A stretch of 64,000 nucleotides of DNA from Nocardioides gilvus (GTDB lineage Bacteria > Actinomycetota > Actinomycetes > Propionibacteriales > Nocardioidaceae): contig NZ_QHKY01000003.1 of the NCBI RefSeq assembly GCF_003194605.1, positions 248,001 to 312,000 on the forward strand. The letters are read 5' to 3'. Positions 1 through 64,000 of this stretch are shown piece after piece. The position numbers and the translations under genes are program-made. The number at the start of each line of letters is the position of its first letter. Position 1 is the stretch's first letter. The notes under the pieces were generated by a model. That model saw nothing but the letters and a program-made list of their open reading frames with translations, was not told the DNA's origin and ran no database searches.

Positions 1-1162
1 GGGCGGTGTCATCCTCGAGATCAACGGTGGCCCGGCCGCGCATCGTCACGCTCACGGCGGCACCGCCGCGCACGGCGTCGTCGGGCAGATCAATCAAGTG
101 GCGCGCCACCGCCCCGGTCTCACGCGACGGGGAACTCCACTCCGGGCAAGCCCTCGCCCGGTAGCTGAGGCCCAACGGCATCTCCGCGCGCGTGCTGGGC
201 ACGACGGTGCCGCAAGGGAAGCTCTCCCCACAACCATTGCCGGAGGTCGGACCGCAGTCCCGCGGCGTCGGAACGAACTCCGTCCGTTGTGGAGCGATGG
301 TCACCTTGGCCGTCTTCAGCGCAAGGCGTTTGCGGGAGACACGGATTGTGATCGGAGGTGTCTGGGCAACATTGCCGACCGCGTCCTCCACCCGGAGACG
401 AGCGGTGACGTCTCCCTCCCAGGGGGATGAACCGCCCACGTCGAGCTGGCTACCGTCTTCGCGCTTCCCGTTCCACTCGACGACCGCCGGTCCGTCGTAC
501 CACTGGCGCGCCCAGCGGTCGGAACTGATCTCGCGGAGCTTTCTGCCCCCGACGGTGCGGATCACCAGTGTGCCCGTCCCTGCCTCGTTCTGGGATTCCC
601 CACTGTCGACCCAGAACTTGAGCCGGTCGCGGACCACAGTGGTCTGGGGGTAGACGGTGTCGCTGTCGGCGACCAGGCGTGCCGCGGCGGGCAGACCGGC
701 GTCGGTGTCGACCGCGATGTCGTGGCGGACGACAACTCGCTTGCCGGTCTTCAGCGAGCGCGCAGCCACCTTGATCTGGTAGGGCTTGCGGCCGTCGGAG
801 CCGGCATCGGCCACGCGCTTGCCCTTGCGGTTCTTGCCGTTCCAGCTCCAGGCGACGGTGCTGCCGGCCTTGCGCTTGCCGAGCTTGATCGGACCGCGCA
901 CGACCTTGCCGGCGCGCACCACCTTGAGGGTGACGTTGGCGCGCTTCTTCACCTTCACCTTGAAGCGCGCCTTGTCGTGGCGACCGTCGCCGTTGGGCGA
1001 GAACGCAGCGGGGCCCTTGACCGAGAGCCATGACTTGGCAGCAGCGCCTGCAGGTGCGGGGCCTGCGGGTGCCGCGCCCACAGGAGACAGGGTGAGCGCC
1101 GGCACGGCACTCAGAACAAGAGCGGCCAGCGCGAATCGCGCCGCCCAACGGTTTGTGGTCAT
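1..1162 (-). CDS. Secreted protein with FlgD/gliding-type Ig-like domain (C-terminus cut)
   Basis: Reading starts at the ATG at 1162 and stays open to the left edge, so about 387 residues are visible and the C-terminus is missing. The first 30 residues form a signal peptide (two Arg, then a hydrophobic Leu/Ala/Val stretch, then AAPAGPAPAG). Near residue 54 is FSPNGDGRHD, the calcium-binding-like SPNGDG signature that opens FlgD-type Ig-like domains. It is followed by KRANVTLKVVRAGKV and the W-x-W-N-G-K turn typical of that fold, and a second W-N-G-K turn occurs near residue 240. Late in the visible part are several Cys (CGPTSGNGCG, SFPCG, RACPEW), suggesting disulphides outside the cell. An extracellular structural or adhesion role is inferred; no catalytic motif is visible. 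It is transcribed away from tRNA-Ala and appears monocistronic here. Confidence 0.75.
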   Translation of the reverse strand, partial: MTTNRWAARFALAALVLSAVPALTLSPVGAAPAGPAPAGAAAKSWLSVKGPAAFSPNGDGRHDKARFKVKVKKRANVTLKVVRAGKVVRGPIKLGKRKAGSTVAWSWNGKNRKGKRVADAGSDGRKPYQIKVAARSLKTGKRVVVRHDIAVDTDAGLPAAARLVADSDTVYPQTTVVRDRLKFWVDSGESQNEAGTGTLVIRTVGGRKLREISSDRWARQWYDGPAVVEWNGKREDGSQLDVGGSSPWEGDVTARLRVEDAVGNVAQTPPITIRVSRKRLALKTAKVTIAPQRTEFVPTPRDCGPTSGNGCGESFPCGTVVPSTRAEMPLGLSYRARACPEWSSPSRETGAVARHLIDLPDDAVRGGAAVSVTMRGRATVDLEDDTA

Positions 1163-1287
1163 GTGTCCCCTTGGGTCGTGGCGGCGAGAGTTGCGACGCA
1201 TCCGGATCCTAGGACGAAAGAGGGACCCGCGGGAAGGATCAGGCGCGGCAGGCCGACTCCGCCAGCTCTGGGAGCCAGAAATGCAGC

Positions 1288-1313
1288 GAGGCCGCCGGTC
1301 TCCCGGCGGCCTC
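1288..1313 (-). terminator. Terminator hairpin behind tRNA-Ala
   Basis: An 11-bp perfect inverted repeat (1288-1298 with 1303-1313) closes a 4-nt loop, 5 nt downstream of the tRNA-Ala 3' end in the transcribed direction. The stem is almost all G/C and there is no long T tract, as is common in high-GC actinobacteria. Confidence 0.7.
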
Positions 1314-1318
1314 ATCTG

Positions 1319-1391
1319 TGGAGCTTAGGGGATTCGAACCCCTGACCTCCTCGTTGCGAACGAGGCGCGCTACCAGCTGCGCCAAAGCCCC
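1319..1391 (-). tRNA. tRNA-Ala (anticodon CGC)
   Basis: The minus strand folds into a full cloverleaf of 73 nt. The 7-bp acceptor stem GGGGCTT/AAGCTCC has one G-U pair. T8 is present, the D arm reads GCGC-AGCTGGTA-GCGC, the anticodon stem is CCTCG/CGAGG around the loop TTCGCAA (anticodon CGC), and the T arm carries GGTTCGAATCC. The discriminator base is A and CCA is not encoded. It decodes GCG alanine codons, which are abundant in this genome. Confidence 0.95.
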
Positions 1392-1506
1392 CCGGACCTC
1401 GCGGCCCAGGCACCCGAAGGTGCGTCGAAAAGATAACACCCGCGGTCGTGGGGCCACCAATCAGGTGACCCGGATCCGCAGACCGTTGGGCCGGTGAGCC
1501 GACGAG

Positions 1507-2331
1507 TCAGTGTCCGACGGCGCGACGCTGCGCTGCGTCCTCAGCGGCAGCTGCCTCTGCAGCCTCGGACTTCTTGATCTCCTGGGCCGTACGAGCCAGC
1601 GCGGAGTCGATCTCGTTGCGACCCGAACTCCAGACCCCCGTGGAGTCGAGGTCGATGGTCTGGACGGTACGACGCTCGGCGGGCGACTTGTTGACGTACG
1701 TCGGCAGGGTCACCGGGACCATGTCCCAGCGCGACGGGTCGTCGACGTCCAGGATCTGGGTCTCGGGATCCGACACCGACACGGCAGGAGCGTCCTTGAC
1801 GGGAGGGAGGTTGAACTCGGTGTCGGCGTCGTTCGCGTCCTCGAGGACGGACTGCTGTCGGCGGACCTGCGGACGAGCCGTGATGCCCCGCTCCTGACGG
1901 ACCATCAGTCGACAGGCCACCAGCCAGGCACCCAGCAGAGTGCCGGGGATCGCGACGTACCAACCGCTGACCGCGCTGGCCACGGCGAGCGCCGTCACCA
2001 CCACGAGCCCCAGCAAGATCACCGACAGGACGTTGCGGCGACGCCGTGCCGCAGCGTTGGCGGCGGCCCGGCGGGCGGCGACGGTCGAGACGACCGGGGC
2101 ATGGCCCTTGGTCTCGATCACCGGACGCGACGGAGCACGACCCGGCGTCACGACGAGGCGGGCCTCACGGACGCTGGTGGGTTCACGACGGGCCAGGACC
2201 CGCATGCGGTGCGAGAAACGCTCGACCGAACGGCCGCGCTGCACGGTCTCGTGGTGCTGGAGGGCCTTGGGCAGCAGGTAGGCAATCCAGGCCGCCGCGA
2301 GGGCCACGAAGATCAGCGCATCCAAGGTCAC
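1507..2331 (-). CDS. glpR: Gephyrin-like molybdotransferase receptor GlpR (SepX-type membrane protein)
   Basis: 274 residues. An N-terminal helix (about 4-20) is followed by a short basic region. A pair of hydrophobic helices (about 100-140, LSVILLGLVVVTALAVASAV then a second) then anchors a long acidic, disordered C-terminal tail. This layout and the position beside rimJ, glp and galU match the actinobacterial GlpR/SepX family. In Corynebacterium GlpR is the membrane partner of the MoeA-like protein Glp, and in Streptomyces SepX acts at division septa; both are literature knowledge. The GTG start at 2331 is supported by a -10 element TAACCT ending 6 nt upstream (leaderless). The gene therefore probably has its own promoter although it follows rimJ. 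The family assignment rests mainly on topology and synteny. Confidence 0.7.
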   Translation of the reverse strand: MTLDALIFVALAAAWIAYLLPKALQHHETVQRGRSVERFSHRMRVLARREPTSVREARLVVTPGRAPSRPVIETKGHAPVVSTVAARRAAANAAARRRRNVLSVILLGLVVVTALAVASAVSGWYVAIPGTLLGAWLVACRLMVRQERGITARPQVRRQQSVLEDANDADTEFNLPPVKDAPAVSVSDPETQILDVDDPSRWDMVPVTLPTYVNKSPAERRTVQTIDLDSTGVWSSGRNEIDSALARTAQEIKKSEAAEAAAAEDAAQRRAVGH

Positions 2332-2337
2332 ATGACG

Positions 2338-2343
2338 AGGTTA
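2338..2343 (-). promoter_or_regulatory. Leaderless -10 element for glpR
   Basis: On the minus strand TAACCT is followed by 6 nt and then the GTG start of glpR. There is no Shine-Dalgarno sequence in the gap, so initiation on a leaderless mRNA is the simplest reading. Confidence 0.5.
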
Positions 2344-2391
2344 GATTCGGTTCGCCTCGTTGGGGCGCAGGTGCGCTGGTGTGTCGCGCAA

Positions 2392-3027
2392 CTACTGGTG
2401 TGACTCATGTGATTGGTCTCCGCATGGGTCGCGGAGGCGCTGCAGCATCGAGCCGGCCACCTCCTCGGTCGTCACCGCGTAGATCCGGTGGTCGCGCCAG
2501 GCCCCGTCGATGTGCAGGAACGCGGGGGCAAAGCCGACCTCGTGCAGCCCGAGCTTCTCCACGACCCGCAACGAGTTGGAGTTCTCCGGTCGGATGCAGA
2601 TCTCGACGCGATGCAGACCTGCCCCCTCGAAGCAGTGGTCGATCGCCAGGGCCACCGCGCGGGGCACCAGCCCCCGACCGGCGACGTCACGGTCGACCCA
2701 GTAGCCGATCGAGGCGAACTGGGCAGAGCCACGCACCACGTTGTTGACCGTCACCTGACCGACCAGACGACCTTCGACCTCGATGACGAAGGGCATCATC
2801 CGACCGGCCCGGGCGGCGCGTTGCAGACCGCGTACCAACTCACGGAAGGTCGTCGGGCCGGGGCCCGCGCCCGGGGGCACGGTCGCCTCCCACGGTTGCA
2901 GCCAGTCAGCGTTGCGAAGACGGACGCGACTCCACTCCCAGCCGTCGGCCACCTGGATGGGTCGCAGCACGAGCTCGGCGTCGCGCAGCACCACCGGCCA
3001 CGCCCGCGCCCTGCTCAAGCCCCACAT
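2392..3027 (-). CDS. GNAT acetyltransferase, RimJ-like (ribosomal-protein-alanine N-acetyltransferase type)
   Basis: 211 residues covering one complete GNAT fold. It starts LVLRPIQVADGWEW, has the acceptor-side segment GQVTVNNV, the acetyl-CoA loop region VDRDVAGRGLVPRAV, and the family-typical ENSNSLRVVEKLGLHEVG where Asn binds substrate and acetyl-CoA. RimJ-type enzymes acetylate the N-terminal alpha-amino group of ribosomal proteins, but the actual target here cannot be read from sequence. It lies between the molybdopterin genes and glpR, the conserved actinobacterial order. A CAGGCT box 7 nt before the ATG could be a weak leaderless -10. Confidence 0.8.
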   Translation of the reverse strand: MWGLSRARAWPVVLRDAELVLRPIQVADGWEWSRVRLRNADWLQPWEATVPPGAGPGPTTFRELVRGLQRAARAGRMMPFVIEVEGRLVGQVTVNNVVRGSAQFASIGYWVDRDVAGRGLVPRAVALAIDHCFEGAGLHRVEICIRPENSNSLRVVEKLGLHEVGFAPAFLHIDGAWRDHRIYAVTTEEVAGSMLQRLRDPCGDQSHESHQ

Positions 3028-3104
3028 ACTGCTCAGCCTGCCAGTCGGTTCCGTCGCTCGCCACGTCCGGCGCGACGTCGCGAGACGTCGCGTGAGGTCG
3101 CGGC

Positions 3105-3632
3105 TCAGGAGTCGCCGCGGTCGTGGTCACTGCCCACGACCTGCTCGACCGCGTGCACCACGATCGGATCCAGCACGGCGAGGCCGTCCTTCACTCCACC
3201 CCGGGAGCCGGGCAGGTTGACCACCAGGCAGGTGCCTCGTACGCCGGCGACTCCCCGCGACAGCACCGCCGACGGCACCCCCTGGTCCACCCCGTACGCC
3301 CGGATCGCCTCGGCGATGCCCGGCACCTCGAAGTCGAGCAACCCCAGCGTGGCCTCGGGGGTGCGGTCGGTGGGGGTCAGCCCGGTGCCACCGGTGGTGA
3401 GCACGAGCCGGGCGCCTCCGTCAGCTGCCGTACGTATCGCCTCGGCAACCGGATCGCCGTCCGGCACGACCACCGCGTCCGCGACCCGGAAACCGCGCTC
3501 GGTCAGCCAAGCCACGATCAGCGGACCGGTCTCGTCGGCGTAGACACCCGCAGCAGCGCGGTTCGAGGCCACCACGACGGCGGCGGTGAGTCCACGAGAG
3601 CCGTGGAGCGTACGGTCACCGTCGGCACTCAC
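3105..3632 (-). CDS. MogA/MoaB-type molybdenum cofactor biosynthesis protein
   Basis: 175 residues from a GTG start whose bases overlap the stop of moaC (GTGA), so the two are translationally coupled. The body is a single MPT-binding domain: [17 protein letters not shown] at the N-terminus, [20 protein letters not shown] (the GGTG loop and the Asp/Thr that contact molybdopterin), then the helix [12 protein letters not shown] and the NLPGSRGGV loop. Members of the family adenylylate molybdopterin before metal insertion (MogA) or are MoaB paralogues; sequence alone does not separate the two. A longer upstream reading frame exists but only as shadow of moaC. Confidence 0.85.
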
Positions 3633-4129
3633 CGGAACCAGTCCCCCGACTTGCCGCCGGTCTTCTTCTCCACCCTGATCCGGGTGATCTCGGCCGCCTT
3701 GTCGACGGCCTTCACCATGTCGACCACGGTCAGCGCCGCCACCGAGACGGCCGTCAACGCCTCCATCTCGACGCCGGTGCGGTCGGTGGTGGAGACGGTC
3801 GCGGTGATCTCGACCGCGTCGTCGGCCACCACCAGGTCGACCGTCACTGCCGAGAGGCTCAAGGGGTGGCACAGAGGGATCAACGAAGGGGTCTGCTTGG
3901 CCCCCATGATCCCGGCCAGTCGAGCCACGGCCAAGGTGTCACCCTTCGGCACTCCGGCCCCACGCAGCAGCGCGATCACCGTCTCGGAGACCAGCACCCG
4001 TCCGGTCGCCACAGCGGTCCTGGCGGTGACCGACTTGTGGGAGACGTCGACCATGCGGGCGGCACCGGACTCGTCCACGTGGGTCAAGCTGGGAGCCCCT
4101 TCGGCCCGGCTCAACTCGGACTCGCCCAT
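3629..4129 (-). CDS. moaC: Cyclic pyranopterin monophosphate synthase MoaC
   Basis: 166 residues, full length for the family. It shows [17 protein letters not shown] at the start, [13 protein letters not shown] with the catalytic-site His, and [17 protein letters not shown] followed by DMVKAVDK, which supplies the conserved Asp and Lys residues. MoaC converts the MoaA product into cyclic pyranopterin monophosphate in the cytoplasm. It sits 4 nt downstream of glp and overlaps mogA, so it belongs to the galU-glp-moaC-mogA transcription unit. moaA is not in the window. Confidence 0.93.
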
Positions 4130-4133
4130 CGGC

Positions 4134-5399
4134 TCAGAACTCTTCGTCCAGGCACAGCACCTGGACCATCTCGCCCGCAGTGACGCCGGTGCTCTCCTCC
4201 GGCACCACGACCAGGGCGTTGGACGAGGCGAGGTCGCCGATCATGTGCGAGCCGTGACCACCGACCGGAGTGACGAAGGCGCCGCCGCGATCGGTGGCGT
4301 ACGTGGCCCGGACCAGCTGCCGCTTGCCCGGCGTCGAGGTGATCGGCTCCGTCAGACGCGCCCGGCGGGTCGGCCGGGACACCGGGGTCTTGCCCATCAT
4401 CGTGCGCAGCGCCGGCAGCACGAACGTCTCGAAGGAGACGTAGGCGGAGACCGGGTTGCCGGGGAGCGTGAAGATCGGCACCTCGTCCTCGCCGACCACA
4501 CCGAAGCCCTGGGGTCGGCCCGGCTGCATGGCGACCTTGCCGAACCAGACCGTGCCGAGGCCGCGCAGCGCCTCCTTGACCACGTCGTAGTCACCTTCGG
4601 AGACCCCACCGCTGGTGATCACGAGGTCGGCGCGCACCAACTGGTCGCTCAGCGCCTCGGTGAAGGCGCGCACGTCGTCGGGCACGATCCCGACCCGGTA
4701 CGCCGTCGCGCCGGCCTGCCTGGCCGCCGCTGCGAGCAGGTAGGAGTTGCCGTCGTAGATCGAGTCGTGACCCACGGGCGTGCCGGGATCGCGCAGCTCC
4801 GAACCGGTCGAGATGACCACCACCCGAGGGCGAGGACGAGAGCGCACCGTCGCGCGACCGACCGAGGCCAGCAGCCCGATGTGCCGCGGCCCGAGGACCG
4901 TGCCGTGGGTGACCACGACATCGCCCTCGCGGACGGCCTCGCCCGCACGGCGGATGTTGGCGCCGGCCTCGGGAGCGCGTGAGATCTGCACCTGCGCGAC
5001 ACCACGGTCGGTCCACTCGTACGGGACCACCGCATCGGCGCCGGTGGGCACCGGGGCGCCGGTCATGATCTTGATCGCCGCGCCCGGAGAGAGCGCGAGG
5101 TGGTGGGCGCGACCGGCACTGATCTCACCGACGACCGGCAGGTGCACGGGTTCCTCGTCCGTGGCACCGGCGATGTCGACGGCTCGGACCGCGTAGCCGT
5201 CCATCGCCGAGTTGTCGAAGCCCGGCAGCGAGACCTGGGCGATGACGTCCTGGGCGATCGCCATGCCCTGGGCGTCCATCAGCGGCAGCGCGAAGTCAGG
5301 CAGGGGCTCGATGGCAGCCACGATTCGGTCGACGAGCTCGTCGACGCCGATCACCTGGTCTGCTCCCGGGGCCAGGTTGGCTGCCTGCGGGTCAGACAT
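4134..5399 (-). CDS. glp: Gephyrin-like molybdotransferase Glp (MoeA family)
   Basis: 421 residues in the MoeA order: domain I/II N-terminal part with [15 protein letters not shown], middle region [15 protein letters not shown] followed by [18 protein letters not shown], the MPT-binding [17 protein letters not shown], and [18 protein letters not shown], then the C-terminal beta domain. The classical reaction is insertion of molybdate into adenylylated molybdopterin. In Corynebacterium the syntenic homologue Glp binds FtsZ and the receptor GlpR. Because glpR is 2 kb away and galU overlaps the start by 8 nt, I use the name Glp; a purely MoeA role is equally compatible with the sequence. Confidence 0.85.
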
Positions 5400-6792
5400 C
5401 CTGACCGCCGCTGATGACCGTGCCCGGCTCCACGCGTTGCGCCGACGTCGCCTCGAGGACGACCTCGCCCTGGAGGCGTACGTCGCGACCGAAGGTCCAG
5501 TCGCCCTCGACCTTCAGCGACGTGGCCCCCTTCATCGAAGGAGCGCCGTCAGGGAAGCGCTTGTCGAACTCACCCACCAACTTGTAGTGCGCGGGGTCGA
5601 GGTCGACGAACGGCACGTCGTCGGCGACCAGCTCCAGCACGTGGTCCTTGCCGAGCGCATAGATGTCCGAGCGCAGCACCAGCAGGTCGTTGGTCGTCTT
5701 GACCGGGACGAACCGATCGCGGCCGACCTCGATGGTGCGCGCTCCCTCGAAGACCTCGATCGCAGCGCCCATCGCGGTCTCGATCTGGATCACCTCCGGC
5801 GACGTCGGATCAGCAGGGTCGACGGTCTTGACGTTGCGGATCAACGGGAGGCCCAGGATCCCGCGGCGCTGGGCGAGGGTGTCGCGCATCGCGTGCAGGT
5901 CGAACCACAGGTTGTTGGTGGAGGTGAACCGGTGGCGCGACAGGTCGGCCAACGCCTCCTTGTCGGCCTCGAGCGTCTGCGCCGACTCCCGGAGCACGAT
6001 GCGACCGTCGCTGAGGCGGCGGGCGAAGTGGCCGCCCTTGCGGTCCGACGGGGTACGTCGTACGGCCTCGATCGCGAAGGGCGCACCGGAGGTGGCGAAC
6101 CAGCCGGCCACCCGGGCGTCGGGAACTGCGCCGAGGTTGTCGGAGTTGGAGACGAAGACGTAGCGGTAGCCGGCCTCGATCATCTGCTCGATGAGACCGG
6201 TGCCCTGCAGGGCGGTGTAGATGTCACCGTGGCCGGGCGGGCACCACTCGAGGCTCGGGTCCTTGGGCCACGCCACCGGCTCGAGCCGCGCGGCGAGCAG
6301 CTTGGGCTCCTTGTTCTGCAGGAACTCCAGCGGCAGGCCGTCGACCGGGAGGGTCTCGTAGCGGGCCAACGCGTCCATCGTGTCCTGGGAGGTCCGGAAG
6401 CTGTTCATCAGGACCAGCGGGAGCTTGGCGTCGTACTTCTCGCGCATGTGCAGGATCTGGCGCGCGCTGATGTCGAGGAAGGAGAGCCCGCGACGCACGC
6501 AGAGCAGCGACTTGGCGCGGTCCATGCCCATCGAGGTGCCGAGCCCGCCGTTGAGCTTGATCACCACGGTCTGGCGCACCGCGGCGAGCGCGTCCTCCTC
6601 GCTCACCACCACGTCGTCGAGCGACTCCATGTCGAGCGGCTCGATCGTCGACTCCGGAATCATCCCCGTCTCGCCGTGCTCGAGGAGTCGGTAGTAGTGC
6701 GCAAAGGTGTCGATCGCGACCTCGTCGCTCCCGGCTTCACGCATCTTGGCCCGAGCAGCCTCGAGCCCCTTGCTCCGCACAGATGTAGCCAT
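5392..6792 (-). CDS. galU: UTP-glucose-1-phosphate uridylyltransferase (eukaryotic-type UGPase)
   Basis: 466 residues, much longer than the roughly 300-residue bacterial GalU and of the eukaryotic UDPGP type. Residues 79-96 carry the nucleotide-binding motif KLNGGLGTSMGMDRAKSL. EWCPPGHGDIY and the YRYVFVSNSDNLGA segment follow, and a C-terminal beta-helix-like part ends the chain. It makes UDP-glucose for cell-envelope glycans and trehalose. It heads the run galU-glp-moaC-mogA and overlaps glp. The ATG has no Shine-Dalgarno sequence but lies 6 nt behind TACGAT, suggesting leaderless transcription from a promoter that overlaps the one of the divergent cyclo-ligase gene. Confidence 0.93.
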   Translation of the reverse strand: MATSVRSKGLEAARAKMREAGSDEVAIDTFAHYYRLLEHGETGMIPESTIEPLDMESLDDVVVSEEDALAAVRQTVVIKLNGGLGTSMGMDRAKSLLCVRRGLSFLDISARQILHMREKYDAKLPLVLMNSFRTSQDTMDALARYETLPVDGLPLEFLQNKEPKLLAARLEPVAWPKDPSLEWCPPGHGDIYTALQGTGLIEQMIEAGYRYVFVSNSDNLGAVPDARVAGWFATSGAPFAIEAVRRTPSDRKGGHFARRLSDGRIVLRESAQTLEADKEALADLSRHRFTSTNNLWFDLHAMRDTLAQRRGILGLPLIRNVKTVDPADPTSPEVIQIETAMGAAIEVFEGARTIEVGRDRFVPVKTTNDLLVLRSDIYALGKDHVLELVADDVPFVDLDPAHYKLVGEFDKRFPDGAPSMKGATSLKVEGDWTFGRDVRLQGEVVLEATSAQRVEPGTVISGGQDV

Positions 6793-6798
6793 GACTCG

Positions 6799-6808
6799 AT
6801 CGTAGGCT
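6799..6808. promoter_or_regulatory. Overlapping divergent leaderless -10 elements (galU / cyclo-ligase)
   Basis: On the minus strand TACGAT (6804 to 6799) stands 6 nt before the galU ATG. On the plus strand TAGGCT (6803-6808) stands 6 nt before the GTG of the cyclo-ligase. The two hexamers share two bases, so polymerase can presumably serve only one direction at a time. Neither gene has a ribosome-binding site in the 22 bp between the start codons. Confidence 0.55.
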
Positions 6809-6814
6809 GATCAG

Positions 6815-7414
6815 GTGACTGGCGAAGAGTTCCCCCACAATGCGGCCGCCAAGCAGCAGTTGCGCACCCGGGTGCTGGACGCCCGCGCGGCCCTCACCGC
6901 AGCCGAGCTCGCCACCACCGCCGAGCTCATCGCCGACCACGTGGATGCGCTGCTCGACCGGGGACCCTGCCTGGCGGCGTACGTGTCGATGGGCTCCGAG
7001 CCCGGCACGGACGTGCTGCTCACGAGGGTGTGGGCCCGCGGCGTACGGGTCCTGCTCCCGGTCCTGCTGCCGGACAACGACCTCGACTGGGCCACGTACG
7101 AGGGCCCCGGCTCACTGGCCGCGGCCGGGCGCGGACTCCGCGAACCACGTACGCCGCTGCTGGGGGTCGACGCGATCACCGACGCCGACCTGGTGCTGGT
7201 GCCCGGGCTCGCGGTCTCGCGCGACGGCGTACGTCTGGGGCGCGGAGGTGGCTCCTACGACCGGGCGTTGGCGCGGATCGCGCGGGTGAGGCCCCCGATC
7301 CCGACCATGGTCGCGCTGCACCCCGGCGAGGTCGGGCTGGCGGTGCCCGCCGAGCCCCACGACCGCACCGTCAACCTGGTCGTCACCCGCGAGGGCGTCA
7401 CGCGTCCGGGGTGA
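6815..7414 (+). CDS. 5-formyltetrahydrofolate cyclo-ligase
   Basis: 199 residues, normal for the family. The N-terminal KQQLRTRVLDAR helix carries the Lys/Arg that bind ATP phosphate. MGSEPGTDVLL and VLVPGLAVSRDGVRLGRGGGSYDR form the ATP site with the invariant Gly-rich loop and Tyr-Asp-Arg. The enzyme converts 5-formyl-THF to 5,10-methenyl-THF with ATP. The GTG start is supported by a -10 TAGGCT six bases upstream. The 3' end overlaps the convergent acylase gene by 17 bp. Confidence 0.93.
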   Translation: MTGEEFPHNAAAKQQLRTRVLDARAALTAAELATTAELIADHVDALLDRGPCLAAYVSMGSEPGTDVLLTRVWARGVRVLLPVLLPDNDLDWATYEGPGSLAAAGRGLREPRTPLLGVDAITDADLVLVPGLAVSRDGVRLGRGGGSYDRALARIARVRPPIPTMVALHPGEVGLAVPAEPHDRTVNLVVTREGVTRPG

Positions 7415-10139
7415 GCACCAACCGGTCACCACCCGACCGGACCCGGTCCCGGGTCCAGGTCCAGGGCAACGTCCGGCCCTGGACGAAGAGCTCGGTCTGG
7501 TCGGAGTAGTGCGGCGACGCGGGGTGACCCGAGACGCCGGTGAGCGAGACCCACACCGAGTCGTCGAAGTCGGCGAGGTCGACCACCATCCGCATCGACG
7601 GAGCACTGGTGACATTGAACCCTTCCCCGGCCTGCCAGGCGGTCGCGTTGGGGGCCGACGACCCGCCGCCGATGCCGCCCCCGTTGCGGTTGAAGATCGC
7701 CTCGACGAGGCCGATACCGGAGGTGCCGAGACTCTGGTGGGTCAGTTCGAGTTGGTGCAGGTGACCCCACGACCACTCCCGGGGTCGCACCGACCGGAGT
7801 TGGGTCAGCTCGTCGCGGGCCTCGACCAGGGCCTGGCGCAGCACCACGTCGCGGTCCTCGATCTCATCGTCGGTGCGTCGGTCGTCCCACAGCGCGTGGG
7901 ACGGACGGGTGAGCAGCTCTTCGAGCACCTGGACCCAGCGACTGCCACCGTCGGGATGGATCCGCGCCCGCAGGTCGTCGTGGAAGGTGAGGGCCAGCAC
8001 CCGCTCGGCGACGACGTTGAAGTAGGCCGCGGCGGCACTGTCCGGGTCGTCCTGGAAGTCCCACCCGGCCAGCAGGTCGACCCCCTCACCGACGTACGTG
8101 CCGAGGTCGTCGCGCTCGGCGACCTCGAGCAGGTGCGGGACCAGCGCGCGGGCCATCGGGTTGTCGGCGTCGAGCTGGATCCGGCTCATGTCGGCGACCG
8201 TGAGCTCGCTGCGACCCTCGAGCAGCTCACGGATCCGTTGGGCCCGGTAGCCGGCGTCCCAGTCGTCGGTGAGGTAGGGCTCCTGGTCAGGTCCGGTGAC
8301 GGCCTGGTTGGCGGTCACGATGACCCCGTCGGCGGGATTCAGCACCGACGGCAGCTCGTCGAAGGGCACGTGCCGGCCGGTCCAGTCGTTCGCCTTCACC
8401 CAGCCGGCGGCTGGCCTGCGACCGTCGTGATCCTTGCGCCGCACCGGCACCTTGCCCGGTGCCTGGTAACCGATGTTGCCGTCCCGGTCGGCGTAGACGA
8501 GGTTCTGCGAGGGGACGTCGAAGAGCGCGGCCGCCTCGCGGAACGACTCCCAGTCCTCTGCCCGGTTGAGCGCGAAGATCGCGTCCGCGGTCGTGCCGGG
8601 CTGCAGGGCGGTCCAGGCCAGCGCGACGGCGTACGGCTCCGTGGCCGCCCACGCAGGAGGGGTTGCGCGAGCAGCCGCGTTGGCCCCGATCGAGCTGGTC
8701 TCCTGGTCCACGTCGGAGATCAGCGGTCCGTGCTCGGTGGCGCGCACGGTGAGGTCGAAGTCCTCCTCGCCGCGCACCTCGATGGTCTCGCGTCGGCGCG
8801 TGAGTGGCTTGGACTCCCTGCCGTGCTCCCAGCGCTCGCCGGTGACCCGCTCCAGGTAGAGATCCGTCACGTCAGGACCGAGGTTGGTGAACCCCCAGGC
8901 GATGGCGGCGTTGTGCCCGATCACGACGCCGGGCAACCCGGAGAACGTGAAACCGGCGACGTCGAGGGTGCACTCGGGCGTGATCTCACGGCAGTGCAGG
9001 CCCATCTGCATCCAGATGCCGGGCTGGGTGGCGGACAGGTGCGGGTCATTGGCGAGCAGCGGCATTCCCGACGCGGTCAGTTCGCCGGAGACCACCCACG
9101 AGTTGGAGCCGATCCCGTCCCCCTTGCCGAGCAACGCCGGCATCGCGTTGACGCTGCTCCGCACCGAGTCCAGGGCCTGGGCCGCGGCCGGGGCGTCGAG
9201 GTCGTCGGACGAGTCGTCGCCGGCGAGGTCAGGCTCCGGCTCGTCGTCGGGCGGGGTGCTTGGGTCTGGACCGGAGTCTGGACTCGAGTCCGGGCCCGAG
9301 TCTGGGCCCGAGTCTGGGCCCGAGTCTGGGCCCGAGTCTGGGCTGGGCTCCAGGATGGGCGCCCGGAGCGAGTGCTCGTACTCGGGGTGCAGGGCCTTCA
9401 CGACCCGCGGCTCGTTGTCGAGTGCAGCGACCGCTCGGTCGATCTCCTTGCTCATGTTGCCGCGCAGGTCCCAGGCCATCGCCTTGAGCCAGGCCAGCGA
9501 GTCGACGGCCGTCCACTTCGCCGGCGTGTAGTCCAGACCGGTGAGTCCGAGCAGCGTGTACTCGAGGGCCATCTCGCCGGGCGAGTTCTGGGAGATGTAG
9601 GCGTTGACACCCTCGGCGTAGGAGTCGAGGAGCGTACGGGTGCTCGTGCTGATCACTCCGAGCTCCCGCTCGGCGACGCGACGCCATCCCATCGTCCGCA
9701 CCATCTTGTCGCTGGCCAGCCCCTCGGCACCGAAGAGCTCGGCGAGTCGACCCGCGGTCGCGTGGCGGCGTACGTCCATCTCGAAGAAGCGCTCCTGGGC
9801 ATGCACGTATCCCTGCGCGCGCACGAGGTCGCGGTCGGTGTCACCGAAGAGGCGCGGGATGCCCTGCTCGTCGCGGAAAACCTCGACCGCGTCACCAAGA
9901 CCGGGCAGGGTGATCTCGCCGCTCGTGGTGGGCAGCGGCTGGCGGTAGAGGTGCACGGCGATCGCGGTGGTGACAACCAGCGTCAGCACCAACGCACTGA
10001 CCACCCCGGTGGTGACGTGGGCCCACGTCGGCCAGACCCGGTAGCTCTCCCACCAGGACAGATGCGCAGTCTCGGGGGCGGCGTTCGTGGTGTGCGTGGC
10101 GTTCATGCTGTTCGTGGCGTTCGGTCCAGGAGTGGTCAT
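7398..10139 (-). CDS. Penicillin acylase family protein (membrane-anchored Ntn-hydrolase)
   Basis: 913 residues. A cytoplasmic Thr/Asn-rich start is followed by one transmembrane or signal-anchor helix (about 43-64), so the enzyme works outside the membrane. The alpha-chain region begins near 70 (EVFRDEQGIPRLFGD, ..VRAQGYVHAQERFFEMD). The autocatalytic site is GIGSNSWVVSGE, where cleavage before Ser345 would make it the N-terminal nucleophile, followed by the family motif PLLANDPHL. Between alpha and beta chains lies a spacer with six or so DSGP repeats (about 267-291) and an acidic Pro/Asp stretch. Family members hydrolyse amides such as penicillin G, cephalosporin side chains or acyl-homoserine lactones; the substrate here is unknown. 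The start is chosen as the only one giving the anchor helix. Confidence 0.85.
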   Translation of the reverse strand: MTTPGPNATNSMNATHTTNAAPETAHLSWWESYRVWPTWAHVTTGVVSALVLTLVVTTAIAVHLYRQPLPTTSGEITLPGLGDAVEVFRDEQGIPRLFGDTDRDLVRAQGYVHAQERFFEMDVRRHATAGRLAELFGAEGLASDKMVRTMGWRRVAERELGVISTSTRTLLDSYAEGVNAYISQNSPGEMALEYTLLGLTGLDYTPAKWTAVDSLAWLKAMAWDLRGNMSKEIDRAVAALDNEPRVVKALHPEYEHSLRAPILEPSPDSGPDSGPDSGPDSGPDSSPDSGPDPSTPPDDEPEPDLAGDDSSDDLDAPAAAQALDSVRSSVNAMPALLGKGDGIGSNSWVVSGELTASGMPLLANDPHLSATQPGIWMQMGLHCREITPECTLDVAGFTFSGLPGVVIGHNAAIAWGFTNLGPDVTDLYLERVTGERWEHGRESKPLTRRRETIEVRGEEDFDLTVRATEHGPLISDVDQETSSIGANAAARATPPAWAATEPYAVALAWTALQPGTTADAIFALNRAEDWESFREAAALFDVPSQNLVYADRDGNIGYQAPGKVPVRRKDHDGRRPAAGWVKANDWTGRHVPFDELPSVLNPADGVIVTANQAVTGPDQEPYLTDDWDAGYRAQRIRELLEGRSELTVADMSRIQLDADNPMARALVPHLLEVAERDDLGTYVGEGVDLLAGWDFQDDPDSAAAAYFNVVAERVLALTFHDDLRARIHPDGGSRWVQVLEELLTRPSHALWDDRRTDDEIEDRDVVLRQALVEARDELTQLRSVRPREWSWGHLHQLELTHQSLGTSGIGLVEAIFNRNGGGIGGGSSAPNATAWQAGEGFNVTSAPSMRMVVDLADFDDSVWVSLTGVSGHPASPHYSDQTELFVQGRTLPWTWTRDRVRSGGDRLVLTPDA
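9264..9342. repeat. 12-bp tandem repeat inside the acylase spacer
   Basis: Four perfect copies of CCCGAGTCTGGG occupy 9295-9342, with degraded copies back to about 9264. On the coding strand each unit encodes Asp-Ser-Gly-Pro in frame, so copy-number changes would not shift the reading frame. The repeat falls in the linker that family precursors remove during maturation. Confidence 0.9.
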
Positions 10140-10169
10140 CGTCGGTCATTCTGCCCATTTTTCTTGCCG

Positions 10170-10175
10170 TAGGAT
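10170..10175 (+). promoter_or_regulatory. Leaderless -10 element for the FmdB-family gene
   Basis: TAGGAT is followed by 7 nt and the GTG at 10183. The AGGA within it could alternatively serve as a ribosome-binding site if transcription starts further upstream. Confidence 0.4.
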
Positions 10176-10182
10176 GTGCGAC

Positions 10183-10521
10183 GTGCCGACCTACCAGTAC
10201 GCCTGCACCCAGTGCGAGCACGCCTTCGAGCAGTTCCAGAGCTTCAGCGACGACACCCTGACCGTCTGCCCCGAGTGCCAGGGTCGGCTCCGCAAGGTGT
10301 TCAACGCTGTCGGAGTCGTCTTCAAGGGTTCCGGGTTCTACCGCACCGACAGTCGCTCCGGGTCGTCCTCGAGCCTCGCCGGCTCCAGCGCAGGTGCCTC
10401 CGACTCGGGCACTGCCACGGCCACCAAGGATTCCTCCTCGAGCACCTCGAGCACCGCGAGCACCTCGAGCAGTTCGTCCGGCAGTTCGTCCGGCTCGAGC
10501 AGTTCGTCCAGCAGCGACTGA
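10183..10521 (+). CDS. FmdB-family zinc ribbon protein
   Basis: 112 residues starting VPTYQYACTQCEHAFEQFQS, the family hallmark, with the second pair CPEC giving a four-Cys zinc ribbon in the first 35 residues. The segment VGVVFKGSGFYRTDSR is also typical. The last 60 residues are almost only Ser, Gly, Thr and Ala and are probably disordered. I start at the GTG at 10183 because homologues begin M-P-T-Y-x-Y; an ATG nine bases upstream is possible. The function is unknown; the name comes from genes next to formamide metabolism loci. Divergent from the acylase gene. Confidence 0.88.
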   Translation: MPTYQYACTQCEHAFEQFQSFSDDTLTVCPECQGRLRKVFNAVGVVFKGSGFYRTDSRSGSSSSLAGSSAGASDSGTATATKDSSSSTSSTASTSSSSSGSSSGSSSSSSSD

Positions 10522-10631
10522 TCCGCCCGAGACCTCCTCGGGGTCTCCACAGGTCGTCTGGTCGGGTGTGTCTCGCGGCTCCTGTGGATCGTCTCGCTCC
10601 GCCGGTGCCGTGACTGCCTACCGTCACGGTC

Positions 10632-11297
10632 ATGGTGACTGACACTGGGCCAACCGGCTCTGCATCACGTGACGTACGCCGGGGTTCCGACCGGGTGCGG
10701 CGCCTCCTGCGTACGCGGGTGCTCGCCCACCGTCGCCTGCTCGCCTTCTGCTGCGTGGTCGCGGCGGTCGCCAGTGCGCTGCACGTGCTGGCACCCCCGG
10801 CGCCCACGACCGTACGGGTCCGCGTCGCCGCAACCGACGTCGCGGCCGGTAGCGTCCTGGGCGCCGACGACCTGACCTGGGTCGCCTTCGCCGAGGGGAC
10901 CGTCCCTGACGGCGTCGCCGAGACACCGGTGGGGCGCACCACGACCGGCCCCGTACGCCGCGGCGAGCCGATCACCGACGCCCGCCTCGTCGCGCCGGAT
11001 CTGATGCAAGGCCACGAGGACCGGGTCGCGGTCCCCGTGCGGTTGCCCGATCCGGCTGCGGTGGCCCTGCTCCGCACCGGTGACAGGGTGGACCTCCTCG
11101 CCGCGGACCCGGCCAGCGGGCGGGCGCTCACCGTCGCGCGAACGGCGTTGGTCGTCAGCGTCCCTCACGACGAGGAGGCGGTGGCGAGCCAGGGCCAGGC
11201 CGGGCGAGTGGTCGTACTGGCGATCGCTCCCGAAGAGGTGGAAGCCGTGACAGTGGCCGCGGTCCGGGACTTCCTCACCATCGCCTGGTCGGGCTAG
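10632..11297 (+). CDS. SAF-domain protein (CpaB/RcpC-like)
   Basis: 221 residues. A basic N-terminus (..DVRRGSDRVRRLLRTRVLAHRR) precedes one membrane helix (about 37-53). An SAF domain then starts near residue 62 (VRVAATDVAAGSVLGADDL..) and includes VGRTTTGPVRRGEPITDARLV. A second beta-rich part (RVAVPVRLPDPAAVALLRTGDRVDLLA) matches the RcpC-like periplasmic region of Flp pilus assembly proteins. No other tad/flp gene is in the window, so a pilus role is not supported by context. Actinobacteria often carry such single SAF genes. Confidence 0.75.
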   Translation: MVTDTGPTGSASRDVRRGSDRVRRLLRTRVLAHRRLLAFCCVVAAVASALHVLAPPAPTTVRVRVAATDVAAGSVLGADDLTWVAFAEGTVPDGVAETPVGRTTTGPVRRGEPITDARLVAPDLMQGHEDRVAVPVRLPDPAAVALLRTGDRVDLLAADPASGRALTVARTALVVSVPHDEEAVASQGQAGRVVVLAIAPEEVEAVTVAAVRDFLTIAWSG

Positions 11298-11344
11298 CGT
11301 TTCAGTGCGGCCATCGCGGCCGCTCACGATCACCAGGAGAGAAC

Positions 11345-11719
11345 ATGACTGGCTTCAAGAACTTCATCATGAAGGGCAACCTGATCGAGTTGGCCACGGC
11401 CTTCATCATGGCCACTGCCTTCGCGAGCGTGGTCACGGCGACCGTCGCGCTCCTCATGGACCTGATCGGAAAGGTGGGGGGCACCCCCGACTTCTCGAAC
11501 TACGCACCCGGCGGGGTCTCGGTCGGCGCGTGGCTCACCGCGCTGATCTCGTTCCTGATCCTGGCTGCGGTGGTCTACTTCGCCATCGTCATGCCCTACA
11601 CCAAGGCCCAGGAGAAGTGGTTCCCGAAGAAGAACGAAGACGAGGTCGGCACTCCCGAGGACGTGGCCCTGCTCACCGAGATCCGCGACCTGCTGCAGGC
11701 TCAGCGCGGAGGCCTCTGA
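11345..11719 (+). CDS. mscL: Large-conductance mechanosensitive channel MscL
   Basis: 124 residues. The N-terminal amphipathic helix GFKNFIMKGNLIELATAFIM runs into TM1, a periplasmic loop (about 42-58) leads to TM2 (LTALISFLILAAVVYFAIVM), and the C-terminal helical bundle segment contains TPEDVALLTEIRDLLQAQ. MscL is a homopentamer that opens under membrane tension and releases solutes on osmotic downshock. A good ribosome-binding site (AGGAGA) lies 6 nt before the ATG. The gene follows the SAF gene by 47 bp and may be cotranscribed. Confidence 0.93.
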   Translation: MTGFKNFIMKGNLIELATAFIMATAFASVVTATVALLMDLIGKVGGTPDFSNYAPGGVSVGAWLTALISFLILAAVVYFAIVMPYTKAQEKWFPKKNEDEVGTPEDVALLTEIRDLLQAQRGGL

Positions 11720-11723
11720 GCGC

Positions 11724-11996
11724 TCAGCCGCCGTGGTGCGGCGGCACCTGCCGCCGCAGCCAGGCGTCGTTCGCTGACTCCTGCGAGCCGCCGCGACCCT
11801 GACCCCGTTCGTCACGGGTCGTGGTGGGCAGCACGTCACCGAAGATCTCTGCGAGCCGGCGCTTGCGCTCCCAGTCGGACAACTCCTCGGGGCTTGCTGC
11901 ACCCGAGGTCGCGGTTTCGGTATCGGCCTCGCCCGGGGCCGACGGGTCGACGTGGACTCCCTCGTCGACTCCGGTCGGTTCCGTGGGTTCAGTCAT
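11724..11996 (-). CDS. Conserved actinobacterial hypothetical protein
   Basis: 90 residues from the ATG at 11996, chosen because AAGGGGAA lies about 8 nt upstream; a TTG at 12038 would add 14 residues overlapping the LCP stop. The N-terminal half is acidic and Thr/Pro-rich. The C-terminal half has a compact conserved-looking helix-turn: SDWERKRRLAEIFGDVLPTT, then TRDERG and a WLRRQVPPHHGG end. No catalytic motif, signal or membrane segment is visible and I do not know its function. It follows the LCP gene directly, so cotranscription is likely. Confidence 0.65.
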   Translation of the reverse strand: MTEPTEPTGVDEGVHVDPSAPGEADTETATSGAASPEELSDWERKRRLAEIFGDVLPTTTRDERGQGRGGSQESANDAWLRRQVPPHHGG

Positions 11997-12034
11997 GGCT
12001 GATTCCCCTTCCCCGTCCATCAGGCCCGTCACGG

Positions 12035-13231
12035 TCAAGCGCAGAGCGCCTTGCCGCGGGCAGCCTCGATCTCGGCCTGGGTGGGCTCCTCGTCTGCCTC
12101 CGGGCCGGACGGGCTCGCTGACGGAGAGGGCTTCTCCTTCTTCGACCCGGGCGCCTCGTCCGCGCGGATGGACTTCTCACTCAGCGACTTGCTGAGCGGC
12201 TTGTCGCGCGCGATCCGGCTCCAGAGGTCGTCGGCCTCCGCGGTCCACCGAACTCGACCGCGGAACTCCGGCTCCTGCGGGTACTCGAACGGCACCGTGA
12301 TGAACTCGACCTTGTTGAGCCCGACACCGTTGAGGCTCGCCCCGAGGCCACCCAACTTGGGAATGTCCTTGAGCCCGGGCGAGACGGTCAGCGACTTGGT
12401 CGCAGCGTTGAGGAACTTCACCACCCGGTCGGGACGGGTCAGGGTGCCGGCGGAGACCACCTTGTTGACGAGGGAGGCGATGAAGGTCTGCTGGCGGCTG
12501 ATGCGATCGATGTCCGATCCGCTCCCGACCGCCCGCACGCGCACGTAGTCGAGGGCCTCCTCCCCCATGATCTCGCGCTCGCCCGCGGCAAGGTAGATGC
12601 CGTGCTCGGAGTCGTCGATCTCGTAGGGCAGGCAGATCGGGACGCCGCCCACCGCGTCGACCATGCCCTTGAAGCCGTTGAAGTCCAGGACGACGAAGTC
12701 GTCGACCCGCACACCGGTGGACTGCTCGAACTGCTCCACGGTGCAGGCTTCCTGCCCCACCGAATAGGCCTTGTTCCACATCTGGTTCTCGCCACCGGGG
12801 ATCTCGTTGTCCGGTCCGCAGTCGGGGCGGGTGACGAGCGAGTCCCGAGGGATCGACACGCCGTACGCACGACTGCGGTCGGCTGCGATGTGCAGGAGGA
12901 TCGTGGTGTCGGAACCAGCCGCACCAGTCTCTCCGTCGATCTTGTTGCCCTCCCCGTCACGGGTGTCGGAGGCCATGATCAAGATGCTGATGGCCTGCTT
13001 CGGGCCGTACTCCTCAGGGCGGTCATCGACCTGGTTGAAGCCGTCACTGATGTTGAGGTTGCCGTTGAGGTGGCGGTAGACGAAGACGACCGAGAGCCCC
13101 GTGACCAGGCCGAGCACCAGCAGCGTGGCCATCAGCACGGTGGCGACGGTGTGCTTCTTCTTCGACTTGCCACGACGTTTGGGAACGCCGGGAGCGCGCG
13201 GGGAGAGCGGCTCTTCCTCGGACACAGACAC
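12035..13231 (-). CDS. LCP (LytR-CpsA-Psr) family cell-envelope glycopolymer ligase
   Basis: 398 residues. A basic cytoplasmic start (PKRRGKSKKK) is followed by a TM helix (about 30-50). The LCP core then shows ISILIMASDTRDGEG with the Asp/Arg that bind pyrophosphate, SDTTILLHIAADRSRAYGVSIPRDSLV, a VDAVGGVPICLPYEIDD block, and the late motif DYVRVRAVGSGSDIDRISRQQ with the conserved Arg residues. LCP enzymes transfer wall teichoic acid, arabinogalactan or similar polymers from a lipid carrier to peptidoglycan. The tail (about 365-398) is charged and Pro/Ser-rich. The GTG start at 13231 precedes the TM helix by about 30 residues. Confidence 0.9.
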   Translation of the reverse strand: MSVSEEEPLSPRAPGVPKRRGKSKKKHTVATVLMATLLVLGLVTGLSVVFVYRHLNGNLNISDGFNQVDDRPEEYGPKQAISILIMASDTRDGEGNKIDGETGAAGSDTTILLHIAADRSRAYGVSIPRDSLVTRPDCGPDNEIPGGENQMWNKAYSVGQEACTVEQFEQSTGVRVDDFVVLDFNGFKGMVDAVGGVPICLPYEIDDSEHGIYLAAGEREIMGEEALDYVRVRAVGSGSDIDRISRQQTFIASLVNKVVSAGTLTRPDRVVKFLNAATKSLTVSPGLKDIPKLGGLGASLNGVGLNKVEFITVPFEYPQEPEFRGRVRWTAEADDLWSRIARDKPLSKSLSEKSIRADEAPGSKKEKPSPSASPSGPEADEEPTQAEIEAARGKALCA

Positions 13232-13355
13232 CTCAGGATTTCAGACCATCGCACGACAGGAGTCCTGTCGGACCACTGCCGAATCTACGACAACTTCCCA
13301 ACTCGCCGCACATCGCATCTTGGGCTCACCTGTGACTCCTGTCACGATGTCCTGC

Positions 13356-14549
13356 ATGCCCACGTCACGCCGCCTCGACCTCGTCCTCCTCGGTGCCACC
13401 GGCTTCGCCGGGGCGCTCACCGCAGAGCACCTGGCTGCCCACGCGCCCGCCGGTCTCAGGTGGGCCCTGGCCGGGCGCGACCTCGCCTCCCTCGAGCGGT
13501 TGCGTACGCGTCTGGCCGAGACCACCTGCCCGCCGAGCGAGGTGCTGCATGCTGACGTGACGGACGCGACGACGATCCGGGACCTGGCCGCCAGCACCAG
13601 GCTGGTGATCACCACGGTCGGCCCCTACCTGCGCCACGGTGAGGCAGTGGTGGCGGCGTGCGCAGCCGCTGGGACCGACTACGTCGACCTGACCGGTGAG
13701 GCAGAGTTCGTGGACCGCACCTACCTCCGTCACCACGAGACCGCCGTGCGGACCGGAGCTCGACTGGTCCACTGCTGCGGTTTCGACTCCGTGCCGCACG
13801 ACCTGGGTGTCCAGTTCACCGTCGAACACCTGCCCGACGACGTGCCGTTGACCGTGCGTGGAGTCGTCCGCTCGTCGGCGGCCTTCTCCGGGGGCACCTT
13901 CCACTCGGCCCTGGGTGCGGTGTCGCGGATGAAGCAGGCAAAGGCCACTGCCCGGGAGCGGCGTACGCAAGAACCACGCCCGGAGGGACGATCCTCCCGA
14001 GCGGTGGCTCCACGCCCGCAACGTGACCCGGTGCTCAGGTACTGGCTGTTGCCCCTGCCGACGGTCGACCCGATGATCGTGGCCCGGAGCGGCGCGGCCC
14101 TGGACTCGTACGGCCCCCGCTTCACGTACTCGCACCACGCCGGGACGAAGACGCTGCCCATGGCTCTTGCCGGTGTCGTGGGGGTGGGTGGACTGGTGGT
14201 CGCGGCGCAGGTCCCGGCGGTGCGTCGAGCTCTGGCCGCCAGAGTGCCGGCCGGCAGCGGGCCGAGCGAGGAGAAGCGGGAGCGTTCCTGGTTCACCGTC
14301 GACTTCGTCGGCGACGGCGGCGGGAAGCGGGTCCACACCCGGGTCAGCGGAGGGGACCCCGGCTACAGCGAGACTGCAGTGATGCTCGCCGAGTCGGCGC
14401 TGTCGCTGCTCCTGGACGACAACCCCACCACCGCCGGCCAGGTCACCACGGCCGTGGCCATGGGACCGAACCTGCGAGCGCGTCTCGTGAGTCACGGTAT
14501 GCGCTTCGAGGTCGTGGAGGAGTGGGAGCACCTTCCCCCGAACGCCTGA
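13356..14549 (+). CDS. Saccharopine dehydrogenase-like NADP-binding protein (trans-acting enoyl reductase type)
   Basis: 397 residues. It starts with a Rossmann fold, LVLLGATGFAGALTAEHLA, then LAGRDLASLERL, and LVITTVGPYLRHGEAVVAAC followed by GTDYVDLTGEAEFV. This is the pattern of mycobacterial Rv2449c/Rv2953-type proteins, one of which (Rv2953) is the trans-acting enoyl reductase of phenolic glycolipid synthesis. HCCGFDSVPHDLGV is another family block. The C-terminal half has a hydrophobic helix (ALAGVVGVGGLVVAAQVP) that may touch the membrane. No polyketide synthase is nearby, so the substrate is unknown. An ATG nine bases upstream is an equally possible start. Confidence 0.8.
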   Translation: MPTSRRLDLVLLGATGFAGALTAEHLAAHAPAGLRWALAGRDLASLERLRTRLAETTCPPSEVLHADVTDATTIRDLAASTRLVITTVGPYLRHGEAVVAACAAAGTDYVDLTGEAEFVDRTYLRHHETAVRTGARLVHCCGFDSVPHDLGVQFTVEHLPDDVPLTVRGVVRSSAAFSGGTFHSALGAVSRMKQAKATARERRTQEPRPEGRSSRAVAPRPQRDPVLRYWLLPLPTVDPMIVARSGAALDSYGPRFTYSHHAGTKTLPMALAGVVGVGGLVVAAQVPAVRRALAARVPAGSGPSEEKRERSWFTVDFVGDGGGKRVHTRVSGGDPGYSETAVMLAESALSLLLDDNPTTAGQVTTAVAMGPNLRARLVSHGMRFEVVEEWEHLPPNA

Positions 14550-14570
14550 ACCGGACGACTGGACCCGATC

Positions 14571-15461
14571 TCATTCATCTCCAGGTCCCGCGACCACCGT
14601 CGCAGCGGCGCCGACCGCGATGTCAGCGAGCACGAGCGGGGGCCTGATCGTCGAAAGGCTCTTCACCACCTCACTCGACCAGGTCACCGGAGTCGCGGGG
14701 TGCAGTGGGCCGCGGGTGGGCCGTCGGGCACGAGATGTCCGGGCGAGTGCGCCCAGTGCCGTTTCGGCGCGGACCAGCAGCAGCCTCAGCGCCTCGAAGG
14801 AGCGTGCCATGGACTTCAGCGTCCCACTCAGTCTCACCACCAGCATCTCGGCTCGAAGAGCGACCCTGGCCATGACCACGGGGGTCCCGGCGCCGGCGGT
14901 GAGAGCCACGGTGACGGCGCTGCTGGTCGCCATGCCGACGAGCTCTGCGATGGCGTCGCGCACCAGCGTCCTGACGGCGTCCACGATCCCCGAAGCCAGC
15001 CGCATCGCTGCGGCTCCCGCCTGCAGCAGGGTCGCGAACTGGTCGGCGTCGCGGGCCGTGTCATGGGTGAACCGCCGGCAGGCCTCGATGCTCAGCCCCT
15101 CCATCGCCAGGAGGGAGGCAGAGCCACGCCGCAGGTCACCGGCCGCGGTGGTGACCTCACGGGACGCGTCATCGAGTCGGGCGGAGTCGGCCATGACGGC
15201 TGGCGGGTCGCCCGCCAGATCGTCCAACCACGTGCGCAGCGGGCCGACGTGTTCCATGGCCCATCCTGCTCCCGCGGCCGCGAGCGCTCCCACAGGATCG
15301 ACGACCGCTCCGAGAAGACCCATGCCCGCGCTGAGGCCGTGCAACTCGGCTTCGGCCCAGTCCCCGTTGGCCAGGCTGCTGGTCAGCGCAGAGAGATCCT
15401 CCGCCACCCCGGCCCCGGCCAGCGGGTCGGGTTCATCGGCCCACCCGGGCATCACGCCCAT
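14571..15461 (-). CDS. Alanine-rich helical protein in EspC/YbaB cluster (possible type VII secretion substrate)
   Basis: 296 residues, almost all predicted helix by composition and rich in Ala, Leu and small residues. It begins with an acidic segment and contains LHGLSAGMGLLGAVVDPVGALAAAGAGWAMEHV. Long amphipathic helices follow (DDASREVTTAAGDLRRGSAS.., DADQFATLLQAGAAAM..) and a hydrophobic stretch near 172-205. The tail has ARTSRARRPTRGP. No signal peptide or enzymatic motif is visible. The shape recalls WXG100/EspA-like secreted helical proteins, and the two upstream genes support a link with ESX-type secretion. This is inference. It overlaps the EspC-like gene by 10 nt; an ATG 9 nt further in is an alternative start. 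Confidence 0.6.
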   Translation of the reverse strand: MGVMPGWADEPDPLAGAGVAEDLSALTSSLANGDWAEAELHGLSAGMGLLGAVVDPVGALAAAGAGWAMEHVGPLRTWLDDLAGDPPAVMADSARLDDASREVTTAAGDLRRGSASLLAMEGLSIEACRRFTHDTARDADQFATLLQAGAAAMRLASGIVDAVRTLVRDAIAELVGMATSSAVTVALTAGAGTPVVMARVALRAEMLVVRLSGTLKSMARSFEALRLLLVRAETALGALARTSRARRPTRGPLHPATPVTWSSEVVKSLSTIRPPLVLADIAVGAAATVVAGPGDE

Positions 15462-15799
15462 ACCGATCCCGTCCCGTCCTCCACTGTTCCACCCACCGGC
15501 CCGATGTCTCCACCCATCAACCGGGCGACCCCTGCATCTGTCTCCTCCAGGTCACGTGCAGTCGCACGTACCGCCCACGCACCCAGTTCCATGAGCTCGC
15601 CGCACTCCTTCGCCAGGCCTCGGGCCTGCCACACGAAGACCGACACGGCGGGGGTCAGGAACTGGTTGATCCGACCGAAGTGGTCCGCACCGGCGCTCAC
15701 CCCGGCCAGTGTCTCGGCCTGCGGGGGGAGAGCATCGGCTGCCTGGTCCCACACGCGGCCGAAACTGCGCAACGAATCAGGGTGGACGTCGAGGTTCAT
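15452..15799 (-). CDS. EspC-like small helical protein (ESX-1 secretion-associated family)
   Basis: 115 residues starting MNLDVHPDSLRSFGRVWDQA, where the ATG overlaps the stop of the YbaB-like gene (ATGA). The size, the absence of a signal peptide, the helix-turn-helix pattern with a Phe/Trp-containing turn (FGRVWDQ; FVWQARGLAKECGELM) and the start motif resemble the EspC family of type VII secretion-associated proteins. EspC in mycobacteria is co-secreted with EspA. There is no canonical Y-x-x-x-D/E at the very end. Family assignment is from pattern and gene context. Confidence 0.6.
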   Translation of the reverse strand: MNLDVHPDSLRSFGRVWDQAADALPPQAETLAGVSAGADHFGRINQFLTPAVSVFVWQARGLAKECGELMELGAWAVRATARDLEETDAGVARLMGGDIGPVGGTVEDGTGSVWA

Positions 15800-16185
15800 C
15801 GCGGCACCACCGCGAAGCGCTGCTCGACCTCGGCCACGATCTGGGCCGCCACCGGGTCGTCGCCCCACGTCTCGCGCGTCCGTCGGGTGACCTGGGCCAG
15901 CGCATCGTCGAGCGCCGCTCCCAGGGCCGCCATCGTGGCCCGTGCGAGCATCGCCGGGCCCGTCCGGAGGGCGTGCTCGGTGTACGTGACGCCCAACGCC
16001 AACCCGACGTGGTCGACAACGACATCAACCCCGTCGGCGCTGCCGTGCCCGCGGAGCTCCACCAAGTCTGCAGAGAAGGCGCGGGCCCGTTCGACCGCGT
16101 CGATCGCGGCCCGGGTCTGGGCGTCGATCCGGCTCAACGCCGCATCGATCGTCTCGGGAGGGGATTGTGTGAGGTCGGAAGGCAT
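15796..16185 (-). CDS. YbaB/EbfC-like protein
   Basis: 129 residues from the ATG at 16185. The N-terminal helix (PETIDAALSRIDAQTRAAIDAVERARAF) is followed by a short beta part (SADGVDVVVDHVGLALGVTYTEHA) and a C-terminal helix region ending TWGDDPVAAQIVAEVEQRF. This is the YbaB/EbfC layout. Canonical YbaB proteins bind DNA, while actinobacterial versions also occur in ESX loci (EspL-type). The stop overlaps the start of the EspC-like gene, so the three genes form one unit. No good ribosome-binding site is visible. Confidence 0.65.
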   Translation of the reverse strand: MPSDLTQSPPETIDAALSRIDAQTRAAIDAVERARAFSADLVELRGHGSADGVDVVVDHVGLALGVTYTEHALRTGPAMLARATMAALGAALDDALAQVTRRTRETWGDDPVAAQIVAEVEQRFAVVPR

Positions 16186-16293
16186 GGCAACAACACTGGC
16201 CGCACGGCGTACGCCCCGTGTCGCGCTCTCCACAGAGGCGGGAAAGACCCGGCCCTGTGGACGTCTGGTGGCGCTTCGACCCCCTCCGACGCA

Positions 16294-16320
16294 AGAACCC
16301 CCGCACGTGGCGGGGGTTCT
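16294..16320 (-). terminator. Terminator hairpin behind tRNA-Arg
   Basis: A perfect 11-bp stem (16294-16304 with 16310-16320) around a 5-nt loop starts 5 nt after the tRNA 3' end in the transcribed direction. Two T residues follow. Confidence 0.75.
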
Positions 16321-16324
16321 GACG

Positions 16325-16397
16325 TGCCCCAGGCAAGAGTCGAACTTGCGACCTTTCGCTTAGGAGGCGGCTGCTCTATCCACTGAGCTACTGGGGC
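16325..16397 (-). tRNA. tRNA-Arg (anticodon CCT)
   Basis: The minus strand gives a 73-nt cloverleaf: acceptor stem GCCCCAG/CTGGGGC, D arm GCTC-AGTGGAT-AGAGC, loop CTCCTAA with anticodon CCT, T arm GCAAG-TTCGACT-CTTGC, discriminator A. It reads AGG codons. The anticodon stem GCCGC/GCGAA pairs only at its three loop-side positions; the outer two are G-A and C-A. CCA is not encoded. Confidence 0.9.
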
Positions 16398-16516
16398 GTG
16401 GCGCCCGACCGGAGCCGGATTGCCAGAGCACATCTTGACATGTCCTCTCGAGCGAGGCATCGCCTGTGGCCGGAACCCCCCGGGAACCGATCGGGCCCCG
16501 GCCACGTCACACCCCC

Positions 16517-18409
16517 ATGAACTCCTCCCCTGCTCGCCGAGCCGCGCTCCTGGCCACCGGCACCGCCGCCACCCTCGTCACCGCGCTCGGCGTCCTGGTC
16601 GCCGGCGTCCACCTCGGCGCTGACGACCCTGACACCGTCGGTCCGTCGCAGGGCAGCGACCCGTTCCGACTCGCCAGCGCCGCGCTCGCGCCCACCGCCT
16701 CCTGCGACGCGCTCCTCGACAGCTACCAGGAGCGGGCTCTCGAGCTCGTGGGGCCCTGGGGCTGGCAGGGTGGTGGCGATCAATATTTCGGTGAGCGCAC
16801 GCCGCTGGCTGGCGACATGGACATGGGCAGCGTCATGTCGAACGAGTCGACCACCAGCGCGAGGACCAGCCGCGCCGAGAGCAGCGAGACCGGCACCAAC
16901 GTCCAGGAGGCCGGGGTCGACGAGCCCGACACCGTCAAGACCGACGGCGAGCACCTCTTCCGGCTGCACGGATCGCAACTCACCACGTACGACGTCTCGG
17001 GCGAGGCCCCCACCGAGCTCGCCACGATCCGGCTGCCCGAGCTGCGCACCGGCGAGATCCTGCTCCACGGCCACCACCTGGTCGCCGTCGGTGACGGTCG
17101 CGACCACGATCCCACCACGACGATCACCACGATCGACGTCTCCGAGGCGGCGGCTCCCCGGATCACCGAGACCCTCAGCGTGAGCGCCGCGTCGGTGACG
17201 GCGCGCCTGCACGGCGACGTGGTCCGTGTGGTGATCCGCAACGGCCTCCCGGAGCTCGACTTCAAGTACCCCGACGACGAGCGAGGCCAGGTGGGAGCCC
17301 GTCGCCACAACGAGCAGGTGGTCTCCGAGACGACGCTCGCCGACTGGCTGCCCCACATCGACGGTGACAGCGCCGTGGAGTGCGCAGCCGTGGCCGTACC
17401 GGAGGACCCCGACACGGCTCTCGGCACCGTCACCACCCTGGCCTTCACCCCGGGAGGTGATGAGCGCCGCGCCGTGGCGGTGGCCACCAGCACGGAGATC
17501 GCCTACTTCTCCGGCGATCGACTCCACCTCGCCACCCAGGCCAACTGGTTCGGCTTCAGAGGGGGCATGGGGCGCACCTCAGACTCGGCCTCCAGTCCGA
17601 TCAGGCCGTCGGGCGAGCTCGGTCGCACCCAGCTGTACTCCTTCGCGCTGGACGACCTCGACACCACCTTCGTCGCCGCCGGTGAAGTCAAGGGAGCCAT
17701 CGCCGACCGGTGGTCCATGGACTCGGCCGACGGCGTCCTGCGGGTGGCGGTCGGCCCGACCGCAGCGACCGGCAACTTCAACTCGGTCGTCACCCTCGGC
17801 GAGGAGGACGGGCTGCTCGTCGAGCGAGGGCGCGTCGACAAGTTGGGCATCGACGAGGAGATCAAGTCGGTGCGCTGGTTCGACGACCTCGCCCTGGTCG
17901 TCACCTTCCGCGAGGTGGATCCGCTGTACGCCATCGACCTCTCCGAGCCGGCCGCACCAGTCCTGCTCGGCGAGCTCAAGATCCCCGGATTCAGCGAGTA
18001 CCTGCACCCGATCGGTCCGCACCGGATGATCGGCATCGGGCAGGACGCGGCCGACGACGGCACGACCACGGGTGCCCAGGCGGCCCTCTTCAACGTGTCC
18101 GACCTGACCAACCTGCGCCGCGCCGACGTGGTGGCCTACCCCGCACACACGTACGCAGCCGCAGGTCAGGATCCGCGCCAGTTCACCTGGCTGCCCGAGA
18201 AGCGCACCGCCCTCACCGTCATCACCGACCCCTGGGACGGGCGTACGGCCTGGGTCTCGACGCTCAGGGTGAGGAGCGGGAAGTTGCAGGAGAGCCGCAC
18301 CCGGGTCACGTACGGCGACAACGCTGCCCTGGTCCGGACGGTGCCGCTGGCCTCCGGAAAGGTCGTGCTCGTCACGGACGACGAGGTGACCTTCTTCGAC
18401 GTAGATTGA
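16517..18409 (+). CDS. Secreted beta-propeller domain protein
   Basis: 630 residues from the ATG at 16517, which gives a clean signal peptide or anchor (RRAALLATGTAATLVTALGVLV). The conserved entry motif of the family is present at about 130-145: TNVQEAGVDEPDTVKTDGEH. After it repeated blades follow (HLFRLHGSQLTTYDVSG, ILLHGHHLVAVGDG, KSVRWFDDLALVVTFREVDPLYAIDLSEPAAP, FTWLPEKRTALTVIT). The family is secreted or membrane-bound and of unknown function. A GTG 51 bases upstream would extend the N-terminus but weakens the signal peptide. There is no obvious Shine-Dalgarno sequence. Confidence 0.85.
   Translation: MNSSPARRAALLATGTAATLVTALGVLVAGVHLGADDPDTVGPSQGSDPFRLASAALAPTASCDALLDSYQERALELVGPWGWQGGGDQYFGERTPLAGDMDMGSVMSNESTTSARTSRAESSETGTNVQEAGVDEPDTVKTDGEHLFRLHGSQLTTYDVSGEAPTELATIRLPELRTGEILLHGHHLVAVGDGRDHDPTTTITTIDVSEAAAPRITETLSVSAASVTARLHGDVVRVVIRNGLPELDFKYPDDERGQVGARRHNEQVVSETTLADWLPHIDGDSAVECAAVAVPEDPDTALGTVTTLAFTPGGDERRAVAVATSTEIAYFSGDRLHLATQANWFGFRGGMGRTSDSASSPIRPSGELGRTQLYSFALDDLDTTFVAAGEVKGAIADRWSMDSADGVLRVAVGPTAATGNFNSVVTLGEEDGLLVERGRVDKLGIDEEIKSVRWFDDLALVVTFREVDPLYAIDLSEPAAPVLLGELKIPGFSEYLHPIGPHRMIGIGQDAADDGTTTGAQAALFNVSDLTNLRRADVVAYPAHTYAAAGQDPRQFTWLPEKRTALTVITDPWDGRTAWVSTLRVRSGKLQESRTRVTYGDNAALVRTVPLASGKVVLVTDDEVTFFDVD
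18402..18407 (+). promoter_or_regulatory. Leaderless -10 element for the DUF2277 gene
   Basis: TAGATT overlaps the end of the propeller gene, including the first base of its stop codon, and is followed by 6 nt and the ATG of the next gene. No ribosome-binding site is present in the 4-bp intergenic gap. Confidence 0.5.
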
Positions 18410-18413
18410 TCGC

Positions 18414-18683
18414 ATGTGCCGCAACATCCGCCCGCTCAACAACTTCGAGCCGCCGGCCACGAACGACGAGGTGACGGCCGCCGCGCTGCAGTACGTGCGC
18501 AAGGTCGCCGGGACGACCAAGCCGTCGGCCGCCAACCAGGCCGCCTTCGACGAGGCCGTCGCGGAGATCGCCCACACCACCCGCCACCTGCTCGACGCAC
18601 TGGTCACCACCGCACCGCCGAAGGACCGGGAGGTCGAGGCCGTCAAGGCTCGCGCCCGGGCCCAGGCCCGTTATGCCCGCTGA
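18414..18683 (+). CDS. DUF2277 domain-containing protein
   Basis: 89 residues with the family start MCRNIRPLNNFEPPATNDEV and the block AAALQYVRKVAGTTKPSAAN, followed by a helix rich in Ala/Glu and a basic end. The whole protein is the domain. Its function is unknown. It overlaps the sirtuin gene by 11 nt, so the two are probably cotranscribed. Confidence 0.88.
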   Translation: MCRNIRPLNNFEPPATNDEVTAAALQYVRKVAGTTKPSAANQAAFDEAVAEIAHTTRHLLDALVTTAPPKDREVEAVKARARAQARYAR

Positions 18684-19530
18684 GTCGTACGAGGTCGAGG
18701 CCGCGCTCGACCTCCTGGCGGCGCGCCCGTTGGTGGTGCTGACCGGCGCGGGTCTCTCCACCGACTCGGGCATCCCCGACTACCGCGGCCCGGGCTCCAC
18801 CGCGCGGTTGCCGATGACCTTCCAGGAGTTCGTCGCCACCCCCACCGCCAGGCAGCGCTACTGGGCCCGCAGCCACGTGGGCTGGGCGCGGATGCGGGGC
18901 GCCGAGGCCAACATCGGCCACCACGCCCTGGCCGAGATCACCCCTGACCTGCTCATCACCCAGAACGTCGACGGACTGCACGAGGCCGCGGGGTCACGCG
19001 AAGTGGTCGCTCTCCACGGGCGGATCAGCGACGTCATCTGCCTTGACTGTCGATCGGTCAGCTCCCGGGCCGACCTCCAGGCGCGCATGCAGGCGGCCAA
19101 CCCCGGCTGGATCCAGACGCACGACGCTTCAGAGATCCGTCCCGACGGCGACGTGGCCCTCGAGGAGACGGACGGGTTCGTCGTGCCGCCCTGCTCGAGC
19201 TGTGGTGGCGTGCTCAAACCCGACGTGGTGTTCTTCGGGGAGAACGCGCCACCCGACCGGGTGAGCCGCTGCTACGAAGCGGTGGAGTCGGTCGCTGCCC
19301 GCGCGGGAGCGATGCTGGTCGCCGGCTCCTCCTTGACGGTGATGAGCGGGCTGCGCTTCGTGAAACGCGCCGCGAGGGTCGGCATCCCCGTGGTCATCGT
19401 CAATCGGGGCGCCACGCGCGGCGACGCGCTGGCGAGCCACAAGGTCGAGGTCGGGTGCAGCGACTTCCTGGCGGACCTGGCCGACGTGCGGCACCCGGTC
19501 GCTGGTGTCGGGAGCCTCAGACGACGGTGA
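18673..19530 (+). CDS. Sir2-family NAD-dependent protein deacylase
   Basis: 285 residues. NAD-binding [15 protein letters not shown] is at 25-39 and TQNVDGLH at 96-103. The catalytic His115 lies in [14 protein letters not shown]. Zinc ligands are Cys123/Cys126 and Cys174/Cys177 (CSSCGG). The C-terminal nucleotide-binding part shows [12 protein letters not shown] and [14 protein letters not shown][12 protein letters not shown] is the form seen in class II (SIRT4-like) sirtuins. It removes acyl groups from lysines using NAD; targets are unknown. It follows the DUF2277 gene with an overlap and converges on ideR. Confidence 0.93.
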
Positions 19531-20215
19531 CGAAGATGTGGTCGGCCGACTCGTACTCGATCTCGGCGGTCTCGCCGCCGGATCCGACCAGCACGCCCTC
19601 GGCGGTGGCGACGATCTTGATGGTCTTGTCCGGCACCGCGCCGACCCGGCGCAGCGTCGCCATCAGGGCCTCGTCCTTCTGCATCTCCTCGGAGATCCGG
19701 CGCACGTGCACGCGCGCCTGGCTGAAGGTGGCGATCTTGGAGAGCGCCTCGACGCCGCCGTCCATGAACGACTCGGAGACGTGCTCCTGGCCGAGCTCCT
19801 CCAGACCCGGGATCGGGTTGCCGTACGGCGACTCCGTGGGGTTGTCGAGCAGCTCGAGGAGACGGCGCTCCACGGTCTCCGACATGACGTGCTCCCAGCG
19901 GCACGCCTCGGCGTGCACGAGCTCCCAGGGCAGGCCGATGATGTCGGTGAGGAGGCGTTCGGCGAGGCGGTGCTTGCGCATCACCCGGGTCGCCAGCCGC
20001 AGGCCCTCCTCGGTGAGCTCCAGGTGGCGGTCGCCCTCCACGGTGAGCAGGCCGTCGCGCTCCATGCGGGCCACCGTCTGCGAGACCGTGGGTCCGCTCT
20101 GGTGGAGCCGCTCGGCGATCCGCGCTCGCAACGGCACGATCCCCTCCTCCACGAGCTCGAAGATCGTGCGGAGATACATCTCGGTGGTGTCGATGAGGTC
20201 GCTCACGGAGCCCAT
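19517..20215 (-). CDS. ideR: DtxR/IdeR-type metal-dependent repressor
   Basis: 232 residues. The N-terminal winged helix has the recognition segment [18 protein letters not shown]. All metal ligands of DtxR are present at a constant offset of +3: Met13, His82, Glu86, His101, Cys105, Glu108 and His109. The C-terminal part carries an SH3-like FeoA-type domain. With Fe(II) bound such proteins repress siderophore and iron-uptake genes and can activate storage. No clear iron-box palindrome was found near the gene. A ribosome-binding site GGAGGTGA lies upstream of the ATG. The 3' end overlaps the sirtuin gene by 14 bp. Confidence 0.93.
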
Positions 20216-20253
20216 TGTGTCGCATCACCTCCAGAAGTGACACGCTGGCGACC

Positions 20254-21024
20254 ATGAGCACACTGATCGTGCCCCCGCGCTTCTGTGGACCGCCGGTCTC
20301 CGGCAACGGAGGGTGGACGGCCGGCGAGCTCGCGGCGCACGTCGAGCACGGCTGCCCCGAGGATCACGGCCTCCGCTGGCCACCTATCCGGGTCCGCCTC
20401 TCCCAGCCTCCACCGCTGGCCGTCGAGCTGCCCGTGGTCTCCTCCGACGAGGGGACGACCGTGGTCAACGCGTCGGGCCCGGTGGCCCGGGCGACACTCG
20501 TCGACGACGTCATCGAACCTGTCGCACCCGTGTCGTACGCCGATGCGCTCCACGCCGAGACGACGTACGCCGGGCACACGGCCCATCCCTTCCCCACCTG
20601 CTTCTCCTGCGGACCCCGACGGGTCGAGGGTGACGGGCTGAGGATCTTCCCCGGCGAGGTGGACCCGGCCGAAGGCCGAAGGCGGGTCGCCGCGACCTGG
20701 ACGCCACACCCGAGCCTGGCCGAGGACTACCACCTCTACACGGGCGCGGAGCAGCGCGTGAGCCTGGCGACCACCTGGGCAGCGTTGGACTGTGTCGGCG
20801 GCTGGTCCGAGGACCTCATCAACCGACCGATGGTGCTCGGCCAGATGACTGCCAGGGTCGACTCACTGCCCGTCATCGGCGTCCCCCACGTCGTGGTCGG
20901 TGAGCGTGTGCGCTCCGAGGGGCGCAAGACCTTCACGGCCAGCACCCTGTACGGCCCCGACGACACGGTCGTCGCCGTGGCCACCCACGTGTGGATCTCG
21001 GTGGACCCGACCACCTTCGGCTGA
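20254..21024 (+). CDS. Hypothetical protein, probable hotdog-fold (thioesterase-like)
   Basis: 256 residues from the ATG at 20254. A central block FPTCFSCGPRRVEGDGLRIF has a Cys-x-x-Cys pair followed by a Gly-Asp-Gly turn, common in actinobacterial proteins with two hotdog domains. The N-terminal half has the pattern of a degenerate first domain (PPVSGNGGWTAGELAAHV). The C-terminal half ends with strands typical of hotdog cores (LYGPDDTVVAVATHVWISV). No catalytic residue can be assigned. It is divergent from ideR with a 38-bp gap. Confidence 0.6.
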   Translation: MSTLIVPPRFCGPPVSGNGGWTAGELAAHVEHGCPEDHGLRWPPIRVRLSQPPPLAVELPVVSSDEGTTVVNASGPVARATLVDDVIEPVAPVSYADALHAETTYAGHTAHPFPTCFSCGPRRVEGDGLRIFPGEVDPAEGRRRVAATWTPHPSLAEDYHLYTGAEQRVSLATTWAALDCVGGWSEDLINRPMVLGQMTARVDSLPVIGVPHVVVGERVRSEGRKTFTASTLYGPDDTVVAVATHVWISVDPTTFG

Positions 21025-21061
21025 GGCGGTCAGGGTCCCTCAGAGGCCTGTTCAGCGTCGG

Positions 21062-21529
21062 TCAGAAGGCCTGGTCGAGGTCGTCGAAGAGTCTGTTGTA
21101 GCGGTGCAGCTGGGCGACCAACCCGGCCAACGCCTCGTCGTCCCACTCGTCCAGACGCTCCCTGAGCCGCTCGCGGCGCACTGCGTCGACGTCGGCCAGA
21201 CCCTGCTCGCCGGCCGAGGTCAGCTGGAGCAGGCTGGCGCGCTTGTCGTCGGGGTCGGCGGAACGTTCGACCAGACCCAGGTCGATCGCGTGCTGCACCT
21301 GACGGCTGACCGCGCCCTTGTCGGTCTCGAAGCATTCGGAGATCAGCGAGGCCCGCACCGCGCCCCGCTCCTTGAGGAAGCGCAGGATCATGTAGGCAGG
21401 CGCGGAGAGCTCGGGGTGAACCTGCTCCGCACGAGCACGTACGACCTTGCGCGCCCGGCGCATCAGCACGCCGACCTCCTGCTCGAGGTCGTCGAGCTGT
21501 TCGTCGCGCCGGGACCTGATCTCGCTCAT
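21062..21529 (-). CDS. MarR-family transcriptional regulator
   Basis: 155 residues. A helical dimerization N-terminus, then LSAPAYMILRFLKERGAVRASLISECFETDKGAVSRQVQ as the winged helix with recognition helix KGAVSRQVQHAIDLGLV, and the wing DKRASLLQLTSAG. It is the second gene of an operon with the MFS exporter (start overlaps the exporter stop, ATGA) and probably represses that operon by binding the two palindromes at 23192-23236. Ligands of MarR proteins are often phenolic or lipophilic drugs. Confidence 0.9.
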   Translation of the reverse strand: MSEIRSRRDEQLDDLEQEVGVLMRRARKVVRARAEQVHPELSAPAYMILRFLKERGAVRASLISECFETDKGAVSRQVQHAIDLGLVERSADPDDKRASLLQLTSAGEQGLADVDAVRRERLRERLDEWDDEALAGLVAQLHRYNRLFDDLDQAF

Positions 21530-23121
21530 CGCTGCGTGACCTTCTCGATCTCGTCGGCACGCTGGACGGTGCGTCGCAACGGCACCTCCTTGATGAAGAG
21601 GATGCAGAAGAACGAGAAGAAGGCGAAGGGGACGGTGAGGGCGAAGATGGTGGCGATGGCATCACCGTACGCGTTCTCGAAGATCAGACGGATCGGCGCC
21701 GGCAGCTCGGACAGGTTGGGCACCGAGCTCGAGTTGCCCGAGCCGGCGATCTCCAGACCGAGCTTGTCGAGCCCAGCGGTCACCGAGTCGGAGACCTGGT
21801 GGGCCAGTACGGCACCCAGGGCGGCGACACCGGCCGATCCACCGATGGAGCGGAAGAAGGCGACCAGGGAGGAGGCCGAGCCCATGTCAGCGGCGGCGGT
21901 GTTGTTCTGCACGGCGAGCACGAGGTTCTGCTGGATCGCGCCGACGCCGACTCCCAGGACCGCCATGAAGAGGCCGACCTGGACCAGGCTGCTCTCCCGG
22001 TCAATGGTCCCGAGCAGCCCCAGGCCCACGATGACGAGCAGGGAGCCGCCGACGAGGTAGCGCTTCCACCGGCCGGTGTCGGAGATGAGCTTGCCCGACA
22101 CGATGCCGGCGACCAGGGTCCCGGCGACCATGCAGATCGTCATCAGACCCGCCTTGGTCGGGCTCATGCCGCGGGCGAGCTGGAAGTACTGGCTCAGGTA
22201 GACACCCGAGCCGAACATCGCGATGCCGACGGTGATCGAGGCAGCGGTGGCCAGGGCGGTCGTACGGTCGCGGAAGAGGCGCAACGGGATCACCGGGTCG
22301 ACGGCCACGTATGCCTCGTACCAGACGGAGAAGCCGATGACGGCGAGCGCGGCGGCAATCAGGACATAGCTCGTGGTGGAGGTCCAGGCGAACTGGTTGC
22401 CCGCCAGGGAGACCCACACCAGCAGCAACGAGACACCCGCCATGATCAGCAGCGAGCCGACGTAGTCGATGGTGACCTGCTTGCGGGGGCGCGGAGGCAG
22501 GTTGAGGGTGCGCTGCAGGAGGAACCACGCGGCCACGGCGAAGGGCAGCGAGACCCAGAAGCACCAGCGCCAGCCGAGGGTGTCGACGACCAGTCCCCCG
22601 ACCAGGGGGCCACTGACGGTGGCGACGGCGAAGACCGAACCCATGTAACCGGCGTACCGGCCGCGCTCGCGCGGTGGCACCATCGAGGCGATGACGACCT
22701 GGACCAGGGCGGTCAGGCCACCGATGCCGAGCCCCTGGATCACTCGGGCGCTGATCAGCATCTCCATCGAGGTGGAGAACCCGGCTATCAGGGAGCCGAG
22801 GGCGAAGATGCTGAGCGCGGTCTGGGTGAGGATCTTCTGGTTGAAGAGGTCGGCGAGCTTGCCCCAGACAGGGGTGGTCGCGGTCATGGCGAGCAGGGTG
22901 CCGACGACGACCCAGGTGTAACCGGTCTGGCTGCCTCCGAGGTCGGAGACGATCGGCGGCAGCGCGGTGTTGACGATCGTGGAGGAGACCATGGCCGCGA
23001 ACATCGCGAGCAGCAGACCGGACAGGGCCTGCAGGATCTGGCGGTGGGTCATCTGCCCGCCGGCCTCGGCGGAGAGGGTCGGGGGCTGCGCCGGGTGGGC
23101 GGGAGCGGTGGGAGTGCTCAA
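21526..23121 (-). CDS. MFS multidrug exporter, DHA2 (14-TMS) family
   Basis: 531 residues with about 14 membrane helices. Motif A-like GKLADLFNQKILTQTAL lies after TM2, and the family core ALSGLLLAMFAAMVSSTIVNTALP (about 33-56) and IQGLGIGGLTALVQVVIASMV match QacA/EmrB-type proton antiporters. The most upstream start is a TTG at 23121 with a weak ribosome-binding site; an ATG at 23049 (residue 25) just before TM1 is a realistic alternative. The promoter at 23206-23234 and the two palindromes overlapping it indicate repression by the downstream marR. Confidence 0.88.
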   Translation of the reverse strand: MSTPTAPAHPAQPPTLSAEAGGQMTHRQILQALSGLLLAMFAAMVSSTIVNTALPPIVSDLGGSQTGYTWVVVGTLLAMTATTPVWGKLADLFNQKILTQTALSIFALGSLIAGFSTSMEMLISARVIQGLGIGGLTALVQVVIASMVPPRERGRYAGYMGSVFAVATVSGPLVGGLVVDTLGWRWCFWVSLPFAVAAWFLLQRTLNLPPRPRKQVTIDYVGSLLIMAGVSLLLVWVSLAGNQFAWTSTTSYVLIAAALAVIGFSVWYEAYVAVDPVIPLRLFRDRTTALATAASITVGIAMFGSGVYLSQYFQLARGMSPTKAGLMTICMVAGTLVAGIVSGKLISDTGRWKRYLVGGSLLVIVGLGLLGTIDRESSLVQVGLFMAVLGVGVGAIQQNLVLAVQNNTAAADMGSASSLVAFFRSIGGSAGVAALGAVLAHQVSDSVTAGLDKLGLEIAGSGNSSSVPNLSELPAPIRLIFENAYGDAIATIFALTVPFAFFSFFCILFIKEVPLRRTVQRADEIEKVTQR

Positions 23122-23191
23122 CGGGGCTCGATTCGGATCAGGGGGTGGCGGTTGGCCACGGCGGGACGGGCGCCAGGAGGATCACTCCATT

Positions 23192-23208
23192 GGTTGCCGA
23201 CAGCAACC
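23192..23208. promoter_or_regulatory. MarR-type operator O1
   Basis: GGTTGC-N5-GCAACC, a 17-bp perfect inverted repeat that overlaps the -10 hexamer of the exporter promoter. Confidence 0.65.
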
Positions 23209-23234
23209 ATACCTCGGAAGGTTGTCATCGACAA
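23206..23234 (-). promoter_or_regulatory. Promoter of the exporter-marR operon
   Basis: On the minus strand TTGTCG (23234-23229) is separated by 17 nt from TATGGT (23211-23206). The expected start near 23199 would leave a leader of about 78 nt before the TTG start. Confidence 0.6.
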
Positions 23235-23236
23235 CC
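23220..23236. promoter_or_regulatory. MarR-type operator O2
   Basis: GGTTGTC-N3-GACAACC, a 17-bp inverted repeat covering the -35 hexamer. Its centre is 28 bp from that of O1, and a further half-site GTTGTC follows at 23241-23246. Confidence 0.65.
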
Positions 23237-23267
23237 AACTGTTGTCCACGTCTCACCCGATCCCCTC

Positions 23268-23315
23268 GGACGTCATAGGAGGCGGTCGCCACGGCGACCG
23301 TTCCCGATGACGTCC
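23268..23315. terminator. Two-tier hairpin, terminator-like
   Basis: An outer 9-bp stem (23268-23276 with 23107+200, i.e. 23307-23315) encloses an inner 7-bp stem (23284-23290 with 23293-23299). The outer arms GGACGTCAT/ATGACGTCC are the same as the ends of the long hairpin at 29865-29912, which sits between convergent genes, so this is probably also a terminator. It could end a minus-strand transcript from the structured element just upstream. Confidence 0.5.
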
Positions 23316-23448
23316 CGGAAGGAGGTTGGACATGCAGCGACCCACAGGCCGTTCCTTGCGGAACGCGAGCCGGGGATGTGTCCGGGCCTGTGGGTCGGGT
23401 GTCTGCGTTGGATTCGCCAGAACTCGACTTCCAGCGAAGGCACGAGCT

Positions 23449-23490
23449 CTACTGGCTCGCAGCCACCTCACTCATCCGAAGAAAACTCAC
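23449..23490 (-). CDS. Possible 13-residue leader peptide
   Basis: A GTG 11 nt after GGAGG opens a frame reading MSFLRMSEVAASQ and then TAG. An internal ATG gives MSEVAASQ. The very strong ribosome-binding site is the only positive evidence; coding potential cannot be judged at this length. Confidence 0.25.
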   Translation of the reverse strand: MSFLRMSEVAASQ

Positions 23491-23565
23491 TTTTCGGACC
23501 ACCTCCTTTCCGTGTCCCACCACGGTAGATCGGGTTCGCCGATCGCTCAAGGGGTTTTTCCGACG

Positions 23566-25605
23566 TCATTCCTGCGGATCGGCCGCAGCCGCGAACTGGT
23601 CCGCAGCCAGGCGCGCGTACGCCCCTCCCGCAGCCAGCAACTCCTCGTGCGAGCCCTGCTCGACGATCGCACCCGCCTCCATCACCAGGATCACGTCCGC
23701 ATCGCGGATCGTGGAGAGTCGGTGGGCGATGACGAACGACGTACGGTCGGCCCGCAGCGCCGACATCGCCTGCTGCAGCAACAACTCGGTGCGGGTGTCG
23801 ACCGAGCTGGTGGCCTCGTCGAGGATCAACAACTCCGGGTCGGTCAGGAAGGCCCGCGCGATGGTCACCAGCTGGCGCTCCCCGGCCGAGAGGTTGGAGC
23901 CGTCCTCGTCGATGAGCGTCTCGTAGCCGTCCGGCAGCGAGTGCACGAAGCGGTCGACGAAGGTGGCCCTGGCCGCCTCGAGGATCTCCTCACGGGTGGC
24001 GTCAGGGCGCCCGAAGGCGATGTTCTCCGCGATCGTGCCCCGGAAGAGCCACGTGTCCTGGAGGACCATGCCGATCCGGCTGCGCAGGTCACTGCGCGCA
24101 ACGCTGGCGATGTCGACCCCGTCGAGGGTGATCCGGCCCCCGGTGACCTCGTAGAAGCGCATCACCAGGTTGACCAGGGTGGTCTTCCCCGCACCGGTCG
24201 GGCCCACGATCGCCACGGTCTGGCCGGGACGGGCGACGAGGGAGAGCCCGCTGATCAGGCTGGAGTCGGGGTCGTAGGAGAAGGAGACGTCCTCGAAACG
24301 GACCTCGCCCTCTCCGGCACCCAACCGCGCATGGAGCTCCCCGCTCACGCCGTCGTCCTCCTCGGGCGCGTCGAGGAGCTCGAAGACCCGCTCCGCCGAG
24401 GCGACCCCCGACTGCAGCAGGTTGGCCATGGAGGCGACCTGGGAGACCGGCTGGTTGAACTGGCGGGTGTACTGGATGAACGCCTGCACCTCACCCAGCG
24501 TCAACGCACCGCTGGTGACCCGGAGACCACCGACGACGGCGACGGCGACGTAGGTGAGGTTGCCGATGAACATCGTGATCGGCATGATCAGCCCGCTCAC
24601 GAACTGGGCGCTCCACGCTGCCTGGTAGAGCCCGTCGTTCTCCTCGGCAAACTTCACCTCGGAGGCCGGCTGGTGGCCGTAGACCTTGACCAGGGTGTGC
24701 CCCGAGAAGGCCTCCTCGATGTGTGAGTTGAGCCGACCCGTCTGGCGCCACTGCGAGACGAAGAGCTTCTGTGAACGCTTCATCACCTGCGCGGCGACCA
24801 GCATCGTCAGCGGCACCGAGACCAGGGCGATCAGCGCCAGCAGCGGCGAGATCCACAGCATCATCGCGAGCACCGCGAAGACGCTGAGCAGCGCGGTGAG
24901 CAGTTGGCTCAACGTCTGCTGCAGCGACGAGGCGACGTTGTCGATGTCGTTGGTGGCGCGGCTCAGGATCTCCCCGCGCGACTGCCGGTCGAAGTAGTCG
25001 AGCGGCAGACGGTGGATCTTGCCCTCCACCTCGCCGCGCAGGCGTCGTACGGTCCCCTGCACGACGTCGTTGAGCAGGTAGCCGGCGAGCCAGGCCAGGA
25101 CCGCTGCCAGGACGTACAGCACCAGGAGCCAGCCCAGGACCTGCCCGACGGCCCCGAAGTCGACGCCCTGACCGGGGACCAGGTCCATCGCCGCGATCAT
25201 GTCGGCCCGGGAGTCGTCGCCCTCGGCACGCAACTGCGCGACCGCCTCGTCCTGACTGAGGCCCACCGGCAGGCGGGAGGCCAGCAGACCGGAGAAGACC
25301 AGGTCAGTGGCGTGGCCCAGGATCCGCGGTCCGATGGAGGTGATCAGGACACTGACGACCGTCAGCGCGACGACCAACGCCGTACGCGTCCGCTCGGGGC
25401 GCATCCGCCCCGCCAGGCGCTTGGCGGAGGGCCAGAAGTCGTTGGCCTTCTCGGCGACCCCGACGGCGCCGGGGCCGTGGCCCGGGCGACCGACCCCGGT
25501 GATCCGTTCGGTCGTCTTCAGGTCCCGCCCCTGCTCCCGACCCTGCTCAGGCTCCTGCGGGCCCGGGGCCGTGGCCGGGGCCGCGCCGTTCTCGTCCCCG
25601 CTCAT
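23566..25605 (-). CDS. ABC exporter half-transporter, catalytically complete subunit
   Basis: 679 residues: about 75 hydrophilic residues, a six-helix type IV exporter domain, and an NBD from about 425. The NBD has Walker [14 protein letters not shown]-loop [10 protein letters not shown], signature LSAGERQ (deviating from LSGGQ), Walker [13 protein letters not shown] with the catalytic Glu, and switch His in [10 protein letters not shown]. Its start overlaps the stop of the upstream partner gene by 4 nt. The partner lacks the Glu and His, so the pair forms an asymmetric heterodimer like TM287/288 or BmrCD. Drug or lipid export is likely; the substrate is unknown. Confidence 0.9.
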
Positions 25606-27335
25606 GCGACCTCCTCCACGGCACGTTGGGAGCTGACGATCTCCTGGTAGGTCTCGCAGTCGGCGAGCAGCTCGTCGTGGGTGCCCTGACCGACGACCCG
25701 GCCGTCGTCCAGCACGACGATGCGATCCGCGTTGCGGATGGTGGCGACCCGTTGGGCCACGATCACCACCGTGGCGTCGCGCACGATCGGCACGAGCGCG
25801 GCCCGCAGGTTGGCGTCGGTGGTGAGGTCGAGCGCCGAGAAGGCGTCGTCGAAGAGGTAGAGCGACGGGCGGCGGATCACCGCGCGGGCGATCGCCAGTC
25901 GCTGGCGTTGCCCCCCGGAGACATTCGTCCCGCCCTGGACGATGGGGGCCTGCAGACCCTCGGGCATCGCGGCGACGAAGTCCCGGGCCTGAGCGATCTC
26001 AAGTGCCTCCCACATCTCCTCGTCGGTCGCGTCCGGCTTGCCGTAGCGCAGGTTGCTGGCCACCGTCCCGCTGAAGAGGAAGGCGCGCTGGGGCACCAGC
26101 CCCATGTCGGACCAGAGCACCTGCGGGTCCAGGTCGCGTACGTCGACGCCCCCGACCCGCACGACGCCGCCGGTCGCGTCGAAGAGGCGGGGCACGAGGT
26201 TGACCAGGGTCGACTTGCCCGCGCCGGTGGAGCCGACCACGGCCAGGGTCTCACCGGGCCGCGCCGAGATGTCGATCCCGCTGAGCACAGGGCTCTCCGC
26301 GCCGGGGTAGCTGAAGGTGACCCCCTCGAGGTCGAGGTGGCCGGGCCGGGTGAAGACCGTCACGGGATCGCTCGGCGGGACCACTGAGGAGTCGGTGTCG
26401 AGCACCTCCGCGATCCGGTCGGCACAGACCGAGGCCCGGGGCAACATCATGAAGAGGAAGGTCGCGAGCATCACCGAGGTCACCACCAACATGACGTACG
26501 AGATGTAGGCGGTGATGGCGCCGATCTCCATGTCGCCGGCGTCGACGCGCAGACCCCCGAACCAGATCACCCCGACGGTGGCGACGCTGGAGACCAGGGT
26601 GACGATCGGGAACATCGAGGCCGACCAGCGGCCGGCCGTGACGGCGACCCGGGTGAGTTCGTCGTTGGCGACCGCGAAACGCTGCTCCTCGTGGCGTTCG
26701 CGGACGAAGGCCCGGACCACGCGGACCCCGGTGATCTGCTCGCGGAGCAGTCGGTTGACCTCGTCGATACGGGTCTGCATCTTGCGGAAGCTGGGGATCA
26801 TCCGGGTCACGATGAAACCGATCGAGAGCGCCAGCACCGGCACCACGACCGCCAGCAGCCACGCCAGACCGACGTCCTCACGCAGCGCCATCAGCACGCC
26901 ACCGACCATCATGATCGGCGCGCTGACCAGCAGCGTGCAGGCCATCAGGACGATCATCTGTACCTGCTGGACGTCGTTGGTCTCCCGGGTGATCAGGGAC
27001 GGCGCCCCGAACTGTTGCACCTCACGAGCCGAGAACGTCCCGACCCGGGCGAAGATCGCGGCCCGCAGGTCACGGCCCAGCCCCATCGCCAACCGGGCCG
27101 CGAACCAGACCGCCAGGACGGCGCAGAGGGCCTGACCCAGGGCGATGGCGAGCATCCAGGCGCCTCGCCGCCAGATGAAGCCGATGTCGCCGGGCACCAC
27201 CCCGTCGTCGATGATCTCTGCGTTGATGCTGGGCAGCAGGAGCATGGCCACGGTCGCTCCGAACTGGAGCAGCACCACCGCCGCCAGGTGGGCGCGATAC
27301 GGGCGCAGGTGTTCGCGCACGAGACGCAGCAGCAT
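25602..27335 (-). CDS. ABC exporter half-transporter, degenerate-site subunit
   Basis: 577 residues from the ATG at 27335 ([18 protein letters not shown]), the usual N-terminus of this exporter class; an ATG at 27389 would add 18 residues. Six TM helices are followed by an NBD with Walker [14 protein letters not shown]-loop LVPQRAFLF, and a good signature [14 protein letters not shown]. The Walker B ends [12 protein letters not shown] with Asp in place of the catalytic Glu, and the switch position is Gln ([10 protein letters not shown]) instead of His. ATP bound at this site should be hydrolysed slowly or not at all. Translationally coupled to the complete subunit downstream. Confidence 0.88.
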
Positions 27336-27350
27336 CGATTCATCCGTTCC

Positions 27351-27368
27351 CTGCCCCACGCGGGGCAG
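27351..27368. terminator. Short hairpin between pdxH and the ABC exporter operon
   Basis: CTGCCCC pairs with GGGGCAG around ACGC (7 bp). A second smaller hairpin (GCCTC/GAGGC) lies right beside it. It could end pdxH transcripts on the minus strand or attenuate read-through into the exporter genes; no T tract follows. Confidence 0.3.
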
Positions 27369-27403
27369 CCTCGTGAGGCTACTCGCCATCTCGCGATGTC
27401 GCC

Positions 27404-28054
27404 TCAGGGTTGGCGGCGCACGACCTGCCAGCCGTCGTCGACGCGCGTCCACTCGAGGCGGTCGTGCATCCGTCCGGCGCGCCCCTGCCAGAACTCGACG
27501 ACCTCGGGACGCAGCCGGTACCCGCCCCAGGTCGGCGGCACCGGCACCTCCCGGCCGGCGAACTGCTCCTCGTAGGCCGCGTACGTACGCTCCAACTCCT
27601 CGCGTGAGGAGACCGGTTGCGACTGGCGGGACGCCCAGGCGCCGATCTGCGCCCCACGCGGCCGGAGCCGGAAGTAGGCCGCCACCTCGTCGGCCGACAG
27701 CGCCGAGGCGATGGCCTCGACCCGGACCTGGCGCTCGACCGGGTGCCAACCGAAGAGCAGCGCGCAGGCAGGGTTGGCGGCCAGGTCGACCCCCTTGCGT
27801 GAGGCGTGGTTGGTGAAGAAGACGAAGCCGCGTTCGTCGAACCCCTTGAGCAGCACCATCCGCGACGACGGTTGCCCGGTCGTCGAGACCGTGGAGAGGA
27901 CCATGGCGTTGGGTTCGTGCATGCCCGAGTCGAGGGCCTCGGCCAGCCAGAGTCCGAACTGGGCGAGCGGGTCGGCGGCGGCTTCGGCCTCGTCGAGACC
28001 GCGGTCCGCGTACTCGTGACGGAGGCGTGCGAGGTGGTCGTGCTCAGGAGGCAT
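27404..28054 (-). CDS. pdxH: Pyridoxine/pyridoxamine 5'-phosphate oxidase
   Basis: 216 residues from the ATG at 28054. Family blocks are all there: NAMVLSTVSTTGQPSSRMVLLKGFDERGFVFFTN (FMN and PLP phosphate contacts), SRKGVDLAANPACALLF, WHPVERQVRVEA, RPRGAQIGAWASRQSQ, and the C-terminal GYRLRPEVVEFWQGRAGRMHDR. It oxidises pyridoxine or pyridoxamine phosphate to PLP using FMN and O2. The start is supported by TATCGT six bases upstream and the absence of any ribosome-binding site. It is divergent from the citrate synthase gene. Confidence 0.94.
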   Translation of the reverse strand: MPPEHDHLARLRHEYADRGLDEAEAAADPLAQFGLWLAEALDSGMHEPNAMVLSTVSTTGQPSSRMVLLKGFDERGFVFFTNHASRKGVDLAANPACALLFGWHPVERQVRVEAIASALSADEVAAYFRLRPRGAQIGAWASRQSQPVSSREELERTYAAYEEQFAGREVPVPPTWGGYRLRPEVVEFWQGRAGRMHDRLEWTRVDDGWQVVRRQP

Positions 28055-28060
28055 GGCACG

Positions 28061-28066
28061 ACGATA
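28061..28066 (-). promoter_or_regulatory. Leaderless -10 element for pdxH
   Basis: TATCGT on the minus strand, then 6 nt, then ATG. Confidence 0.5.
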
Positions 28067-28166
28067 GACCGATCCAACGAGACGCCGTGCTGCGCGAAGG
28101 GGCAGAATGAATACGGCCCACACCCCCGGGTCGCTGTCCCACCCCCGACGAAGGAGTCGAAGTCGT

Positions 28167-29270
28167 ATGACCGAGGTTCACCACGGACTCGAAGGAATCA
28201 TTGCGTTCGAGACGCAGATCGCAGAGCCGGACAAGGAGGGCTCAGCACTGCGCTACCGCGGGGTCGACATCGAGGACATCGTCGGCCGGGTCCCCTTCGA
28301 GAACATCTGGGGCCTGCTGATCGACGGCTCCTACACCCCCGGCCTCGCGCCCGCCGAGCCCTACAACCTCCCGGTCCACACCGGTGACGTCCGCGTCGAC
28401 GTCCAGGCCGCAGTCGCGATGCTCGCACCGGCCTTCGGCTTCGGCCAGACCTACGACATCTCCGACGAGCAGGCCCGTGAGGACATCGGCCGCCTCGCCG
28501 TCATGGTCCTCTCGTACGCCGCCCAGTCGGCCCGCGGCCTCGACGCCGCCATCGTCCCGCAGAAGACGGTCGACCAGGGCAGCACCCTGGCCGAGAAGTT
28601 CCTGATCCGCTGGAAGGGCGAGGCCGACCCCAAGCACGTCAAGGCGATCGACGCCTACTGGTCCTCGGCCGCCGAGCACGGCATGAACGCCTCCACCTTC
28701 ACCGCCCGCGTCATCACCTCGACCGGCGCCGACGTGGCGGCCGCCTTCTCCGGCGCGATCGGCGCGATGTCCGGCCCGCTGCACGGTGGCGCCCCCTCCC
28801 GCGTGCTCGGCATGATCGAGGACGTCGAGAAGAGCGGCGACGCGCGCGCCTACGTCAAGAACCTGCTCGACAACGGCGAGCGCCTGATGGGCTTCGGTCA
28901 CCGTGTCTACCGCGCCGAGGACCCGCGCGCCCGCGTGCTGCGTCGTACGGCCCGTGAGCTCGACGCCCCGCGCTTCGAGGTCGCCGAGGCGCTGGAGAAG
29001 GCCGCCCTGGCCGAGCTCCGCGAGCGCCGTCCTGACCGCGTCCTGGAGACCAACGTGGAGTTCTGGGCGGCCATCGTCCTGGACTTCGCCGAGGTCCCGG
29101 CGCACATGTTCACCTCGATGTTCACCTGCGCCCGGACCGGCGGCTGGTCGGCCCACATCCTGGAGCAGAAGAAGACCGGTCGACTGATCCGCCCGTCGGC
29201 GATCTACACCGGTCCCGCGGCCCGTCCGGCCGAAGATGTCGACGGCTGGCAGGAGGCCTGGGGCGCCTGA
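28167..29270 (+). CDS. Citrate synthase (short, citrate synthase 2 type)
   Basis: 367 residues from the ATG at 28167, with AAGGAG 10 nt upstream. The family starts HHGLEGIIAFETQIAEPDKEG and RYRGVDIEDIVG. Active-site segments are SGPLHGGAPSRV (His), GFGHRVYRAEDPRARVL (second His) and VLDFAEVPAHMFTSMF (Asp). The length of about 370 residues is that of bacterial citrate synthase 2/2-methylcitrate synthase-type enzymes rather than the 430-residue hexameric form. Condenses acetyl-CoA (or possibly propionyl-CoA) with oxaloacetate; no prp genes are adjacent, so citrate synthase is preferred. A terminator hairpin follows. Confidence 0.9.
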   Translation: MTEVHHGLEGIIAFETQIAEPDKEGSALRYRGVDIEDIVGRVPFENIWGLLIDGSYTPGLAPAEPYNLPVHTGDVRVDVQAAVAMLAPAFGFGQTYDISDEQAREDIGRLAVMVLSYAAQSARGLDAAIVPQKTVDQGSTLAEKFLIRWKGEADPKHVKAIDAYWSSAAEHGMNASTFTARVITSTGADVAAAFSGAIGAMSGPLHGGAPSRVLGMIEDVEKSGDARAYVKNLLDNGERLMGFGHRVYRAEDPRARVLRRTARELDAPRFEVAEALEKAALAELRERRPDRVLETNVEFWAAIVLDFAEVPAHMFTSMFTCARTGGWSAHILEQKKTGRLIRPSAIYTGPAARPAEDVDGWQEAWGA

Positions 29271-29306
29271 CCGGCTCACCCCAGCGCGTCACCACAGCAC
29301 CGCACG

Positions 29307-29336
29307 ACGGGGCTCGTCACACCTGACGGGCCCCGT
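29307..29336 (+). terminator. Terminator of the citrate synthase gene
   Basis: A 13-bp stem (29307-29319 with 29324-29336) with one G-U pair around a 4-nt loop, 36 nt after the stop codon, followed by TCT. Confidence 0.8.
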
Positions 29337-29426
29337 TCTGCATGCACGGTTGAAGCCCTCACACCGGGGGTATGGTCGAGGGGCACGACGAACTTTCACC
29401 CCTCACGATCTGCACGGAGGTGCTCC

Positions 29427-29858
29427 ATGCCCGGCCCCGACGACAGCGAGCTCTACGGCGACTACAGCGTCGACGACGAGGACCAGCCCCAGGGCGACGG
29501 GGACAGCCTCGTCGACAACCGTGGGCTGCGGGAACCGCTGGACGAGGGGTACTCGCCGCCGGAGCGGTGGTCCGTCGCGCAGGGCTACGGCAACACTCCC
29601 CAGGAGGAGGCCACCGGCGAGAGCCTCGACCAGCGCCTGGCCCAGGAGGACCCCGAGCCGGACCCCTACGAAGAGGCTGCGAAGGACGAGGAGATCCTCG
29701 ACGACGGCGAGGTCGGCACCGCGAGGGCCGGTCGTCTGGTCGACACCGAGGGCGGCATCGGCGAGGACCACGAGTCCGACCTGATCGGTGAGGACGTCGG
29801 CATCGACGGTGCCGGCGCCAGCGCGGAGGAAGCCGCGATGCACATCATCGAGGAGTGA
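29427..29858 (+). CDS. DUF5709 domain-containing protein
   Basis: 143 residues, very acidic. It has LREPLDEGYSPPERW near 33, then GNTPQEEATGESLDQRLAQE, the core of the DUF5709 family, and a C-terminal run EGGIGEDHESDLIGEDVGID typical of it. No membrane segment or enzyme motif. Function unknown; the family is restricted to actinobacteria. A ribosome-binding site GGAGGTG lies just upstream. Confidence 0.85.
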   Translation: MPGPDDSELYGDYSVDDEDQPQGDGDSLVDNRGLREPLDEGYSPPERWSVAQGYGNTPQEEATGESLDQRLAQEDPEPDPYEEAAKDEEILDDGEVGTARAGRLVDTEGGIGEDHESDLIGEDVGIDGAGASAEEAAMHIIEE

Positions 29859-29864
29859 CCTGCC

Positions 29865-29912
29865 GGACGTCATCAGGAGCGGGCCCTCTGGGGCCCGTTC
29901 CTGATGACGTCC
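29865..29912. terminator. Bidirectional long hairpin between convergent genes
   Basis: The 22-nt arms 29865-29886 and 29891-29912 pair completely, with one G-U, around a 4-nt loop. It begins 6 nt after the DUF5709 stop and ends 15 nt before the stop of the opposing gene, so it can serve both. The outer arms recur in the hairpin at 23268-23315. Confidence 0.8.
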
Positions 29913-29927
29913 CAGCGCGATCCGAGG

Positions 29928-30593
29928 TCAGTTGCCCTGCTGCGCCTGGTACCAGCTGAGTTGGCCGCGGGCCGCCTTGCGCGTCAGCGAGATGTGCATG
30001 TGGTCGCGGTGGCGCAGCGTCACGGAGCACTTGTGCAGATGCTTCATGGTCTTCTTCTTGGTCTTCTTCACGCATGATGAGCTCACGTAGTCCGCCCTCT
30101 TGAAGCCGCGGTACGACGACCAGATCTTGTCGTTCCAGATGATGTACATGATTCCCATCCGGCGTGCCAGCGCATCCGCATTGCCCTCAGCGTCCGGCGC
30201 GAAGATCTCCCTGAGGAACGTCTTCGCCAACACCCGGTCCCTCTTGCTCCTGGCATCGAGCGTCCAGTCGAAGGCCCGTGACTCGTGGTGCTCGGAGGTC
30301 GCCTTCTCCGGGCAGGCACGCGAGATCCCCCCGTACGCGCCGCCGCGCGACTCCAGGTGCTGAGCCAGGAGCCGGATCCCGGCCCGTGGCTTGCGGATGC
30401 ACTTCGTCGGCGGCTGGTAGCCGGCGTAGTTCTCGATCGGGGTGACGAAGACCGCCCCCTGGCCGCTTCGCGCGGCGGCTGCGTTCGACGTCGTCGAGAC
30501 CCCGCTCAACAGGGCGCCGATCATCACGAGTCCCACCAGCAACCCGATACGTCCTGGTGCGTGGCGCCTCGCGCGTGTGTCCTGATCGCCCAT
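29928..30593 (-). CDS. Secreted VldE/M15-like peptidase-fold protein
   Basis: 221 residues from the ATG at 30593 (AAGGA about 11 nt upstream); an ATG at 30605 adds four residues. A signal peptide is clear (RIGLLVGLVMIGALLSGV..NAAAA). The C-terminal domain has EHHESRAFDWTLDARSK, then GIMYIIWNDKIWSSYRG, and RHRDHMHISLTRKA. The two His/Asp clusters (H-x-x-x-R-A-x-D-W and D-H-x-H) match the zinc-site layout of M15 and VldE/ARB-07466-like domains. Peptidoglycan is the likely target but this is inferred. The strand ends with WYQAQQGN after a basic linker. Confidence 0.7.
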   Translation of the reverse strand: MGDQDTRARRHAPGRIGLLVGLVMIGALLSGVSTTSNAAAARSGQGAVFVTPIENYAGYQPPTKCIRKPRAGIRLLAQHLESRGGAYGGISRACPEKATSEHHESRAFDWTLDARSKRDRVLAKTFLREIFAPDAEGNADALARRMGIMYIIWNDKIWSSYRGFKRADYVSSSCVKKTKKKTMKHLHKCSVTLRHRDHMHISLTRKAARGQLSWYQAQQGN

Positions 30594-30714
30594 CACTGAT
30601 TTCATCCTTGTCCCGAGACATGTGGTGCATACCCAAAAAAGGGGATCACACAAGTCTGTCTCGGCGTGGCGGAACCGAGAAATCAATGGCCGACCAGGGA
30701 GAATGCGCCGCCGA

Positions 30715-31212
30715 TCAGCGGGTGAGCCACTTGGCGAAGCAGCGCGAGAGCGGTGAGTCCCGGTGGTGGCCGAACCCCGGCACCGGGACGTACCCCCTGC
30801 GCTCGTAGAGCGCGATCGCCTCAGGTTGGTTGATGCCGGTCTCCAGGACCACCGCATCGGCACCCGTCGCCCGGGCGTCGTCCTCCAACGCTTCGAGCAG
30901 GAGAGCGGCGATCCCTCGTCGACGCAGCCCGTCGACCACGAACATCCGCTTCAGCTCCACGCAACGCTGCGCGTCCAGGCCGTCCGGGGTCGCGTGCCAG
31001 CGCCACGCGCCGGTCGCCACCGGTACGCCCTCGACGTACCCGACCAGGAAGGTGCCGCGGCCCGGTTCGAACTCGCCCGGGTCGATCGGCGCCTCGTCCT
31101 CTCCCCCGTACCGCTGGACGTACTCCGCCTGCACCATGGCGACCAGGAGCGCCGCGTCCGGGTGCGTGATCGTCCGGCGTTCGAGGCGAAGCCCGTGAGG
31201 TGGAGTCGTCAT
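30715..31212 (-). CDS. GNAT family N-acetyltransferase
   Basis: 165 residues from the ATG at 31212 (an ATG 12 nt upstream is possible). The acetyl-CoA-binding motif is in LKRMFVVDGLRRRGIAALLL (R-x-x-G-I-A) and the C-terminal part has TGINQPEAIALYERRGYVPV. A preceding strand TFLVGYVEGVPVATGAWR is typical. Substrate unknown. It stands alone between the secreted peptidase-like gene and serC. Confidence 0.85.
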   Translation of the reverse strand: MTTPPHGLRLERRTITHPDAALLVAMVQAEYVQRYGGEDEAPIDPGEFEPGRGTFLVGYVEGVPVATGAWRWHATPDGLDAQRCVELKRMFVVDGLRRRGIAALLLEALEDDARATGADAVVLETGINQPEAIALYERRGYVPVPGFGHHRDSPLSRCFAKWLTR

Positions 31213-31281
31213 GGGAAGATCCATTTCATTGAAGTGCCGTCCCGAGTGACACAGTAGGCACAGTAAAGACCCTGCTGCTGA

Positions 31282-32472
<1,191 letters not shown>

Positions 32473-32483
32473 TCAGCTGACCT

Positions 32484-32528
32484 GACGCAGAAGGGCCCCG
32501 ACCACTTGGTCGGGGCCCGTTCTGCGTC
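32484..32528. terminator. Bidirectional terminator between serC and the catabolic operon
   Basis: The inner 10-bp stem 32494-32503/32108+400 (32508-32517) around ACTT is extended by the arms 32484-32492 and 32520-32528 with one bulged G. It separates convergent serC and the last gene of the eleven-gene operon. Confidence 0.8.
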
Positions 32529-32544
32529 CGTGGGCCGCTGCAGC

Positions 32545-32997
32545 TCAGGGCAGGACGAGGGTGATCGTCTCCGCGACGCAGACCGGGCGCTCACTGCCCT
32601 CAGCCTCGACGGTCCACGACGTACGCACCTGGGTCCCTGAGGGCACCTTGGTGACGGAGGTGAACGTCGCGCTGCCGCGTACGCGGCTGCCGGTGCGCAG
32701 CGGCGCCGGAAAGCGGACCTTCTCCACGCCGTAGTTGAGCCGGGCCCCACCGGCGTCGATGCGGAAGAGTTGCGTAGCGAACCCCGGCAGCATCGACAGG
32801 GTCAGGAACCCGTGCACGATGGTGCCGCCGAACGACGACTCCGCTGCCCGCTCCGCGTCGACGTGGATCCACTGGTGGTCGCCGGTGAGATCAGCGAAGG
32901 TGTCGACGGCAGCCTGGTCGAGCTCGACCCAGTCGGTGGTGCCGAGCGTCTCGCCGACCGCGGCCTCGATCTCCTCAATGCTCGTCAGGACGCGCAT
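32545..32997 (-). CDS. MaoC-family (R)-specific enoyl-CoA hydratase
   Basis: 150 residues, a single hotdog domain. The hydratase 2 motif is FADLTGDHQWIHVDAERA (Asp and His of the catalytic pair) followed by SSFGGTIVHGFLTLSMLPG. RLNYGVEKVRFPAPLRTGS is the usual following strand pair. It hydrates trans-2-enoyl-CoA to the (R)-3-hydroxyacyl-CoA. It is the last gene of the operon; its ATG overlaps the thiolase stop (ATGA). Confidence 0.9.
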   Translation of the reverse strand: MRVLTSIEEIEAAVGETLGTTDWVELDQAAVDTFADLTGDHQWIHVDAERAAESSFGGTIVHGFLTLSMLPGFATQLFRIDAGGARLNYGVEKVRFPAPLRTGSRVRGSATFTSVTKVPSGTQVRTSWTVEAEGSERPVCVAETITLVLP

Positions 32998-34223
32998 CAG
33001 ACCACCCGCTCGAAGATCGCAGCGAGGCCCTGTCCGCCGCCGATGCACATGGTCTCCAGGCCGTAACGGGCCTCGCGTCGCTGCATCTCACGGGCCAGCG
33101 TGGCGAGCATGCGGCCACCGGTGGCGCCCACCGGGTGGCCGAGCGAGATGCCGGAGCCGTGCACGTTGGTCCGCTCGTGGTCGGCTGGCGTGAACTTCCA
33201 CTCACGCATCACGGCCAGGGCCTGGGCGGCGAACGCCTCGTTGAGTTCGATCAGGTCGATCTGGTCCAGGGTCAGACCGGCGCGGTCCAGGGCGGCCTGG
33301 GTGGCGGGCACGGGTCCGATGCCCATGATCTTCGGCTCGACGCCTGCGACACCCCAGCTGACGACCCGCACCAGCGGGGTGAGCCCCAGCCGTGCGGCGT
33401 TCTCGGGGGTGGTGACGATCGCCATCGACGCAGCGTCGTTCTGGCCGCTGGCGTTGCCTGCGGTCACCGTGGCCTCGGGGTCGGAGGAGCCGAGGATCGG
33501 CTTGAGCTTGGCCAGCGACTCCAGGGTGGTCCCCGGGCGGGGGTGCTCGTCCGTGGTGATGACCGTCGACTCGCCACGGCGTCCCGGCACGGTGACCGGC
33601 ACGATCTCCTCGGCCAGCACGCCCGACTCCTGGGCGGCCACGGCCCTGCGGTGCGACTCCACGGCGAGGGCGTCCTGCTCCTCGCGCCCGATGGAGTACT
33701 CGCGACGCAGGTTCTCGGCGGTCTCCAACATGCCGCCGGGGACCGGGTAGTGCTGACCCCCTGCGGTGGACCGGGCCCGGACCAGGCTGTCGTGCATCGT
33801 GACGCCGGTGCGGGCACCTCCCCACCGCATGTCCGTGGAGTAGAAGGACGCGTTGCTCATCGACTCGGTGCCGCCGGCGACGACCAGGTCCATGGCGCCG
33901 GTCTGCACCTGCATCGCCGCGTTGAGCACGGCCTGGAGCCCCGAACCGCAGCGGCGGTCGAGGTGCTGGCCGGGGACGGTGACCGGGAGGCCGGCGTCGA
34001 GCGCGACGACCCGACCGATCGCGGGGGCCTCGCTGTTGCCGTTGCAGTGTCCGAGGATGACGTCGTCGATCTCGGCGCCGTCGATCCCGGTGCGCTCCAG
34101 CAGGCCCTTGAGGGCGGCGACACCGAGGTCGACGGCGGTGAGGCTGGCGAACATGCCGCCGTAACGGCCGATCGGGGTCCGGACCGGCTCGCAGATGACT
34201 GCTTCGCGGAAGGTGGGGCTCAT
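32997..34223 (-). CDS. Acetyl-CoA C-acyltransferase (thiolase)
   Basis: 408 residues from the ATG at 34223 (GAAAGG about 8 nt upstream). Nucleophile Cys92 is in LDRRCGSGLQAV; His363 is in GHPVGATGGR and Cys393 in CIGGGQG, completing the thiolase triad. NASGQNDAAS and ELNEAFAAQALAV are further family blocks. It cleaves 3-oxoacyl-CoA with CoA, the last step of a beta-oxidation round. Gap of 13 nt to the upstream hydratase gene. Confidence 0.93.
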   Translation of the reverse strand: MSPTFREAVICEPVRTPIGRYGGMFASLTAVDLGVAALKGLLERTGIDGAEIDDVILGHCNGNSEAPAIGRVVALDAGLPVTVPGQHLDRRCGSGLQAVLNAAMQVQTGAMDLVVAGGTESMSNASFYSTDMRWGGARTGVTMHDSLVRARSTAGGQHYPVPGGMLETAENLRREYSIGREEQDALAVESHRRAVAAQESGVLAEEIVPVTVPGRRGESTVITTDEHPRPGTTLESLAKLKPILGSSDPEATVTAGNASGQNDAASMAIVTTPENAARLGLTPLVRVVSWGVAGVEPKIMGIGPVPATQAALDRAGLTLDQIDLIELNEAFAAQALAVMREWKFTPADHERTNVHGSGISLGHPVGATGGRMLATLAREMQRREARYGLETMCIGGGQGLAAIFERVV

Positions 34224-34236
34224 GGGAGTGCCTTTC

Positions 34237-35127
34237 TCAAAGGGGGTGTGCGTCGAGGGAGGTGCAGAGTGCCCCGTCGGGGCCGGACAGCGAGGCCGTC
34301 GTCCCGGACGGGTGCGCTGCGTGGGTGATGCGGGCCGGCTGGGCGCAGAAGAGCGGCGCCCGATTGCGGTGCTGGAGCTTGACCGGGCCGTCGAGTGCAC
34401 CGGCCCGGGCGAGGGTCTCGGCCAGCAGGAGGGTCATCAGCGGCCCGTGGACCACGAGCCCCGGGTAGCCCTCGACGCCGGTGGCGTAGGGCCAGTCGTA
34501 GTGGATCCGGTGGGCGTTGGCGGTGGCGGCGCTGAACCGCATCAGCACGGTCGGGTCGGTGGCCACGTCCCACCCGTCCCCGGCTGCCGTCTCTGCGGTC
34601 GTACGGCGCAGCGGGGGGCCGGTCGGCACCAGGTCGCCCGGCGGCTCCGGTGAGTCACTCGTACGGTCACCGGCCTCACGGTAGAGGATGTCCTGACGCT
34701 CGGTCAGGCACAGCCCGCCGTCCTCGCCGAACACCTGCGACTCCACCACCACGAGCACGAGCGGCCCACTGCGGCCGGTCTTGTCACTCACCGAGGTGAC
34801 CCGCGACTCGGTGCGGACCTGCTCGCCGACGCGGGGTGAGCGGAGCCAGGAGACCTCTCCCCCGGCGAACATCCGCCGCGGCAGCCCGACGGGCGGCAGG
34901 AAGGAGCCGGTACGGGGGTGCCCGTCGACCCCGAGCACCGAGGAGGGCGCCCAGCGGGGCAGCGCGACCCAGTGCCACAGGGGCGGCAGCGGCTCCCCGA
35001 CGCCGACCTCGTGGCCGTCGTCGAGGAGGGCGGCCAACGCCTGGACGGGTGCGGGCGCGACGACCTCGGTGCTGATCGACGGCGTCGGCTCCCACCCGTC
35101 GTACGCGGGGCCGTCGTAGCTGGTCAC
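34237..35127 (-). CDS. FAS1-like/HTD2-type dehydratase (mesaconyl-C4-CoA hydratase-like)
   Basis: 296 residues with two hotdog halves. The N-terminal half has [40 protein letters not shown] and [23 protein letters not shown], the block typical of the HTD2/mesaconyl-C4-CoA hydratase family. The second half has the hydratase-2-like [18 protein letters not shown] followed by [16 protein letters not shown] with the catalytic Asn/His. Members hydrate mesaconyl-C4-CoA or related branched enoyl-CoAs. The GTG start overlaps the SDR stop (GTGA). In combination with the isomerase-like gene of the same operon it points to a methyl-branched dicarboxylate. Confidence 0.8.
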
Positions 35128-35861
35128 ATGAACCGTCCGCCGGTGACCTCGGCGACCGTGCCACTCATGTAGGAGGAGAGGTCGGAGGCGTAGAAGAGGG
35201 CGACCGAGGCGATCTCCTCGGGCTCCCCGGGGCGGCCCATCGGGATCTCGGCCATCTTCTGGTCCCAGGCCTTCTGCGGCATCGCCTCGGTCATCGCGGA
35301 GCGGATCAGGCCGGGCTGGATCGCGTTGACCCGGACCCCGTGGTGGGCCATCTCCTTGGCGGCCGCCTTGGTCATGCCGACGATGCCGGCCTTGGCGGCG
35401 GAGTAGTTGGTCTGGCCGATCATGCCGACCTTGCCCGAGAGCGAGGAGATGTTGACGATCGAGCCGGACTTCTGCTCCCGCATCCGGGCTGCGGCGAGGC
35501 GGGTGCCGTTCCAGGTGCCCTTGAGGTGCACCTGGATGACGAGGTCGAAGTCCTCCTCGGTCATGGTGCGCATGGTGGCGTCGCGGGTGATGCCGGCGTT
35601 GTTGACGAAGACGTCGAGGGAGCCGAACGTCTCGACCGCGGCGTCGACCAGCGCCTGCACGTCGCCGGCATCGACGACGTTGCAGCGCACGCCCAGGGCA
35701 CGATCGGTCCCGAGCTCGGCAGCGGCCTTCTTGGCGGCCTCCTCGTCGAGGTCACCGATGACCACGCGAGCACCTTCCTCGACGTAACGACGGGCGATGG
35801 CCAGGCCGATGCCCTGGGCGCCTCCGGTGATGACGGCGGTGCGGTTCTCGAGCAGTGCCAT
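35124..35861 (-). CDS. SDR-family 3-hydroxyacyl-CoA dehydrogenase / 3-oxoacyl reductase (FabG-like)
   Basis: 245 residues. Cofactor loop TGGAQGIG at 12-19, Asp37 and Asp39 in [10 protein letters not shown] suggesting NAD(H) preference, NNAG at 87-90, catalytic Ser140, Tyr153 and Lys157 (YSAAK). [14 protein letters not shown] and the [10 protein letters not shown] end complete the fold. In this operon the reaction is likely oxidation of a 3-hydroxyacyl-CoA made by the neighbouring hydratase. It lies 3 nt behind the acyl-CoA dehydrogenase gene. Confidence 0.9.
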
Positions 35862-35864
35862 GGT

Positions 35865-37031
35865 TCAGACTCCTTCGTTGTTGCGGTCGCGGGCGACCAG
35901 CTGGGCGGCGATGACGTTGCGCTGCACCTCGTTGGTGCCCTCGCCGAGGATCATCAGGGGCGCGTCACGGAAGTAGCGCTCGACCTCGTACTCCTTGGAG
36001 AAGCCGTAGCCACCGTGCACGCGCATGGCGTCGAGGGCCACCTCCATGGCCGTCTCGGACGCGAAGAGCTTGGCCATCCCGGCCTCCATGTCGGCGCGGC
36101 GACCCGAGTCGAGGCGCTCGGCTGCGTCGGCGGTCATCAGGGCTGCTGCCCTGGTCTTGGTGGCCATGTCGGCCAGCAGGTTGCCGACGGACTGGTGCTT
36201 CCAGATCGGCTTGCCGAAGGACTCGCGCTGCTGGGCGTAGGTGACCGCGTCGTTGAGAGCGGCCTGGGCGACGCCGACGGCACGGGCAGCGACCTGGATG
36301 CGGCCGAGCTCGAGCCCGCGCATCATCTGCTGCCAGCCCTGGCCCACCTCGCCACCGAGGACGGAGGAGGCCGGCACGCGCATGTGGTCGAAGGTCAGCT
36401 CACAGGCCTCGACGCCTCGGTAGCCGAGCTTGGGGATCTTGCCGGAGACGCTGAAGCCCTCCCCCTCCGGCTCGACGAGCAGCACGCTCATGCCGGTGTG
36501 CGCAGGAGAGGCGTCCCGGTCGGTCTTGCAGAGCAGACCGATGAGGCCGGAGTGGGCCGCGTTGGAGATCCACGTCTTGGAGCCGTGGATCACGAGCTCG
36601 TCACCGTCCTGGACGGCGTACGTACGCATCGCCTGCAGGTCGCTGCCACCGCTGGGCTCGGTGAGGGCCATGGTGGCGCGGACGCTGCCGTCGGCCATCC
36701 GGGGCAGCCAGTGCGCCTGCTGCTCCGGGGTGCCGAAGGTGCGGATCAGATAGGTGATGACCGAGTGCCCACCGATCGCTCCGGCCAGGCTCATCCAGCC
36801 GCGGGCCAGCTCTTCGGTCACCCGGGCGAAGCAGGCGGTGGAGACGTCCACGCCGCCGTGCTCGGAGGGCACCAGGAGACCGAAGAAGCCCAGCTTCTTC
36901 ATCTCCTCGATGAACTCCTCGGGGTAGACGTCGTCAGCCTCGTACTTGCGCACGTTGGGGCGCACGCGGGCGTCCACGAACTCCGCCACCAGGCGGACCA
37001 TGTCCTGCTCGTCGGGGGTCAGGGTGCTCAT
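35865..37031 (-). CDS. Acyl-CoA dehydrogenase (operon copy)
   Basis: 388 residues with the three-domain fold. FAD contacts are in ATMALTEPSGGSDLQAMRT and SKTWISNAAHSGLIGLLCK. The segment LGYRGVEACELTFDHMRVPASSVLGG and the C-terminal QRESFGKPIWKHQSVGNLLADM are typical. The catalytic base is Glu364 in ILGEGTNEVQR, where short- and medium-chain enzymes have it. It introduces the alpha-beta double bond with electron transfer to ETF. Its start overlaps the stop of the CaiB-like gene by one base. Confidence 0.92.
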   Translation of the reverse strand: MSTLTPDEQDMVRLVAEFVDARVRPNVRKYEADDVYPEEFIEEMKKLGFFGLLVPSEHGGVDVSTACFARVTEELARGWMSLAGAIGGHSVITYLIRTFGTPEQQAHWLPRMADGSVRATMALTEPSGGSDLQAMRTYAVQDGDELVIHGSKTWISNAAHSGLIGLLCKTDRDASPAHTGMSVLLVEPEGEGFSVSGKIPKLGYRGVEACELTFDHMRVPASSVLGGEVGQGWQQMMRGLELGRIQVAARAVGVAQAALNDAVTYAQQRESFGKPIWKHQSVGNLLADMATKTRAAALMTADAAERLDSGRRADMEAGMAKLFASETAMEVALDAMRVHGGYGFSKEYEVERYFRDAPLMILGEGTNEVQRNVIAAQLVARDRNNEGV

Positions 37032-38377
37032 CAGTTCTCCTCGTGGTGGGACGGGGTGGGGGTTCCGTCCGTGGGGTGTTCGGGGGTGTTCGTACGGGGG
37101 GTGGCGCGGACCACGCCGTCGCGGACGAGCTCGGCGATCCGATCCGGTCCCAGACCCAGGTGGTGGGCGAGCACGTCGGTGCTGTGCTCCCCGACCATCG
37201 GTGCCCGGGCCTGCCTGGTCGCGGAGTCCGGCGCCGCCGCCAACCTGATCGGGGAGCCGGGGGCCAGGTAGGCACCGACACCGGGCTGGTCGACGGTGGA
37301 GAAGAGGGGGTTGTTGCGCAGCTCGGCGGAGTCGTTGGAGGCCAGATCGGCGAAGGTACGGTACGGCGACCAGAGGACGCGGGTGCTGGCCAGCGCCTCG
37401 GAGACCACGTCCCAGGTCCGGGTGGAGACCCAGGCCTCCAGCAACCCGAAGAGTGCGGAGCGGTGTCGGTAGCGCTGCCCCTCGTCGGTGAAGTCGGCGC
37501 CCAGGGCCTGCTCGAGGCCGGCGACCACCTGGGTCAGGCCGGTGACGGCGAGCAGGTCGCTCCACTGTCGCGGGGTGAGCGCGACGAACATGAACCGGAT
37601 GCCGTCGGAGGTGATCAGGTCCGTGCCGAAGGTGCCGTGCACGTCGTTGCCCTCCCGGGAGCGCCGACCACCCAGTTGGGCCTCGGCCAGGTAGCCGAGG
37701 TTGCCGGCGATCGCGAGGGCGACGTCCTCGAGCGCGACCCGGACCTGGCTGCCCTTCCCTGTACGCGCCCGGTGACGCTCCGCGGCCAGCAGCCCGGTCG
37801 ACAGGTAGAGGCCGGCGGCGACGTCGAAGGCGGGAAGCACGTGGTTGACGGGTGCGGCCCCACTGGCGGGCCCGGTGATCAGCGGGAAGCCGGTCCCCGC
37901 CTGCACGGTGTAGTCGACGGCGGTGCTGCCGTCGTGGCGCCCGGTCAGGGTCACGTGGACGATGTCCTCGCGGCGCGCCCGCAGCGCCTCGTAGGTGAGC
38001 TCGGGCCAGCGTTCGGTGTTGGTGACCAGGATCCCGTCACCCTCGACGACGAGGTCGGCGACGAGCCGTCGACCGGCAGCATCGGCCAGGTCGATCTCGA
38101 GTGCCTGCTTGCCCCGGTTGAGCCCGCTCCAGTAGAGGCTGGTGCCCGACGGGGCCAACGGCCAACGACCCCGATCCGGTCCACCCCCCAGCGGCTCGAC
38201 CCGGATCACCTCGGCCCCGAGTTGGGCCAGGGTCAGCCCGGCCAGCGGAGTGGCGACGAAGCTGGAGAGCTCGACCACCTGTAGGCCGGCGAGCGGGCCG
38301 CCCGACCCGTCGAGGCCCTCGACACCGGGCGCTGGCTCGGCGCTCTCGGGCCGGGGGGTCTGTCCTGGGGTGCTCAT
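37031..38377 (-). CDS. CaiB/BaiF CoA-transferase, 2-methylfumaryl-CoA isomerase (Mct)-like
   Basis: 448 residues: a Pro/Ser-rich start, then the class III CoA-transferase fold. Asp155 in STAVDYTVQAG takes the place of the catalytic Asp that forms the anhydride. The region GRHDGSTAVDYTVQAGTGFP, GAAPVNHVLPAFDVAAGLY and SREGNDVHGTFGTDL resembles Mct of the 3-hydroxypropionate cycle as I remember it. Mct moves CoA between the two carboxyls of mesaconate. The tail from about 430 is Thr/Pro-rich. A 71-nt gap separates it from the MFS gene. Confidence 0.75.
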   Translation of the reverse strand: MSTPGQTPRPESAEPAPGVEGLDGSGGPLAGLQVVELSSFVATPLAGLTLAQLGAEVIRVEPLGGGPDRGRWPLAPSGTSLYWSGLNRGKQALEIDLADAAGRRLVADLVVEGDGILVTNTERWPELTYEALRARREDIVHVTLTGRHDGSTAVDYTVQAGTGFPLITGPASGAAPVNHVLPAFDVAAGLYLSTGLLAAERHRARTGKGSQVRVALEDVALAIAGNLGYLAEAQLGGRRSREGNDVHGTFGTDLITSDGIRFMFVALTPRQWSDLLAVTGLTQVVAGLEQALGADFTDEGQRYRHRSALFGLLEAWVSTRTWDVVSEALASTRVLWSPYRTFADLASNDSAELRNNPLFSTVDQPGVGAYLAPGSPIRLAAAPDSATRQARAPMVGEHSTDVLAHHLGLGPDRIAELVRDGVVRATPRTNTPEHPTDGTPTPSHHEEN

Positions 38378-38448
38378 TGCTGCTCCTCGATTCGGGCGGT
38401 GGGGATGCGTACGGGTGGGGGACGGCGTACGTGGGTGGAGCCGGAGGC

Positions 38449-39858
38449 TCATGTGCTCACCGCCGCGGCCTGCACCAGTTGCTGGTGCTGGGGCTCTGCG
38501 GGAGGACCGGCCAGCACGAGCGCCAGGGTGACGGCGGCCAGCACGGCCGGCCCGGCGAAGACCAGGAACAGCGAGCCGGTGGGGTAGGTCAGCGCGACCC
38601 AGGCGTAGCCGACGGCGAGCCCGGAGAAGCGCACCATGTTGTGGATGCCGAGTGCGGTGCCGTTGGTGGCCGCCGGCGAGCGCATCACGCCCAGCGCCGC
38701 GACCGACTGCACCGACCCGATGGCGCACCCACTCAGCGACAGCACCCCGAAGGCGACCCCCAGCGGCAGCAACGAGCCGTCGAGCGTGAGGGCCAGCGAG
38801 AGCAGCAACGGGGTGCAGACCAGGACGGCGAGCCCCAGGTGGAGCACCCGGCGCGGAGTGATCCGCTCCCCCAGTCGCGAGGAGAGCGGCGCGAAGAGGG
38901 CCATGGACGCAGCCAACGCGACGGTGATGGCCCCGATCCGGCCGGGCGAGAGCCCGAACTCGCGTCCCAGCTCCAGCGGGGTGGCGACGATGAAGATGCC
39001 GAGGATGGCCATCGAGGTACCGGCCGAGGCGGTGCTGCGGTAGTAGCGACGCTCGGCGAAGAGACTCAGGGGGACCAGCGCACGGCTGCTGCGCCGGGCG
39101 AGCACGAGGTGGAGCAGCACGCCGAGGATGCCGAGCACGACCAGCACCACGGTGAGCCGCATCGGGCTGCCCTGCCCCACGGCCGTCATCGCGCCGACGA
39201 TCCCGCCGGCGCCCAGGACCAGGGTGAGCATCCCGGAGACGTGCATCGGGGGTCGACCGGCCGGCACCGAGGGGACGCTGCGCCACAGCAGCAGGGCGAG
39301 CAGCCCGGAGAGCGCCGCGTGGGTCACGAAGACCCCACGCCAGCCCACCAGGTCGGCCACGACCCCGCCGAGCGGCGGCCCGAGCGCCTGACCGACCCCG
39401 ATGGCGGATGCCCAGGTGGCCATCACCCGGGCGCGGTTCTGCGCCCAGAAGACCGCCAGGGTCTGCTGGACGGCGGGCGGGATCGCCGAGCAGGCGACCC
39501 CCTGCAGCGCACGCATGCCGACCAGGGTGAGCAGGTTGGGGCTGAGCGCGGCCCCGACTCCGGCCAGCACCATGAGCCCGAGCGAGCCGATGAGGAAACG
39601 TCGCGGTCCCAGCCGTTCGCAGAGCCACCCCGCCATCGGCGCGAAGACCACCATGGCCAGCGTGAACGCCGCCACCGCGAAGACGACCTCGCGCGAGCCC
39701 ACGCCCAGCCCGGAAGCGATCCGGTTGATCGGTGAGGTGATGATCGTGCTCGACAACGTGCCCAACGTAGTGCTGGCGAGCAGCACGACGTAGGCGGTCC
39801 GGCTCGGCTGGGCCGGTGTCGTTGGCGGCGTGAGGGCGCCGGTCGGGGTCGAGGTCAT
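38449..39858 (-). CDS. MFS transporter of the catabolic operon
   Basis: 469 residues from the ATG at 39858, overlapping the stop of the CoA-transferase gene (ATGA). About 14 TM helices. Motif A-like GWLCERLGPRRFLIGS lies between TM2 and TM3, and PPAVQQTLAVFWAQNRARVM and GVGQALGPPLGGVVADLVGW are DHA2-like. With a TRAP importer in the same operon, this protein could export a product or drug-like intermediate or provide a second import route; the sequence does not decide. Confidence 0.85.
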   Translation of the reverse strand: MTSTPTGALTPPTTPAQPSRTAYVVLLASTTLGTLSSTIITSPINRIASGLGVGSREVVFAVAAFTLAMVVFAPMAGWLCERLGPRRFLIGSLGLMVLAGVGAALSPNLLTLVGMRALQGVACSAIPPAVQQTLAVFWAQNRARVMATWASAIGVGQALGPPLGGVVADLVGWRGVFVTHAALSGLLALLLWRSVPSVPAGRPPMHVSGMLTLVLGAGGIVGAMTAVGQGSPMRLTVVLVVLGILGVLLHLVLARRSSRALVPLSLFAERRYYRSTASAGTSMAILGIFIVATPLELGREFGLSPGRIGAITVALAASMALFAPLSSRLGERITPRRVLHLGLAVLVCTPLLLSLALTLDGSLLPLGVAFGVLSLSGCAIGSVQSVAALGVMRSPAATNGTALGIHNMVRFSGLAVGYAWVALTYPTGSLFLVFAGPAVLAAVTLALVLAGPPAEPQHQQLVQAAAVST

Positions 39859-40655
39859 CGCAGGTAGAGGCGGACGGTGTCGATCTCCTCGCGCAGCAGA
39901 CGTACGTCCTCCTCGGTGGGCCAGGGGGTCTCGACGACGTCGGCGGCCACGGCCAGGTCCCACCCGGTCGCTTCGCGGACCTGGTCGATCTGCACCCCGG
40001 GGTGCACCTGGGCCAGCTGGAGCTCGCCGAAACGGTCCGGGCGGCGCAGCACTGCCAACGGGGTGATCACCGTGGAGACGCCGTGGCCGGGCGGGACCGC
40101 CCGCGGGTCGAGGTCGCGGGCCCGTACGGGGCTCGGCGAGGTGCAGAAGTCGAGGGCAGCGGGGAAGGCGCCGGGGTCGTGGCGCCGCAGCACGGTGATG
40201 CACTCCCGCGCGTTGGGCACGATGTCGGCCGCGCCACCCGAGCCGGGAAGGCGCACCGTGGGGCTCTCCCAGTCGCCGATGAAACTCGTGTTGAGGCTCC
40301 CCCACCGGTCGACCTGGGCCGCGCCGAGGAAGCCGACGTCCACGTGGCCGCCCTGGAGGACGTAGCCGAAGAGCGCCTGCATGTTGACGACCGCCTCCGC
40401 GCCGGAGACCAGCACCGAGTCGGCGATCCCTTCGGCCATCCCCTCGGGGTGCGCACCGCACACACCGGACTCGTAGACCAGCTGGATGTCGGGGGCCACG
40501 GTCCGCATGGCCAGGTCGACCGCGAGCGTGGGCAGGCCCACGCCGGCGAAGACCCGGTGCTTGCCCGCGAGCTCGCGGGCGGCGACGGTTGCGAGGAACT
40601 CCGTGCTGGAGATGGTGATCCCAGCGGGTCCGAGCTCGTTCGTGCGCGTGATCAC
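39855..40655 (-). CDS. CoA-transferase beta subunit (glutaconate/3-oxoacid type, GctB-like)
   Basis: 266 residues from a GTG that overlaps the alpha-subunit stop (GTGA). It starts SSTEFLATVAARELAGKHRVFAGVGLPTLA. Glu62 in LVYESGVCGAHPEG sits at the catalytic position of family I CoA-transferases, so a covalent acyl-glutamyl intermediate is possible. GGHVDVGFLGAAQVDRWGSLNTSF and GSGGAADIVPNA match the family. IpdB-type hydrolases are relatives but that family does not use this Glu. Together with the alpha subunit it would activate the imported acid. Confidence 0.83.
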   Translation of the reverse strand: MITRTNELGPAGITISSTEFLATVAARELAGKHRVFAGVGLPTLAVDLAMRTVAPDIQLVYESGVCGAHPEGMAEGIADSVLVSGAEAVVNMQALFGYVLQGGHVDVGFLGAAQVDRWGSLNTSFIGDWESPTVRLPGSGGAADIVPNARECITVLRRHDPGAFPAALDFCTSPSPVRARDLDPRAVPPGHGVSTVITPLAVLRRPDRFGELQLAQVHPGVQIDQVREATGWDLAVAADVVETPWPTEEDVRLLREEIDTVRLYLR

Positions 40656-41575
40656 GATGATCTCCGTCCGTAGTCAACTTGTCCCGAGAGCCGCTCGCCG
40701 ACGGTGTTGTCCTGCCAGCGCTGCTCCCCCAGGTGCTCGAGGTAGGCGGCTCGGTCGGGCAGGTCGTGGACCCACTCCTGGAGCCACGACCGGAGCAGTT
40801 GCGGGTCCTTGCTGATCGCGGTCCAGTCCCGGTAGAAGACGTTGTCGCGGTCGTAGTGGCCCTGCGCGTACGAGGGGTGCGCGCCGCCGGGGACGTGCAC
40901 CACGGCGTCCACCGCGTGGGCCGGGACCAGGGTGCGGTTCGGGTCGGACCGTACGACCTCGTCGTCGACGATCTCCTCCACGGTGACGATCACCTTCTTG
41001 GCCGCGTAGGCGACCTCCTGGATCGCCCCGACGATCCCCCACACCTGCACGTTGCCGAACCGGTCCGCCCGTTGCGCGTGCACCACGGTGACGTCGGGCG
41101 CGAGCGCCGGGACGACGTGGATGTCCGGTCCGCCGTAGGGGTCCTCGACCTTGCGGATCCTGGGGTTGAGGGTCGGCAGGTCGCTGCCCGCGTACGACTT
41201 CAGCGGGAAGAAGGGCAACCCGGCGGCGGCGGCCTGGTAGCGGCCGTACATCCCGTAGTGGCTGTACTCCTCCACCTCGAGCGGCTCCGGGTCGGAGCGT
41301 TCGATGCGGCGCCGCACCTCGTGGAGTGACCCCGCTGACCCGCTCGCGAAGAACGAGGCGATGAGCTTGCGTACGCACCCTGCCGCGATCATCTGGTCGG
41401 CGATCAGGTCCGGGGTCATCCGGCACAGGGTCAGGTCCTTGCGACCCTGCCGGATGATCTCGTGACCAGCCGCGAAGGGGATCAGGTGACCGAAGCCCTC
41501 CAGGGCCACGGTCATCCCGTCCTCGACGTGCTCGGCGATCGCCTCGGAGAGTCCCCTGACCTTCACTTCGCTCAC
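40652..41575 (-). CDS. CoA-transferase alpha subunit (glutaconate/3-oxoacid type, GctA-like)
   Basis: 307 residues, GTG start overlapping the TRAP permease stop. It shows DGMTVALEGFGHLIPFAAGHEIIR, then FFASGSAGSLHEVRRRIE, GLPFFPLKSYAGSDL, and DVTVVHAQRADRFGNVQVWG, which is the signature region of GctA/IpdA-like alpha subunits. RTLVPAHAVDAVVHVPGGAHPSYAQGHYDRD is also typical. Acts with the following subunit as a heteromer in the cytoplasm. Donor and acceptor acids are unknown. Confidence 0.83.
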   Translation of the reverse strand: MSEVKVRGLSEAIAEHVEDGMTVALEGFGHLIPFAAGHEIIRQGRKDLTLCRMTPDLIADQMIAAGCVRKLIASFFASGSAGSLHEVRRRIERSDPEPLEVEEYSHYGMYGRYQAAAAGLPFFPLKSYAGSDLPTLNPRIRKVEDPYGGPDIHVVPALAPDVTVVHAQRADRFGNVQVWGIVGAIQEVAYAAKKVIVTVEEIVDDEVVRSDPNRTLVPAHAVDAVVHVPGGAHPSYAQGHYDRDNVFYRDWTAISKDPQLLRSWLQEWVHDLPDRAAYLEHLGEQRWQDNTVGERLSGQVDYGRRSS

Positions 41576-43680
41576 GGGGAAGTCACTCCCGCCACGCGAG
41601 TGTGGCCGGCGTCGTCGCCGAGAGCGCGTCGCGTGGTGGCGCCGGGAGCGCCGGGAGCGCTGGGGGCGCTGGGAGCGACCTCGTCCGGGCTCACCGCCGT
41701 GGCCGAGGTGTCGCCCCGAGGCGTGCCCTTCGTCCCGTCCTTGGCCACGCCGCCGTCACGCGGAGGCAGGATCCGGGTGACCACGCCGAGGGCCACGGCG
41801 ACCCCCAGACCGATGAGGCTGCTGAGCAGCTCGGGCGCCAGGATCAGCGCACCGGCCGGCACCCCGATGATCCGGGTGACCGGGTGCAGGTGCCGCTCCA
41901 GGCCGATGGCGTAGCCCTCGAAGGCACAGGCCATGACGAAGACACCGACCAAGGCAAAGGCCAGGGTGATCACGATGTCGCTCACGGCGCCCTGGGCCAC
42001 CAGGGCCGGGTTGGCCGCGAAGCAGAACGGGATGACGTACTTGACCATGCCCAGACGCATCGCCGTGAGGCTGGTCTTCATGGGTCTGGTCCCGGCGATC
42101 CCGGCCGCCGCGAACGAGGCCAGCGCCACCGGCGGCGTGATGTAGGAGACCGTCGCCCAGTAGATGACGAACAGGTGCGCCGCGATCGGGTCGATCCCGA
42201 GGGTGATCAGGGCGGGCGCCATCACGATGGCGAGCAGCACGTAGACGGCCGAGACCGTCATGCCCATGCCCAGGACGAACGAGGTGATCGCACCCGCGAT
42301 CAGGATCAGGACGACGCTGCCGCCGACCGCGCTGACCAGCTCACGAGCCAGGGAGAGCGAGACACCGGTCATCGAGAGACCACCGATGATCAGGCCGACA
42401 CCGGCGATGATGCCGAGGATCTCGGCGATCGTGCGACCGGACTTGAAGATCACGTCGGCCAGGCCACGGACCGTGAGACGGTCCGTACGCCGGATCATCG
42501 TGTAGACGAGCAGGGCGGCGGCGATGATGAACGGGGCCTGCGCCTCGCGGCGGTAGACGACCAGCAGGAAGGTCAGGGCGGCCAGCGCCATGACGTACGG
42601 CCAACCGCGCAGCAGGGTCCCCAGGAACTTCGGCAGCTCGGAGCGCTTGAGTCCGCGCAACCCGCGGCGCGCCGAGTAGGCGTCGACCTGGGTGAAGATG
42701 CCGAGGTAGTAGAGCAGCGCCGGGATGGAGGCCGCGATCGCGATCTCGCTGTAGGGCACTCCCACGAAGGAGACCATCAGGAACGCGGCGGTGCCCATGA
42801 TCGGCGGGGTGATGGAGCCACCGGACGAGGCGGTCGCCTCGACACCGGCTGCGTACTCACCCGAGAAACCGCTGCGCTTCATCGCGGGGATGGTCAGCGG
42901 GCCGGTGGTGAGCACGTTGGAGACGGCGCTGCCGCTCATCATGCCCATGCTGGCCGAGCTGACGACTGCGACCTTGGCCGAGCCGCCGCGACGGGTCCCC
43001 AGCAGCGACTGCGCGAGGTCGTGGAAGAACGCTCCGCCACCGACCGACTGCAGCACCACGCCGAAGAGCAGGAAGCCGACCAGGATGCCGGCGGCGGTCT
43101 GCAACGGCAGGCCCAGGATGGAGTCCACGCCCATCGCGTGCATGCGCGCCGCACCCTGGAGGTCGAACTCGATGCCGGTGAGGAAGTCGATCGGCATCTG
43201 CGAGGCGAAGAGCGGGTAGACCGAGAAGACGCCCGCGATGATCGTGACGACCAGGCCTGCCGTGCGGCGCAGGGCCTCCAGGACCAGGCCCCACAGCACG
43301 AACGAGGCGACGAGTGCGGTGGTCGGACCGCCGTAGTCCCAGCCCTGGTTGAGGATGTTCTCGGCGTTGAGGCCGAACCAGAGCGGAACGGCCAGCGCGG
43401 CCGCGGCGAGGACGACGTCGTGCCAGGGCACCGAGTGGCGTTGGGCTGCCCGCATCGGGAAGGTCAGGAAGACGATCGGCAGGAAGGAGGCGAGGACGTA
43501 GTAGAGGAACGTACTGCGCAGCATGCCGCCGCCGAAGGGGTTCCAGTAGAAGACCTGGCTGATGGTGATGGCGACACCGATGAGGGTCAGGGTGATCACC
43601 ACCCAGCGCCAGACTCCCCGACAGCGGGCGACGGAGCCGTGCTCCTCCTCCGCCTCGATGAGGACGTTGGTCTCGGTCAT
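41572..43680 (-). CDS. TRAP transporter fused permease (4TM+12TM)
   Basis: 702 residues from the ATG at 43680. A DctQ-like part (about 25-130) is fused to a DctM-like part with about 12 helices. Key loops are SSASMGMMSGSAVSNVLTTG and EATASSGGSITPPIMGTAAF in the first half and FVLGMGMTVSAVYVLLAIVMAP with ATVSYITPPVALASFAAAGIAG in the second. This is the form that works with TAXI-type binding proteins. The last 60 residues are hydrophilic with Ala/Pro/Gly repeats. Substrates are carboxylates driven by an ion gradient. One-base overlap with the binding-protein gene. Confidence 0.93.
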   Translation of the reverse strand: MTETNVLIEAEEEHGSVARCRGVWRWVVITLTLIGVAITISQVFYWNPFGGGMLRSTFLYYVLASFLPIVFLTFPMRAAQRHSVPWHDVVLAAAALAVPLWFGLNAENILNQGWDYGGPTTALVASFVLWGLVLEALRRTAGLVVTIIAGVFSVYPLFASQMPIDFLTGIEFDLQGAARMHAMGVDSILGLPLQTAAGILVGFLLFGVVLQSVGGGAFFHDLAQSLLGTRRGGSAKVAVVSSASMGMMSGSAVSNVLTTGPLTIPAMKRSGFSGEYAAGVEATASSGGSITPPIMGTAAFLMVSFVGVPYSEIAIAASIPALLYYLGIFTQVDAYSARRGLRGLKRSELPKFLGTLLRGWPYVMALAALTFLLVVYRREAQAPFIIAAALLVYTMIRRTDRLTVRGLADVIFKSGRTIAEILGIIAGVGLIIGGLSMTGVSLSLARELVSAVGGSVVLILIAGAITSFVLGMGMTVSAVYVLLAIVMAPALITLGIDPIAAHLFVIYWATVSYITPPVALASFAAAGIAGTRPMKTSLTAMRLGMVKYVIPFCFAANPALVAQGAVSDIVITLAFALVGVFVMACAFEGYAIGLERHLHPVTRIIGVPAGALILAPELLSSLIGLGVAVALGVVTRILPPRDGGVAKDGTKGTPRGDTSATAVSPDEVAPSAPSAPGAPGATTRRALGDDAGHTRVAGVTSP

Positions 43681-44798
43681 CAGTTCTCCAGGTTCTTGTT
43701 CTTCCAGGCGACCCAGGCGTCGTGGACGTTGTCGTCGGCGCCTTCGGTCTCGACGAACTCGTCCCACGCGTCGTCGAGCTGGTCGGCCCGCTCGACGAGG
43801 GCCTCCTGCTGCGCGGCTGCCTCGTCACTCCAGGCGTCGTTCGCCTCGAGGTAGGCGATCAGTCCTTCGTGGAACGGCACTTCCCTGGGACCGGCCTGCA
43901 CCTGGTCGAGGTTCCAGGCGGTCGTGGTGGCGGTGGCGTCCTTGTAGGAGTCGTAGTTGTCGTTGATCGCGGCGACGATGGCCTCGATCTCGTCCGCGTC
44001 CGCGTCCTCGTAGGCGACGACGGGCACCGTGTACATCATCCCCTTGGCGCTCTCGCCGTCCTCGAGGCCGGGTGCGTCGGTGAACTCACCGATCTCGACG
44101 GAGGGAGCGATCTCCTCGACGGCTGCGACCTTCTCCGCGCTGGTGTCGTCCATGCTCAGCCAACGGACCGGGAAGGCGGACTCGAGCTCGTAGAGGGAGG
44201 CGCCGTAGACCTGCTGGAAGAGCACGTCGATCTTGCCGTTCTGCAACGCACCGGGCTGGTCGCTGTAACCGACCTCGACCACCTTGACGTCGTCCCAGGT
44301 GAGCCCGCCGTAGGCGAGGAACGCCTCGAGCTTGTTGTTGACCGAGGGGTTGGCGGTGATCCGCGGGAACTTCTTGCCCTTGAGGTCCTCGAAGTTCGCG
44401 ATGCCGGAGTCGTCCTTGACCATGAGCCCGTGCGGAGCGACGGGAGCCCACACGACCCGCAGGTCCTGGGGACCCCAGTCCTTGGTGGCGAAGTCGTAGT
44501 TGCCCTCGAAGCCGAAGATGTACTCGTCACCGGTGCGGGCCAGTTGTGCCTGCTCCTCGCGCAACGGAGTGAGACGGCCGACCGCGGTGTCGGAGGTGAT
44601 GACGCGGACGTTCGTGCCCTCGTTGGAGGTGATCGCGTCAGCGACGGCGGCGACGTCGGCGTAGGTCGAGGTGCCGGTCCCGTAGGTGGACCAGACGATC
44701 TGATCGGGCATTCCCTCGGTGGTCTCCGCGCCTCCGCAGGCAGCGAGGGTGAGTGCGGCGGCCGTGGCCAGCGCGGTCCCGATGACAGGCTTCCTCAT
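43680..44798 (-). CDS. TAXI-family TRAP solute-binding lipoprotein
   Basis: 372 residues from the ATG at 44798, chosen because AAGGGA is 6 nt upstream; ATGs 15 and 18 nt earlier lack that. Signal peptide with lipobox LTLAAC, Cys21 as lipidation site. The mature part starts GTGTSTYADVAAVADAI, the TAXI pattern (G-T-G-x-S), and has NPSVNNKLEAFLAYGGLTWDDVKVV and GALQNGKIDVLFQQVYGAS. It captures the substrate outside the membrane for the fused permease. First gene of the eleven-gene operon; the 194-bp region to the divergent thioesterase gene holds the regulatory motifs. Confidence 0.92.
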   Translation of the reverse strand: MRKPVIGTALATAAALTLAACGGAETTEGMPDQIVWSTYGTGTSTYADVAAVADAITSNEGTNVRVITSDTAVGRLTPLREEQAQLARTGDEYIFGFEGNYDFATKDWGPQDLRVVWAPVAPHGLMVKDDSGIANFEDLKGKKFPRITANPSVNNKLEAFLAYGGLTWDDVKVVEVGYSDQPGALQNGKIDVLFQQVYGASLYELESAFPVRWLSMDDTSAEKVAAVEEIAPSVEIGEFTDAPGLEDGESAKGMMYTVPVVAYEDADADEIEAIVAAINDNYDSYKDATATTTAWNLDQVQAGPREVPFHEGLIAYLEANDAWSDEAAAQQEALVERADQLDDAWDEFVETEGADDNVHDAWVAWKNKNLEN

Positions 44799-44875
44799 GG
44801 TTGTTCCCTTCATCATGTGGACCCTGGTCGAGCCCTGTGTCTCAGATCACTGTCCATGACGAACCGCCCACAATG

Positions 44876-44905
44876 CCAATACTTTGTAGGGCTCCCATTG
44901 ATGTC
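44876..44905. promoter_or_regulatory. Putative LysR regulatory motifs, TRAP/thioesterase intergenic region
   Basis: CCAATACT (44876-44883) and ATTGATGTC (44897-44905) both recur in the lysR/caiB intergenic region, the first one in inverted orientation. They lie between the divergent starts at 44798 and 44993, a place from which both could be controlled. Confidence 0.45.
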
Positions 44906-44992
44906 GCACAGGTATCAACCAATATCTACTGACCGGTTGTCGTGTCTCAATCGGGTTATCCTCGTCACTCTCGCTACGGAAGGAATCCCCCC

Positions 44993-45859
44993 GTGAAGAC
45001 CGCCCCCAGTGCCGCCGTCACGCTCGACGAACTGCTCAGCCTTCTCGACCTCACCGAGACCGGCGACTTCGTCGTGGGCCGCGCCCAGCAGCACCCCGAG
45101 GACCGGGTCTTCGGCGGCCTGCTCCTCGCCCAGGCCGTCGTTGCCGCCGGCCGCTCGGTGCCGAGCAACCACCGCCCGTTCACCCTCCAGGCCGACTTCG
45201 TCGCCGGCGTGCCCACCGACGAGCCGTTGCGCTGGCGGGTCGAGCACGTCTCCGACGCCCCGAGCCTCACCACCCGGCGCACCACGCTGGTCGCCCCGGA
45301 CGGTTCCGAGCGGTTCACCGCGCTGTCACGCTGGGGCACGATCCGCGAGGACCTGGTCGACCACCGGCCCGCCGAACCACGCCGGGTCCCGGGACCGGAC
45401 GAACTCCCCGACCTGATCGAACGCTTTGGCGACGACGAGCGGATCCCCCTGTGGTGGCGCGCCGAGCGGCCGGTCCACTTCCGCCACACCGAGACCCCGC
45501 CGTACGTCACCACGACGCCCGCGCAGGACCACCAGTCCGCGTGGCTCCGCACCACGGGTCCGCTCCCTGAGGACCCGGTGATCCACGCTGCGGTCCTCGC
45601 CTACGTGAGCGACATGAGCATCCTCGAGGGAGCCTTCCGGGCGTTGGGCTCCCAGCGCCACGCCCCGGGCAGCCGGATCCTCAGCCTCACCCACACGCTG
45701 ACCTGGCACGCCCACCCGGACCTGGGCCAGTGGCACCAGTTCGACAGCGACGTCCGCGCGGTCGCGCACGGGCGCACCCTTGGCGAGGGGCGGATCCACG
45801 ACCACCACGGCGAGCACCTGGTCACCGCCAGCCAGGTCGGGCTGGTCCGCCTCGCCTGA
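44993..45859 (+). CDS. Acyl-CoA thioesterase II (TesB-like)
   Basis: 288 residues from the GTG at 44993 with GGAAGGA 8 nt upstream; a longer upstream frame lacks a ribosome-binding site. Two hotdog domains: QQHPEDRVFGGLLLAQAVVAAG and HRPFTLQADFVAGVPTDEPL in the first, and AVLAYVSDMSILEGAFRALG with the active-site Asp plus SLTHTLTWHAH and a GRTLGEGRIHDHHGEHLVT end in the second. It hydrolyses acyl-CoA to acid and CoA, perhaps to relieve CoA trapping by the adjoining pathway. Divergent from the TRAP operon, convergent with lysR. Confidence 0.88.
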   Translation: MKTAPSAAVTLDELLSLLDLTETGDFVVGRAQQHPEDRVFGGLLLAQAVVAAGRSVPSNHRPFTLQADFVAGVPTDEPLRWRVEHVSDAPSLTTRRTTLVAPDGSERFTALSRWGTIREDLVDHRPAEPRRVPGPDELPDLIERFGDDERIPLWWRAERPVHFRHTETPPYVTTTPAQDHQSAWLRTTGPLPEDPVIHAAVLAYVSDMSILEGAFRALGSQRHAPGSRILSLTHTLTWHAHPDLGQWHQFDSDVRAVAHGRTLGEGRIHDHHGEHLVTASQVGLVRLA

Positions 45860-45877
45860 TTCCTCAGCATCGGCGGG

Positions 45878-46792
45878 TCAGAACCCGACCGGCGCACCCT
45901 CGGGCGTGGGCAGGGCCTCCTCCGAGGCGATCAGCACCTCACGCAGCGCGGGATTGTTGTCGCCCTCGCGCCACGCCAACCGGGCGTAGACCGGGTCGCG
46001 GCCCTCCACCAGGGGCACAACGGCAATCCCGTCGGCCTGCATGTTGGCCACCGCGGTGTCCACGGTGAAGGTGACCCCCACCCCGGCAGCGACGAGCGCG
46101 ATCGCAGTCCACGAGTCGGGGGCGCTCTGCACGATGTCCGGGGCGAAGCCTGCTTCGTGGCAGGAGCGCACGAAGGCGTCCCGCACGCTGGAGCCCGGGT
46201 CTGCCGGGAGCGCGACGAAGGCCTCCTCACGACAGTCGGCCATGCTGACCTCCTCGCGGCCGGCCAGCCGATGTCCGGTCGGCACGGCGAGCACGTAGCG
46301 CTCCGCGGCCACCACCCGGGAGACGATGCCCACGGGCTGCACCGAGAACCGGACGAACGCCAGGTCCATGGCGCCGTCCACCACCTCCCGCAGCCCCTCG
46401 TAGGCGTAGGTGACCGACTGCAGGCTGAGCTCGATCCCCGGGTGCCGCTGACGCACGATCCTGGCCAACTGGCTGATCAGCACGTGCGAGGAGGGTCCGG
46501 CGAAGCCGAGTCTGACCCGTCCTGTCTCCCCCACCCCGGCCGCGCGCACGGCCGACCTGGCAACCCGCACTCCCTCGAGTACGTCCGTGGCAGGCCGGAC
46601 CAGGGCCTGGCCGGCGGTGGTCAGTCGGACGCTGCGGGTCGTCCGCTCGAAGAGCTGGGCCCCCAGCTCCCGTTCCAACTGCTTGATGGTCCGGCTCAGG
46701 GGCGGCTGGGCCATGTGCATCCGTTCGGCCGCGCGACCGAAGTGCAGCTCCTCGGCAACGGCGAGGAAGGCCTTGAGGTGGTGGAACTCCAT
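45878..46792 (-). CDS. LysR-family transcriptional regulator
   Basis: 304 residues. The N-terminal winged helix is FHHLKAFLAVAEELHFGRAAERMHMAQPPLSRTIKQLE, followed by LFERTTRSVRLTTAGQAL. The effector domain begins near 90 and has GAMDLAFVRF and AAGVGVTFTVDTAVANM. It is divergent from the second CaiB operon with a 94-bp gap carrying an ATTGG-N7-CCAAT palindrome. AGGAAGGGGG forms a good ribosome-binding site. Likely controls both catabolic operons in response to a carboxylate or CoA ester. Confidence 0.92.
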   Translation of the reverse strand: MEFHHLKAFLAVAEELHFGRAAERMHMAQPPLSRTIKQLERELGAQLFERTTRSVRLTTAGQALVRPATDVLEGVRVARSAVRAAGVGETGRVRLGFAGPSSHVLISQLARIVRQRHPGIELSLQSVTYAYEGLREVVDGAMDLAFVRFSVQPVGIVSRVVAAERYVLAVPTGHRLAGREEVSMADCREEAFVALPADPGSSVRDAFVRSCHEAGFAPDIVQSAPDSWTAIALVAAGVGVTFTVDTAVANMQADGIAVVPLVEGRDPVYARLAWREGDNNPALREVLIASEEALPTPEGAPVGF

Positions 46793-46809
46793 ACCCCCTT
46801 CCTACACCA

Positions 46810-46865
46810 ATTGATGTCCGAATGAACACAATGAGCGCCTGATTGAGTATTGGACATGGCCCAAT
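46810..46865. promoter_or_regulatory. Putative LysR operator region, lysR/caiB intergenic
   Basis: Contains ATTGATGTC (46810-46818), AGTATTGG (46846-46853) and the palindrome ATTGG-N7-CCAAT (46849-46865) with T-N11-A spacing, as expected for a LysR site. The first two words are shared with the TRAP/thioesterase intergenic region. Confidence 0.5.
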
Positions 46866-46886
46866 GGGACACAGCATGGTGGAGAC

Positions 46887-48110
46887 ATGGCTCACACCGC
46901 TGACCCCGCGCTCCCCCTCGCCGGCATCACCGTCGTCGCCCTCGAGCAGGCCGTGGCGGCGCCGCTGGCCACCCGTCACCTCGCTGACCTGGGCGCTCGC
47001 GTGATCAAGATCGAGCGCGTCGGCGAGGGCGACTTCGCCCGCAACTACGACCACGCCGTACGCGGCATCGCCTCGCACTTCGTGTGGCTCAACCGCGGCA
47101 AGGAGTCGGTCGCCCTCGACCTCAAGGACCCTGCAGGCCTGTCGGCCGCCCAGCGACTCATCGCCGGCGCCGACGTCTTCGTCCAGAACTCCGCTCCGGG
47201 CGCTGCCGCGCGTCTCGGTCTCGACGGGGAACAGCTGCGTGCCGACAACCCCGGCCTGGTCGTCGTCAACATCTCCGGCTACGGCACCGACGGCCCGCGC
47301 CGTGACCGCAAGGCCTACGACATGCTCATCCAGGCCGAGGCCGGACTCATCTCGGTGACCGGCACCCCGGACACCGCGACCAAGACCGGGGTCCCGAGCG
47401 CCGACATCGCCGCCGGCCTCTACACCGCCCAGTCGGTGCTCGCCGCGCTGCTGCGCCGCGCCCGTACGGGTGAGGGCGCCGTCGTCGACGTCTCCATGTT
47501 CGACGCGACCGCCGAATGGCTCGGACACCCGATGTACATGCAGATGTACTCCGGCCACCAGATCCCGCGGATGGGTCTGAGCCACGCCTCGATCGCGCCG
47601 TACGACGCGTTCCCCACCAGCGACGGCGAGATCCTGATCGGCGTCCAGAACGACCGCGGATGGGCCGCGCTGGCCGAGGTCCTCGGCCGCCCGGACCTCG
47701 TCACCCACCCCGACCTGGCCACCAACATGCTCCGGGTGGCCAACCGCGCCCTGTGCGACCGGGTGGTCGGCGAGCTCACGGCGGGCTTCACCACCGAGGA
47801 GCTCGACGCCCGGCTGGCCACGGCCGGTGTCCCCGCGGCCCAGATCAACGACATGCAGGGGCTCATCGACCACCCGCAGCTCTCCGCACGTGACCGGTGG
47901 CGCGAGATCGACAGCCCGTCGGGCCCCCTGCGCGCCCTGCTGCCCCCGACCACGTTCCGCGACGTCGAGCTCCCGATGGGGGCCATCCCCGGCCTGGGCG
48001 AGCACACGGCTGCCGTGCTGAGCGAGTTCGGGCTGGGCGCCGACGAGATCGACCGGCTCCGTGAATCCGGGGCCATCGGGCTCGCCGAGGCCGCCGAGCC
48101 CGTCGGCTGA
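46887..48110 (+). CDS. CaiB/BaiF family CoA-transferase (second copy)
   Basis: 407 residues, usual length for class III CoA-transferases. It begins LAGITVVALEQAVAAPLATR and LNRGKESVALDLKDPAGLS. Asp145 in KAYDMLIQAEAGLISVTG is the catalytic Asp. GVPSADIAAGLYTAQSVLAAL and the late AGVPAAQINDM, GEHTAAVLSEFGL follow. Transfers CoA between acyl groups; donor could be succinyl-CoA. Start preceded by GGTGGAGA. First gene of a plus-strand operon with a dehydrogenase and a crotonase. Confidence 0.9.
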   Translation: MAHTADPALPLAGITVVALEQAVAAPLATRHLADLGARVIKIERVGEGDFARNYDHAVRGIASHFVWLNRGKESVALDLKDPAGLSAAQRLIAGADVFVQNSAPGAAARLGLDGEQLRADNPGLVVVNISGYGTDGPRRDRKAYDMLIQAEAGLISVTGTPDTATKTGVPSADIAAGLYTAQSVLAALLRRARTGEGAVVDVSMFDATAEWLGHPMYMQMYSGHQIPRMGLSHASIAPYDAFPTSDGEILIGVQNDRGWAALAEVLGRPDLVTHPDLATNMLRVANRALCDRVVGELTAGFTTEELDARLATAGVPAAQINDMQGLIDHPQLSARDRWREIDSPSGPLRALLPPTTFRDVELPMGAIPGLGEHTAAVLSEFGLGADEIDRLRESGAIGLAEAAEPVG

Positions 48111-48196
48111 GCCACCTCCACCACCTCCACCACCGCGCACATCCCGCAGCACGACCCGCCCGGGCAGCACCGCCCAGAGAGCACGAGGAGTCCGTC

Positions 48197-49348
48197 ATGG
48201 AGAACGAAGAGTTCGCAGCAATCCTGGACGCCGTCCGCACGTTCGTCCGCCGCGAGGTCGTGCCGGCCGAGGAGGAGATCGAGGAGACCGACCGGATCCC
48301 CGACCGGATCCGCAAGCAGGCCGCCGAGATGGGCCTCTTCGGCTACGCCATCCCCGAGGAGTACGGCGGCCTCGGGTTCAGCATGTCCGAGGAGGTGCGC
48401 CTCGCGATGGAGGTCGGCTGGACCACGCCGTCCTTCCGTTCGATGTTCGGCACCAACAACGGCATCGCCGGCCAGGTGCTCGTCAACTTCGGCACCGAGG
48501 AGCAGAAGCAGCGCTACCTGCCCGCCCTCGCCTCCGGCGAGACCGTCGCCTCCTTCGCCCTGACCGAGCCCGAGGCCGGATCCGACCCCAGCGGCATCCG
48601 CACCAGGGCGATCCGCACCGACGACGGCGACTACCTGCTCAACGGGAACAAGCGCTTCATCACCAATGCGCCTGACGCCGACCTCTTCATGGTCTTCGCC
48701 CGCACCGACGACTCGACCTCCGGCACGAAGGGCATCTCGGTCTTCGCCGTCGACGCGAAGAGCGAGGGCATCGAGATCGGCCCCAAGGACGCCAAGATGG
48801 GTCAGCGGGGCGCCACCACCTCGGAGGTCTTCTTCTCCGACGTACGGGTCCCGGCAGCCGACCTGGTCGGCGGCGTGGAGGGCGAGGGCTTCGGGGCCGC
48901 CATGCGCTCGCTCGCCAAGGGTCGCCTGCACATCGCCGCGCTGAGCGTCGGCATGGCGAAGCGCCTGATCAAGGAGAGCGTCGACTACGCCGCTGTCACC
49001 CGTCAGGGCGGGACCCCGATCGCTGAGTTCCAGCTCGTCCAGGCCCTGCTCGCCGACTCCGAGGCCGAGGCGTACGCAGGCCACGCGATGGTGATCGAGG
49101 CCGCCAAGTCCTACGACGACGGGAGCGACCAGCGTCTCGCCCCCTCCAGCTGCAAGCTCTTCTGCACCGAGATGGTCGGTCGGGTGGCCGACAGGGCCGT
49201 CCAGGTGCACGGTGGCATGGGCTACATGCGGTCGGTGCCGGTCGAGCGGTTCTACCGCGACGCCCGACTCTTCCGCCTGTACGAGGGCACCAGCGAGGTC
49301 CAGAAGCTCATCATCGCCAAGCAGCTGCTCCGCACGGCCGGGCAGTGA
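48197..49348 (+). CDS. Acyl-CoA dehydrogenase (second copy)
   Basis: 383 residues. FAD/substrate motifs SFALTEPEAGSDPSGIRT and NGNKRFITNAPDADLFMVFA, MGQRGATTSEVFFSDVRVPA, and QVHGGMGYMRSVPVERFYRD. Glu363 in LYEGTSEVQK is the catalytic base. The N-terminus (REVVPAEEEIEETDRIPD) is like that of enzymes acting on short or branched acyl-CoAs. The 86-nt leader contains a short CCACCTCCA repeat and GAGGAG before the ATG. Overlaps the crotonase gene by 4 nt. Confidence 0.92.
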   Translation: MENEEFAAILDAVRTFVRREVVPAEEEIEETDRIPDRIRKQAAEMGLFGYAIPEEYGGLGFSMSEEVRLAMEVGWTTPSFRSMFGTNNGIAGQVLVNFGTEEQKQRYLPALASGETVASFALTEPEAGSDPSGIRTRAIRTDDGDYLLNGNKRFITNAPDADLFMVFARTDDSTSGTKGISVFAVDAKSEGIEIGPKDAKMGQRGATTSEVFFSDVRVPAADLVGGVEGEGFGAAMRSLAKGRLHIAALSVGMAKRLIKESVDYAAVTRQGGTPIAEFQLVQALLADSEAEAYAGHAMVIEAAKSYDDGSDQRLAPSSCKLFCTEMVGRVADRAVQVHGGMGYMRSVPVERFYRDARLFRLYEGTSEVQKLIIAKQLLRTAGQ

Positions 49349-50184
49349 GCGCCACGATGGGGACCCCCACGAGCACCAGCAGCTCCACCCCCGCCACGTC
49401 CGAGCGGCCCGCAGTGCGGGTCGAGGACCGCGACGGCGTACGCGTCCTCACCCTCGACCGCCCCGAGCGCCGCAACTCGCTGAACCTGCCCGACCGTCGT
49501 GAGCTGCTCGCTGCCCTCCGCGACGCCGATGCCGACCCCGGCTGCCGAGCGGTGGTGCTGACCGGGGCCGGTGAGGTCTTCTCCGCAGGCGGCGACATCA
49601 GTTCGATGTCCCCCGACCCTGCGGTCAGCCGGGAGCGCCTCGATCTGGTCAACCAGATCGCCCAGTTGCTGGTGGGCACGGGCCTGCCCGTGATCAGCGC
49701 CGTCGAAGGTGGGGCGTACGGGCTCGGTCTCTCCCTGGCCTGTGCGGGCGACCTCGTCGTGGTCGGGCGGTCGTCGCGGTTCTCCGCTTCGTTCGCCAGG
49801 ATCGGGCTCGTCGCCGACACCGGCCTCTCCTGGACGCTGCCGCGCCGGGTCGGGCCCGGGCGCGCACGGACCCTGCTGCTCACCGCCCGCACCATCGGCG
49901 CCGAGGAGGCCGAACGCATCGGTCTCGTCGACGAGGTCGTCTCCGACGGCACCGCCCTGGACCGAGCCCTGGAGCTGGCATCACGCCTCGCGGGATTCTC
50001 CGCGCCCGCCACGGCCGGCACCAAGCGCCTGATGGCTGAGTGCGGCGGCACCCTGGACGAGCTGCTCTCCGCAGAGGCGGAGATCCAGGTCGACCTGCTG
50101 GCCGGCGCCGACTTCGCCGAGGGACGCGCAGCGTTCCTGGAGCGTCGCGCGGCCGTCTTCGCCGAACCGCGCCCGACTCCCTGA
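49345..50184 (+). CDS. Crotonase-family protein without the two catalytic glutamates
   Basis: 279 residues. The oxyanion-hole segments are VFSAGGDISSM (about 79-89) and the helix AYGLGLSLACAGDLVVVG. Where enoyl-CoA hydratase has Glu144 and Glu164 this protein has Ser130 and about Phe150 (SRFSASFARIGL), so classical hydration is unlikely. LVADTGLSWTLPRRVG and ERIGLVDEVV are otherwise normal. It may be an isomerase, hydrolase or decarboxylase-type crotonase. The first 22 residues are Ser/Thr-rich; the GTG start overlaps the dehydrogenase stop and a later start is possible. Confidence 0.85.
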   Translation: MSATMGTPTSTSSSTPATSERPAVRVEDRDGVRVLTLDRPERRNSLNLPDRRELLAALRDADADPGCRAVVLTGAGEVFSAGGDISSMSPDPAVSRERLDLVNQIAQLLVGTGLPVISAVEGGAYGLGLSLACAGDLVVVGRSSRFSASFARIGLVADTGLSWTLPRRVGPGRARTLLLTARTIGAEEAERIGLVDEVVSDGTALDRALELASRLAGFSAPATAGTKRLMAECGGTLDELLSAEAEIQVDLLAGADFAEGRAAFLERRAAVFAEPRPTP

Positions 50185-50210
50185 GCCTGGCCGACTCGGC
50201 CCGTACGTCT

Positions 50211-51119
50211 TCAGCCCAGGCGCGCGAAGAAGGCCCGGAGCCGTGCCCAGATCCCGCTCGGGGTGAGGCCTGTCCGCTCCTGCAGCTCCGGCGGCAGCTC
50301 CACCCTCAGCACCGGTCGGTCCCGTCCCTCGGTGCTGATGAAGATGTCGCCGGCCTCGGAGACGGCCAGCCCCTCCCCCTGGGGCTGCTTGGGGAGCTCG
50401 AAACTGCCCAGCACCTCCCAGCTCGGATAGCTCAACAGCTGGGCGTGCGTGTAGTTGCGCAGCAGGACGAAGTCGCCCGACGGCAGGAACGCACCGTCGG
50501 TGACCAGGGGCGGGACGTCGGCCTCCAGCACGAGCTCCTGGGGTCCCTCGGCCTTACCGTCATCGGTCGGCGGGACTGCGTACGCCTGACCGCCCATCGC
50601 CCCCTTGGTGATGACGAAGAGCCGGCCGTTCTGCGGATGGCGCAGCAGCGCTTCCGCGTCGCGCGGACGGTCCGGATAGACCAGTTCGCGACGCTGCGGT
50701 GACCGTGCCGTGCGATCTCCCTCGCCGACCGGCACCCGAGTCAGGATGATCGAGGCCCGATCGAACCCGTTGTCCCCGATGTCGCCGACCCAGACGTGAC
50801 CATCGCTGGCCGGGGTGAGCGCCTCGATGTCCCTGGGCCCTGGTGACCAGGTGGTCACGCCGGCCGTGTCTCCGGTGTCGGGGTCGAGCGTGAAGACCCG
50901 CGCCTCGTCGCCGCTGTCGTTGACGGTCGTGAAGAGGGTGCGTCCGTCGATCTCCTGGGCCGTGAGCCCCGACGATTCGACGATGCGGTGGTCGGTGACC
51001 GTGAAGGCCTCCTTGGCCTCCGGCGGTTCGTCGGCGCTGGCCGCGCCGAGCGCGAACGGCACTGTGAGGACGAGGGCGACCAGCGCGCCCTCAGCCCTGC
51101 GTCGCGTCCTGCTCGTCAC
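50211..51119 (-). CDS. Secreted propeller-like protein of unknown function
   Basis: 302 residues from the GTG at 51119 (GGAG about 9 nt upstream). Signal peptide RRRAEGALVALVLTVPFALGAASA. The body reads as a six-blade-like propeller: ESSGLTAQEIDGRTLFTTVNDSGDEARVFTLDPDTGD, GPRDIEALTPASDGHVWVGDIGDN, GRLFVITKGAMGG, GEGLAVSEAGDIFISTEG. The DIEAL and NDSG motifs occur in phytase-like and SMP-30-like secreted proteins, but catalytic residues cannot be assigned. Overlaps the methyltransferase gene by 29 bp and is probably cotranscribed. Confidence 0.7.
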   Translation of the reverse strand: MTSRTRRRAEGALVALVLTVPFALGAASADEPPEAKEAFTVTDHRIVESSGLTAQEIDGRTLFTTVNDSGDEARVFTLDPDTGDTAGVTTWSPGPRDIEALTPASDGHVWVGDIGDNGFDRASIILTRVPVGEGDRTARSPQRRELVYPDRPRDAEALLRHPQNGRLFVITKGAMGGQAYAVPPTDDGKAEGPQELVLEADVPPLVTDGAFLPSGDFVLLRNYTHAQLLSYPSWEVLGSFELPKQPQGEGLAVSEAGDIFISTEGRDRPVLRVELPPELQERTGLTPSGIWARLRAFFARLG

Positions 51120-52335
51120 GGGAGTCAGCTCCGTCGAGCAACTCGGCCAGCTTCGGGGTGATGCCCCACGTCGACACCAGCTCCTCGTACTCCTTGCGCA
51201 CGCCATCGCCCTTGACCTTCCCGCCGGTGCGGGTCGCCCGGAGCAGGGTGTTGCGCGGGGTGTGGGCGGACTCGACGAACTCGACCACGTCGACGCGGTA
51301 GCCCTCGAGGCGCATCAGCGATGCCCGCAACCCGTCGGTGAGGGTGTCGGCGAAGCGTTCGCGCAGGATGCCGTGGCGGGTGAGGGCGGCGTACGGGGCC
51401 GGGGTCGGGGCCTTGCGCAGCTGCGCGGCGACGTCGTGGTGGCAGCACGGGGCGGCCAGCACCAGCGAGGCGCCCCACTCGACGGCCCGGGCCAGGGCCT
51501 CGTCGGTGGCCGTGTCGCAGGCGTGCAGGGCGAGGACCACGTCGGGGGCCTGTTCGAGCGCGGCGTCGGCGATCGAGCCGACCACGAAGGTGGCCTCGAT
51601 CCCCAGCTCGGCCGCGACCCGGGTGTTGTGGTCAGCCGACTGCTGCTTGACGTCGACGCCGGTGACGACGACGGGCAACTTGCGTACGTGGGTGAGGTAG
51701 CGCTGGGCGGCGAAGGTCAGGTAGGCGTTGCCGCAACCGAGGTCGACGATCCGCAGCGGCTCCTCGGGGGTGCCGCGGCGCAGGTTGCCCTTCGCCAACG
51801 CATCGCTGATCGACGAGTCCAGCAGCCGGAGGAACTCCTCCACCTGTCGGTACTTGGCCTGCCGCGTCGGCTTGATCTTGCCCTCTGCCGTGGAGATGCC
51901 GACGGCGACGAGCACCGGGTCGTCCTCGGAGAGCAGGCGCTCCTTGTCGCGGTCGTGGCCGCGGGCGACCTCGACCTCCTCGGCGCGCGCGGAGGTGTGC
52001 ACCATCGCCTCGAGCTTCTTGGTCACCCGGATCTGGTGCTGCTCGGTGGTGGTCTCGACGTGCCAGTTGCCGAACGGTTCGTCGAGCAGGGTGTCCAGCA
52101 CTTCGCGCAGGTCACCATCGGGGGCGTGGTTGGAGGTGTGGGCCTGGGTCTCGTCATAACGCACGACCTGCAGGTGACGACCGGCCTTGAGGTCGACCCA
52201 CCGCAGCTCGACGCGCTTCCACGCGGGCTGGGTGCCCTTCTGGCGACCTGAGGCCACCGCCTTGACCAGCACGTCGGGGTCGAGGATCAGCATGCGCATC
52301 CGCATCAGCGCTCGGAGGAGAGGTTCAGCAGCCAT
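51091..52335 (-). CDS. Class I SAM-dependent methyltransferase (METTL25-like)
   Basis: 414 residues. The N-terminal 150 residues are a separate region (LILDPDVLVKAVASGRQKG..). SAM motif I is IVDLGCGNAYLTFAAQRYL, motif II is VTGVDVKQQSADHN, and LALHACDTATDEALARAV with LAAPCCHHDVAAQL are diagnostic of the METTL25/Methyltransf_32 group. C-terminal tail acidic. Target (RNA, tRNA or protein) unknown. It follows the 28-residue membrane protein by 10 nt. Confidence 0.82.
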   Translation of the reverse strand: MAAEPLLRALMRMRMLILDPDVLVKAVASGRQKGTQPAWKRVELRWVDLKAGRHLQVVRYDETQAHTSNHAPDGDLREVLDTLLDEPFGNWHVETTTEQHQIRVTKKLEAMVHTSARAEEVEVARGHDRDKERLLSEDDPVLVAVGISTAEGKIKPTRQAKYRQVEEFLRLLDSSISDALAKGNLRRGTPEEPLRIVDLGCGNAYLTFAAQRYLTHVRKLPVVVTGVDVKQQSADHNTRVAAELGIEATFVVGSIADAALEQAPDVVLALHACDTATDEALARAVEWGASLVLAAPCCHHDVAAQLRKAPTPAPYAALTRHGILRERFADTLTDGLRASLMRLEGYRVDVVEFVESAHTPRNTLLRATRTGGKVKGDGVRKEYEELVSTWGITPKLAELLDGADSRDEQDATQG

Positions 52336-52345
52336 CGTCCACCCC

Positions 52346-52432
52346 CTACTTCACGAGCGCGGCGATGATGGCGAGCAGGACGAGGGCCCCCAACGACACC
52401 GGGATGATGAGACGACGCTGGCGGGGGGACAT
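52346..52432 (-). CDS. 28-residue single-helix membrane protein
   Basis: ATG at 52432, product MSPRQRRLIIPVSLGALV followed by LLAIIAALVK: a basic start and one hydrophobic helix of about 18 residues. A -10 hexamer TAGGAT stands 7 nt before the ATG, and GGAGG lies one base before it, too close for normal use. The stop is 10 nt from the methyltransferase start. Reality is supported by the promoter, which mirrors the leaderless promoter of the divergent gene. Function unknown. Confidence 0.5.
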   Translation of the reverse strand: MSPRQRRLIIPVSLGALVLLAIIAALVK

Positions 52433-52439
52433 GCCTCCG

Positions 52440-52449
52440 ATCCTAGACT
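52440..52449. promoter_or_regulatory. Overlapping divergent -10 elements
   Basis: Minus strand TAGGAT (52445-52440) precedes the 28-residue gene by 7 nt; plus strand TAGACT (52444-52449) precedes the ATG at 52458 by 8 nt. They share two bases, as in the galU/cyclo-ligase pair. Confidence 0.45.
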
Positions 52450-52457
52450 CGCGGCCC

Positions 52458-53681
52458 ATGAACCCAGACATCGTGCAGATCGCTGGCTGGTTCCGGCCCC
52501 ACCCCGACCGGATCCTGCGCCCCGACGAGGTCGCGACGACCCTGCGCGCGGCGGGGCTCAGCGGCGCGGTGGGGGCCCCCAGCTCGACCGGAGACCTCCC
52601 GCTGGTGGTGGCGGCCCAAGAGCGGCGTCCGCTCGTGGTGCCGGGCACCGCGCAACTTCTCGTCGATGCGCTCGCCGAGGTCGCGGAGGCCACCAGGGGC
52701 GCGATCATGCTCACCGATGAACAGACGCTGGTGACTCCTCCCAGCATGGAGGACGACTGGCAGGCGGTGCTCGACTCCGACGAACGCCCCGACCCCGCCA
52801 ACACGAACCCGCCCGACGTGCTGCTGGCCCGGCTCGACCCCGATCTGCTGCCGATGCTGGCCCGTGACGTCGGCTGCCCCTTCATCTGGGAGCGCGCCGA
52901 GGGTTACGTCGTCGTCGCCTTCGAGGAGCCGTCGGCGACTCTGCACGAGCACGGATTCACGAAGCCCGAGCTGCCCGTGGTGGCGCTGAGCCTGATCGGG
53001 GGTCGGCGCCACCTGAGCGTGCTGCTGGCTCGCGGGGTGCTGCCGGGCACGACCCTGTCGCGCCAGGAGCATTGGGCCCTCACCCAAGCACCCGAGACCG
53101 TCGAGGAGCCGGCGATGCGCGCCATGCTCGACGAGTTCGCGGTCCGTCATGTCACCCCCGAGGCCGTCATCGAGGCGCTGCTCGAGTCGCCACACCTGCC
53201 TCACGCCGAGGAGATGCTGCTGCGCGAAGCCCTGGTGGCCCCCGACGACGAGCACTGGTCCGCTCGGGTCCTGACCGCCCTGGGCCTTCCGACCCACGCG
53301 GCCGACATCCACGAGGGCCGCGCCATCCTCGCCGCCCCTGCGCGGGTGGAACCCCAGGGCCTGAAGGAAGTCCTGCGCAGTGCGCTGGGCGAGCGCGGAT
53401 CGGCGGACGAAGAGGAGTGGAGCCGGCGCGGTCTCGGAGGTCGTCTGCAGCTCGCGCTCCTCCGCTTCCCCGTGCTGACGGTCGTGGTGATCCTTCTCGA
53501 ACTCGCGCTGGCCGGCTTCATGACCAACTGGTTGCTCGGTACTGACGAACGTCCCTGGTGGTACTGGCTGGGTTGGGTGACGGTGCTGGCGCTCGTGGTC
53601 GATGCCGTGGCGGACACCGTGCTGCTGCTCCGCCGGCGGCGGAGCCCAGAACCCGCTGGACCTGGTGGGCCCGGTCGCTAG
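52458..53681 (+). CDS. Unknown tandem paralogue 1 (C-terminal membrane helices)
   Basis: 407 residues. I do not recognise the family. The soluble part (1-330) has two repeating types of segment: PDEVATTLRAAGLSGAVGAP near 22-41 and DDEHWSARVLTALGLPTHAA near 263-282, both with counterparts in the next gene. Helices at about 336-360 and 368-392 then anchor it, ending in RRRRSPEPAGPGGPGR. No enzyme motif or signal peptide. Nearly leaderless promoter 8 nt upstream. The next gene, 9 bp downstream, is a paralogue. Confidence 0.7.
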   Translation: MNPDIVQIAGWFRPHPDRILRPDEVATTLRAAGLSGAVGAPSSTGDLPLVVAAQERRPLVVPGTAQLLVDALAEVAEATRGAIMLTDEQTLVTPPSMEDDWQAVLDSDERPDPANTNPPDVLLARLDPDLLPMLARDVGCPFIWERAEGYVVVAFEEPSATLHEHGFTKPELPVVALSLIGGRRHLSVLLARGVLPGTTLSRQEHWALTQAPETVEEPAMRAMLDEFAVRHVTPEAVIEALLESPHLPHAEEMLLREALVAPDDEHWSARVLTALGLPTHAADIHEGRAILAAPARVEPQGLKEVLRSALGERGSADEEEWSRRGLGGRLQLALLRFPVLTVVVILLELALAGFMTNWLLGTDERPWWYWLGWVTVLALVVDAVADTVLLLRRRRSPEPAGPGGPGR

Positions 53682-53684
53682 GCT
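53679..53684 (+). promoter_or_regulatory. Leaderless -10 element for paralogue 2
   Basis: TAGGCT overlaps the stop codon of paralogue 1 (53679-53681) and is followed by 6 nt and the ATG at 53691. No ribosome-binding site. Confidence 0.5.
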
Positions 53685-53690
53685 CGCTCC

Positions 53691-54920
53691 ATGAGCATCT
53701 CGCCCGCCGCAGTCACCCTGCGACCCTTCCTCGGCTGGTTGCACCCCGACGTCGAGGGCCGGATCGACCACGAGGCGGTGCTGCGTCACCTGCGGGAGCA
53801 GCGGGTGCTCGGCGCGGTCCAGTCGAGCGACCCCGGCGTCGAAGGTCTGTGCAGCATCGTGCTCCTGCTCGACGACGTCGAGCGGATCCAGGTCGTACGG
53901 GACGGCAAGGTCGCTGCGGGAGCACCACTGAGCCGCTTCGGTCCCGAACTCGCCGAAATCCTGGGTCTCGACCTCGAGATCGCCGGGGACTACTTCGAGG
54001 ACCCGGCGCGCGTGTTCGACGAGGATGGCGAGGGGCCGGAAGGGTTCGACCTCGAAGCCCTCATCGGTGAGCAGGAGAGCGACCCCACCCACGACGTACT
54101 CGTCTCCCGCGTGGTGGAGAGCTCCTTGCCCGCCCTCGCCCACTCGCTGAAGTCCTCCCTCTCGGCCGGTCACGAGGACGGCTGGACCGTGATCCACTTC
54201 GACGATGCCTGGGTCGACCTCTCCGAGCACGGCTGGATGCCCGGCGACCTGCCGGCCGTACGCCTCTCCCGGGTCGACGACACCCGGCACATCCAGGTGC
54301 TCACTGCCTGGAACGATCCGGTCGGTCTCTTCCTGACCCGTCGGCCGGACCTGACGGCGACGTTCACTGCGGCCGAGGTCGACCACGCCGGCCTGGCAGA
54401 GCTGACCAACCCCCACCTCTCCCCCGACTCCGACACCGTCGCGCTGCTCACCACCCGGCGCTTCCGCGACCTCGACGCCACAGCCCTGACCGACGCGCTG
54501 CAGAGCCCGATGGACGACCGTTGGGTCAACCGGGTGCTCGCCGCGATGGGACTGCCCACCCTGGCCGGAGATCTCCTCGAGGGTCGCCGCGAGCTCACCG
54601 CTCCGACTCGGGTCGAGTTCTCCTCGGGCTGGCGTGCGCTGCTCGACACGGTGGTCCGTTACGTCGATGCCCCAGCTTCAGAGGTCTCCCGTCGCACCCC
54701 GATCGGCAAGTTCTACGCCAAGGTCTACGGATCCACCCCGCTGGGCGTGGCCACCGTGGCCGTGGAGACCGTGGCCGGTGCCGCACTGTTGGCCCGGAGC
54801 CGTCGCGCCGGCACGGGCGCGGGTGCCAGGCGGGCTCTCGTGGGCGGCGCCAGCTTCCTGCTGGTCGACGCGGTCAGCGGCCTCACGATCATCGGGCGCC
54901 GGGCCCTCGGCTCGCACTGA
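53691..54920 (+). CDS. Unknown tandem paralogue 2 (C-terminal membrane helices)
   Basis: 409 residues. It parallels paralogue 1: HEAVLRHLREQRVLGAVQSS (28-47) against its residues 23-43, LPAVRLSRVDDTRHIQVLTA (187-206) against 172-191, and MDDRWVNRVLAAMGLPTLAG (274-293) against 263-282. C-terminal hydrophobic stretches at about 350-366 and 380-402 suggest a hairpin in the membrane. The middle part is very acidic. Family not recognised. It has its own leaderless promoter and a strong bidirectional terminator behind it. Confidence 0.7.
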   Translation: MSISPAAVTLRPFLGWLHPDVEGRIDHEAVLRHLREQRVLGAVQSSDPGVEGLCSIVLLLDDVERIQVVRDGKVAAGAPLSRFGPELAEILGLDLEIAGDYFEDPARVFDEDGEGPEGFDLEALIGEQESDPTHDVLVSRVVESSLPALAHSLKSSLSAGHEDGWTVIHFDDAWVDLSEHGWMPGDLPAVRLSRVDDTRHIQVLTAWNDPVGLFLTRRPDLTATFTAAEVDHAGLAELTNPHLSPDSDTVALLTTRRFRDLDATALTDALQSPMDDRWVNRVLAAMGLPTLAGDLLEGRRELTAPTRVEFSSGWRALLDTVVRYVDAPASEVSRRTPIGKFYAKVYGSTPLGVATVAVETVAGAALLARSRRAGTGAGARRALVGGASFLLVDAVSGLTIIGRRALGSH

Positions 54921-54958
54921 GCCTCAGCACGTCCACCGGCATCCTCACACCCGGCGCC

Positions 54959-55023
54959 GAAAACCCACTGTGCGGTGGATTGGTGTCACCCAGTGACACC
55001 AATCCACCGCACTGATCGTTTTC
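54959..55023. terminator. Bidirectional terminator
   Basis: A perfect 20-bp stem (54970-54989 with 54993-55012) with a 3-nt loop is flanked by AAAAC on the left and GTTTT on the right, giving a T tract on both strands. It separates paralogue 2 from the convergent FAD/Fe-S gene. Confidence 0.9.
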
Positions 55024-55039
55024 CGGGCAACACCACGGC

Positions 55040-57814
55040 TCATGGCCTCGGCGGCGTGTGACCCGCCAGGAGCTCGGCCAGGTGCAACGCGCGGCGGTCT
55101 GCCAGGTCCTCGACCTGGGTCCGGCACGACATCCCGTCGGCCAGCACGATCGCGTCGGGGTGAGCGCGTAACGCAGGCAGCAGGTGGGTCTCCGCCACCG
55201 CGACCGAGACCTCGTGGTGTCCACGCTCCACCCCGAAGTTGCCAGCCAGCCCGCAACAACCGTCGACCCGTACGACCTCGGCACCGGCTCGGCGCAGCAA
55301 CGCCTCGTCGGCCTCCCACCCGAGCACCGCGTACTGGTGGCAGTGCGGCTGCGCAACCAGCCGTACGCCGGTGAGGTCAGGCGGCACGTAGTCGTGGCGA
55401 GTCAGCAGCTCGGCCAACGTCACCGCCGCTGACGCCACCCCGCGCGCCGCAGCCGGGTCGCTCGCCAGCCGCAGCGCGTCACTGCGCAGCGTGGCCAGGC
55501 AGGAGGGCTCGAGCGCCAGGATCGGGCTGCCACTGGCGGCGTACGGCCCCAGCGTCTGGACCAGGGCGTCGACATTGCGGGTGGCGGCCTCCAACTGACC
55601 CGTGCTGATGTACGTCAGTCCGCAGCAGGCGCGGTCGTCGATCACCGAGGCCGTGAGTCCGATCGAGGCAAGCACACGAATGGCGGCGTGCGCGGTGGCG
55701 GGCCCGAAATGGTCGGTGAAGGTGTCGGCCCAGATCCACACGTCGGGCTGTTCCACCTGCTCTGCTCCCGAGCGCAGGGTCGTCGGCGCCAGCTCCGGAA
55801 GGCCGCGGCGCTGGTCGACGCCGGCGGCTGCCTTGGCGATCCGCGCCACCGGGCCCCTGCCTGCAGCCAGCGGGAGGAGCCGTCGCAGGGGTGAGTCGAG
55901 CAGCGCCGGCAGGCGACCCAGCGTGTGGTGCGTACGCGGCCGCCTCAGCCAGCCGCGGATCCCACGGTGTCGCTGGGCGAGGACCTCCGACTTGAGCGTG
56001 GCCATGTCGACGCCGGTCGGACAGTCGCTCGCGCAGGCCTTGCAGGAGAGGCAGAGGTCGAGGGCTGCTGCGACCGCGTCGTCCGCCAGCCCGTCCAGGC
56101 TCCCGCGGCTGTCGAGCGCCTCCTGCAGCACCCGCGCCCGGCCGCGGGTGGAGTCCTTCTCGTCCCGGGTCGCCTGCCATGACGGACACATGACACCGGG
56201 CGAGTGGGCCGAGACGCACTTGCCGACCCCGGTGCAGCGGTGGGCCTCGGCGGCCAGGTCGTCGACCAGGCGCAGGCCGGGGACCGTACGGACAGCTCTG
56301 GCGGGTCGCAGGTCGGCGTCGAAGGGCACAGGGTCGACCAGGACGCCGGGGTTGAGCAGGTTGTCGGGGTCGGCGATCGCCTTGACCGCGGAGAAGAGCG
56401 CGAGCGAGCGTTCGTCGTACATCAGCGGCAACAACTCGGAGCGGGCCCGGCCGTCGCCGTGCTCGCCCGACAACGAACCACCGTGGGCGACCAACGAGGT
56501 GGCGCAGGCGGTGACGAAGTCGCGGAAGCGTGCCGGCCCGTCACTGAAGTCGAAGTCGATGCGGACGTGCACGCAACCGTCGCCGAAGTGGCCGTACGGC
56601 ACCCCGTTGAGACGGTGCTCGACGAGCAGTGCCTCGAACTCGCGCAGCCAGGCGCCCAACTTCTCCGGCGGCACCGCGGCGTCCTCCCACCCCGAAAGGG
56701 CCGGTCGAGCCAGCGAGCGGGCGGCCAACCCCGCGCCGTCCTCACGGATCCGCCACAGGCGTGTCTGCGCGCCCGCGTCCGTCACCACCTCGGCCGCCAA
56801 CGCCCCGGCGGTCGCGACGAGGGTGCGTACCCGCTCCCCCACCTGCCCGAGATCGTCACCCACGATCTCCGCGAAGAGCCATCCACCGCCGCGCGGCAGT
56901 GGGGGCGCCGACGGCACCAGGGCGACGATCCGGGAGTCGAGCCCTTCGCAGGCCACCAGCCCCGGCACCTCCAGGAGCGCCGGGACCGCATCGGCGGCGT
57001 CGACCATCGACGGATACCCGAGCACCACGAGGTGCCGGACGGGGGCCTCGCGCACCAGACGTACGGTCGCGGCCGTGACCAGGGCGAGCGTGCCCTCGGA
57101 GCCCACCACGAAGCGCTCCGGGCGGAGTCGTTCGGGCAGCAGGTGCTCGAGGGAGTAGCCGCTGACCTGTCGGGAGAAGCGACCGAAGTGCGTACGGACG
57201 TGGCCCAGGTCGCCAGCCACCAACGCCGCCAGCTCGGCAGCGACTCCGCTCAACGGCTCTCCCGGGGCCAGTCGCGCGGCCTCGCCGGTCCCCCAGAGCA
57301 CGTCGAGGGCCCCGACGTTGTCGCTCGTACGTCCATGCCCCAGCGCCCGGGAGCCGCACGCGTTGTTGCCGATCATCCCGCCGATGGTGCAACGAGTGTG
57401 CGTCGAGGGGTCCGGGCCGAAGCGCCAGCCCGCGGCCAGCGCCCGCTGCTGGAGGTCGGCGTGGACGACGCCGGGCTCGACGACCGCCAGGCCCGCCTCG
57501 ATGTCGAGGCTCCGGATCGCGCTGAGGTGCCGCGAGGTGTCCACAACGATGCCGGTGCCGATGGCGTTGCCGGCGATCGAGGTGCCCGCGCCTCGCATCG
57601 TCAGCGGCGTACGCGACTCGCGGGCCACGGCCAGCACGGCTGCCAGCTCGTCGGTGTGGCGCGGGCGTACGACGACCTGCGGCAGCACCCGGTAGAGCGA
57701 CGCATCCGCGGAGTAGAGGGCGCGGTCCAGGTCCGTGGCGCCGATGTCCGTGAGCCCGGCGCGACGCAGGGCTGCGACGAGCTCGTCACTGCCGGTCGCC
57801 GCGGTCGGGCTCAT
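55040..57814 (-). CDS. FAD-binding and 4Fe-4S fusion dehydrogenase (D-lactate/glycolate dehydrogenase type)
   Basis: 924 residues from the ATG at 57814. Order: FAD_binding_4 domain (about 40-215; VVVRPRHTDELAAVLAVA, MRGAGTSIAGNAIGTGIVVD, STHTRCTIGGMIGNNACGS), FAD-oxidase C-terminal domain (to about 500; HGDGRARSELL), two 4Fe-4S motifs (CTGVGKC..CPSW and CLSCKACASDCPTG), then two CCG domains (RACCGLTYIS; VDGCCGLAGNFG). Such fusions oxidise D-lactate, glycolate or 2-hydroxyglutarate and feed a quinone or cytochrome. Substrate not decided by sequence. Start overlaps the DUF1648 gene by one base. Confidence 0.88.
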   Translation of the reverse strand: MSPTAATGSDELVAALRRAGLTDIGATDLDRALYSADASLYRVLPQVVVRPRHTDELAAVLAVARESRTPLTMRGAGTSIAGNAIGTGIVVDTSRHLSAIRSLDIEAGLAVVEPGVVHADLQQRALAAGWRFGPDPSTHTRCTIGGMIGNNACGSRALGHGRTSDNVGALDVLWGTGEAARLAPGEPLSGVAAELAALVAGDLGHVRTHFGRFSRQVSGYSLEHLLPERLRPERFVVGSEGTLALVTAATVRLVREAPVRHLVVLGYPSMVDAADAVPALLEVPGLVACEGLDSRIVALVPSAPPLPRGGGWLFAEIVGDDLGQVGERVRTLVATAGALAAEVVTDAGAQTRLWRIREDGAGLAARSLARPALSGWEDAAVPPEKLGAWLREFEALLVEHRLNGVPYGHFGDGCVHVRIDFDFSDGPARFRDFVTACATSLVAHGGSLSGEHGDGRARSELLPLMYDERSLALFSAVKAIADPDNLLNPGVLVDPVPFDADLRPARAVRTVPGLRLVDDLAAEAHRCTGVGKCVSAHSPGVMCPSWQATRDEKDSTRGRARVLQEALDSRGSLDGLADDAVAAALDLCLSCKACASDCPTGVDMATLKSEVLAQRHRGIRGWLRRPRTHHTLGRLPALLDSPLRRLLPLAAGRGPVARIAKAAAGVDQRRGLPELAPTTLRSGAEQVEQPDVWIWADTFTDHFGPATAHAAIRVLASIGLTASVIDDRACCGLTYISTGQLEAATRNVDALVQTLGPYAASGSPILALEPSCLATLRSDALRLASDPAAARGVASAAVTLAELLTRHDYVPPDLTGVRLVAQPHCHQYAVLGWEADEALLRRAGAEVVRVDGCCGLAGNFGVERGHHEVSVAVAETHLLPALRAHPDAIVLADGMSCRTQVEDLADRRALHLAELLAGHTPPRP

Positions 57815-58317
57815 CAGACCTCGGGGACGTCGCGGTAGAACTTCTGCCGCTGCCAGATACCCACGGCACCGGCGGCGGTCAGCACCACGATGACCGCGAT
57901 CGCGGCCCCGCTCAACCCGCCACCCATGTCGCCGCGGCGTACCGAGAGGACCATCAGGGGCATCATCGCGGTGAGCAGCGCCATCGACCAGACCCCGGTC
58001 AGTGCGATGTCCTCGGCGAGCCGGGCCCGCGCGAGCGACTCGTTCTCCGGGAGCATCCAGTACTCCTTGCGCGGCATGTTGATCATCGACCAGTGGAGGC
58101 GGTCCGCCCCCGAGGTCAGCCACGCCATGAAGGCCCACAGGGCGATCACTATCCCGCCGAAGATGCCACAGAGTTCGTTGCGGGTGCCCCAGTTGTCGGC
58201 CTCGCCGCCCGCGCCGAAGTGCACCGGGATCCGACCGGACGGCATCGACTGCCAGGAGAGCGCGAGCACGGTCATCGCGAAGACCAGGCTCAGCCACATC
58301 CAACGCATTGGGGTCAT
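57814..58317 (-). CDS. DUF1648-type membrane protein
   Basis: 167 residues with four probable TM helices (about 7-24, 52-68, 106-124, 134-153). The first extracellular segment is LPSGRIPVHFGAGGEADNWG in slightly altered form (SMPSGRIPVHFGAGGEADNW), the hallmark of DUF1648. Related proteins (SdpI) take part in immunity or signalling, but here the role is unknown. Coupled to the double-Nudix gene (4-nt overlap) and to the dehydrogenase downstream. Confidence 0.78.
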   Translation of the reverse strand: MTPMRWMWLSLVFAMTVLALSWQSMPSGRIPVHFGAGGEADNWGTRNELCGIFGGIVIALWAFMAWLTSGADRLHWSMINMPRKEYWMLPENESLARARLAEDIALTGVWSMALLTAMMPLMVLSVRRGDMGGGLSGAAIAVIVVLTAAGAVGIWQRQKFYRDVPEV

Positions 58318-59249
58318 GCCGGCTCCTCGTCTCCGTCCGCGCCCACCAGCCCGAGCGCATGGGTGACCACGTCGAGCACCTGGAGCTCGCCGGCCTCGAT
58401 CCGGGACAGGGGGACGTACGCCACCTCGGCGGTGGTGCCGTCGACCTCTGCCAGGTGGGGCTCGGCGTCGGCGGCCAGCGTGGCCGCGAAGATCAGGTGG
58501 ACACCGTGGAAGTCCTCGAGCCGACCGTCGGGAGCTGTCCCGGTGAAGTGCACGTCGTGCACGTCAAGGAGGGCTCCGACCTCGGCCTCGACGCCGCACT
58601 CCTCGCGGATCTCCCGAGCCAGGGCGTGCGCGGGAGACTCCCCGTGGTCGACCCCGCCGCCGGGCAACGTCCAGGACCCGGAGTGGAAGCCTCGCGCCGA
58701 GATCTTCGTCAACAACACCTCGGGGCCCGCGTCACCGTCGCGGGTGACGAGGCCGTACGCCGCCAGTCGCTGCAGCCGGGTGGGCTGCAGGTCTCCGAGT
58801 GCCTGGGCGACCATCGCGAAGACCGGGACGCGTCCACTGAGCACGTCGTCGATCGGCTTCCAGGCCGCCTCGACGGTCGAGCCGTCGACCTCCATGACCT
58901 GCGGCTCGGGCGAATCCTTCGCCACCCATCCCTCGTAGACGATCCGCAACGCGTGGGAGTCGACCATCCGCCCGTCGCGGCGCACGCTGGGCAGATAGGC
59001 GGAGTAGACCCGCGCGGTCGGCGCGATCGCCGCCTCCAGACCGGTCTCCTCGTAGACCTCGCGCACCACCGCGTCACGGGGGTCCTCGCCATGGTCCAGA
59101 CCGCCGCCGGGGAGCGTCCAACGCTCCTGGGGCGAGATGCGTTCGGCCACGCGACTCAGCAGGATCTCGTCCACCCCGGAGGCCAACGTCCGCCGGATCA
59201 CCGCATAGGCGGCCACCCGTTGGTGGCGCGGCAGAGCGGAGGAATTCAT
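58314..59249 (-). CDS. Tandem double-Nudix hydrolase
   Basis: 311 residues with two complete Nudix domains. Box 1 is residues 49-71 (GX5EX7REVYEETGL) and box 2 is 198-220 (GX5EX7REIREECGV); both keep every consensus residue. The domains share RVAAYAVIRR / RLAAYGLVTR starts, so the gene arose by internal duplication. Substrate unknown. The ATG is 6 nt behind TAGGTT, so leaderless. Confidence 0.88.
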   Translation of the reverse strand: MNSSALPRHQRVAAYAVIRRTLASGVDEILLSRVAERISPQERWTLPGGGLDHGEDPRDAVVREVYEETGLEAAIAPTARVYSAYLPSVRRDGRMVDSHALRIVYEGWVAKDSPEPQVMEVDGSTVEAAWKPIDDVLSGRVPVFAMVAQALGDLQPTRLQRLAAYGLVTRDGDAGPEVLLTKISARGFHSGSWTLPGGGVDHGESPAHALAREIREECGVEAEVGALLDVHDVHFTGTAPDGRLEDFHGVHLIFAATLAADAEPHLAEVDGTTAEVAYVPLSRIEAGELQVLDVVTHALGLVGADGDEEPA

Positions 59250-59255
59250 GGGTCA

Positions 59256-59261
59256 AACCTA
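59256..59261 (-). promoter_or_regulatory. Leaderless -10 element for the double-Nudix gene
   Basis: TAGGTT on the minus strand, then 6 nt, then the ATG at 59249; no ribosome-binding site. Confidence 0.5.
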
Positions 59262-60128
59262 GGCGATGACCCCAGAGCCGCCGGCCGGCGCGTCGCGCAG
59301 GGTCTCGGGTTGGGTCTCGGGTTGGGGTCCCCAGCTGACCGGGACCGCGCTGCGAGGGCTGTTGTCCCACTGTGCTGCTTCCACGCGACACGGGGCATGG
59401 CCGCCGAGGTGGGCCGGGTGCCAGGGCGCGTACTCCCCGGGTCGCGGTTGGTGGTGGGCCAAGGTCTGCAACCCCTCCAGCATCTCCGTGAGGCGGACCC
59501 CGAGCTTGACGGTCCACTCGGTGAGGTCCTCGCCGGGCCCGACCGTGAGCGGCTCGCCGAAGTGCAGGTCCACCCGGCGGCGTCGGGTCCAGTCCGGGGA
59601 CGGCTCCTTGCCTCCCAGCACTCCGCCCTCGGGGCGACCGACGCTGTAGATCCGTTGGATGCCCCACAGTGCGGTCGGGATCACCAGCGCCCCGGTCTCG
59701 CGGGCCAGCGCGGCCACCCCGCGCATCAACGGGCGCACCGTGTACGAGTAGGAGATCCCGGCCTCCGGGAAGAGCGCGATCGACTGGCCTTCGGCCAGCA
59801 GCCGGCGGGCGTGCAGATAGGCCCCCGCAGGTGCCGCCCGGTCGACGGGGACGTGCTGCATCCGGGTCATCGGACCGGTGAGCCCGCGCGGGTGCCACAC
59901 ATCGTGCCGCGTCAGGAAGCGAGGGAACCTGCCGCGCGTGCGGGCCGCCAACGCGATGGGCAACGAGTCGCCGTACGAGACGTGGGTGCTGGCGATGATC
60001 ACTGGCCCCTCCGTCGGGACGTGCTCCACACCGCGCGTCTCGATCCGTACGCCGAGGGCGCGCACGGCCCCCCGGCACAGCGCTGTCGCCACCCGGTAGT
60101 CGAGCTCCCTGTTCGCCACGCGCCCCAT
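59259..60128 (-). CDS. 1-acyl-sn-glycerol-3-phosphate acyltransferase family protein
   Basis: 289 residues from the ATG at 60128. The catalytic H-x4-D is in STHVSYGDSLP, motif II region RFPRFLTRHDVWH, motif III FPEAGISYSYTVRPL (the FPEG-type block with Ala-Gly), and motif IV VIPTALWGIQRIYS. PlsC-type enzymes acylate lysophosphatidic acid at the membrane. The C-terminal 70 residues are extra, Pro/Gln-rich, and have short PETQPET repeats. An upstream extension has no support. Confidence 0.86.
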   Translation of the reverse strand: MGRVANRELDYRVATALCRGAVRALGVRIETRGVEHVPTEGPVIIASTHVSYGDSLPIALAARTRGRFPRFLTRHDVWHPRGLTGPMTRMQHVPVDRAAPAGAYLHARRLLAEGQSIALFPEAGISYSYTVRPLMRGVAALARETGALVIPTALWGIQRIYSVGRPEGGVLGGKEPSPDWTRRRRVDLHFGEPLTVGPGEDLTEWTVKLGVRLTEMLEGLQTLAHHQPRPGEYAPWHPAHLGGHAPCRVEAAQWDNSPRSAVPVSWGPQPETQPETLRDAPAGGSGVIA

Positions 60129-60151
60129 CGTCGCCGCTGGCAGTGCCGGAT

Positions 60152-61423
60152 TCAGGAGAACGGGGGGCGCGCGTCGCGAGCGATCGACTGCCTGCCCGCC
60201 CAGCGCCACACGCGTGCTGCCCGGTCGCGGTCCTCGTCGGTCACGATGTTGCCCATCCAGCGCAGGGCCAGGGTCATCATGAAGTCCGAGCGCATCCCGA
60301 TCGGGCCCAGCGCGGTGATCACCTTGGGGCGGGTGGCGACACCGGCGAGCCGCCGGGCGATCGAGAACGCCTCGCCGTACCGCTCGGTGAGCAGCGCGGG
60401 CCAGGCCTCGAGCAGGGAGTGCTCAGGGGCGGTGCCGAAGGAGGCGAGCAGGTCGGCCAGCACCCGACCGGTCTCGAGTCCGTAGTCGATGCCCTCGCCG
60501 TTGAGCGGGTTGACGCACGCGGCCGCGTCACCGATGAGCGCCCAGTTGCGCCCGGCGACGTTGCTGACCGCACCACCCATCGGGAGCAGGGCCGAGGCCT
60601 CGGCCCGCAGCTCGCCGGTGAGGGCGAACTCGTCGCGGATCTGCCCGGCGTAGAAGCGCATCAGTGGCTTCACCGCAATCTCCGCGGGACGCGCGGCGGT
60701 CGCCAGGGCACCCGCACCGAGGTTGACCTCACCGTTGCCGAGCGGGAAGACCCAGCCGTAGCCCGAGAGCGCCTTGCCGGACTCGTCGCGCAGCTCGAGG
60801 TGCGAGGAGATCCACGGGTCGTCGGAGCGCTCGGAGGTGACGTACGAACGGCCCGCGACCCCGTAGACGGTGTCGCGGTGCCACTCCCGGCCCAGCATCT
60901 TGCCGAGGGGGGAACGTACGCCGTCGGCCACCACCAGCCACCGGCAACGGACCTCGGTGCGTACGCCGTCGTGGTCCAGCACGACGGCGGCGACCCGGTC
61001 GCCGTCCATCACCACGTCGACGGCCTTCGCGCCGTCGATGGCGGTGGCGCCGGACTTGATCGCGGCCGTACGCAGGTGGTCGTCGAGCTCGGTGCGGGCC
61101 ACCGCCGACCCCCACGTCGGGAGGTCGCCGCTGACCTCGGGCCAGGGCAGCTCGAGACGCTGTCCGAAGCCGTGCGCGCGCAGCCCCTGGTTGACGGTGT
61201 GGGCGCGGAGCCAGTCCTCGAGGCCGAGGGCCTGGAGCTCATGGATGGCGCGGGGTGTCAGTCCGTCGCCACAGGTCTTGTCCCGCGGGAAGATCGCGGA
61301 GTCGACCAGGAGGGTCTCCAGGCCGTGACGGGCGGCCCAGGCAGCGGCGCCGGAGCCGGCAGGACCGGCGCCGACGACGAGGACGTCGGTGTGGGAGGGC
61401 AAAGAGGGCGCAGAGGCGGACAC
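60152..61423 (-). CDS. Geranylgeranyl reductase family flavoprotein
   Basis: 423 residues from the GTG at 61423. FAD-binding LVVGAGPAGSGAAAWAARHG, then FPRDKTCGDGLTPRAI with the family's Cys-Gly-Asp-Gly, the second FAD motif RWLVVADGVRSPLGKML, and LIGDAAACVNPLNGEGIDYG. Actinobacterial members reduce one double bond of the menaquinone side chain (MenJ) or saturate archaeal-type lipids; MenJ is the more likely role here but not proven. No SD is visible. Downstream is the acyltransferase gene with a 23-nt gap. Confidence 0.88.
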   Translation of the reverse strand: MSASAPSLPSHTDVLVVGAGPAGSGAAAWAARHGLETLLVDSAIFPRDKTCGDGLTPRAIHELQALGLEDWLRAHTVNQGLRAHGFGQRLELPWPEVSGDLPTWGSAVARTELDDHLRTAAIKSGATAIDGAKAVDVVMDGDRVAAVVLDHDGVRTEVRCRWLVVADGVRSPLGKMLGREWHRDTVYGVAGRSYVTSERSDDPWISSHLELRDESGKALSGYGWVFPLGNGEVNLGAGALATAARPAEIAVKPLMRFYAGQIRDEFALTGELRAEASALLPMGGAVSNVAGRNWALIGDAAACVNPLNGEGIDYGLETGRVLADLLASFGTAPEHSLLEAWPALLTERYGEAFSIARRLAGVATRPKVITALGPIGMRSDFMMTLALRWMGNIVTDEDRDRAARVWRWAGRQSIARDARPPFS

Positions 61424-61466
61424 GCCCAGAATTCTCTCAGGCCGGGGGTGATCGCACCGAAATGGC

Positions 61467-61504
61467 ACGAGGGCCGACCCCGCGTGAGCGGAGCCGACCC
61501 TCGT
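61467..61504 (-). terminator. Terminator of rpoC
   Basis: Arms 61467-61473 and 61498-61504 pair (7 bp) and inner G/C segments extend the stem with mismatches. It begins 18 nt after the rpoC stop on the minus strand. Confidence 0.6.
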
Positions 61505-61522
61505 GGGTGAAGCGCGACTGAA

Positions 61523-64000
61523 TCAGTTCTGGTAGGAACCGAAGTCGAAGTCGTCCAGCGCGACGGCCTGGCCGCCACCCTGTCCGAAGTCGTAGTCGTA
61601 GTCGTAGCCGGTGACCTGGTAGGCAGCCGCACGGGCTTCCTCGGTCGGCTCGACGCGGATGTTGCGGTAGCGCTCCAGACCGGTACCGGCCGGGATGAGC
61701 TTTCCGATGATCACGTTCTCCTTCAGACCCAGGAGCGAGTCCGAACGACCGTTGATCGCCGCGTCGGTGAGCACTCGGGTCGTCTCCTGGAAGGAGGCGG
61801 CCGAGAGCCACGACTCGGTGGCCAGCGATGCCTTGGTGATACCCATCAGCTCGGCACGACCCGAGGCCGGCTTGCCGCCCTCGGAGACCACGCGACGGTT
61901 CTCCTCCTCGAAGCGGGCACGGTCGACGAGGTCGGACGGGAGCAGGTTCGTCTCGCCGGACTCGATGACCGTGACGCGACGCAGCATCTGGCGCACGATG
62001 ATCTCGATGTGCTTGTCGTGGATCGACACACCCTGGCTGCGGTAGACCTGCTGGACCTCGTCCACCAGGTGCTGCTGCGCACGACGGATACCCAGGACCC
62101 GGAGGACCTCCTTGGGGTCCGGCGTACCGAAGGTGAGCAGGTCGCCGACCTCGATGTGGTCGCCGTCCGTGACACGCAGACGCGAACGCTTCGAGACCGG
62201 GTACTCGATCGGGTCGGACCCGTCGTCGGGGGTCACGATGACCTTGCGCGACTTGTCCGTGTCCTCGATCTCGACACGGCCAGCAGCCTCCGAGATCGGA
62301 GCCATACCCTTCGGGGAACGGGCCTCGAAGAGCTCGACCACACGGGGCAGACCCTGCGTGATGTCGTCCGCGGAGGCCACACCACCGGTGTGGAAGGTAC
62401 GCATGGTCAGCTGCGTGCCGGGCTCACCGATCGACTGGGCCGCGATGATGCCGACGGCCTCACCGATGTCGACCAGCAGGCCGGTGGCCAGTGAACGGCC
62501 GTAGCACTTCGCGCAGGTACCGGTCTTGGCGTCGCAGGTCAGCACGGAGCGGACCTTCACCTCGATGATGCCTGCGGAGACGAGCTCGTCGATCTTGACG
62601 TCGCCCAGGTCCTCACCGGCGCCTGCGAGGACCTCGCCGCTCTCCGGGTGGGTGACCTCGACGGCAGCCGCACGGGCGTACGCCGAGGTCTCGGCGTTCT
62701 CGTGCTTGACGACGACGCCGTCCTCACGGACCTCCCCGATGATCTTGACCAGACCACGCTCGGTGCCGCAGTCGTCCTCACGGATGATGACGTCCTGCGA
62801 GACGTCCACCAGACGACGGGTCAGGTAACCCGAGTCAGCGGTACGCAGAGCGGTGTCGGCGAGACCCTTGCGAGCACCGTGGGTCGAGATGAAGTACTCG
62901 AGCACGGAGAGGCCTTCACGGAAGTTGGCCTTGATCGGGCGCGGGATGATCTCGCCCTTCGGGTTGGCCACCAGACCACGCATGGCGGCAACCTGGCGGA
63001 TCTGCATCATGTTTCCGGATGCGCCCGAGTCGACCATCATGTAGATCGGGTTGCGACGGTCGAAGTTCTTCTCCATCGCCTGCGCGACCTCGTTGGAGGC
63101 CTCGGTCCAGATCTCGATGAGCTCCTGACGACGCTCCTCGTCGGTGACCAGACCACGCTCGAACTGCTTCTGCACCTTCTCCGCCTTGGCCTCGTAGCCC
63201 GAGAGGATCTCGGCCTTCGAGTCCGGCGTGGTGACGTCGTCGATGGAGACGGTCACACCGGAGCGCGTGGCCCAGTGGAAACCGGCGTCCTTGAGGGCGT
63301 CCAGGGAAGCAGCGACCTCGACCTTGGTGTAGCGCTCGGCCAGGTCGTTGACGATCGTGCCGAGACGCTTCTTGCCGACCTCTTCGTTGACGAAGGCGTA
63401 GTCCGCCGGGAGCGTGTCGTTGAAGATCGTGCGGCCCAGGGTGGTGTCGAGGGTGATCGAGTCGCCCTCGCTCCAGCCCGCGGGGACCGGCAGGCCCGTC
63501 GGCGAGATGATGTCGTTGAGACGGATCTTGACCTTCGACTGCAACGTGATCTCGCCCCGGTCGAAGGCCATGATGGCCTCGGCCTGCGACGAGAAGGCAC
63601 GACCCTCGCCGAGCTCACCGTCACGATCGGTGGTCAGGAAGAACAGACCCACGATCATGTCCTGGGTCGGCATCGTCACCGGGCGACCGTCGGACGGCTT
63701 CAGGATGTTGTTCGTCGACAGCATCAGGATCCGGGCCTCGGCCTGGGCCTCGGCGGACAGGGGCAGGTGGACCGCCATCTGGTCACCGTCGAAGTCAGCG
63801 TTGAACGCGGTGCAGACCAGGGGGTGGATCTGGATGGCCTTGCCCTCGATCAGCTGGGGCTCGAACGCCTGGATGCCGAGACGGTGCAGCGTGGGCGCAC
63901 GGTTCAGCAGGACCGGGTGCTCGGTGATGACCTCTTCGAGGACGTCCCAGACCACTGCGAAGCGAGGACCACCGGAGGTCGCGCGCTCCACCATCCGCTT
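61523..64000 (-). CDS. rpoC: DNA-directed RNA polymerase subunit beta' (N-terminus beyond window)
   Basis: About 825 C-terminal residues are visible; the frame runs off the right edge with [11 protein letters not shown]. The catalytic magnesium motif [13 protein letters not shown] lies near the start of the visible part, followed by the bridge-helix and trigger-loop region ([46 protein letters not shown]). Zinc-site Cys residues are in DDCGTERG and [14 protein letters not shown]. The C-terminal [18 protein letters not shown] and [21 protein letters not shown] blocks are invariant family segments. rpoB should lie just outside. Confidence 0.97.

Follow-up and report, generated by a model that had tools for sequence, protein, structure and literature searches.

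What kind of element lies in the 444-bp gap (23122-23565) between two exporter genes of Nocardioides gilvus? In the 64,000-nucleotide stretch of DNA that we analyzed as a whole (the window), an ABC exporter gene (23566-25605, ending with its stop at 23566) and an MFS exporter gene (21526-23121, starting at 23121), both on the minus strand and assigned by Pfam, flank this gap, and a MarR gene, likewise assigned by Pfam, lies at 21062-21529. A preliminary description had placed a structured minus-strand element at 23250-23511 and had likened it to a drug-responsive leader-peptide attenuator or a small RNA. That the gap holds a structured minus-strand element was confirmed by folding, which gave a z-score of -2.8 with 0 of 200 shuffles folding equally well, and the small RNA was the alternative borne out: using cmscan, we found a match to the Rfam family Ms_IGR-5 (RF02471) on the minus strand from 23515 to 23332, spanning model positions 1-184 of 184 and scoring 96.5 bits (gathering score, 45). 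It was the sole Rfam match within 23200-23600, where 6S RNA, tmRNA, and riboswitches gave no match above the gathering score, and a search of the genome found one intergenic copy. The exporter gap thus houses a separate small RNA gene, a member of an actinobacterial family. The earlier extent hence stood as to location and not as to bounds, since 23331-23250 falls outside the Ms_IGR-5 element. This outer part contains a distinct long hairpin (23268-23315; GGACGTCAT...ATGACGTCC) built around GGTCGCC/GGCGACC, which lies between the RNA and two MarR-type palindromes, GGTTGTCGATGACAACC (23236-23220) and GGTTGCTGTCGGCAACC (23208-23192), that precede the MFS-MarR genes; similar GGTTG-CAACC sites occur 3' of the RNA in five Nocardioides-type relatives (L004, L006, L012, L014, and L026).

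For the comparative analysis, we used about 220 distinct elements altogether. Some 120 of these came from a DNA pattern that fixed AGGAGGTGRTCC and GAGGTGGCTG, letters that were therefore not counted as conserved in that set, while a second set comprised 60 regions from covariance-model searches, fetched after the ideas of an open reading frame (ORF) and a pseudoknot had formed. Within the same order, RF02471 scored above its cut-off in 123 of 198 genomes, nearly always as a single copy, and in 50 of 397 genomes of a phylum-wide sample; scanning named genomes with the DNA pattern gave at least 120 contigs, mostly from Actinomycetota along with a few metagenome-assembled genomes (MAGs) of other phyla. 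Mycobacterium, Streptomyces, Amycolatopsis, Micromonospora, and Nocardioides were among the pattern matches listed. One genome, the only such case in the order sample, carried two overlapping Ms_IGR-5 matches (G096, contig C157; 46.8 and 40 bits), which may represent a partial duplication. Outside Actinomycetota, six look-alikes from Sumerlaeota (L074), Nitrospinae (L094), Zixibacteria (L095), Spirochaetia (L115, and L196 of the same phylum), and Deltaproteobacteria (L120) showed the same order of a Shine-Dalgarno sequence, a short ORF ending in -EVAxx-stop, a CAG.CCACC-like strand, and a terminator-like hairpin, several of them with T runs, and the Zixibacteria copy exceeded the Rfam cut-off at 55.9 bits. 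Such copies were rare in two of these phyla (1 of 18 genomes in one, 2 of 149 in the other) and their carriers included MAG contigs, and they may have arisen by transfer or reflect binning errors. A contig labeled Acidobacteriota (L101) closely resembled Acidimicrobiia copies and may be mis-binned. Two pattern matches from Nitrospinota and Spirochaetota (L193 and L194) lacked the rest of the architecture and were set aside as looking like chance, and viral contigs gave no pattern match.

The RNA appears to be transcribed from a promoter of its own. On the minus strand, a -35 hexamer TTGAGC (23545-23550) and a -10 hexamer TACCGT (23522-23527) are separated by a 17-nt spacer, from which the RNA 5' end is predicted near 23515. 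This pattern is kept in homologues: TTGnnn-16..19-TAnnnT was found upstream of 178 of 225 elements, compared to a shuffled mean of 0.95. The neighborhood, as read with a simple ORF heuristic for genes, shows no such constancy. Among 157 loci, the first downstream gene was co-oriented with the RNA in 83 and ran the other way in 74, and its type changed by family, from MFS genes in Nocardioides relatives to PNP oxidase in Streptomyces, a heme-binding THAP4-like protein or a solute-binding protein in mycobacteria, and a metallo-beta-lactamase fold in Micromonospora, with DHO dehydrogenase nearby in Amycolatopsis. As the element has its own conserved promoter and a 3' hairpin, and as the downstream gene has no preferred orientation, we regard it as a free-standing gene. 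Transcripts and ribosome reads have been reported for homologues (PMC10454040, PMC8079986, PMC8780764, PMC4974804): the Streptomyces avermitilis homologue is a separate small RNA transcription unit (PMC8780764), that of S. lividans was confirmed by RNA-seq (PMC8079986), and that of Mycobacterium smegmatis was observed (PMC10454040) and, in the citation given there, was called an sRNA by Li 2013. As a side observation on the neighborhood, a PNP-oxidase (pdxH-like) gene lies near the RNA in Streptomyces (L090:4897-5601), and a protein of similar appearance is encoded at 27404-28123, upstream of the ABC exporters of the window, possibly reflecting an old shared neighborhood.

These data bear directly on whether the element could be a drug-responsive attenuator with a leader peptide, acting in cis on the MFS exporter. 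In common with such attenuators, the locus offers a Shine-Dalgarno sequence, a mini-ORF whose 3' end lies in an RNA helix, and a terminator-like hairpin, and an MFS gene follows in many Nocardioides-type relatives; Ms_IGR-5 differs, however, in being free-standing and in having no co-oriented gene consistently downstream. The orientation test for an exporter leader was negative, as the downstream gene is opposite in 74 of 157 loci and unrelated between families, while at our locus the MarR-type palindromes and the exporter start lie past the hairpin. Comparing homologues, we found no conserved sensor codons in the ORF beyond the part engaged in RNA pairing. With no preferred downstream orientation, its own promoter, and no such codons, the attenuator reading is already largely refuted and we consider it extremely unlikely, and the reservation voiced earlier, that the element fits poorly as a leader of the exporter mRNA, was well founded.

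The 5' part of the RNA is complementary to the 16S tail of the ribosome. The Shine-Dalgarno sequence, described earlier as extremely long, proved to be an extended one, GGAAAGGAGGTGGTCC (23496-23511, minus strand), that can pair with all 16 of 16 nt of the 16S tail GGAUCACCUCCUUUCU, the 16S rRNA of this genome ending in GGATCACCTCCTTTCT. The predicted 16-nt duplex amounts to -29.8 kcal/mol, compared to -23.6 kcal/mol for the second-best site in the 64-kb window, and the 14-mer AAAGGAGGTGRTCC, with at most one mismatch, occurs only twice in the genome, once at this locus and once antisense to the 16S gene. Homologues retained 15-16 of the 16 pairs in 158 of 160 cases, a count in which core positions are partly set by the search pattern. 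Since the four letters 5' of GGAGG were purines in 160 of 160 elements, matching the 16S pyrimidines, the complementarity is also kept at positions free of that pattern. The preliminary description had further proposed an 8-bp complement of the Shine-Dalgarno sequence. This 8-mer, ACCTCCTT, is present at 23326-23319 on the minus strand and is not conserved: of 160 homologues, a single one had it after the hairpin, and ACCTCC occurred 11 times compared to 10.7 expected. We therefore rejected it as an anti-Shine-Dalgarno, the pairing looking like chance. Separately, we noticed AAGGAG after the 16S 3' end in one contig (L190; G000 C2), complementary to the CUCCUU of the 16S itself, where a 16S precursor hairpin could hide the anti-Shine-Dalgarno.

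Such complementarity raises the alternative that the RNA is a ribosome decoy, which captures 30S subunits and thereby lowers or senses the pool of free ribosomes, with the peptide being incidental. Its parts would be the full 16S-tail duplex upstream, a pseudoknot at the leading edge, and a second Shine-Dalgarno at the stop. A decoy would suit both the strongest 16S duplex of the window, formed by the only near-match in the genome outside rDNA, and the frequent weak starts TTG, CTG, ATT, and ATC in homologues; yet a single gene copy would call for very high RNA abundance, and a decoy has no need of a conserved stop position or of covariation in the helix at the end of the ORF. On balance, we consider a decoy unlikely.

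We found the reading frame and its stop to be conserved in homologues. The 13-codon frame of the preliminary description, running from GTG (23490) to TAG (23449) on the minus strand (MSFLRMSEVAASQ), was confirmed, and homologous ORFs span 11-15 codons. In the frame of GAG GTG, an ATG, GTG, or TTG start lay at the right distance in 151 of 163 elements, compared to 1 and 22 for the two alternative frames, and in 162 of 163 once CTG, ATC, and ACG were admitted. The start codon moves along with the spacer, whose length occurred in all three phases (82, 44, and 37). The stop was the third codon after GAG GTG GCT in 161 of 163 elements (TAG 141, TGA 12, TAA 8), the window copy being longer by one codon before the stop (EVAASQ). 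In the second set, the stop stood five codons past GAG in 57 of 57 elements and an in-frame start was present in 56 of 57, ATT, ATC, CTG, and ACG among them. Four Acidimicrobiia-like elements (L242, L246, L247, and L249) seemingly start with ATT or ATC. IF3 normally discriminates against near-cognate starts, and these seeming starts suggest that translation of such RNAs might depend on IF3.

Could the product itself be the target of selection? A gene for a functional peptide of 11-15 residues ending in -EVAxx, with the RNA structure merely regulating its translation, would account for the conserved frame and stop. Against this, the N-terminal half of the peptide is hypervariable and variability extends to everything except -EVAxx, while the conserved -EVA- residues coincide with nucleotides of the pseudoknot, the GAGGTG motif, and the terminal helix. 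We thus hold a functional peptide to be very unlikely; the comparisons suggest that conservation concerns translation and the position of the stop more than the peptide product. The GAGGTG motif (23464-23469, minus strand), identified by homologue comparison, probably mimics a second Shine-Dalgarno, its calculated duplex with the 16S tail reaching -11.3 kcal/mol. In prfB-type genes, an internal Shine-Dalgarno-like motif lies just before a stop codon. The Ms_IGR-5 ORF shares such a motif ahead of its stop, but at a distance of mostly 9 nt in homologues (12 nt in the window copy), farther than in prfB, and a frameshift product is not suggested.

A strand farther 3' pairs with the final part of the ORF. 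In the helix that we term H2, the 5' arm GGTGGCTGCG (23458-23467, minus strand), formed by the ORF end, pairs with the 3' arm CGCAGACACC (23407-23398), located just 5' of the 3' hairpin, at -13.0 kcal/mol. Across homologues, GGTGGCTGNN at the ORF end faces NNCAGYCACC ahead of the 3' hairpin, and the covariation check that had been proposed earlier disclosed strong covariation among them. At the position after CTG (n=134), we counted C-G 78, U-G 26, U-A 11, G-C 10, and A-U 4, with 5 mismatched, and in more remote elements changes on both sides were found as GGTGACCATC with GATGGTCACC (L045), GGTGGCTCG with CGAGCCACC (L219, L220, and L222), and GGTGGCGGCG with CGCC...CCACC (the L197-L210 group). 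In 203 of 222 elements, the native H2 arm paired better with its 3' region than 20 swapped arms did on average. The subsequent 3' hairpin (23338-23397, minus strand) matches the earlier account of a 13-bp stem with an inner hairpin, its stem (23397-23385/23350-23338) enclosing hairpins A (about 23385-23370) and B (23365-23350); the terminator-like hairpin of that account is present, though without a T run at this locus, where a terminator scan made no call.

The C-rich 3' strands and the loop might instead act on mRNAs, as in an ordinary base-pairing regulatory RNA of dual function whose ORF translation tunes its stability. In line with this, the S. avermitilis RNA is listed among sRNA transcription units (PMC8780764), and that of M. 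smegmatis was termed an sRNA by Li 2013 (as cited in PMC10454040). As covariation ties the 3' strands to the ORF, however, internal pairing already explains their conservation, and we judge a base-pairing regulator unlikely. A small ORF on an RNA of regulatory size is shared with dual-function small RNAs, but in Ms_IGR-5 the ORF sits inside a co-conserved structure.

A second long-range contact links the middle of the ORF to the 3' hairpin. Homologue covariation supports a pseudoknot in which GGATG (23477-23473, minus strand), beginning at +14 of the start codon, would form five Watson-Crick pairs with CATCC (23378-23374) in the hairpin A loop; in homologues, GGAYN stands right before GAGGTG and NRUCC in that loop. 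The Y-R pair was C-G in 141, U-A in 13, and U-G in 2 of 159 elements. Counts against shuffles, which leave sequence relatedness in place and thus overstate the number of independent events, gave 157 observed Y-R pairs (shuffled mean 143.5, maximum 149), 113 of 159 compared to 64.7 for the adjacent pair, and, in the second set, a pseudoknot in 47 of 57 elements (shuffled mean 37.3, maximum 44). Over the five pairs, 92.7% of cells were paired, compared to 24-49% upon sliding the partner strand by 1-2 columns and 30-34% at 3. The stronger argument for the putative pseudoknot is the swaps in separate families, with the GGAU/AUCC change present in both Nocardioidaceae and Streptomyces/Kitasatospora, and with deeper lineages showing swaps of the GACC/GGUC type. 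We also considered a hairpin between the Shine-Dalgarno sequence (GGTCC) and GGAY, which was paired at the variable position in 145 of 160 elements; it is compatible with the data, but its flanking support is weaker than that of the pseudoknot, and it was rejected as the main conserved structure. The two use the same nucleotides and hence compete, but no pairing was seen that opens the 3' stem.

Taken together, comparative evidence supports the identity of the RNA gene, its own transcription unit, the 16S complementarity, the frame and stop, H2, and the pseudoknot. From these we infer, at somewhat less than an even chance, that translation and folding of the free-standing Ms_IGR-5 RNA with its mini-ORF may be mutually exclusive, constituting a ribosome-occupancy switch. 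The RNA would dock on ribosomes via the whole 16S tail, while in the folded state the pseudoknot would hold the middle of the ORF and H2 its end. Position +14 from the start codon lies approximately at the front border of the footprint left by an initiating ribosome. A docked ribosome would thus meet a folded RNA, and translating the 13 codons would have to open both the pseudoknot and H2. At the stop, GAGGTG, mostly six nt before the last sense codon, would come close to an initiation-like Shine-Dalgarno spacing and may delay release. The shape of the RNA would thereby report its own translation state, as translation would free the 3' strands, and the output could be these freed strands or the captured ribosome. 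Ribosome reads cover the homologues of M. abscessus and M. smegmatis (PMC4974804), but reads on noncoding RNAs may stem from other ribonucleoproteins (PMC4974804), which weighs against an occupancy switch, as do the variability of the peptide outside -EVA-, itself constrained by RNA pairing, and the fact that a plain small mRNA of stable structure would look alike.

The RNA itself is not new, as it belongs to a known Rfam family to which the locus adds a member. The window copy shares with RF02471 the full-length match, the single copy, the 5' motif, and the H2-like helix and 3' hairpin of the model, but differs in its extra codon before the stop and in the pseudoknot, a pairing absent from the Rfam model in the cmscan output. 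In the literature that we searched, we found no functional study of Ms_IGR-5 and no description of the ORF, the full 16S complementarity, the pseudoknot, or the non-actinobacterial copies, some of which the founding 2013 paper may note. Many actinobacteria, mycobacteria and Streptomyces among them, carry Ms_IGR-5, and the full 16S-tail pairing, the mini-ORF with its fixed stop, and the pseudoknot over the ORF recast what was called an sRNA as a testable ribosome-linked device. It is possible, if doubtful, that such a device is widespread across Actinomycetota and scattered among other phyla, the RNA docking ribosomes by means of the complete 16S tail and itself measuring translation initiation as it alternates between its pseudoknotted and translated forms.

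Follow-up and report, generated by a model that had tools for sequence, protein, structure and literature searches.

Which acid would call for a TAXI-TRAP importer, several CoA-transferases and a set of beta-oxidation enzymes in one gene cluster, and by what route would it be broken down? This question is raised by positions 32545–50184 of the window, the 64-kb stretch of Nocardioides gilvus DNA (contig NZ_QHKY01000003.1) analysed here. A first-pass annotation had read the genes as importing a branched dicarboxylate, activating it with CoA, shifting the CoA within the molecule and carrying out beta-oxidation, without a CitE-type lyase; the outline is still the best reading, but its lyase-free premise has to be given up.

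Extent and Layout of the Gene Cluster

All eleven minus-strand genes called earlier (32545–44798) were found, most of them overlapping slightly as had been described (by 1 or 4 nt at seven of the ten junctions, with gaps of 3, 13, and 71 nt at the other three), and their family assignments were borne out by Pfam and NCBIfam. As an operon this unit stands, but it is not the full extent, being the main arm of a divergent cluster of 16 genes (32545–50184) that continues past 44798 with TesB, LysR, CaiB2, ACAD2, and ECH. Because the gene order is conserved across many genomes, a chance origin of the operon is excluded. The 16 genes are probably co-regulated.

The minus-strand arm begins with a TAXI-family TRAP solute-binding lipoprotein of 372 aa (43680..44798; TIGR02122, 184.8 bits, cut-off 84) and a fused TRAP permease of 702 aa (41572..43680, minus strand; TIGR02123, 595.7 bits, cut-off 321), both of which exceed the curated cut-offs and so belong to a TAXI-TRAP system. 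These are followed on the same strand by two CoA-transferase subunits of the glutaconate CoA-transferase type. The alpha subunit (GctA-type; 40652..41575) matches PDB 1poi_A with 154 bits, versus about 80 bits for 6co6-type chains, and the beta subunit (GctB-type; 39855..40655) matches 1poi_B with 98 bits. In the alignment, the beta subunit has ESG (glutamate) and GSGGA motifs as in GctB, and its ESG aligns with that of GctB, which places the catalytic Glu of Gct family I in this subunit. An IpdAB/AibAB-type function is unlikely, since Gct scores higher and the nucleophile is kept. The adjoining MFS protein (38449..39858, minus strand) is present in most clusters compared; its nearest group is the DHA2/EmrB efflux type, so a role in import could only be guessed at.

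The rest of the arm, all on the minus strand, consists of an Mct-like family III CoA-transferase (CaiB; 37031..38377), the FadE3-like acyl-CoA dehydrogenase ACAD1 (35865..37031; PDB 4iv6, 550 bits), an SDR resembling FabG-like 3-hydroxyacyl-CoA dehydrogenases (35124..35861; NF004198, 378 bits, above cut-off), a FAS1_DH/HTD2-type hydratase (34237..35127), a thiolase (32997..34223; NF004853, 700 bits, cut-off 551), and a MaoC-type hydratase (32545..32997; PF01575, 86.7 bits). Beyond the operon lies a TesB-like acyl-CoA thioesterase (44942..45859, plus strand, alternative start 44993; TIGR00189, 107 bits, under the cut-off), which adjoins the operon in relatives too. The LysR-type regulator (45878..46792, minus strand), a second acyl-CoA dehydrogenase, ACAD2 (48197..49348, plus strand), and the enoyl-CoA hydratase/isomerase ECH (49345..50184, plus strand) are likewise conserved in relatives. 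CaiB2 (46887..48110, plus strand) is a family III CoA-transferase of the inter-molecular type, with 243 bits to NF052585 versus 74 to TIGR04253. By Pfam and NCBIfam family matches, the cluster holds no other genes of the 3-hydroxypropionate bicycle; a gene for an MmgE/PrpD methylsuccinate isomerase is also absent from it.

The Mct-Like CoA-Transferase

CaiB scores 368 bits against TIGR04253 (Mct), half of the cut-off of 725, with the next family at 119; Mct structures match with 359 (7xkg) and 347 bits (8apq), and other family III enzymes with at most 105. The alignment shows that Asp165, Arg47, Tyr136, and Arg314 of Mct are kept and that, of these, four inter-molecular comparators have only Asp165. 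The roles of the Mct residues have been described, including the catalytic Asp165 and the contacts of Arg47 and Tyr136 with the second carboxylate (PMC9813914, PMC9196870). Missing from CaiB are Leu/Ile43 and the adenine cork of Arg75, Phe101, and Arg104, in whose place one finds P43, A75, T101, and W104.

In the tree, the whole Mct-like group splits from the inter-molecular Frc-family comparators at 100/100, with an outgroup of four sequences that are few and long-branched, and CaiB of the window sits next to bona fide Mct in a clade of its own. A position away from Mct would have told against the earlier label, and CaiB falls with the Mct superclade. "Mct-like" is therefore apt as regards the grouping and the carboxylate-binding residues, but full Mct status is not reached, given the halved score and the missing cork. 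From its sequence, CaiB probably acts on a dicarboxylyl-CoA; with the cork residues and Leu43 replaced, its CoA transfer may not be strictly intramolecular. On the window lineage this gene has undergone about twice the nonsynonymous change of its relatives (pairwise estimates).

Conservation and Swapped Importers

When the CaiB protein was used as query against 346 genomes of the family, 15 proved to hold close relatives; about a dozen Nocardioides have homologous clusters, and so do members of other families. Looking for the gene set in other Nocardioidaceae had been suggested at the outset, and its order is indeed conserved in Nocardioides and also found in other families. We compared 16 loci: the window, G176, G416, Root140 and Soil797 (both Nocardioides), G525, G477, G577, G461, G578, G498, G448, G178, G238, and two from Intrasporangium (L056 and L123). 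These were picked for having the module, so the counts describe composition and are not an independent test.

Every one of the 16 has the SDR and thiolase alongside the Mct-like gene, these two being the most constant members; the HTD2-type gene is missing only in Soil797. Nearly the whole set, including TAXI, TRAP, and LysR, lies in one block in G178, which belongs to another family. Importers vary. The window, G176, G416, G178, and G448 have TAXI and/or TRAP genes. In seven loci (Root140, Soil797, G525, G477, G577, G461, and G578) the importer is an MHS-type symporter, and G498 has a Liv-type ABC transporter, with acyl-CoA ligases replacing the CoA-transferase. A constant enzyme set with unrelated importers fits the uptake of an acid.

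Parts of the set also occur by themselves. Mycobacteria have the SDR and thiolase beside an Mct-like gene, without HTD2 or CitE; another Intrasporangium locus (L122) has Mct-like, CitE, and HTD2 genes as a compact stand-alone trio; and in G092 and G331 an Mct-like gene, a lyase, and an Rv0216/mesaconyl-CoA-hydratase-like gene recur together.

The Hydratase and the Missing Lyase

Two enzymes expected of an itaconate/methylsuccinate cluster deserve separate attention. An itaconyl-CoA/mesaconyl-C4-CoA hydratase is represented, by homology alone: the best match of the HTD2-like protein is itaconyl-CoA hydratase (160 bits to PDB 8khg/8huc, HRIHYDWPY region conserved), in agreement with its earlier assignment as HTD2/mesaconyl-C4-CoA-hydratase-like. 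Decay of this gene was considered and is not seen, with a dN/dS of about 0.27 as in relatives (pairwise estimates).

The (S)-citramalyl-CoA lyase is absent within the window, where the stop of the Mct-like gene overlaps the start of ACAD1 and no lyase remnant is present. The first-pass statement that a CitE-type lyase is absent thus holds for this operon, but not as a general trait, because 13 of the 16 loci carry a RipC/Ccl-type lyase gene (HpcH/HpaI-type, about 270–300 aa), as a rule flanked by the Mct-like gene and ACAD1. Only the window, Soil797 (which also lacks HTD2), and L056 are without it. The lyase of the relatives' operons is nearest RipC_Ccl at 153 bits, below the model cut-off of 375. 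Since both nearest relatives, G176 and G416, have CitE, its loss in the window lineage is the simple reading, and the strain has probably either lost the lyase or had it displaced. We accordingly dropped the idea that the absence of a lyase defines the pathway. The supposed contrast, a thiolase in place of a lyase, dissolves as well: in those 13 loci the two occur together, and therefore both probably act in one scheme.

Elsewhere in the same genome there is another lyase (G000:C4:99503-100315), about 45% identical and outside the operon-lyase clade, with CaiB, one MmgE/PrpD gene, MaoC-type proteins, a thiolase with a ChsH2-type partner, and a dehydrogenase as neighbours. The genome also has a crotonyl-CoA carboxylase/reductase (601 bits), a marker of the ethylmalonyl-CoA pathway. 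That this pathway is the simple cause of the CitE loss is a weakened idea, as the marker is shared by all three relatives looked at, of which two have CitE.

Promoter Motifs and Regulation

The 9-mer ATTGATGTC lies in the TAXI/TesB intergenic region (44897..44905, plus strand), where it is kept in G176 and G416, and again in the LysR/CaiB2 intergenic region (46810..46818, plus strand). These are its only two matches in the 64-kb window (0.10 expected), both in the intergenic regions heading the arms; two matches arose in 1 of 100 shuffles, a descriptive figure, as the motif was picked after inspecting these regions. A GTATTGG element stands upstream of the TAXI arm (44876..44882, minus strand) and of CaiB2 (46847..46853, plus strand; GGTATTGGAC in most relatives), and in relatives it precedes both homologous arms as well. 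CCAATAC/GTATTGG has the same distribution as ATTGATGTC but is weaker, and its count is descriptive for the same reason. The longer form ATTGATGTC-N4-10-GGTAT has a single genome-wide match, ahead of the TAXI arm. We infer that both arms are under control of the LysR protein. Whether 32545–50184 is one regulon, probably LysR-controlled, by which an aliphatic dicarboxylate with a beta-branch (a 3-substituent) is broken down is in our judgement evenly balanced.

Proposed Pathway

From gene content, conserved order, families, promoter motifs, and Mct-type residues, we infer the substrate and every reaction that follows. A diacid would be imported by TAXI-TRAP here, and by an MHS symporter or a Liv-type ABC transporter in other species, and the Gct-type transferase or CaiB2 would make the mono-CoA ester. 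Module A (ACAD2, MaoC or ECH, SDR, and thiolase) would carry out one round of beta-oxidation, giving acetyl-CoA and a 2-alkylsuccinyl-CoA in which the CoA sits beside the branch, so that beta-oxidation would stall. In module B, the Mct-like enzyme would shift CoA onto the other carboxylate, ACAD1 would form an enoyl ester of the mesaconyl-C4-CoA type, the HTD2-type hydratase would convert it to a tertiary-alcohol ester of the citramalyl-CoA type, and a RipC/Ccl-type lyase would release acetyl-CoA and a 2-oxo acid, which for a methyl branch would be pyruvate. In the window strain, cleavage might be supplied by the G000:C4 lyase, or the mesaconyl-type CoA ester might drain into the ethylmalonyl-CoA pathway.

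The best-fitting substrate would be a 3-methyladipate-type acid or a longer homologue, though the sequence singles out none. A 3-methyl diacid that enters beta-oxidation by its unhindered end gets no further than methylsuccinyl-C1-CoA, which would give the Mct-like enzyme a purpose in the cluster. Omega-oxidation of phytanic acid is known to yield 3-methyladipate as an end product (PMC8781152). Several observations count against the scheme. Module B is incomplete in the window and L056 (no CitE) and in Soil797 (neither CitE nor HTD2); the Mct-like protein and CitE both score under curated cut-offs; the G000:C4 lyase, which would have to act in trans, is rather distant and sits within another catabolic cluster; and the MFS protein is efflux-like. 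We advance only tentatively, with somewhat less than even confidence, a hitherto undescribed aerobic 3-alkyl dicarboxylate pathway in Actinomycetota, in which a beta-oxidation round is followed by Mct-like intramolecular CoA transfer and a finish from the opposite end by a citramalyl-CoA-type lyase.

If this is right, intramolecular CoA transfer of the Mct type extends from CO2 fixation, where it is known, to the ordinary soil catabolism of branched diacids, and a gene set found in many Nocardioides is accounted for. The vague guess of a "branched dicarboxylate" becomes a testable scheme that names its intermediates, in a genus some of whose members can be cultured, and loci with and without the lyase offer a natural comparison of pathway endings.

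Alternative Explanations

One might take the cluster to serve C5 acids only (itaconate, mesaconate, or methylsuccinate), as in pseudomonads, the route running through the CoA transferase, the Mct-like shift, ACAD1, the HTD2-type hydratase, and a lyase, with thiolase, SDR, and MaoC as general helpers. The nearest matches of HTD2 (itaconyl-CoA hydratase) and of the relatives' CitE (RipC_Ccl) point that way; a pseudomonad five-gene cluster does the same job (PMC12290011), and a TRAP transporter brings itaconate into P. aeruginosa (PMC12599236). However, C5 acids need no thiolase, yet SDR and thiolase are present at every locus compared and stay with the Mct-like gene in mycobacteria that lack HTD2 and CitE; moreover, the pseudomonad transferase yields the C4 ester directly, which makes a CoA shift unnecessary there. 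We consider this quite unlikely. The diacid might instead come from a ring compound (alicyclic, terpenoid, or methyl-aromatic via 4-methyl-3-oxoadipate), with module B finishing the branched succinyl-CoA from the thiolase. This would follow the same logic as the naphthalene thn operon (PMC11659651) and suit G498, with its Liv-type ABC transporter and ligases in place of TRAP and CoA-transferase, but the inspected flanks showed no gene for ring cleavage or ring hydroxylation, and such a substrate is unlikely.

Two further readings concern the window cluster itself and the identity of CaiB. The cluster could be rerouted or decaying, CitE having been lost and beta-oxidation leading to methylsuccinyl/mesaconyl-C1-CoA and on into the ethylmalonyl-CoA pathway. 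The loss of a gene that both nearest relatives keep, the carboxylase/reductase in the same genome, the doubled dN of the Mct-like gene, and the loss of both CitE and HTD2 from Soil797 would agree with this, whereas the HTD2 and Mct-like genes are intact and under purifying selection and relatives with the same ethylmalonyl-CoA marker retain CitE; we regard it as improbable. Least favoured is an ordinary fatty-acid or short-chain beta-oxidation operon with CaiB as a normal inter-molecular transferase. CaiB does lack the cork residues and all the remaining enzymes are of generic beta-oxidation classes, but the four kept Mct residues, the fully supported split in the tree, the association with a citramalyl-type lyase, and the presence of two further CoA-transferases in the cluster make this very unlikely.

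Comparison with Known Systems

The dca adipate operon of Acinetobacter baylyi shares with the cluster a CoA-transferase, a dehydrogenase, a hydratase, a 3-hydroxyacyl-CoA dehydrogenase, a thiolase, and a transporter, but its substrate is unbranched and it has no Mct-like, HTD2-like, or lyase genes.

In the pseudomonad ict-ich-ccl-mcd-mmgE cluster, methylsuccinyl-C4-CoA passes through mesaconyl-C4-CoA and citramalyl-CoA and ends as acetyl-CoA and pyruvate; methylsuccinyl-C1-CoA is regarded there as a dead end (PMC12290011). Both systems have an Ich-related hydratase and a dehydrogenase, the window's relatives add a RipC/Ccl-type lyase, and in P. aeruginosa the TRAP transporter for itaconate uptake is linked to the cluster (PMC12599236). 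The window differs in its Gct-type CoA-transferase, TAXI TRAP, beta-oxidation module, and Mct-like shift, and in having neither the lyase nor MmgE/PrpD.

Similar in logic is the thn operon of anaerobic naphthalene degradation (ThnP/ThnO), where ThnP shifts CoA after the thiolase step and so frees the other arm for oxidation (PMC11659651); ThnP, however, is a family I (Cat1) transferase, and the setting is anaerobic with an alicyclic substrate. The individual enzymes of the cluster are of known kinds; we found no description of their combination in the open-access literature searched.

With Mct of Chloroflexus and Roseiflexus (8apq, 7xkg), CaiB shares the superclade and Asp165, Arg47, Tyr136, and Arg314, but it forms a separate clade with half the curated score, has Leu43, Arg75, Phe101, and Arg104 replaced, and lies outside the 3-hydroxypropionate bicycle. 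If the proposed pathway is true, Mct chemistry would be a general answer to branch-blocked beta-oxidation, and the Mct of the 3-hydroxypropionate bicycle one specialised member.

Gene neighborhoods of the Mct-like gene

In G176 and G416, the closest relatives with a homologous cluster, the Mct-like gene is separated from the MFS gene by a divergently oriented GntR/FCD regulator gene (neighborhoods L084:18052-18711 and L138 near 8622), whereas in the window this interval is a gap of only 71 nt.

At L096:9294-12345 and L146:6914-9215, the Mct-like gene, a CitE-type lyase gene, and an Rv0216/mesaconyl-CoA-hydratase-like gene adjoin one another, the last being an alternative hydratase within the same module as Mct-like and CitE. 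In Intrasporangium (L123:11005-11927), the HTD2 homologue lies on the opposite strand and is split into two ORFs, which may reflect either a sequencing artefact or a pseudogene.

In Mycobacterium-type genomes (L008, L011, L013, L014, L074, L092, and L093), the Mct-like gene is accompanied by SDR, thiolase, and dehydrogenase genes, the SDR and thiolase sharing about 73–83% identity with those of the window, and its annotated neighborhoods contain no HTD2 or lyase gene. There is another mycobacterial setting (L043, L045, L048, L050, and L081), where TesB-like and MaoC genes follow the Mct-like gene. One contig labelled as a Bifidobacterium breve MAG (L036), probably mis-binned, likewise carries an Mct-like gene of the mycobacterial type, which is almost the same in sequence as those from uncultured actinobacteria.

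Other loci in the Nocardioides gilvus genome

A further CoA-catabolic cluster is found at 1248-11322 of L120 (G000:C4:89000-108999), encoding MaoC-type proteins, a luciferase-like oxidoreductase, CaiB, MmgE/PrpD, an acyl-CoA dehydrogenase, a RipC/Ccl-like lyase, and a thiolase with its ChsH2-type OB-fold partner. Within the window, the minus-strand gene at 55040-58360 encodes a long protein with FAD-linked oxidase domains, which, at 353 bits (below the cut-off of 1350), shows partial similarity to the D-2-hydroxyglutarate dehydrogenase YdiJ.
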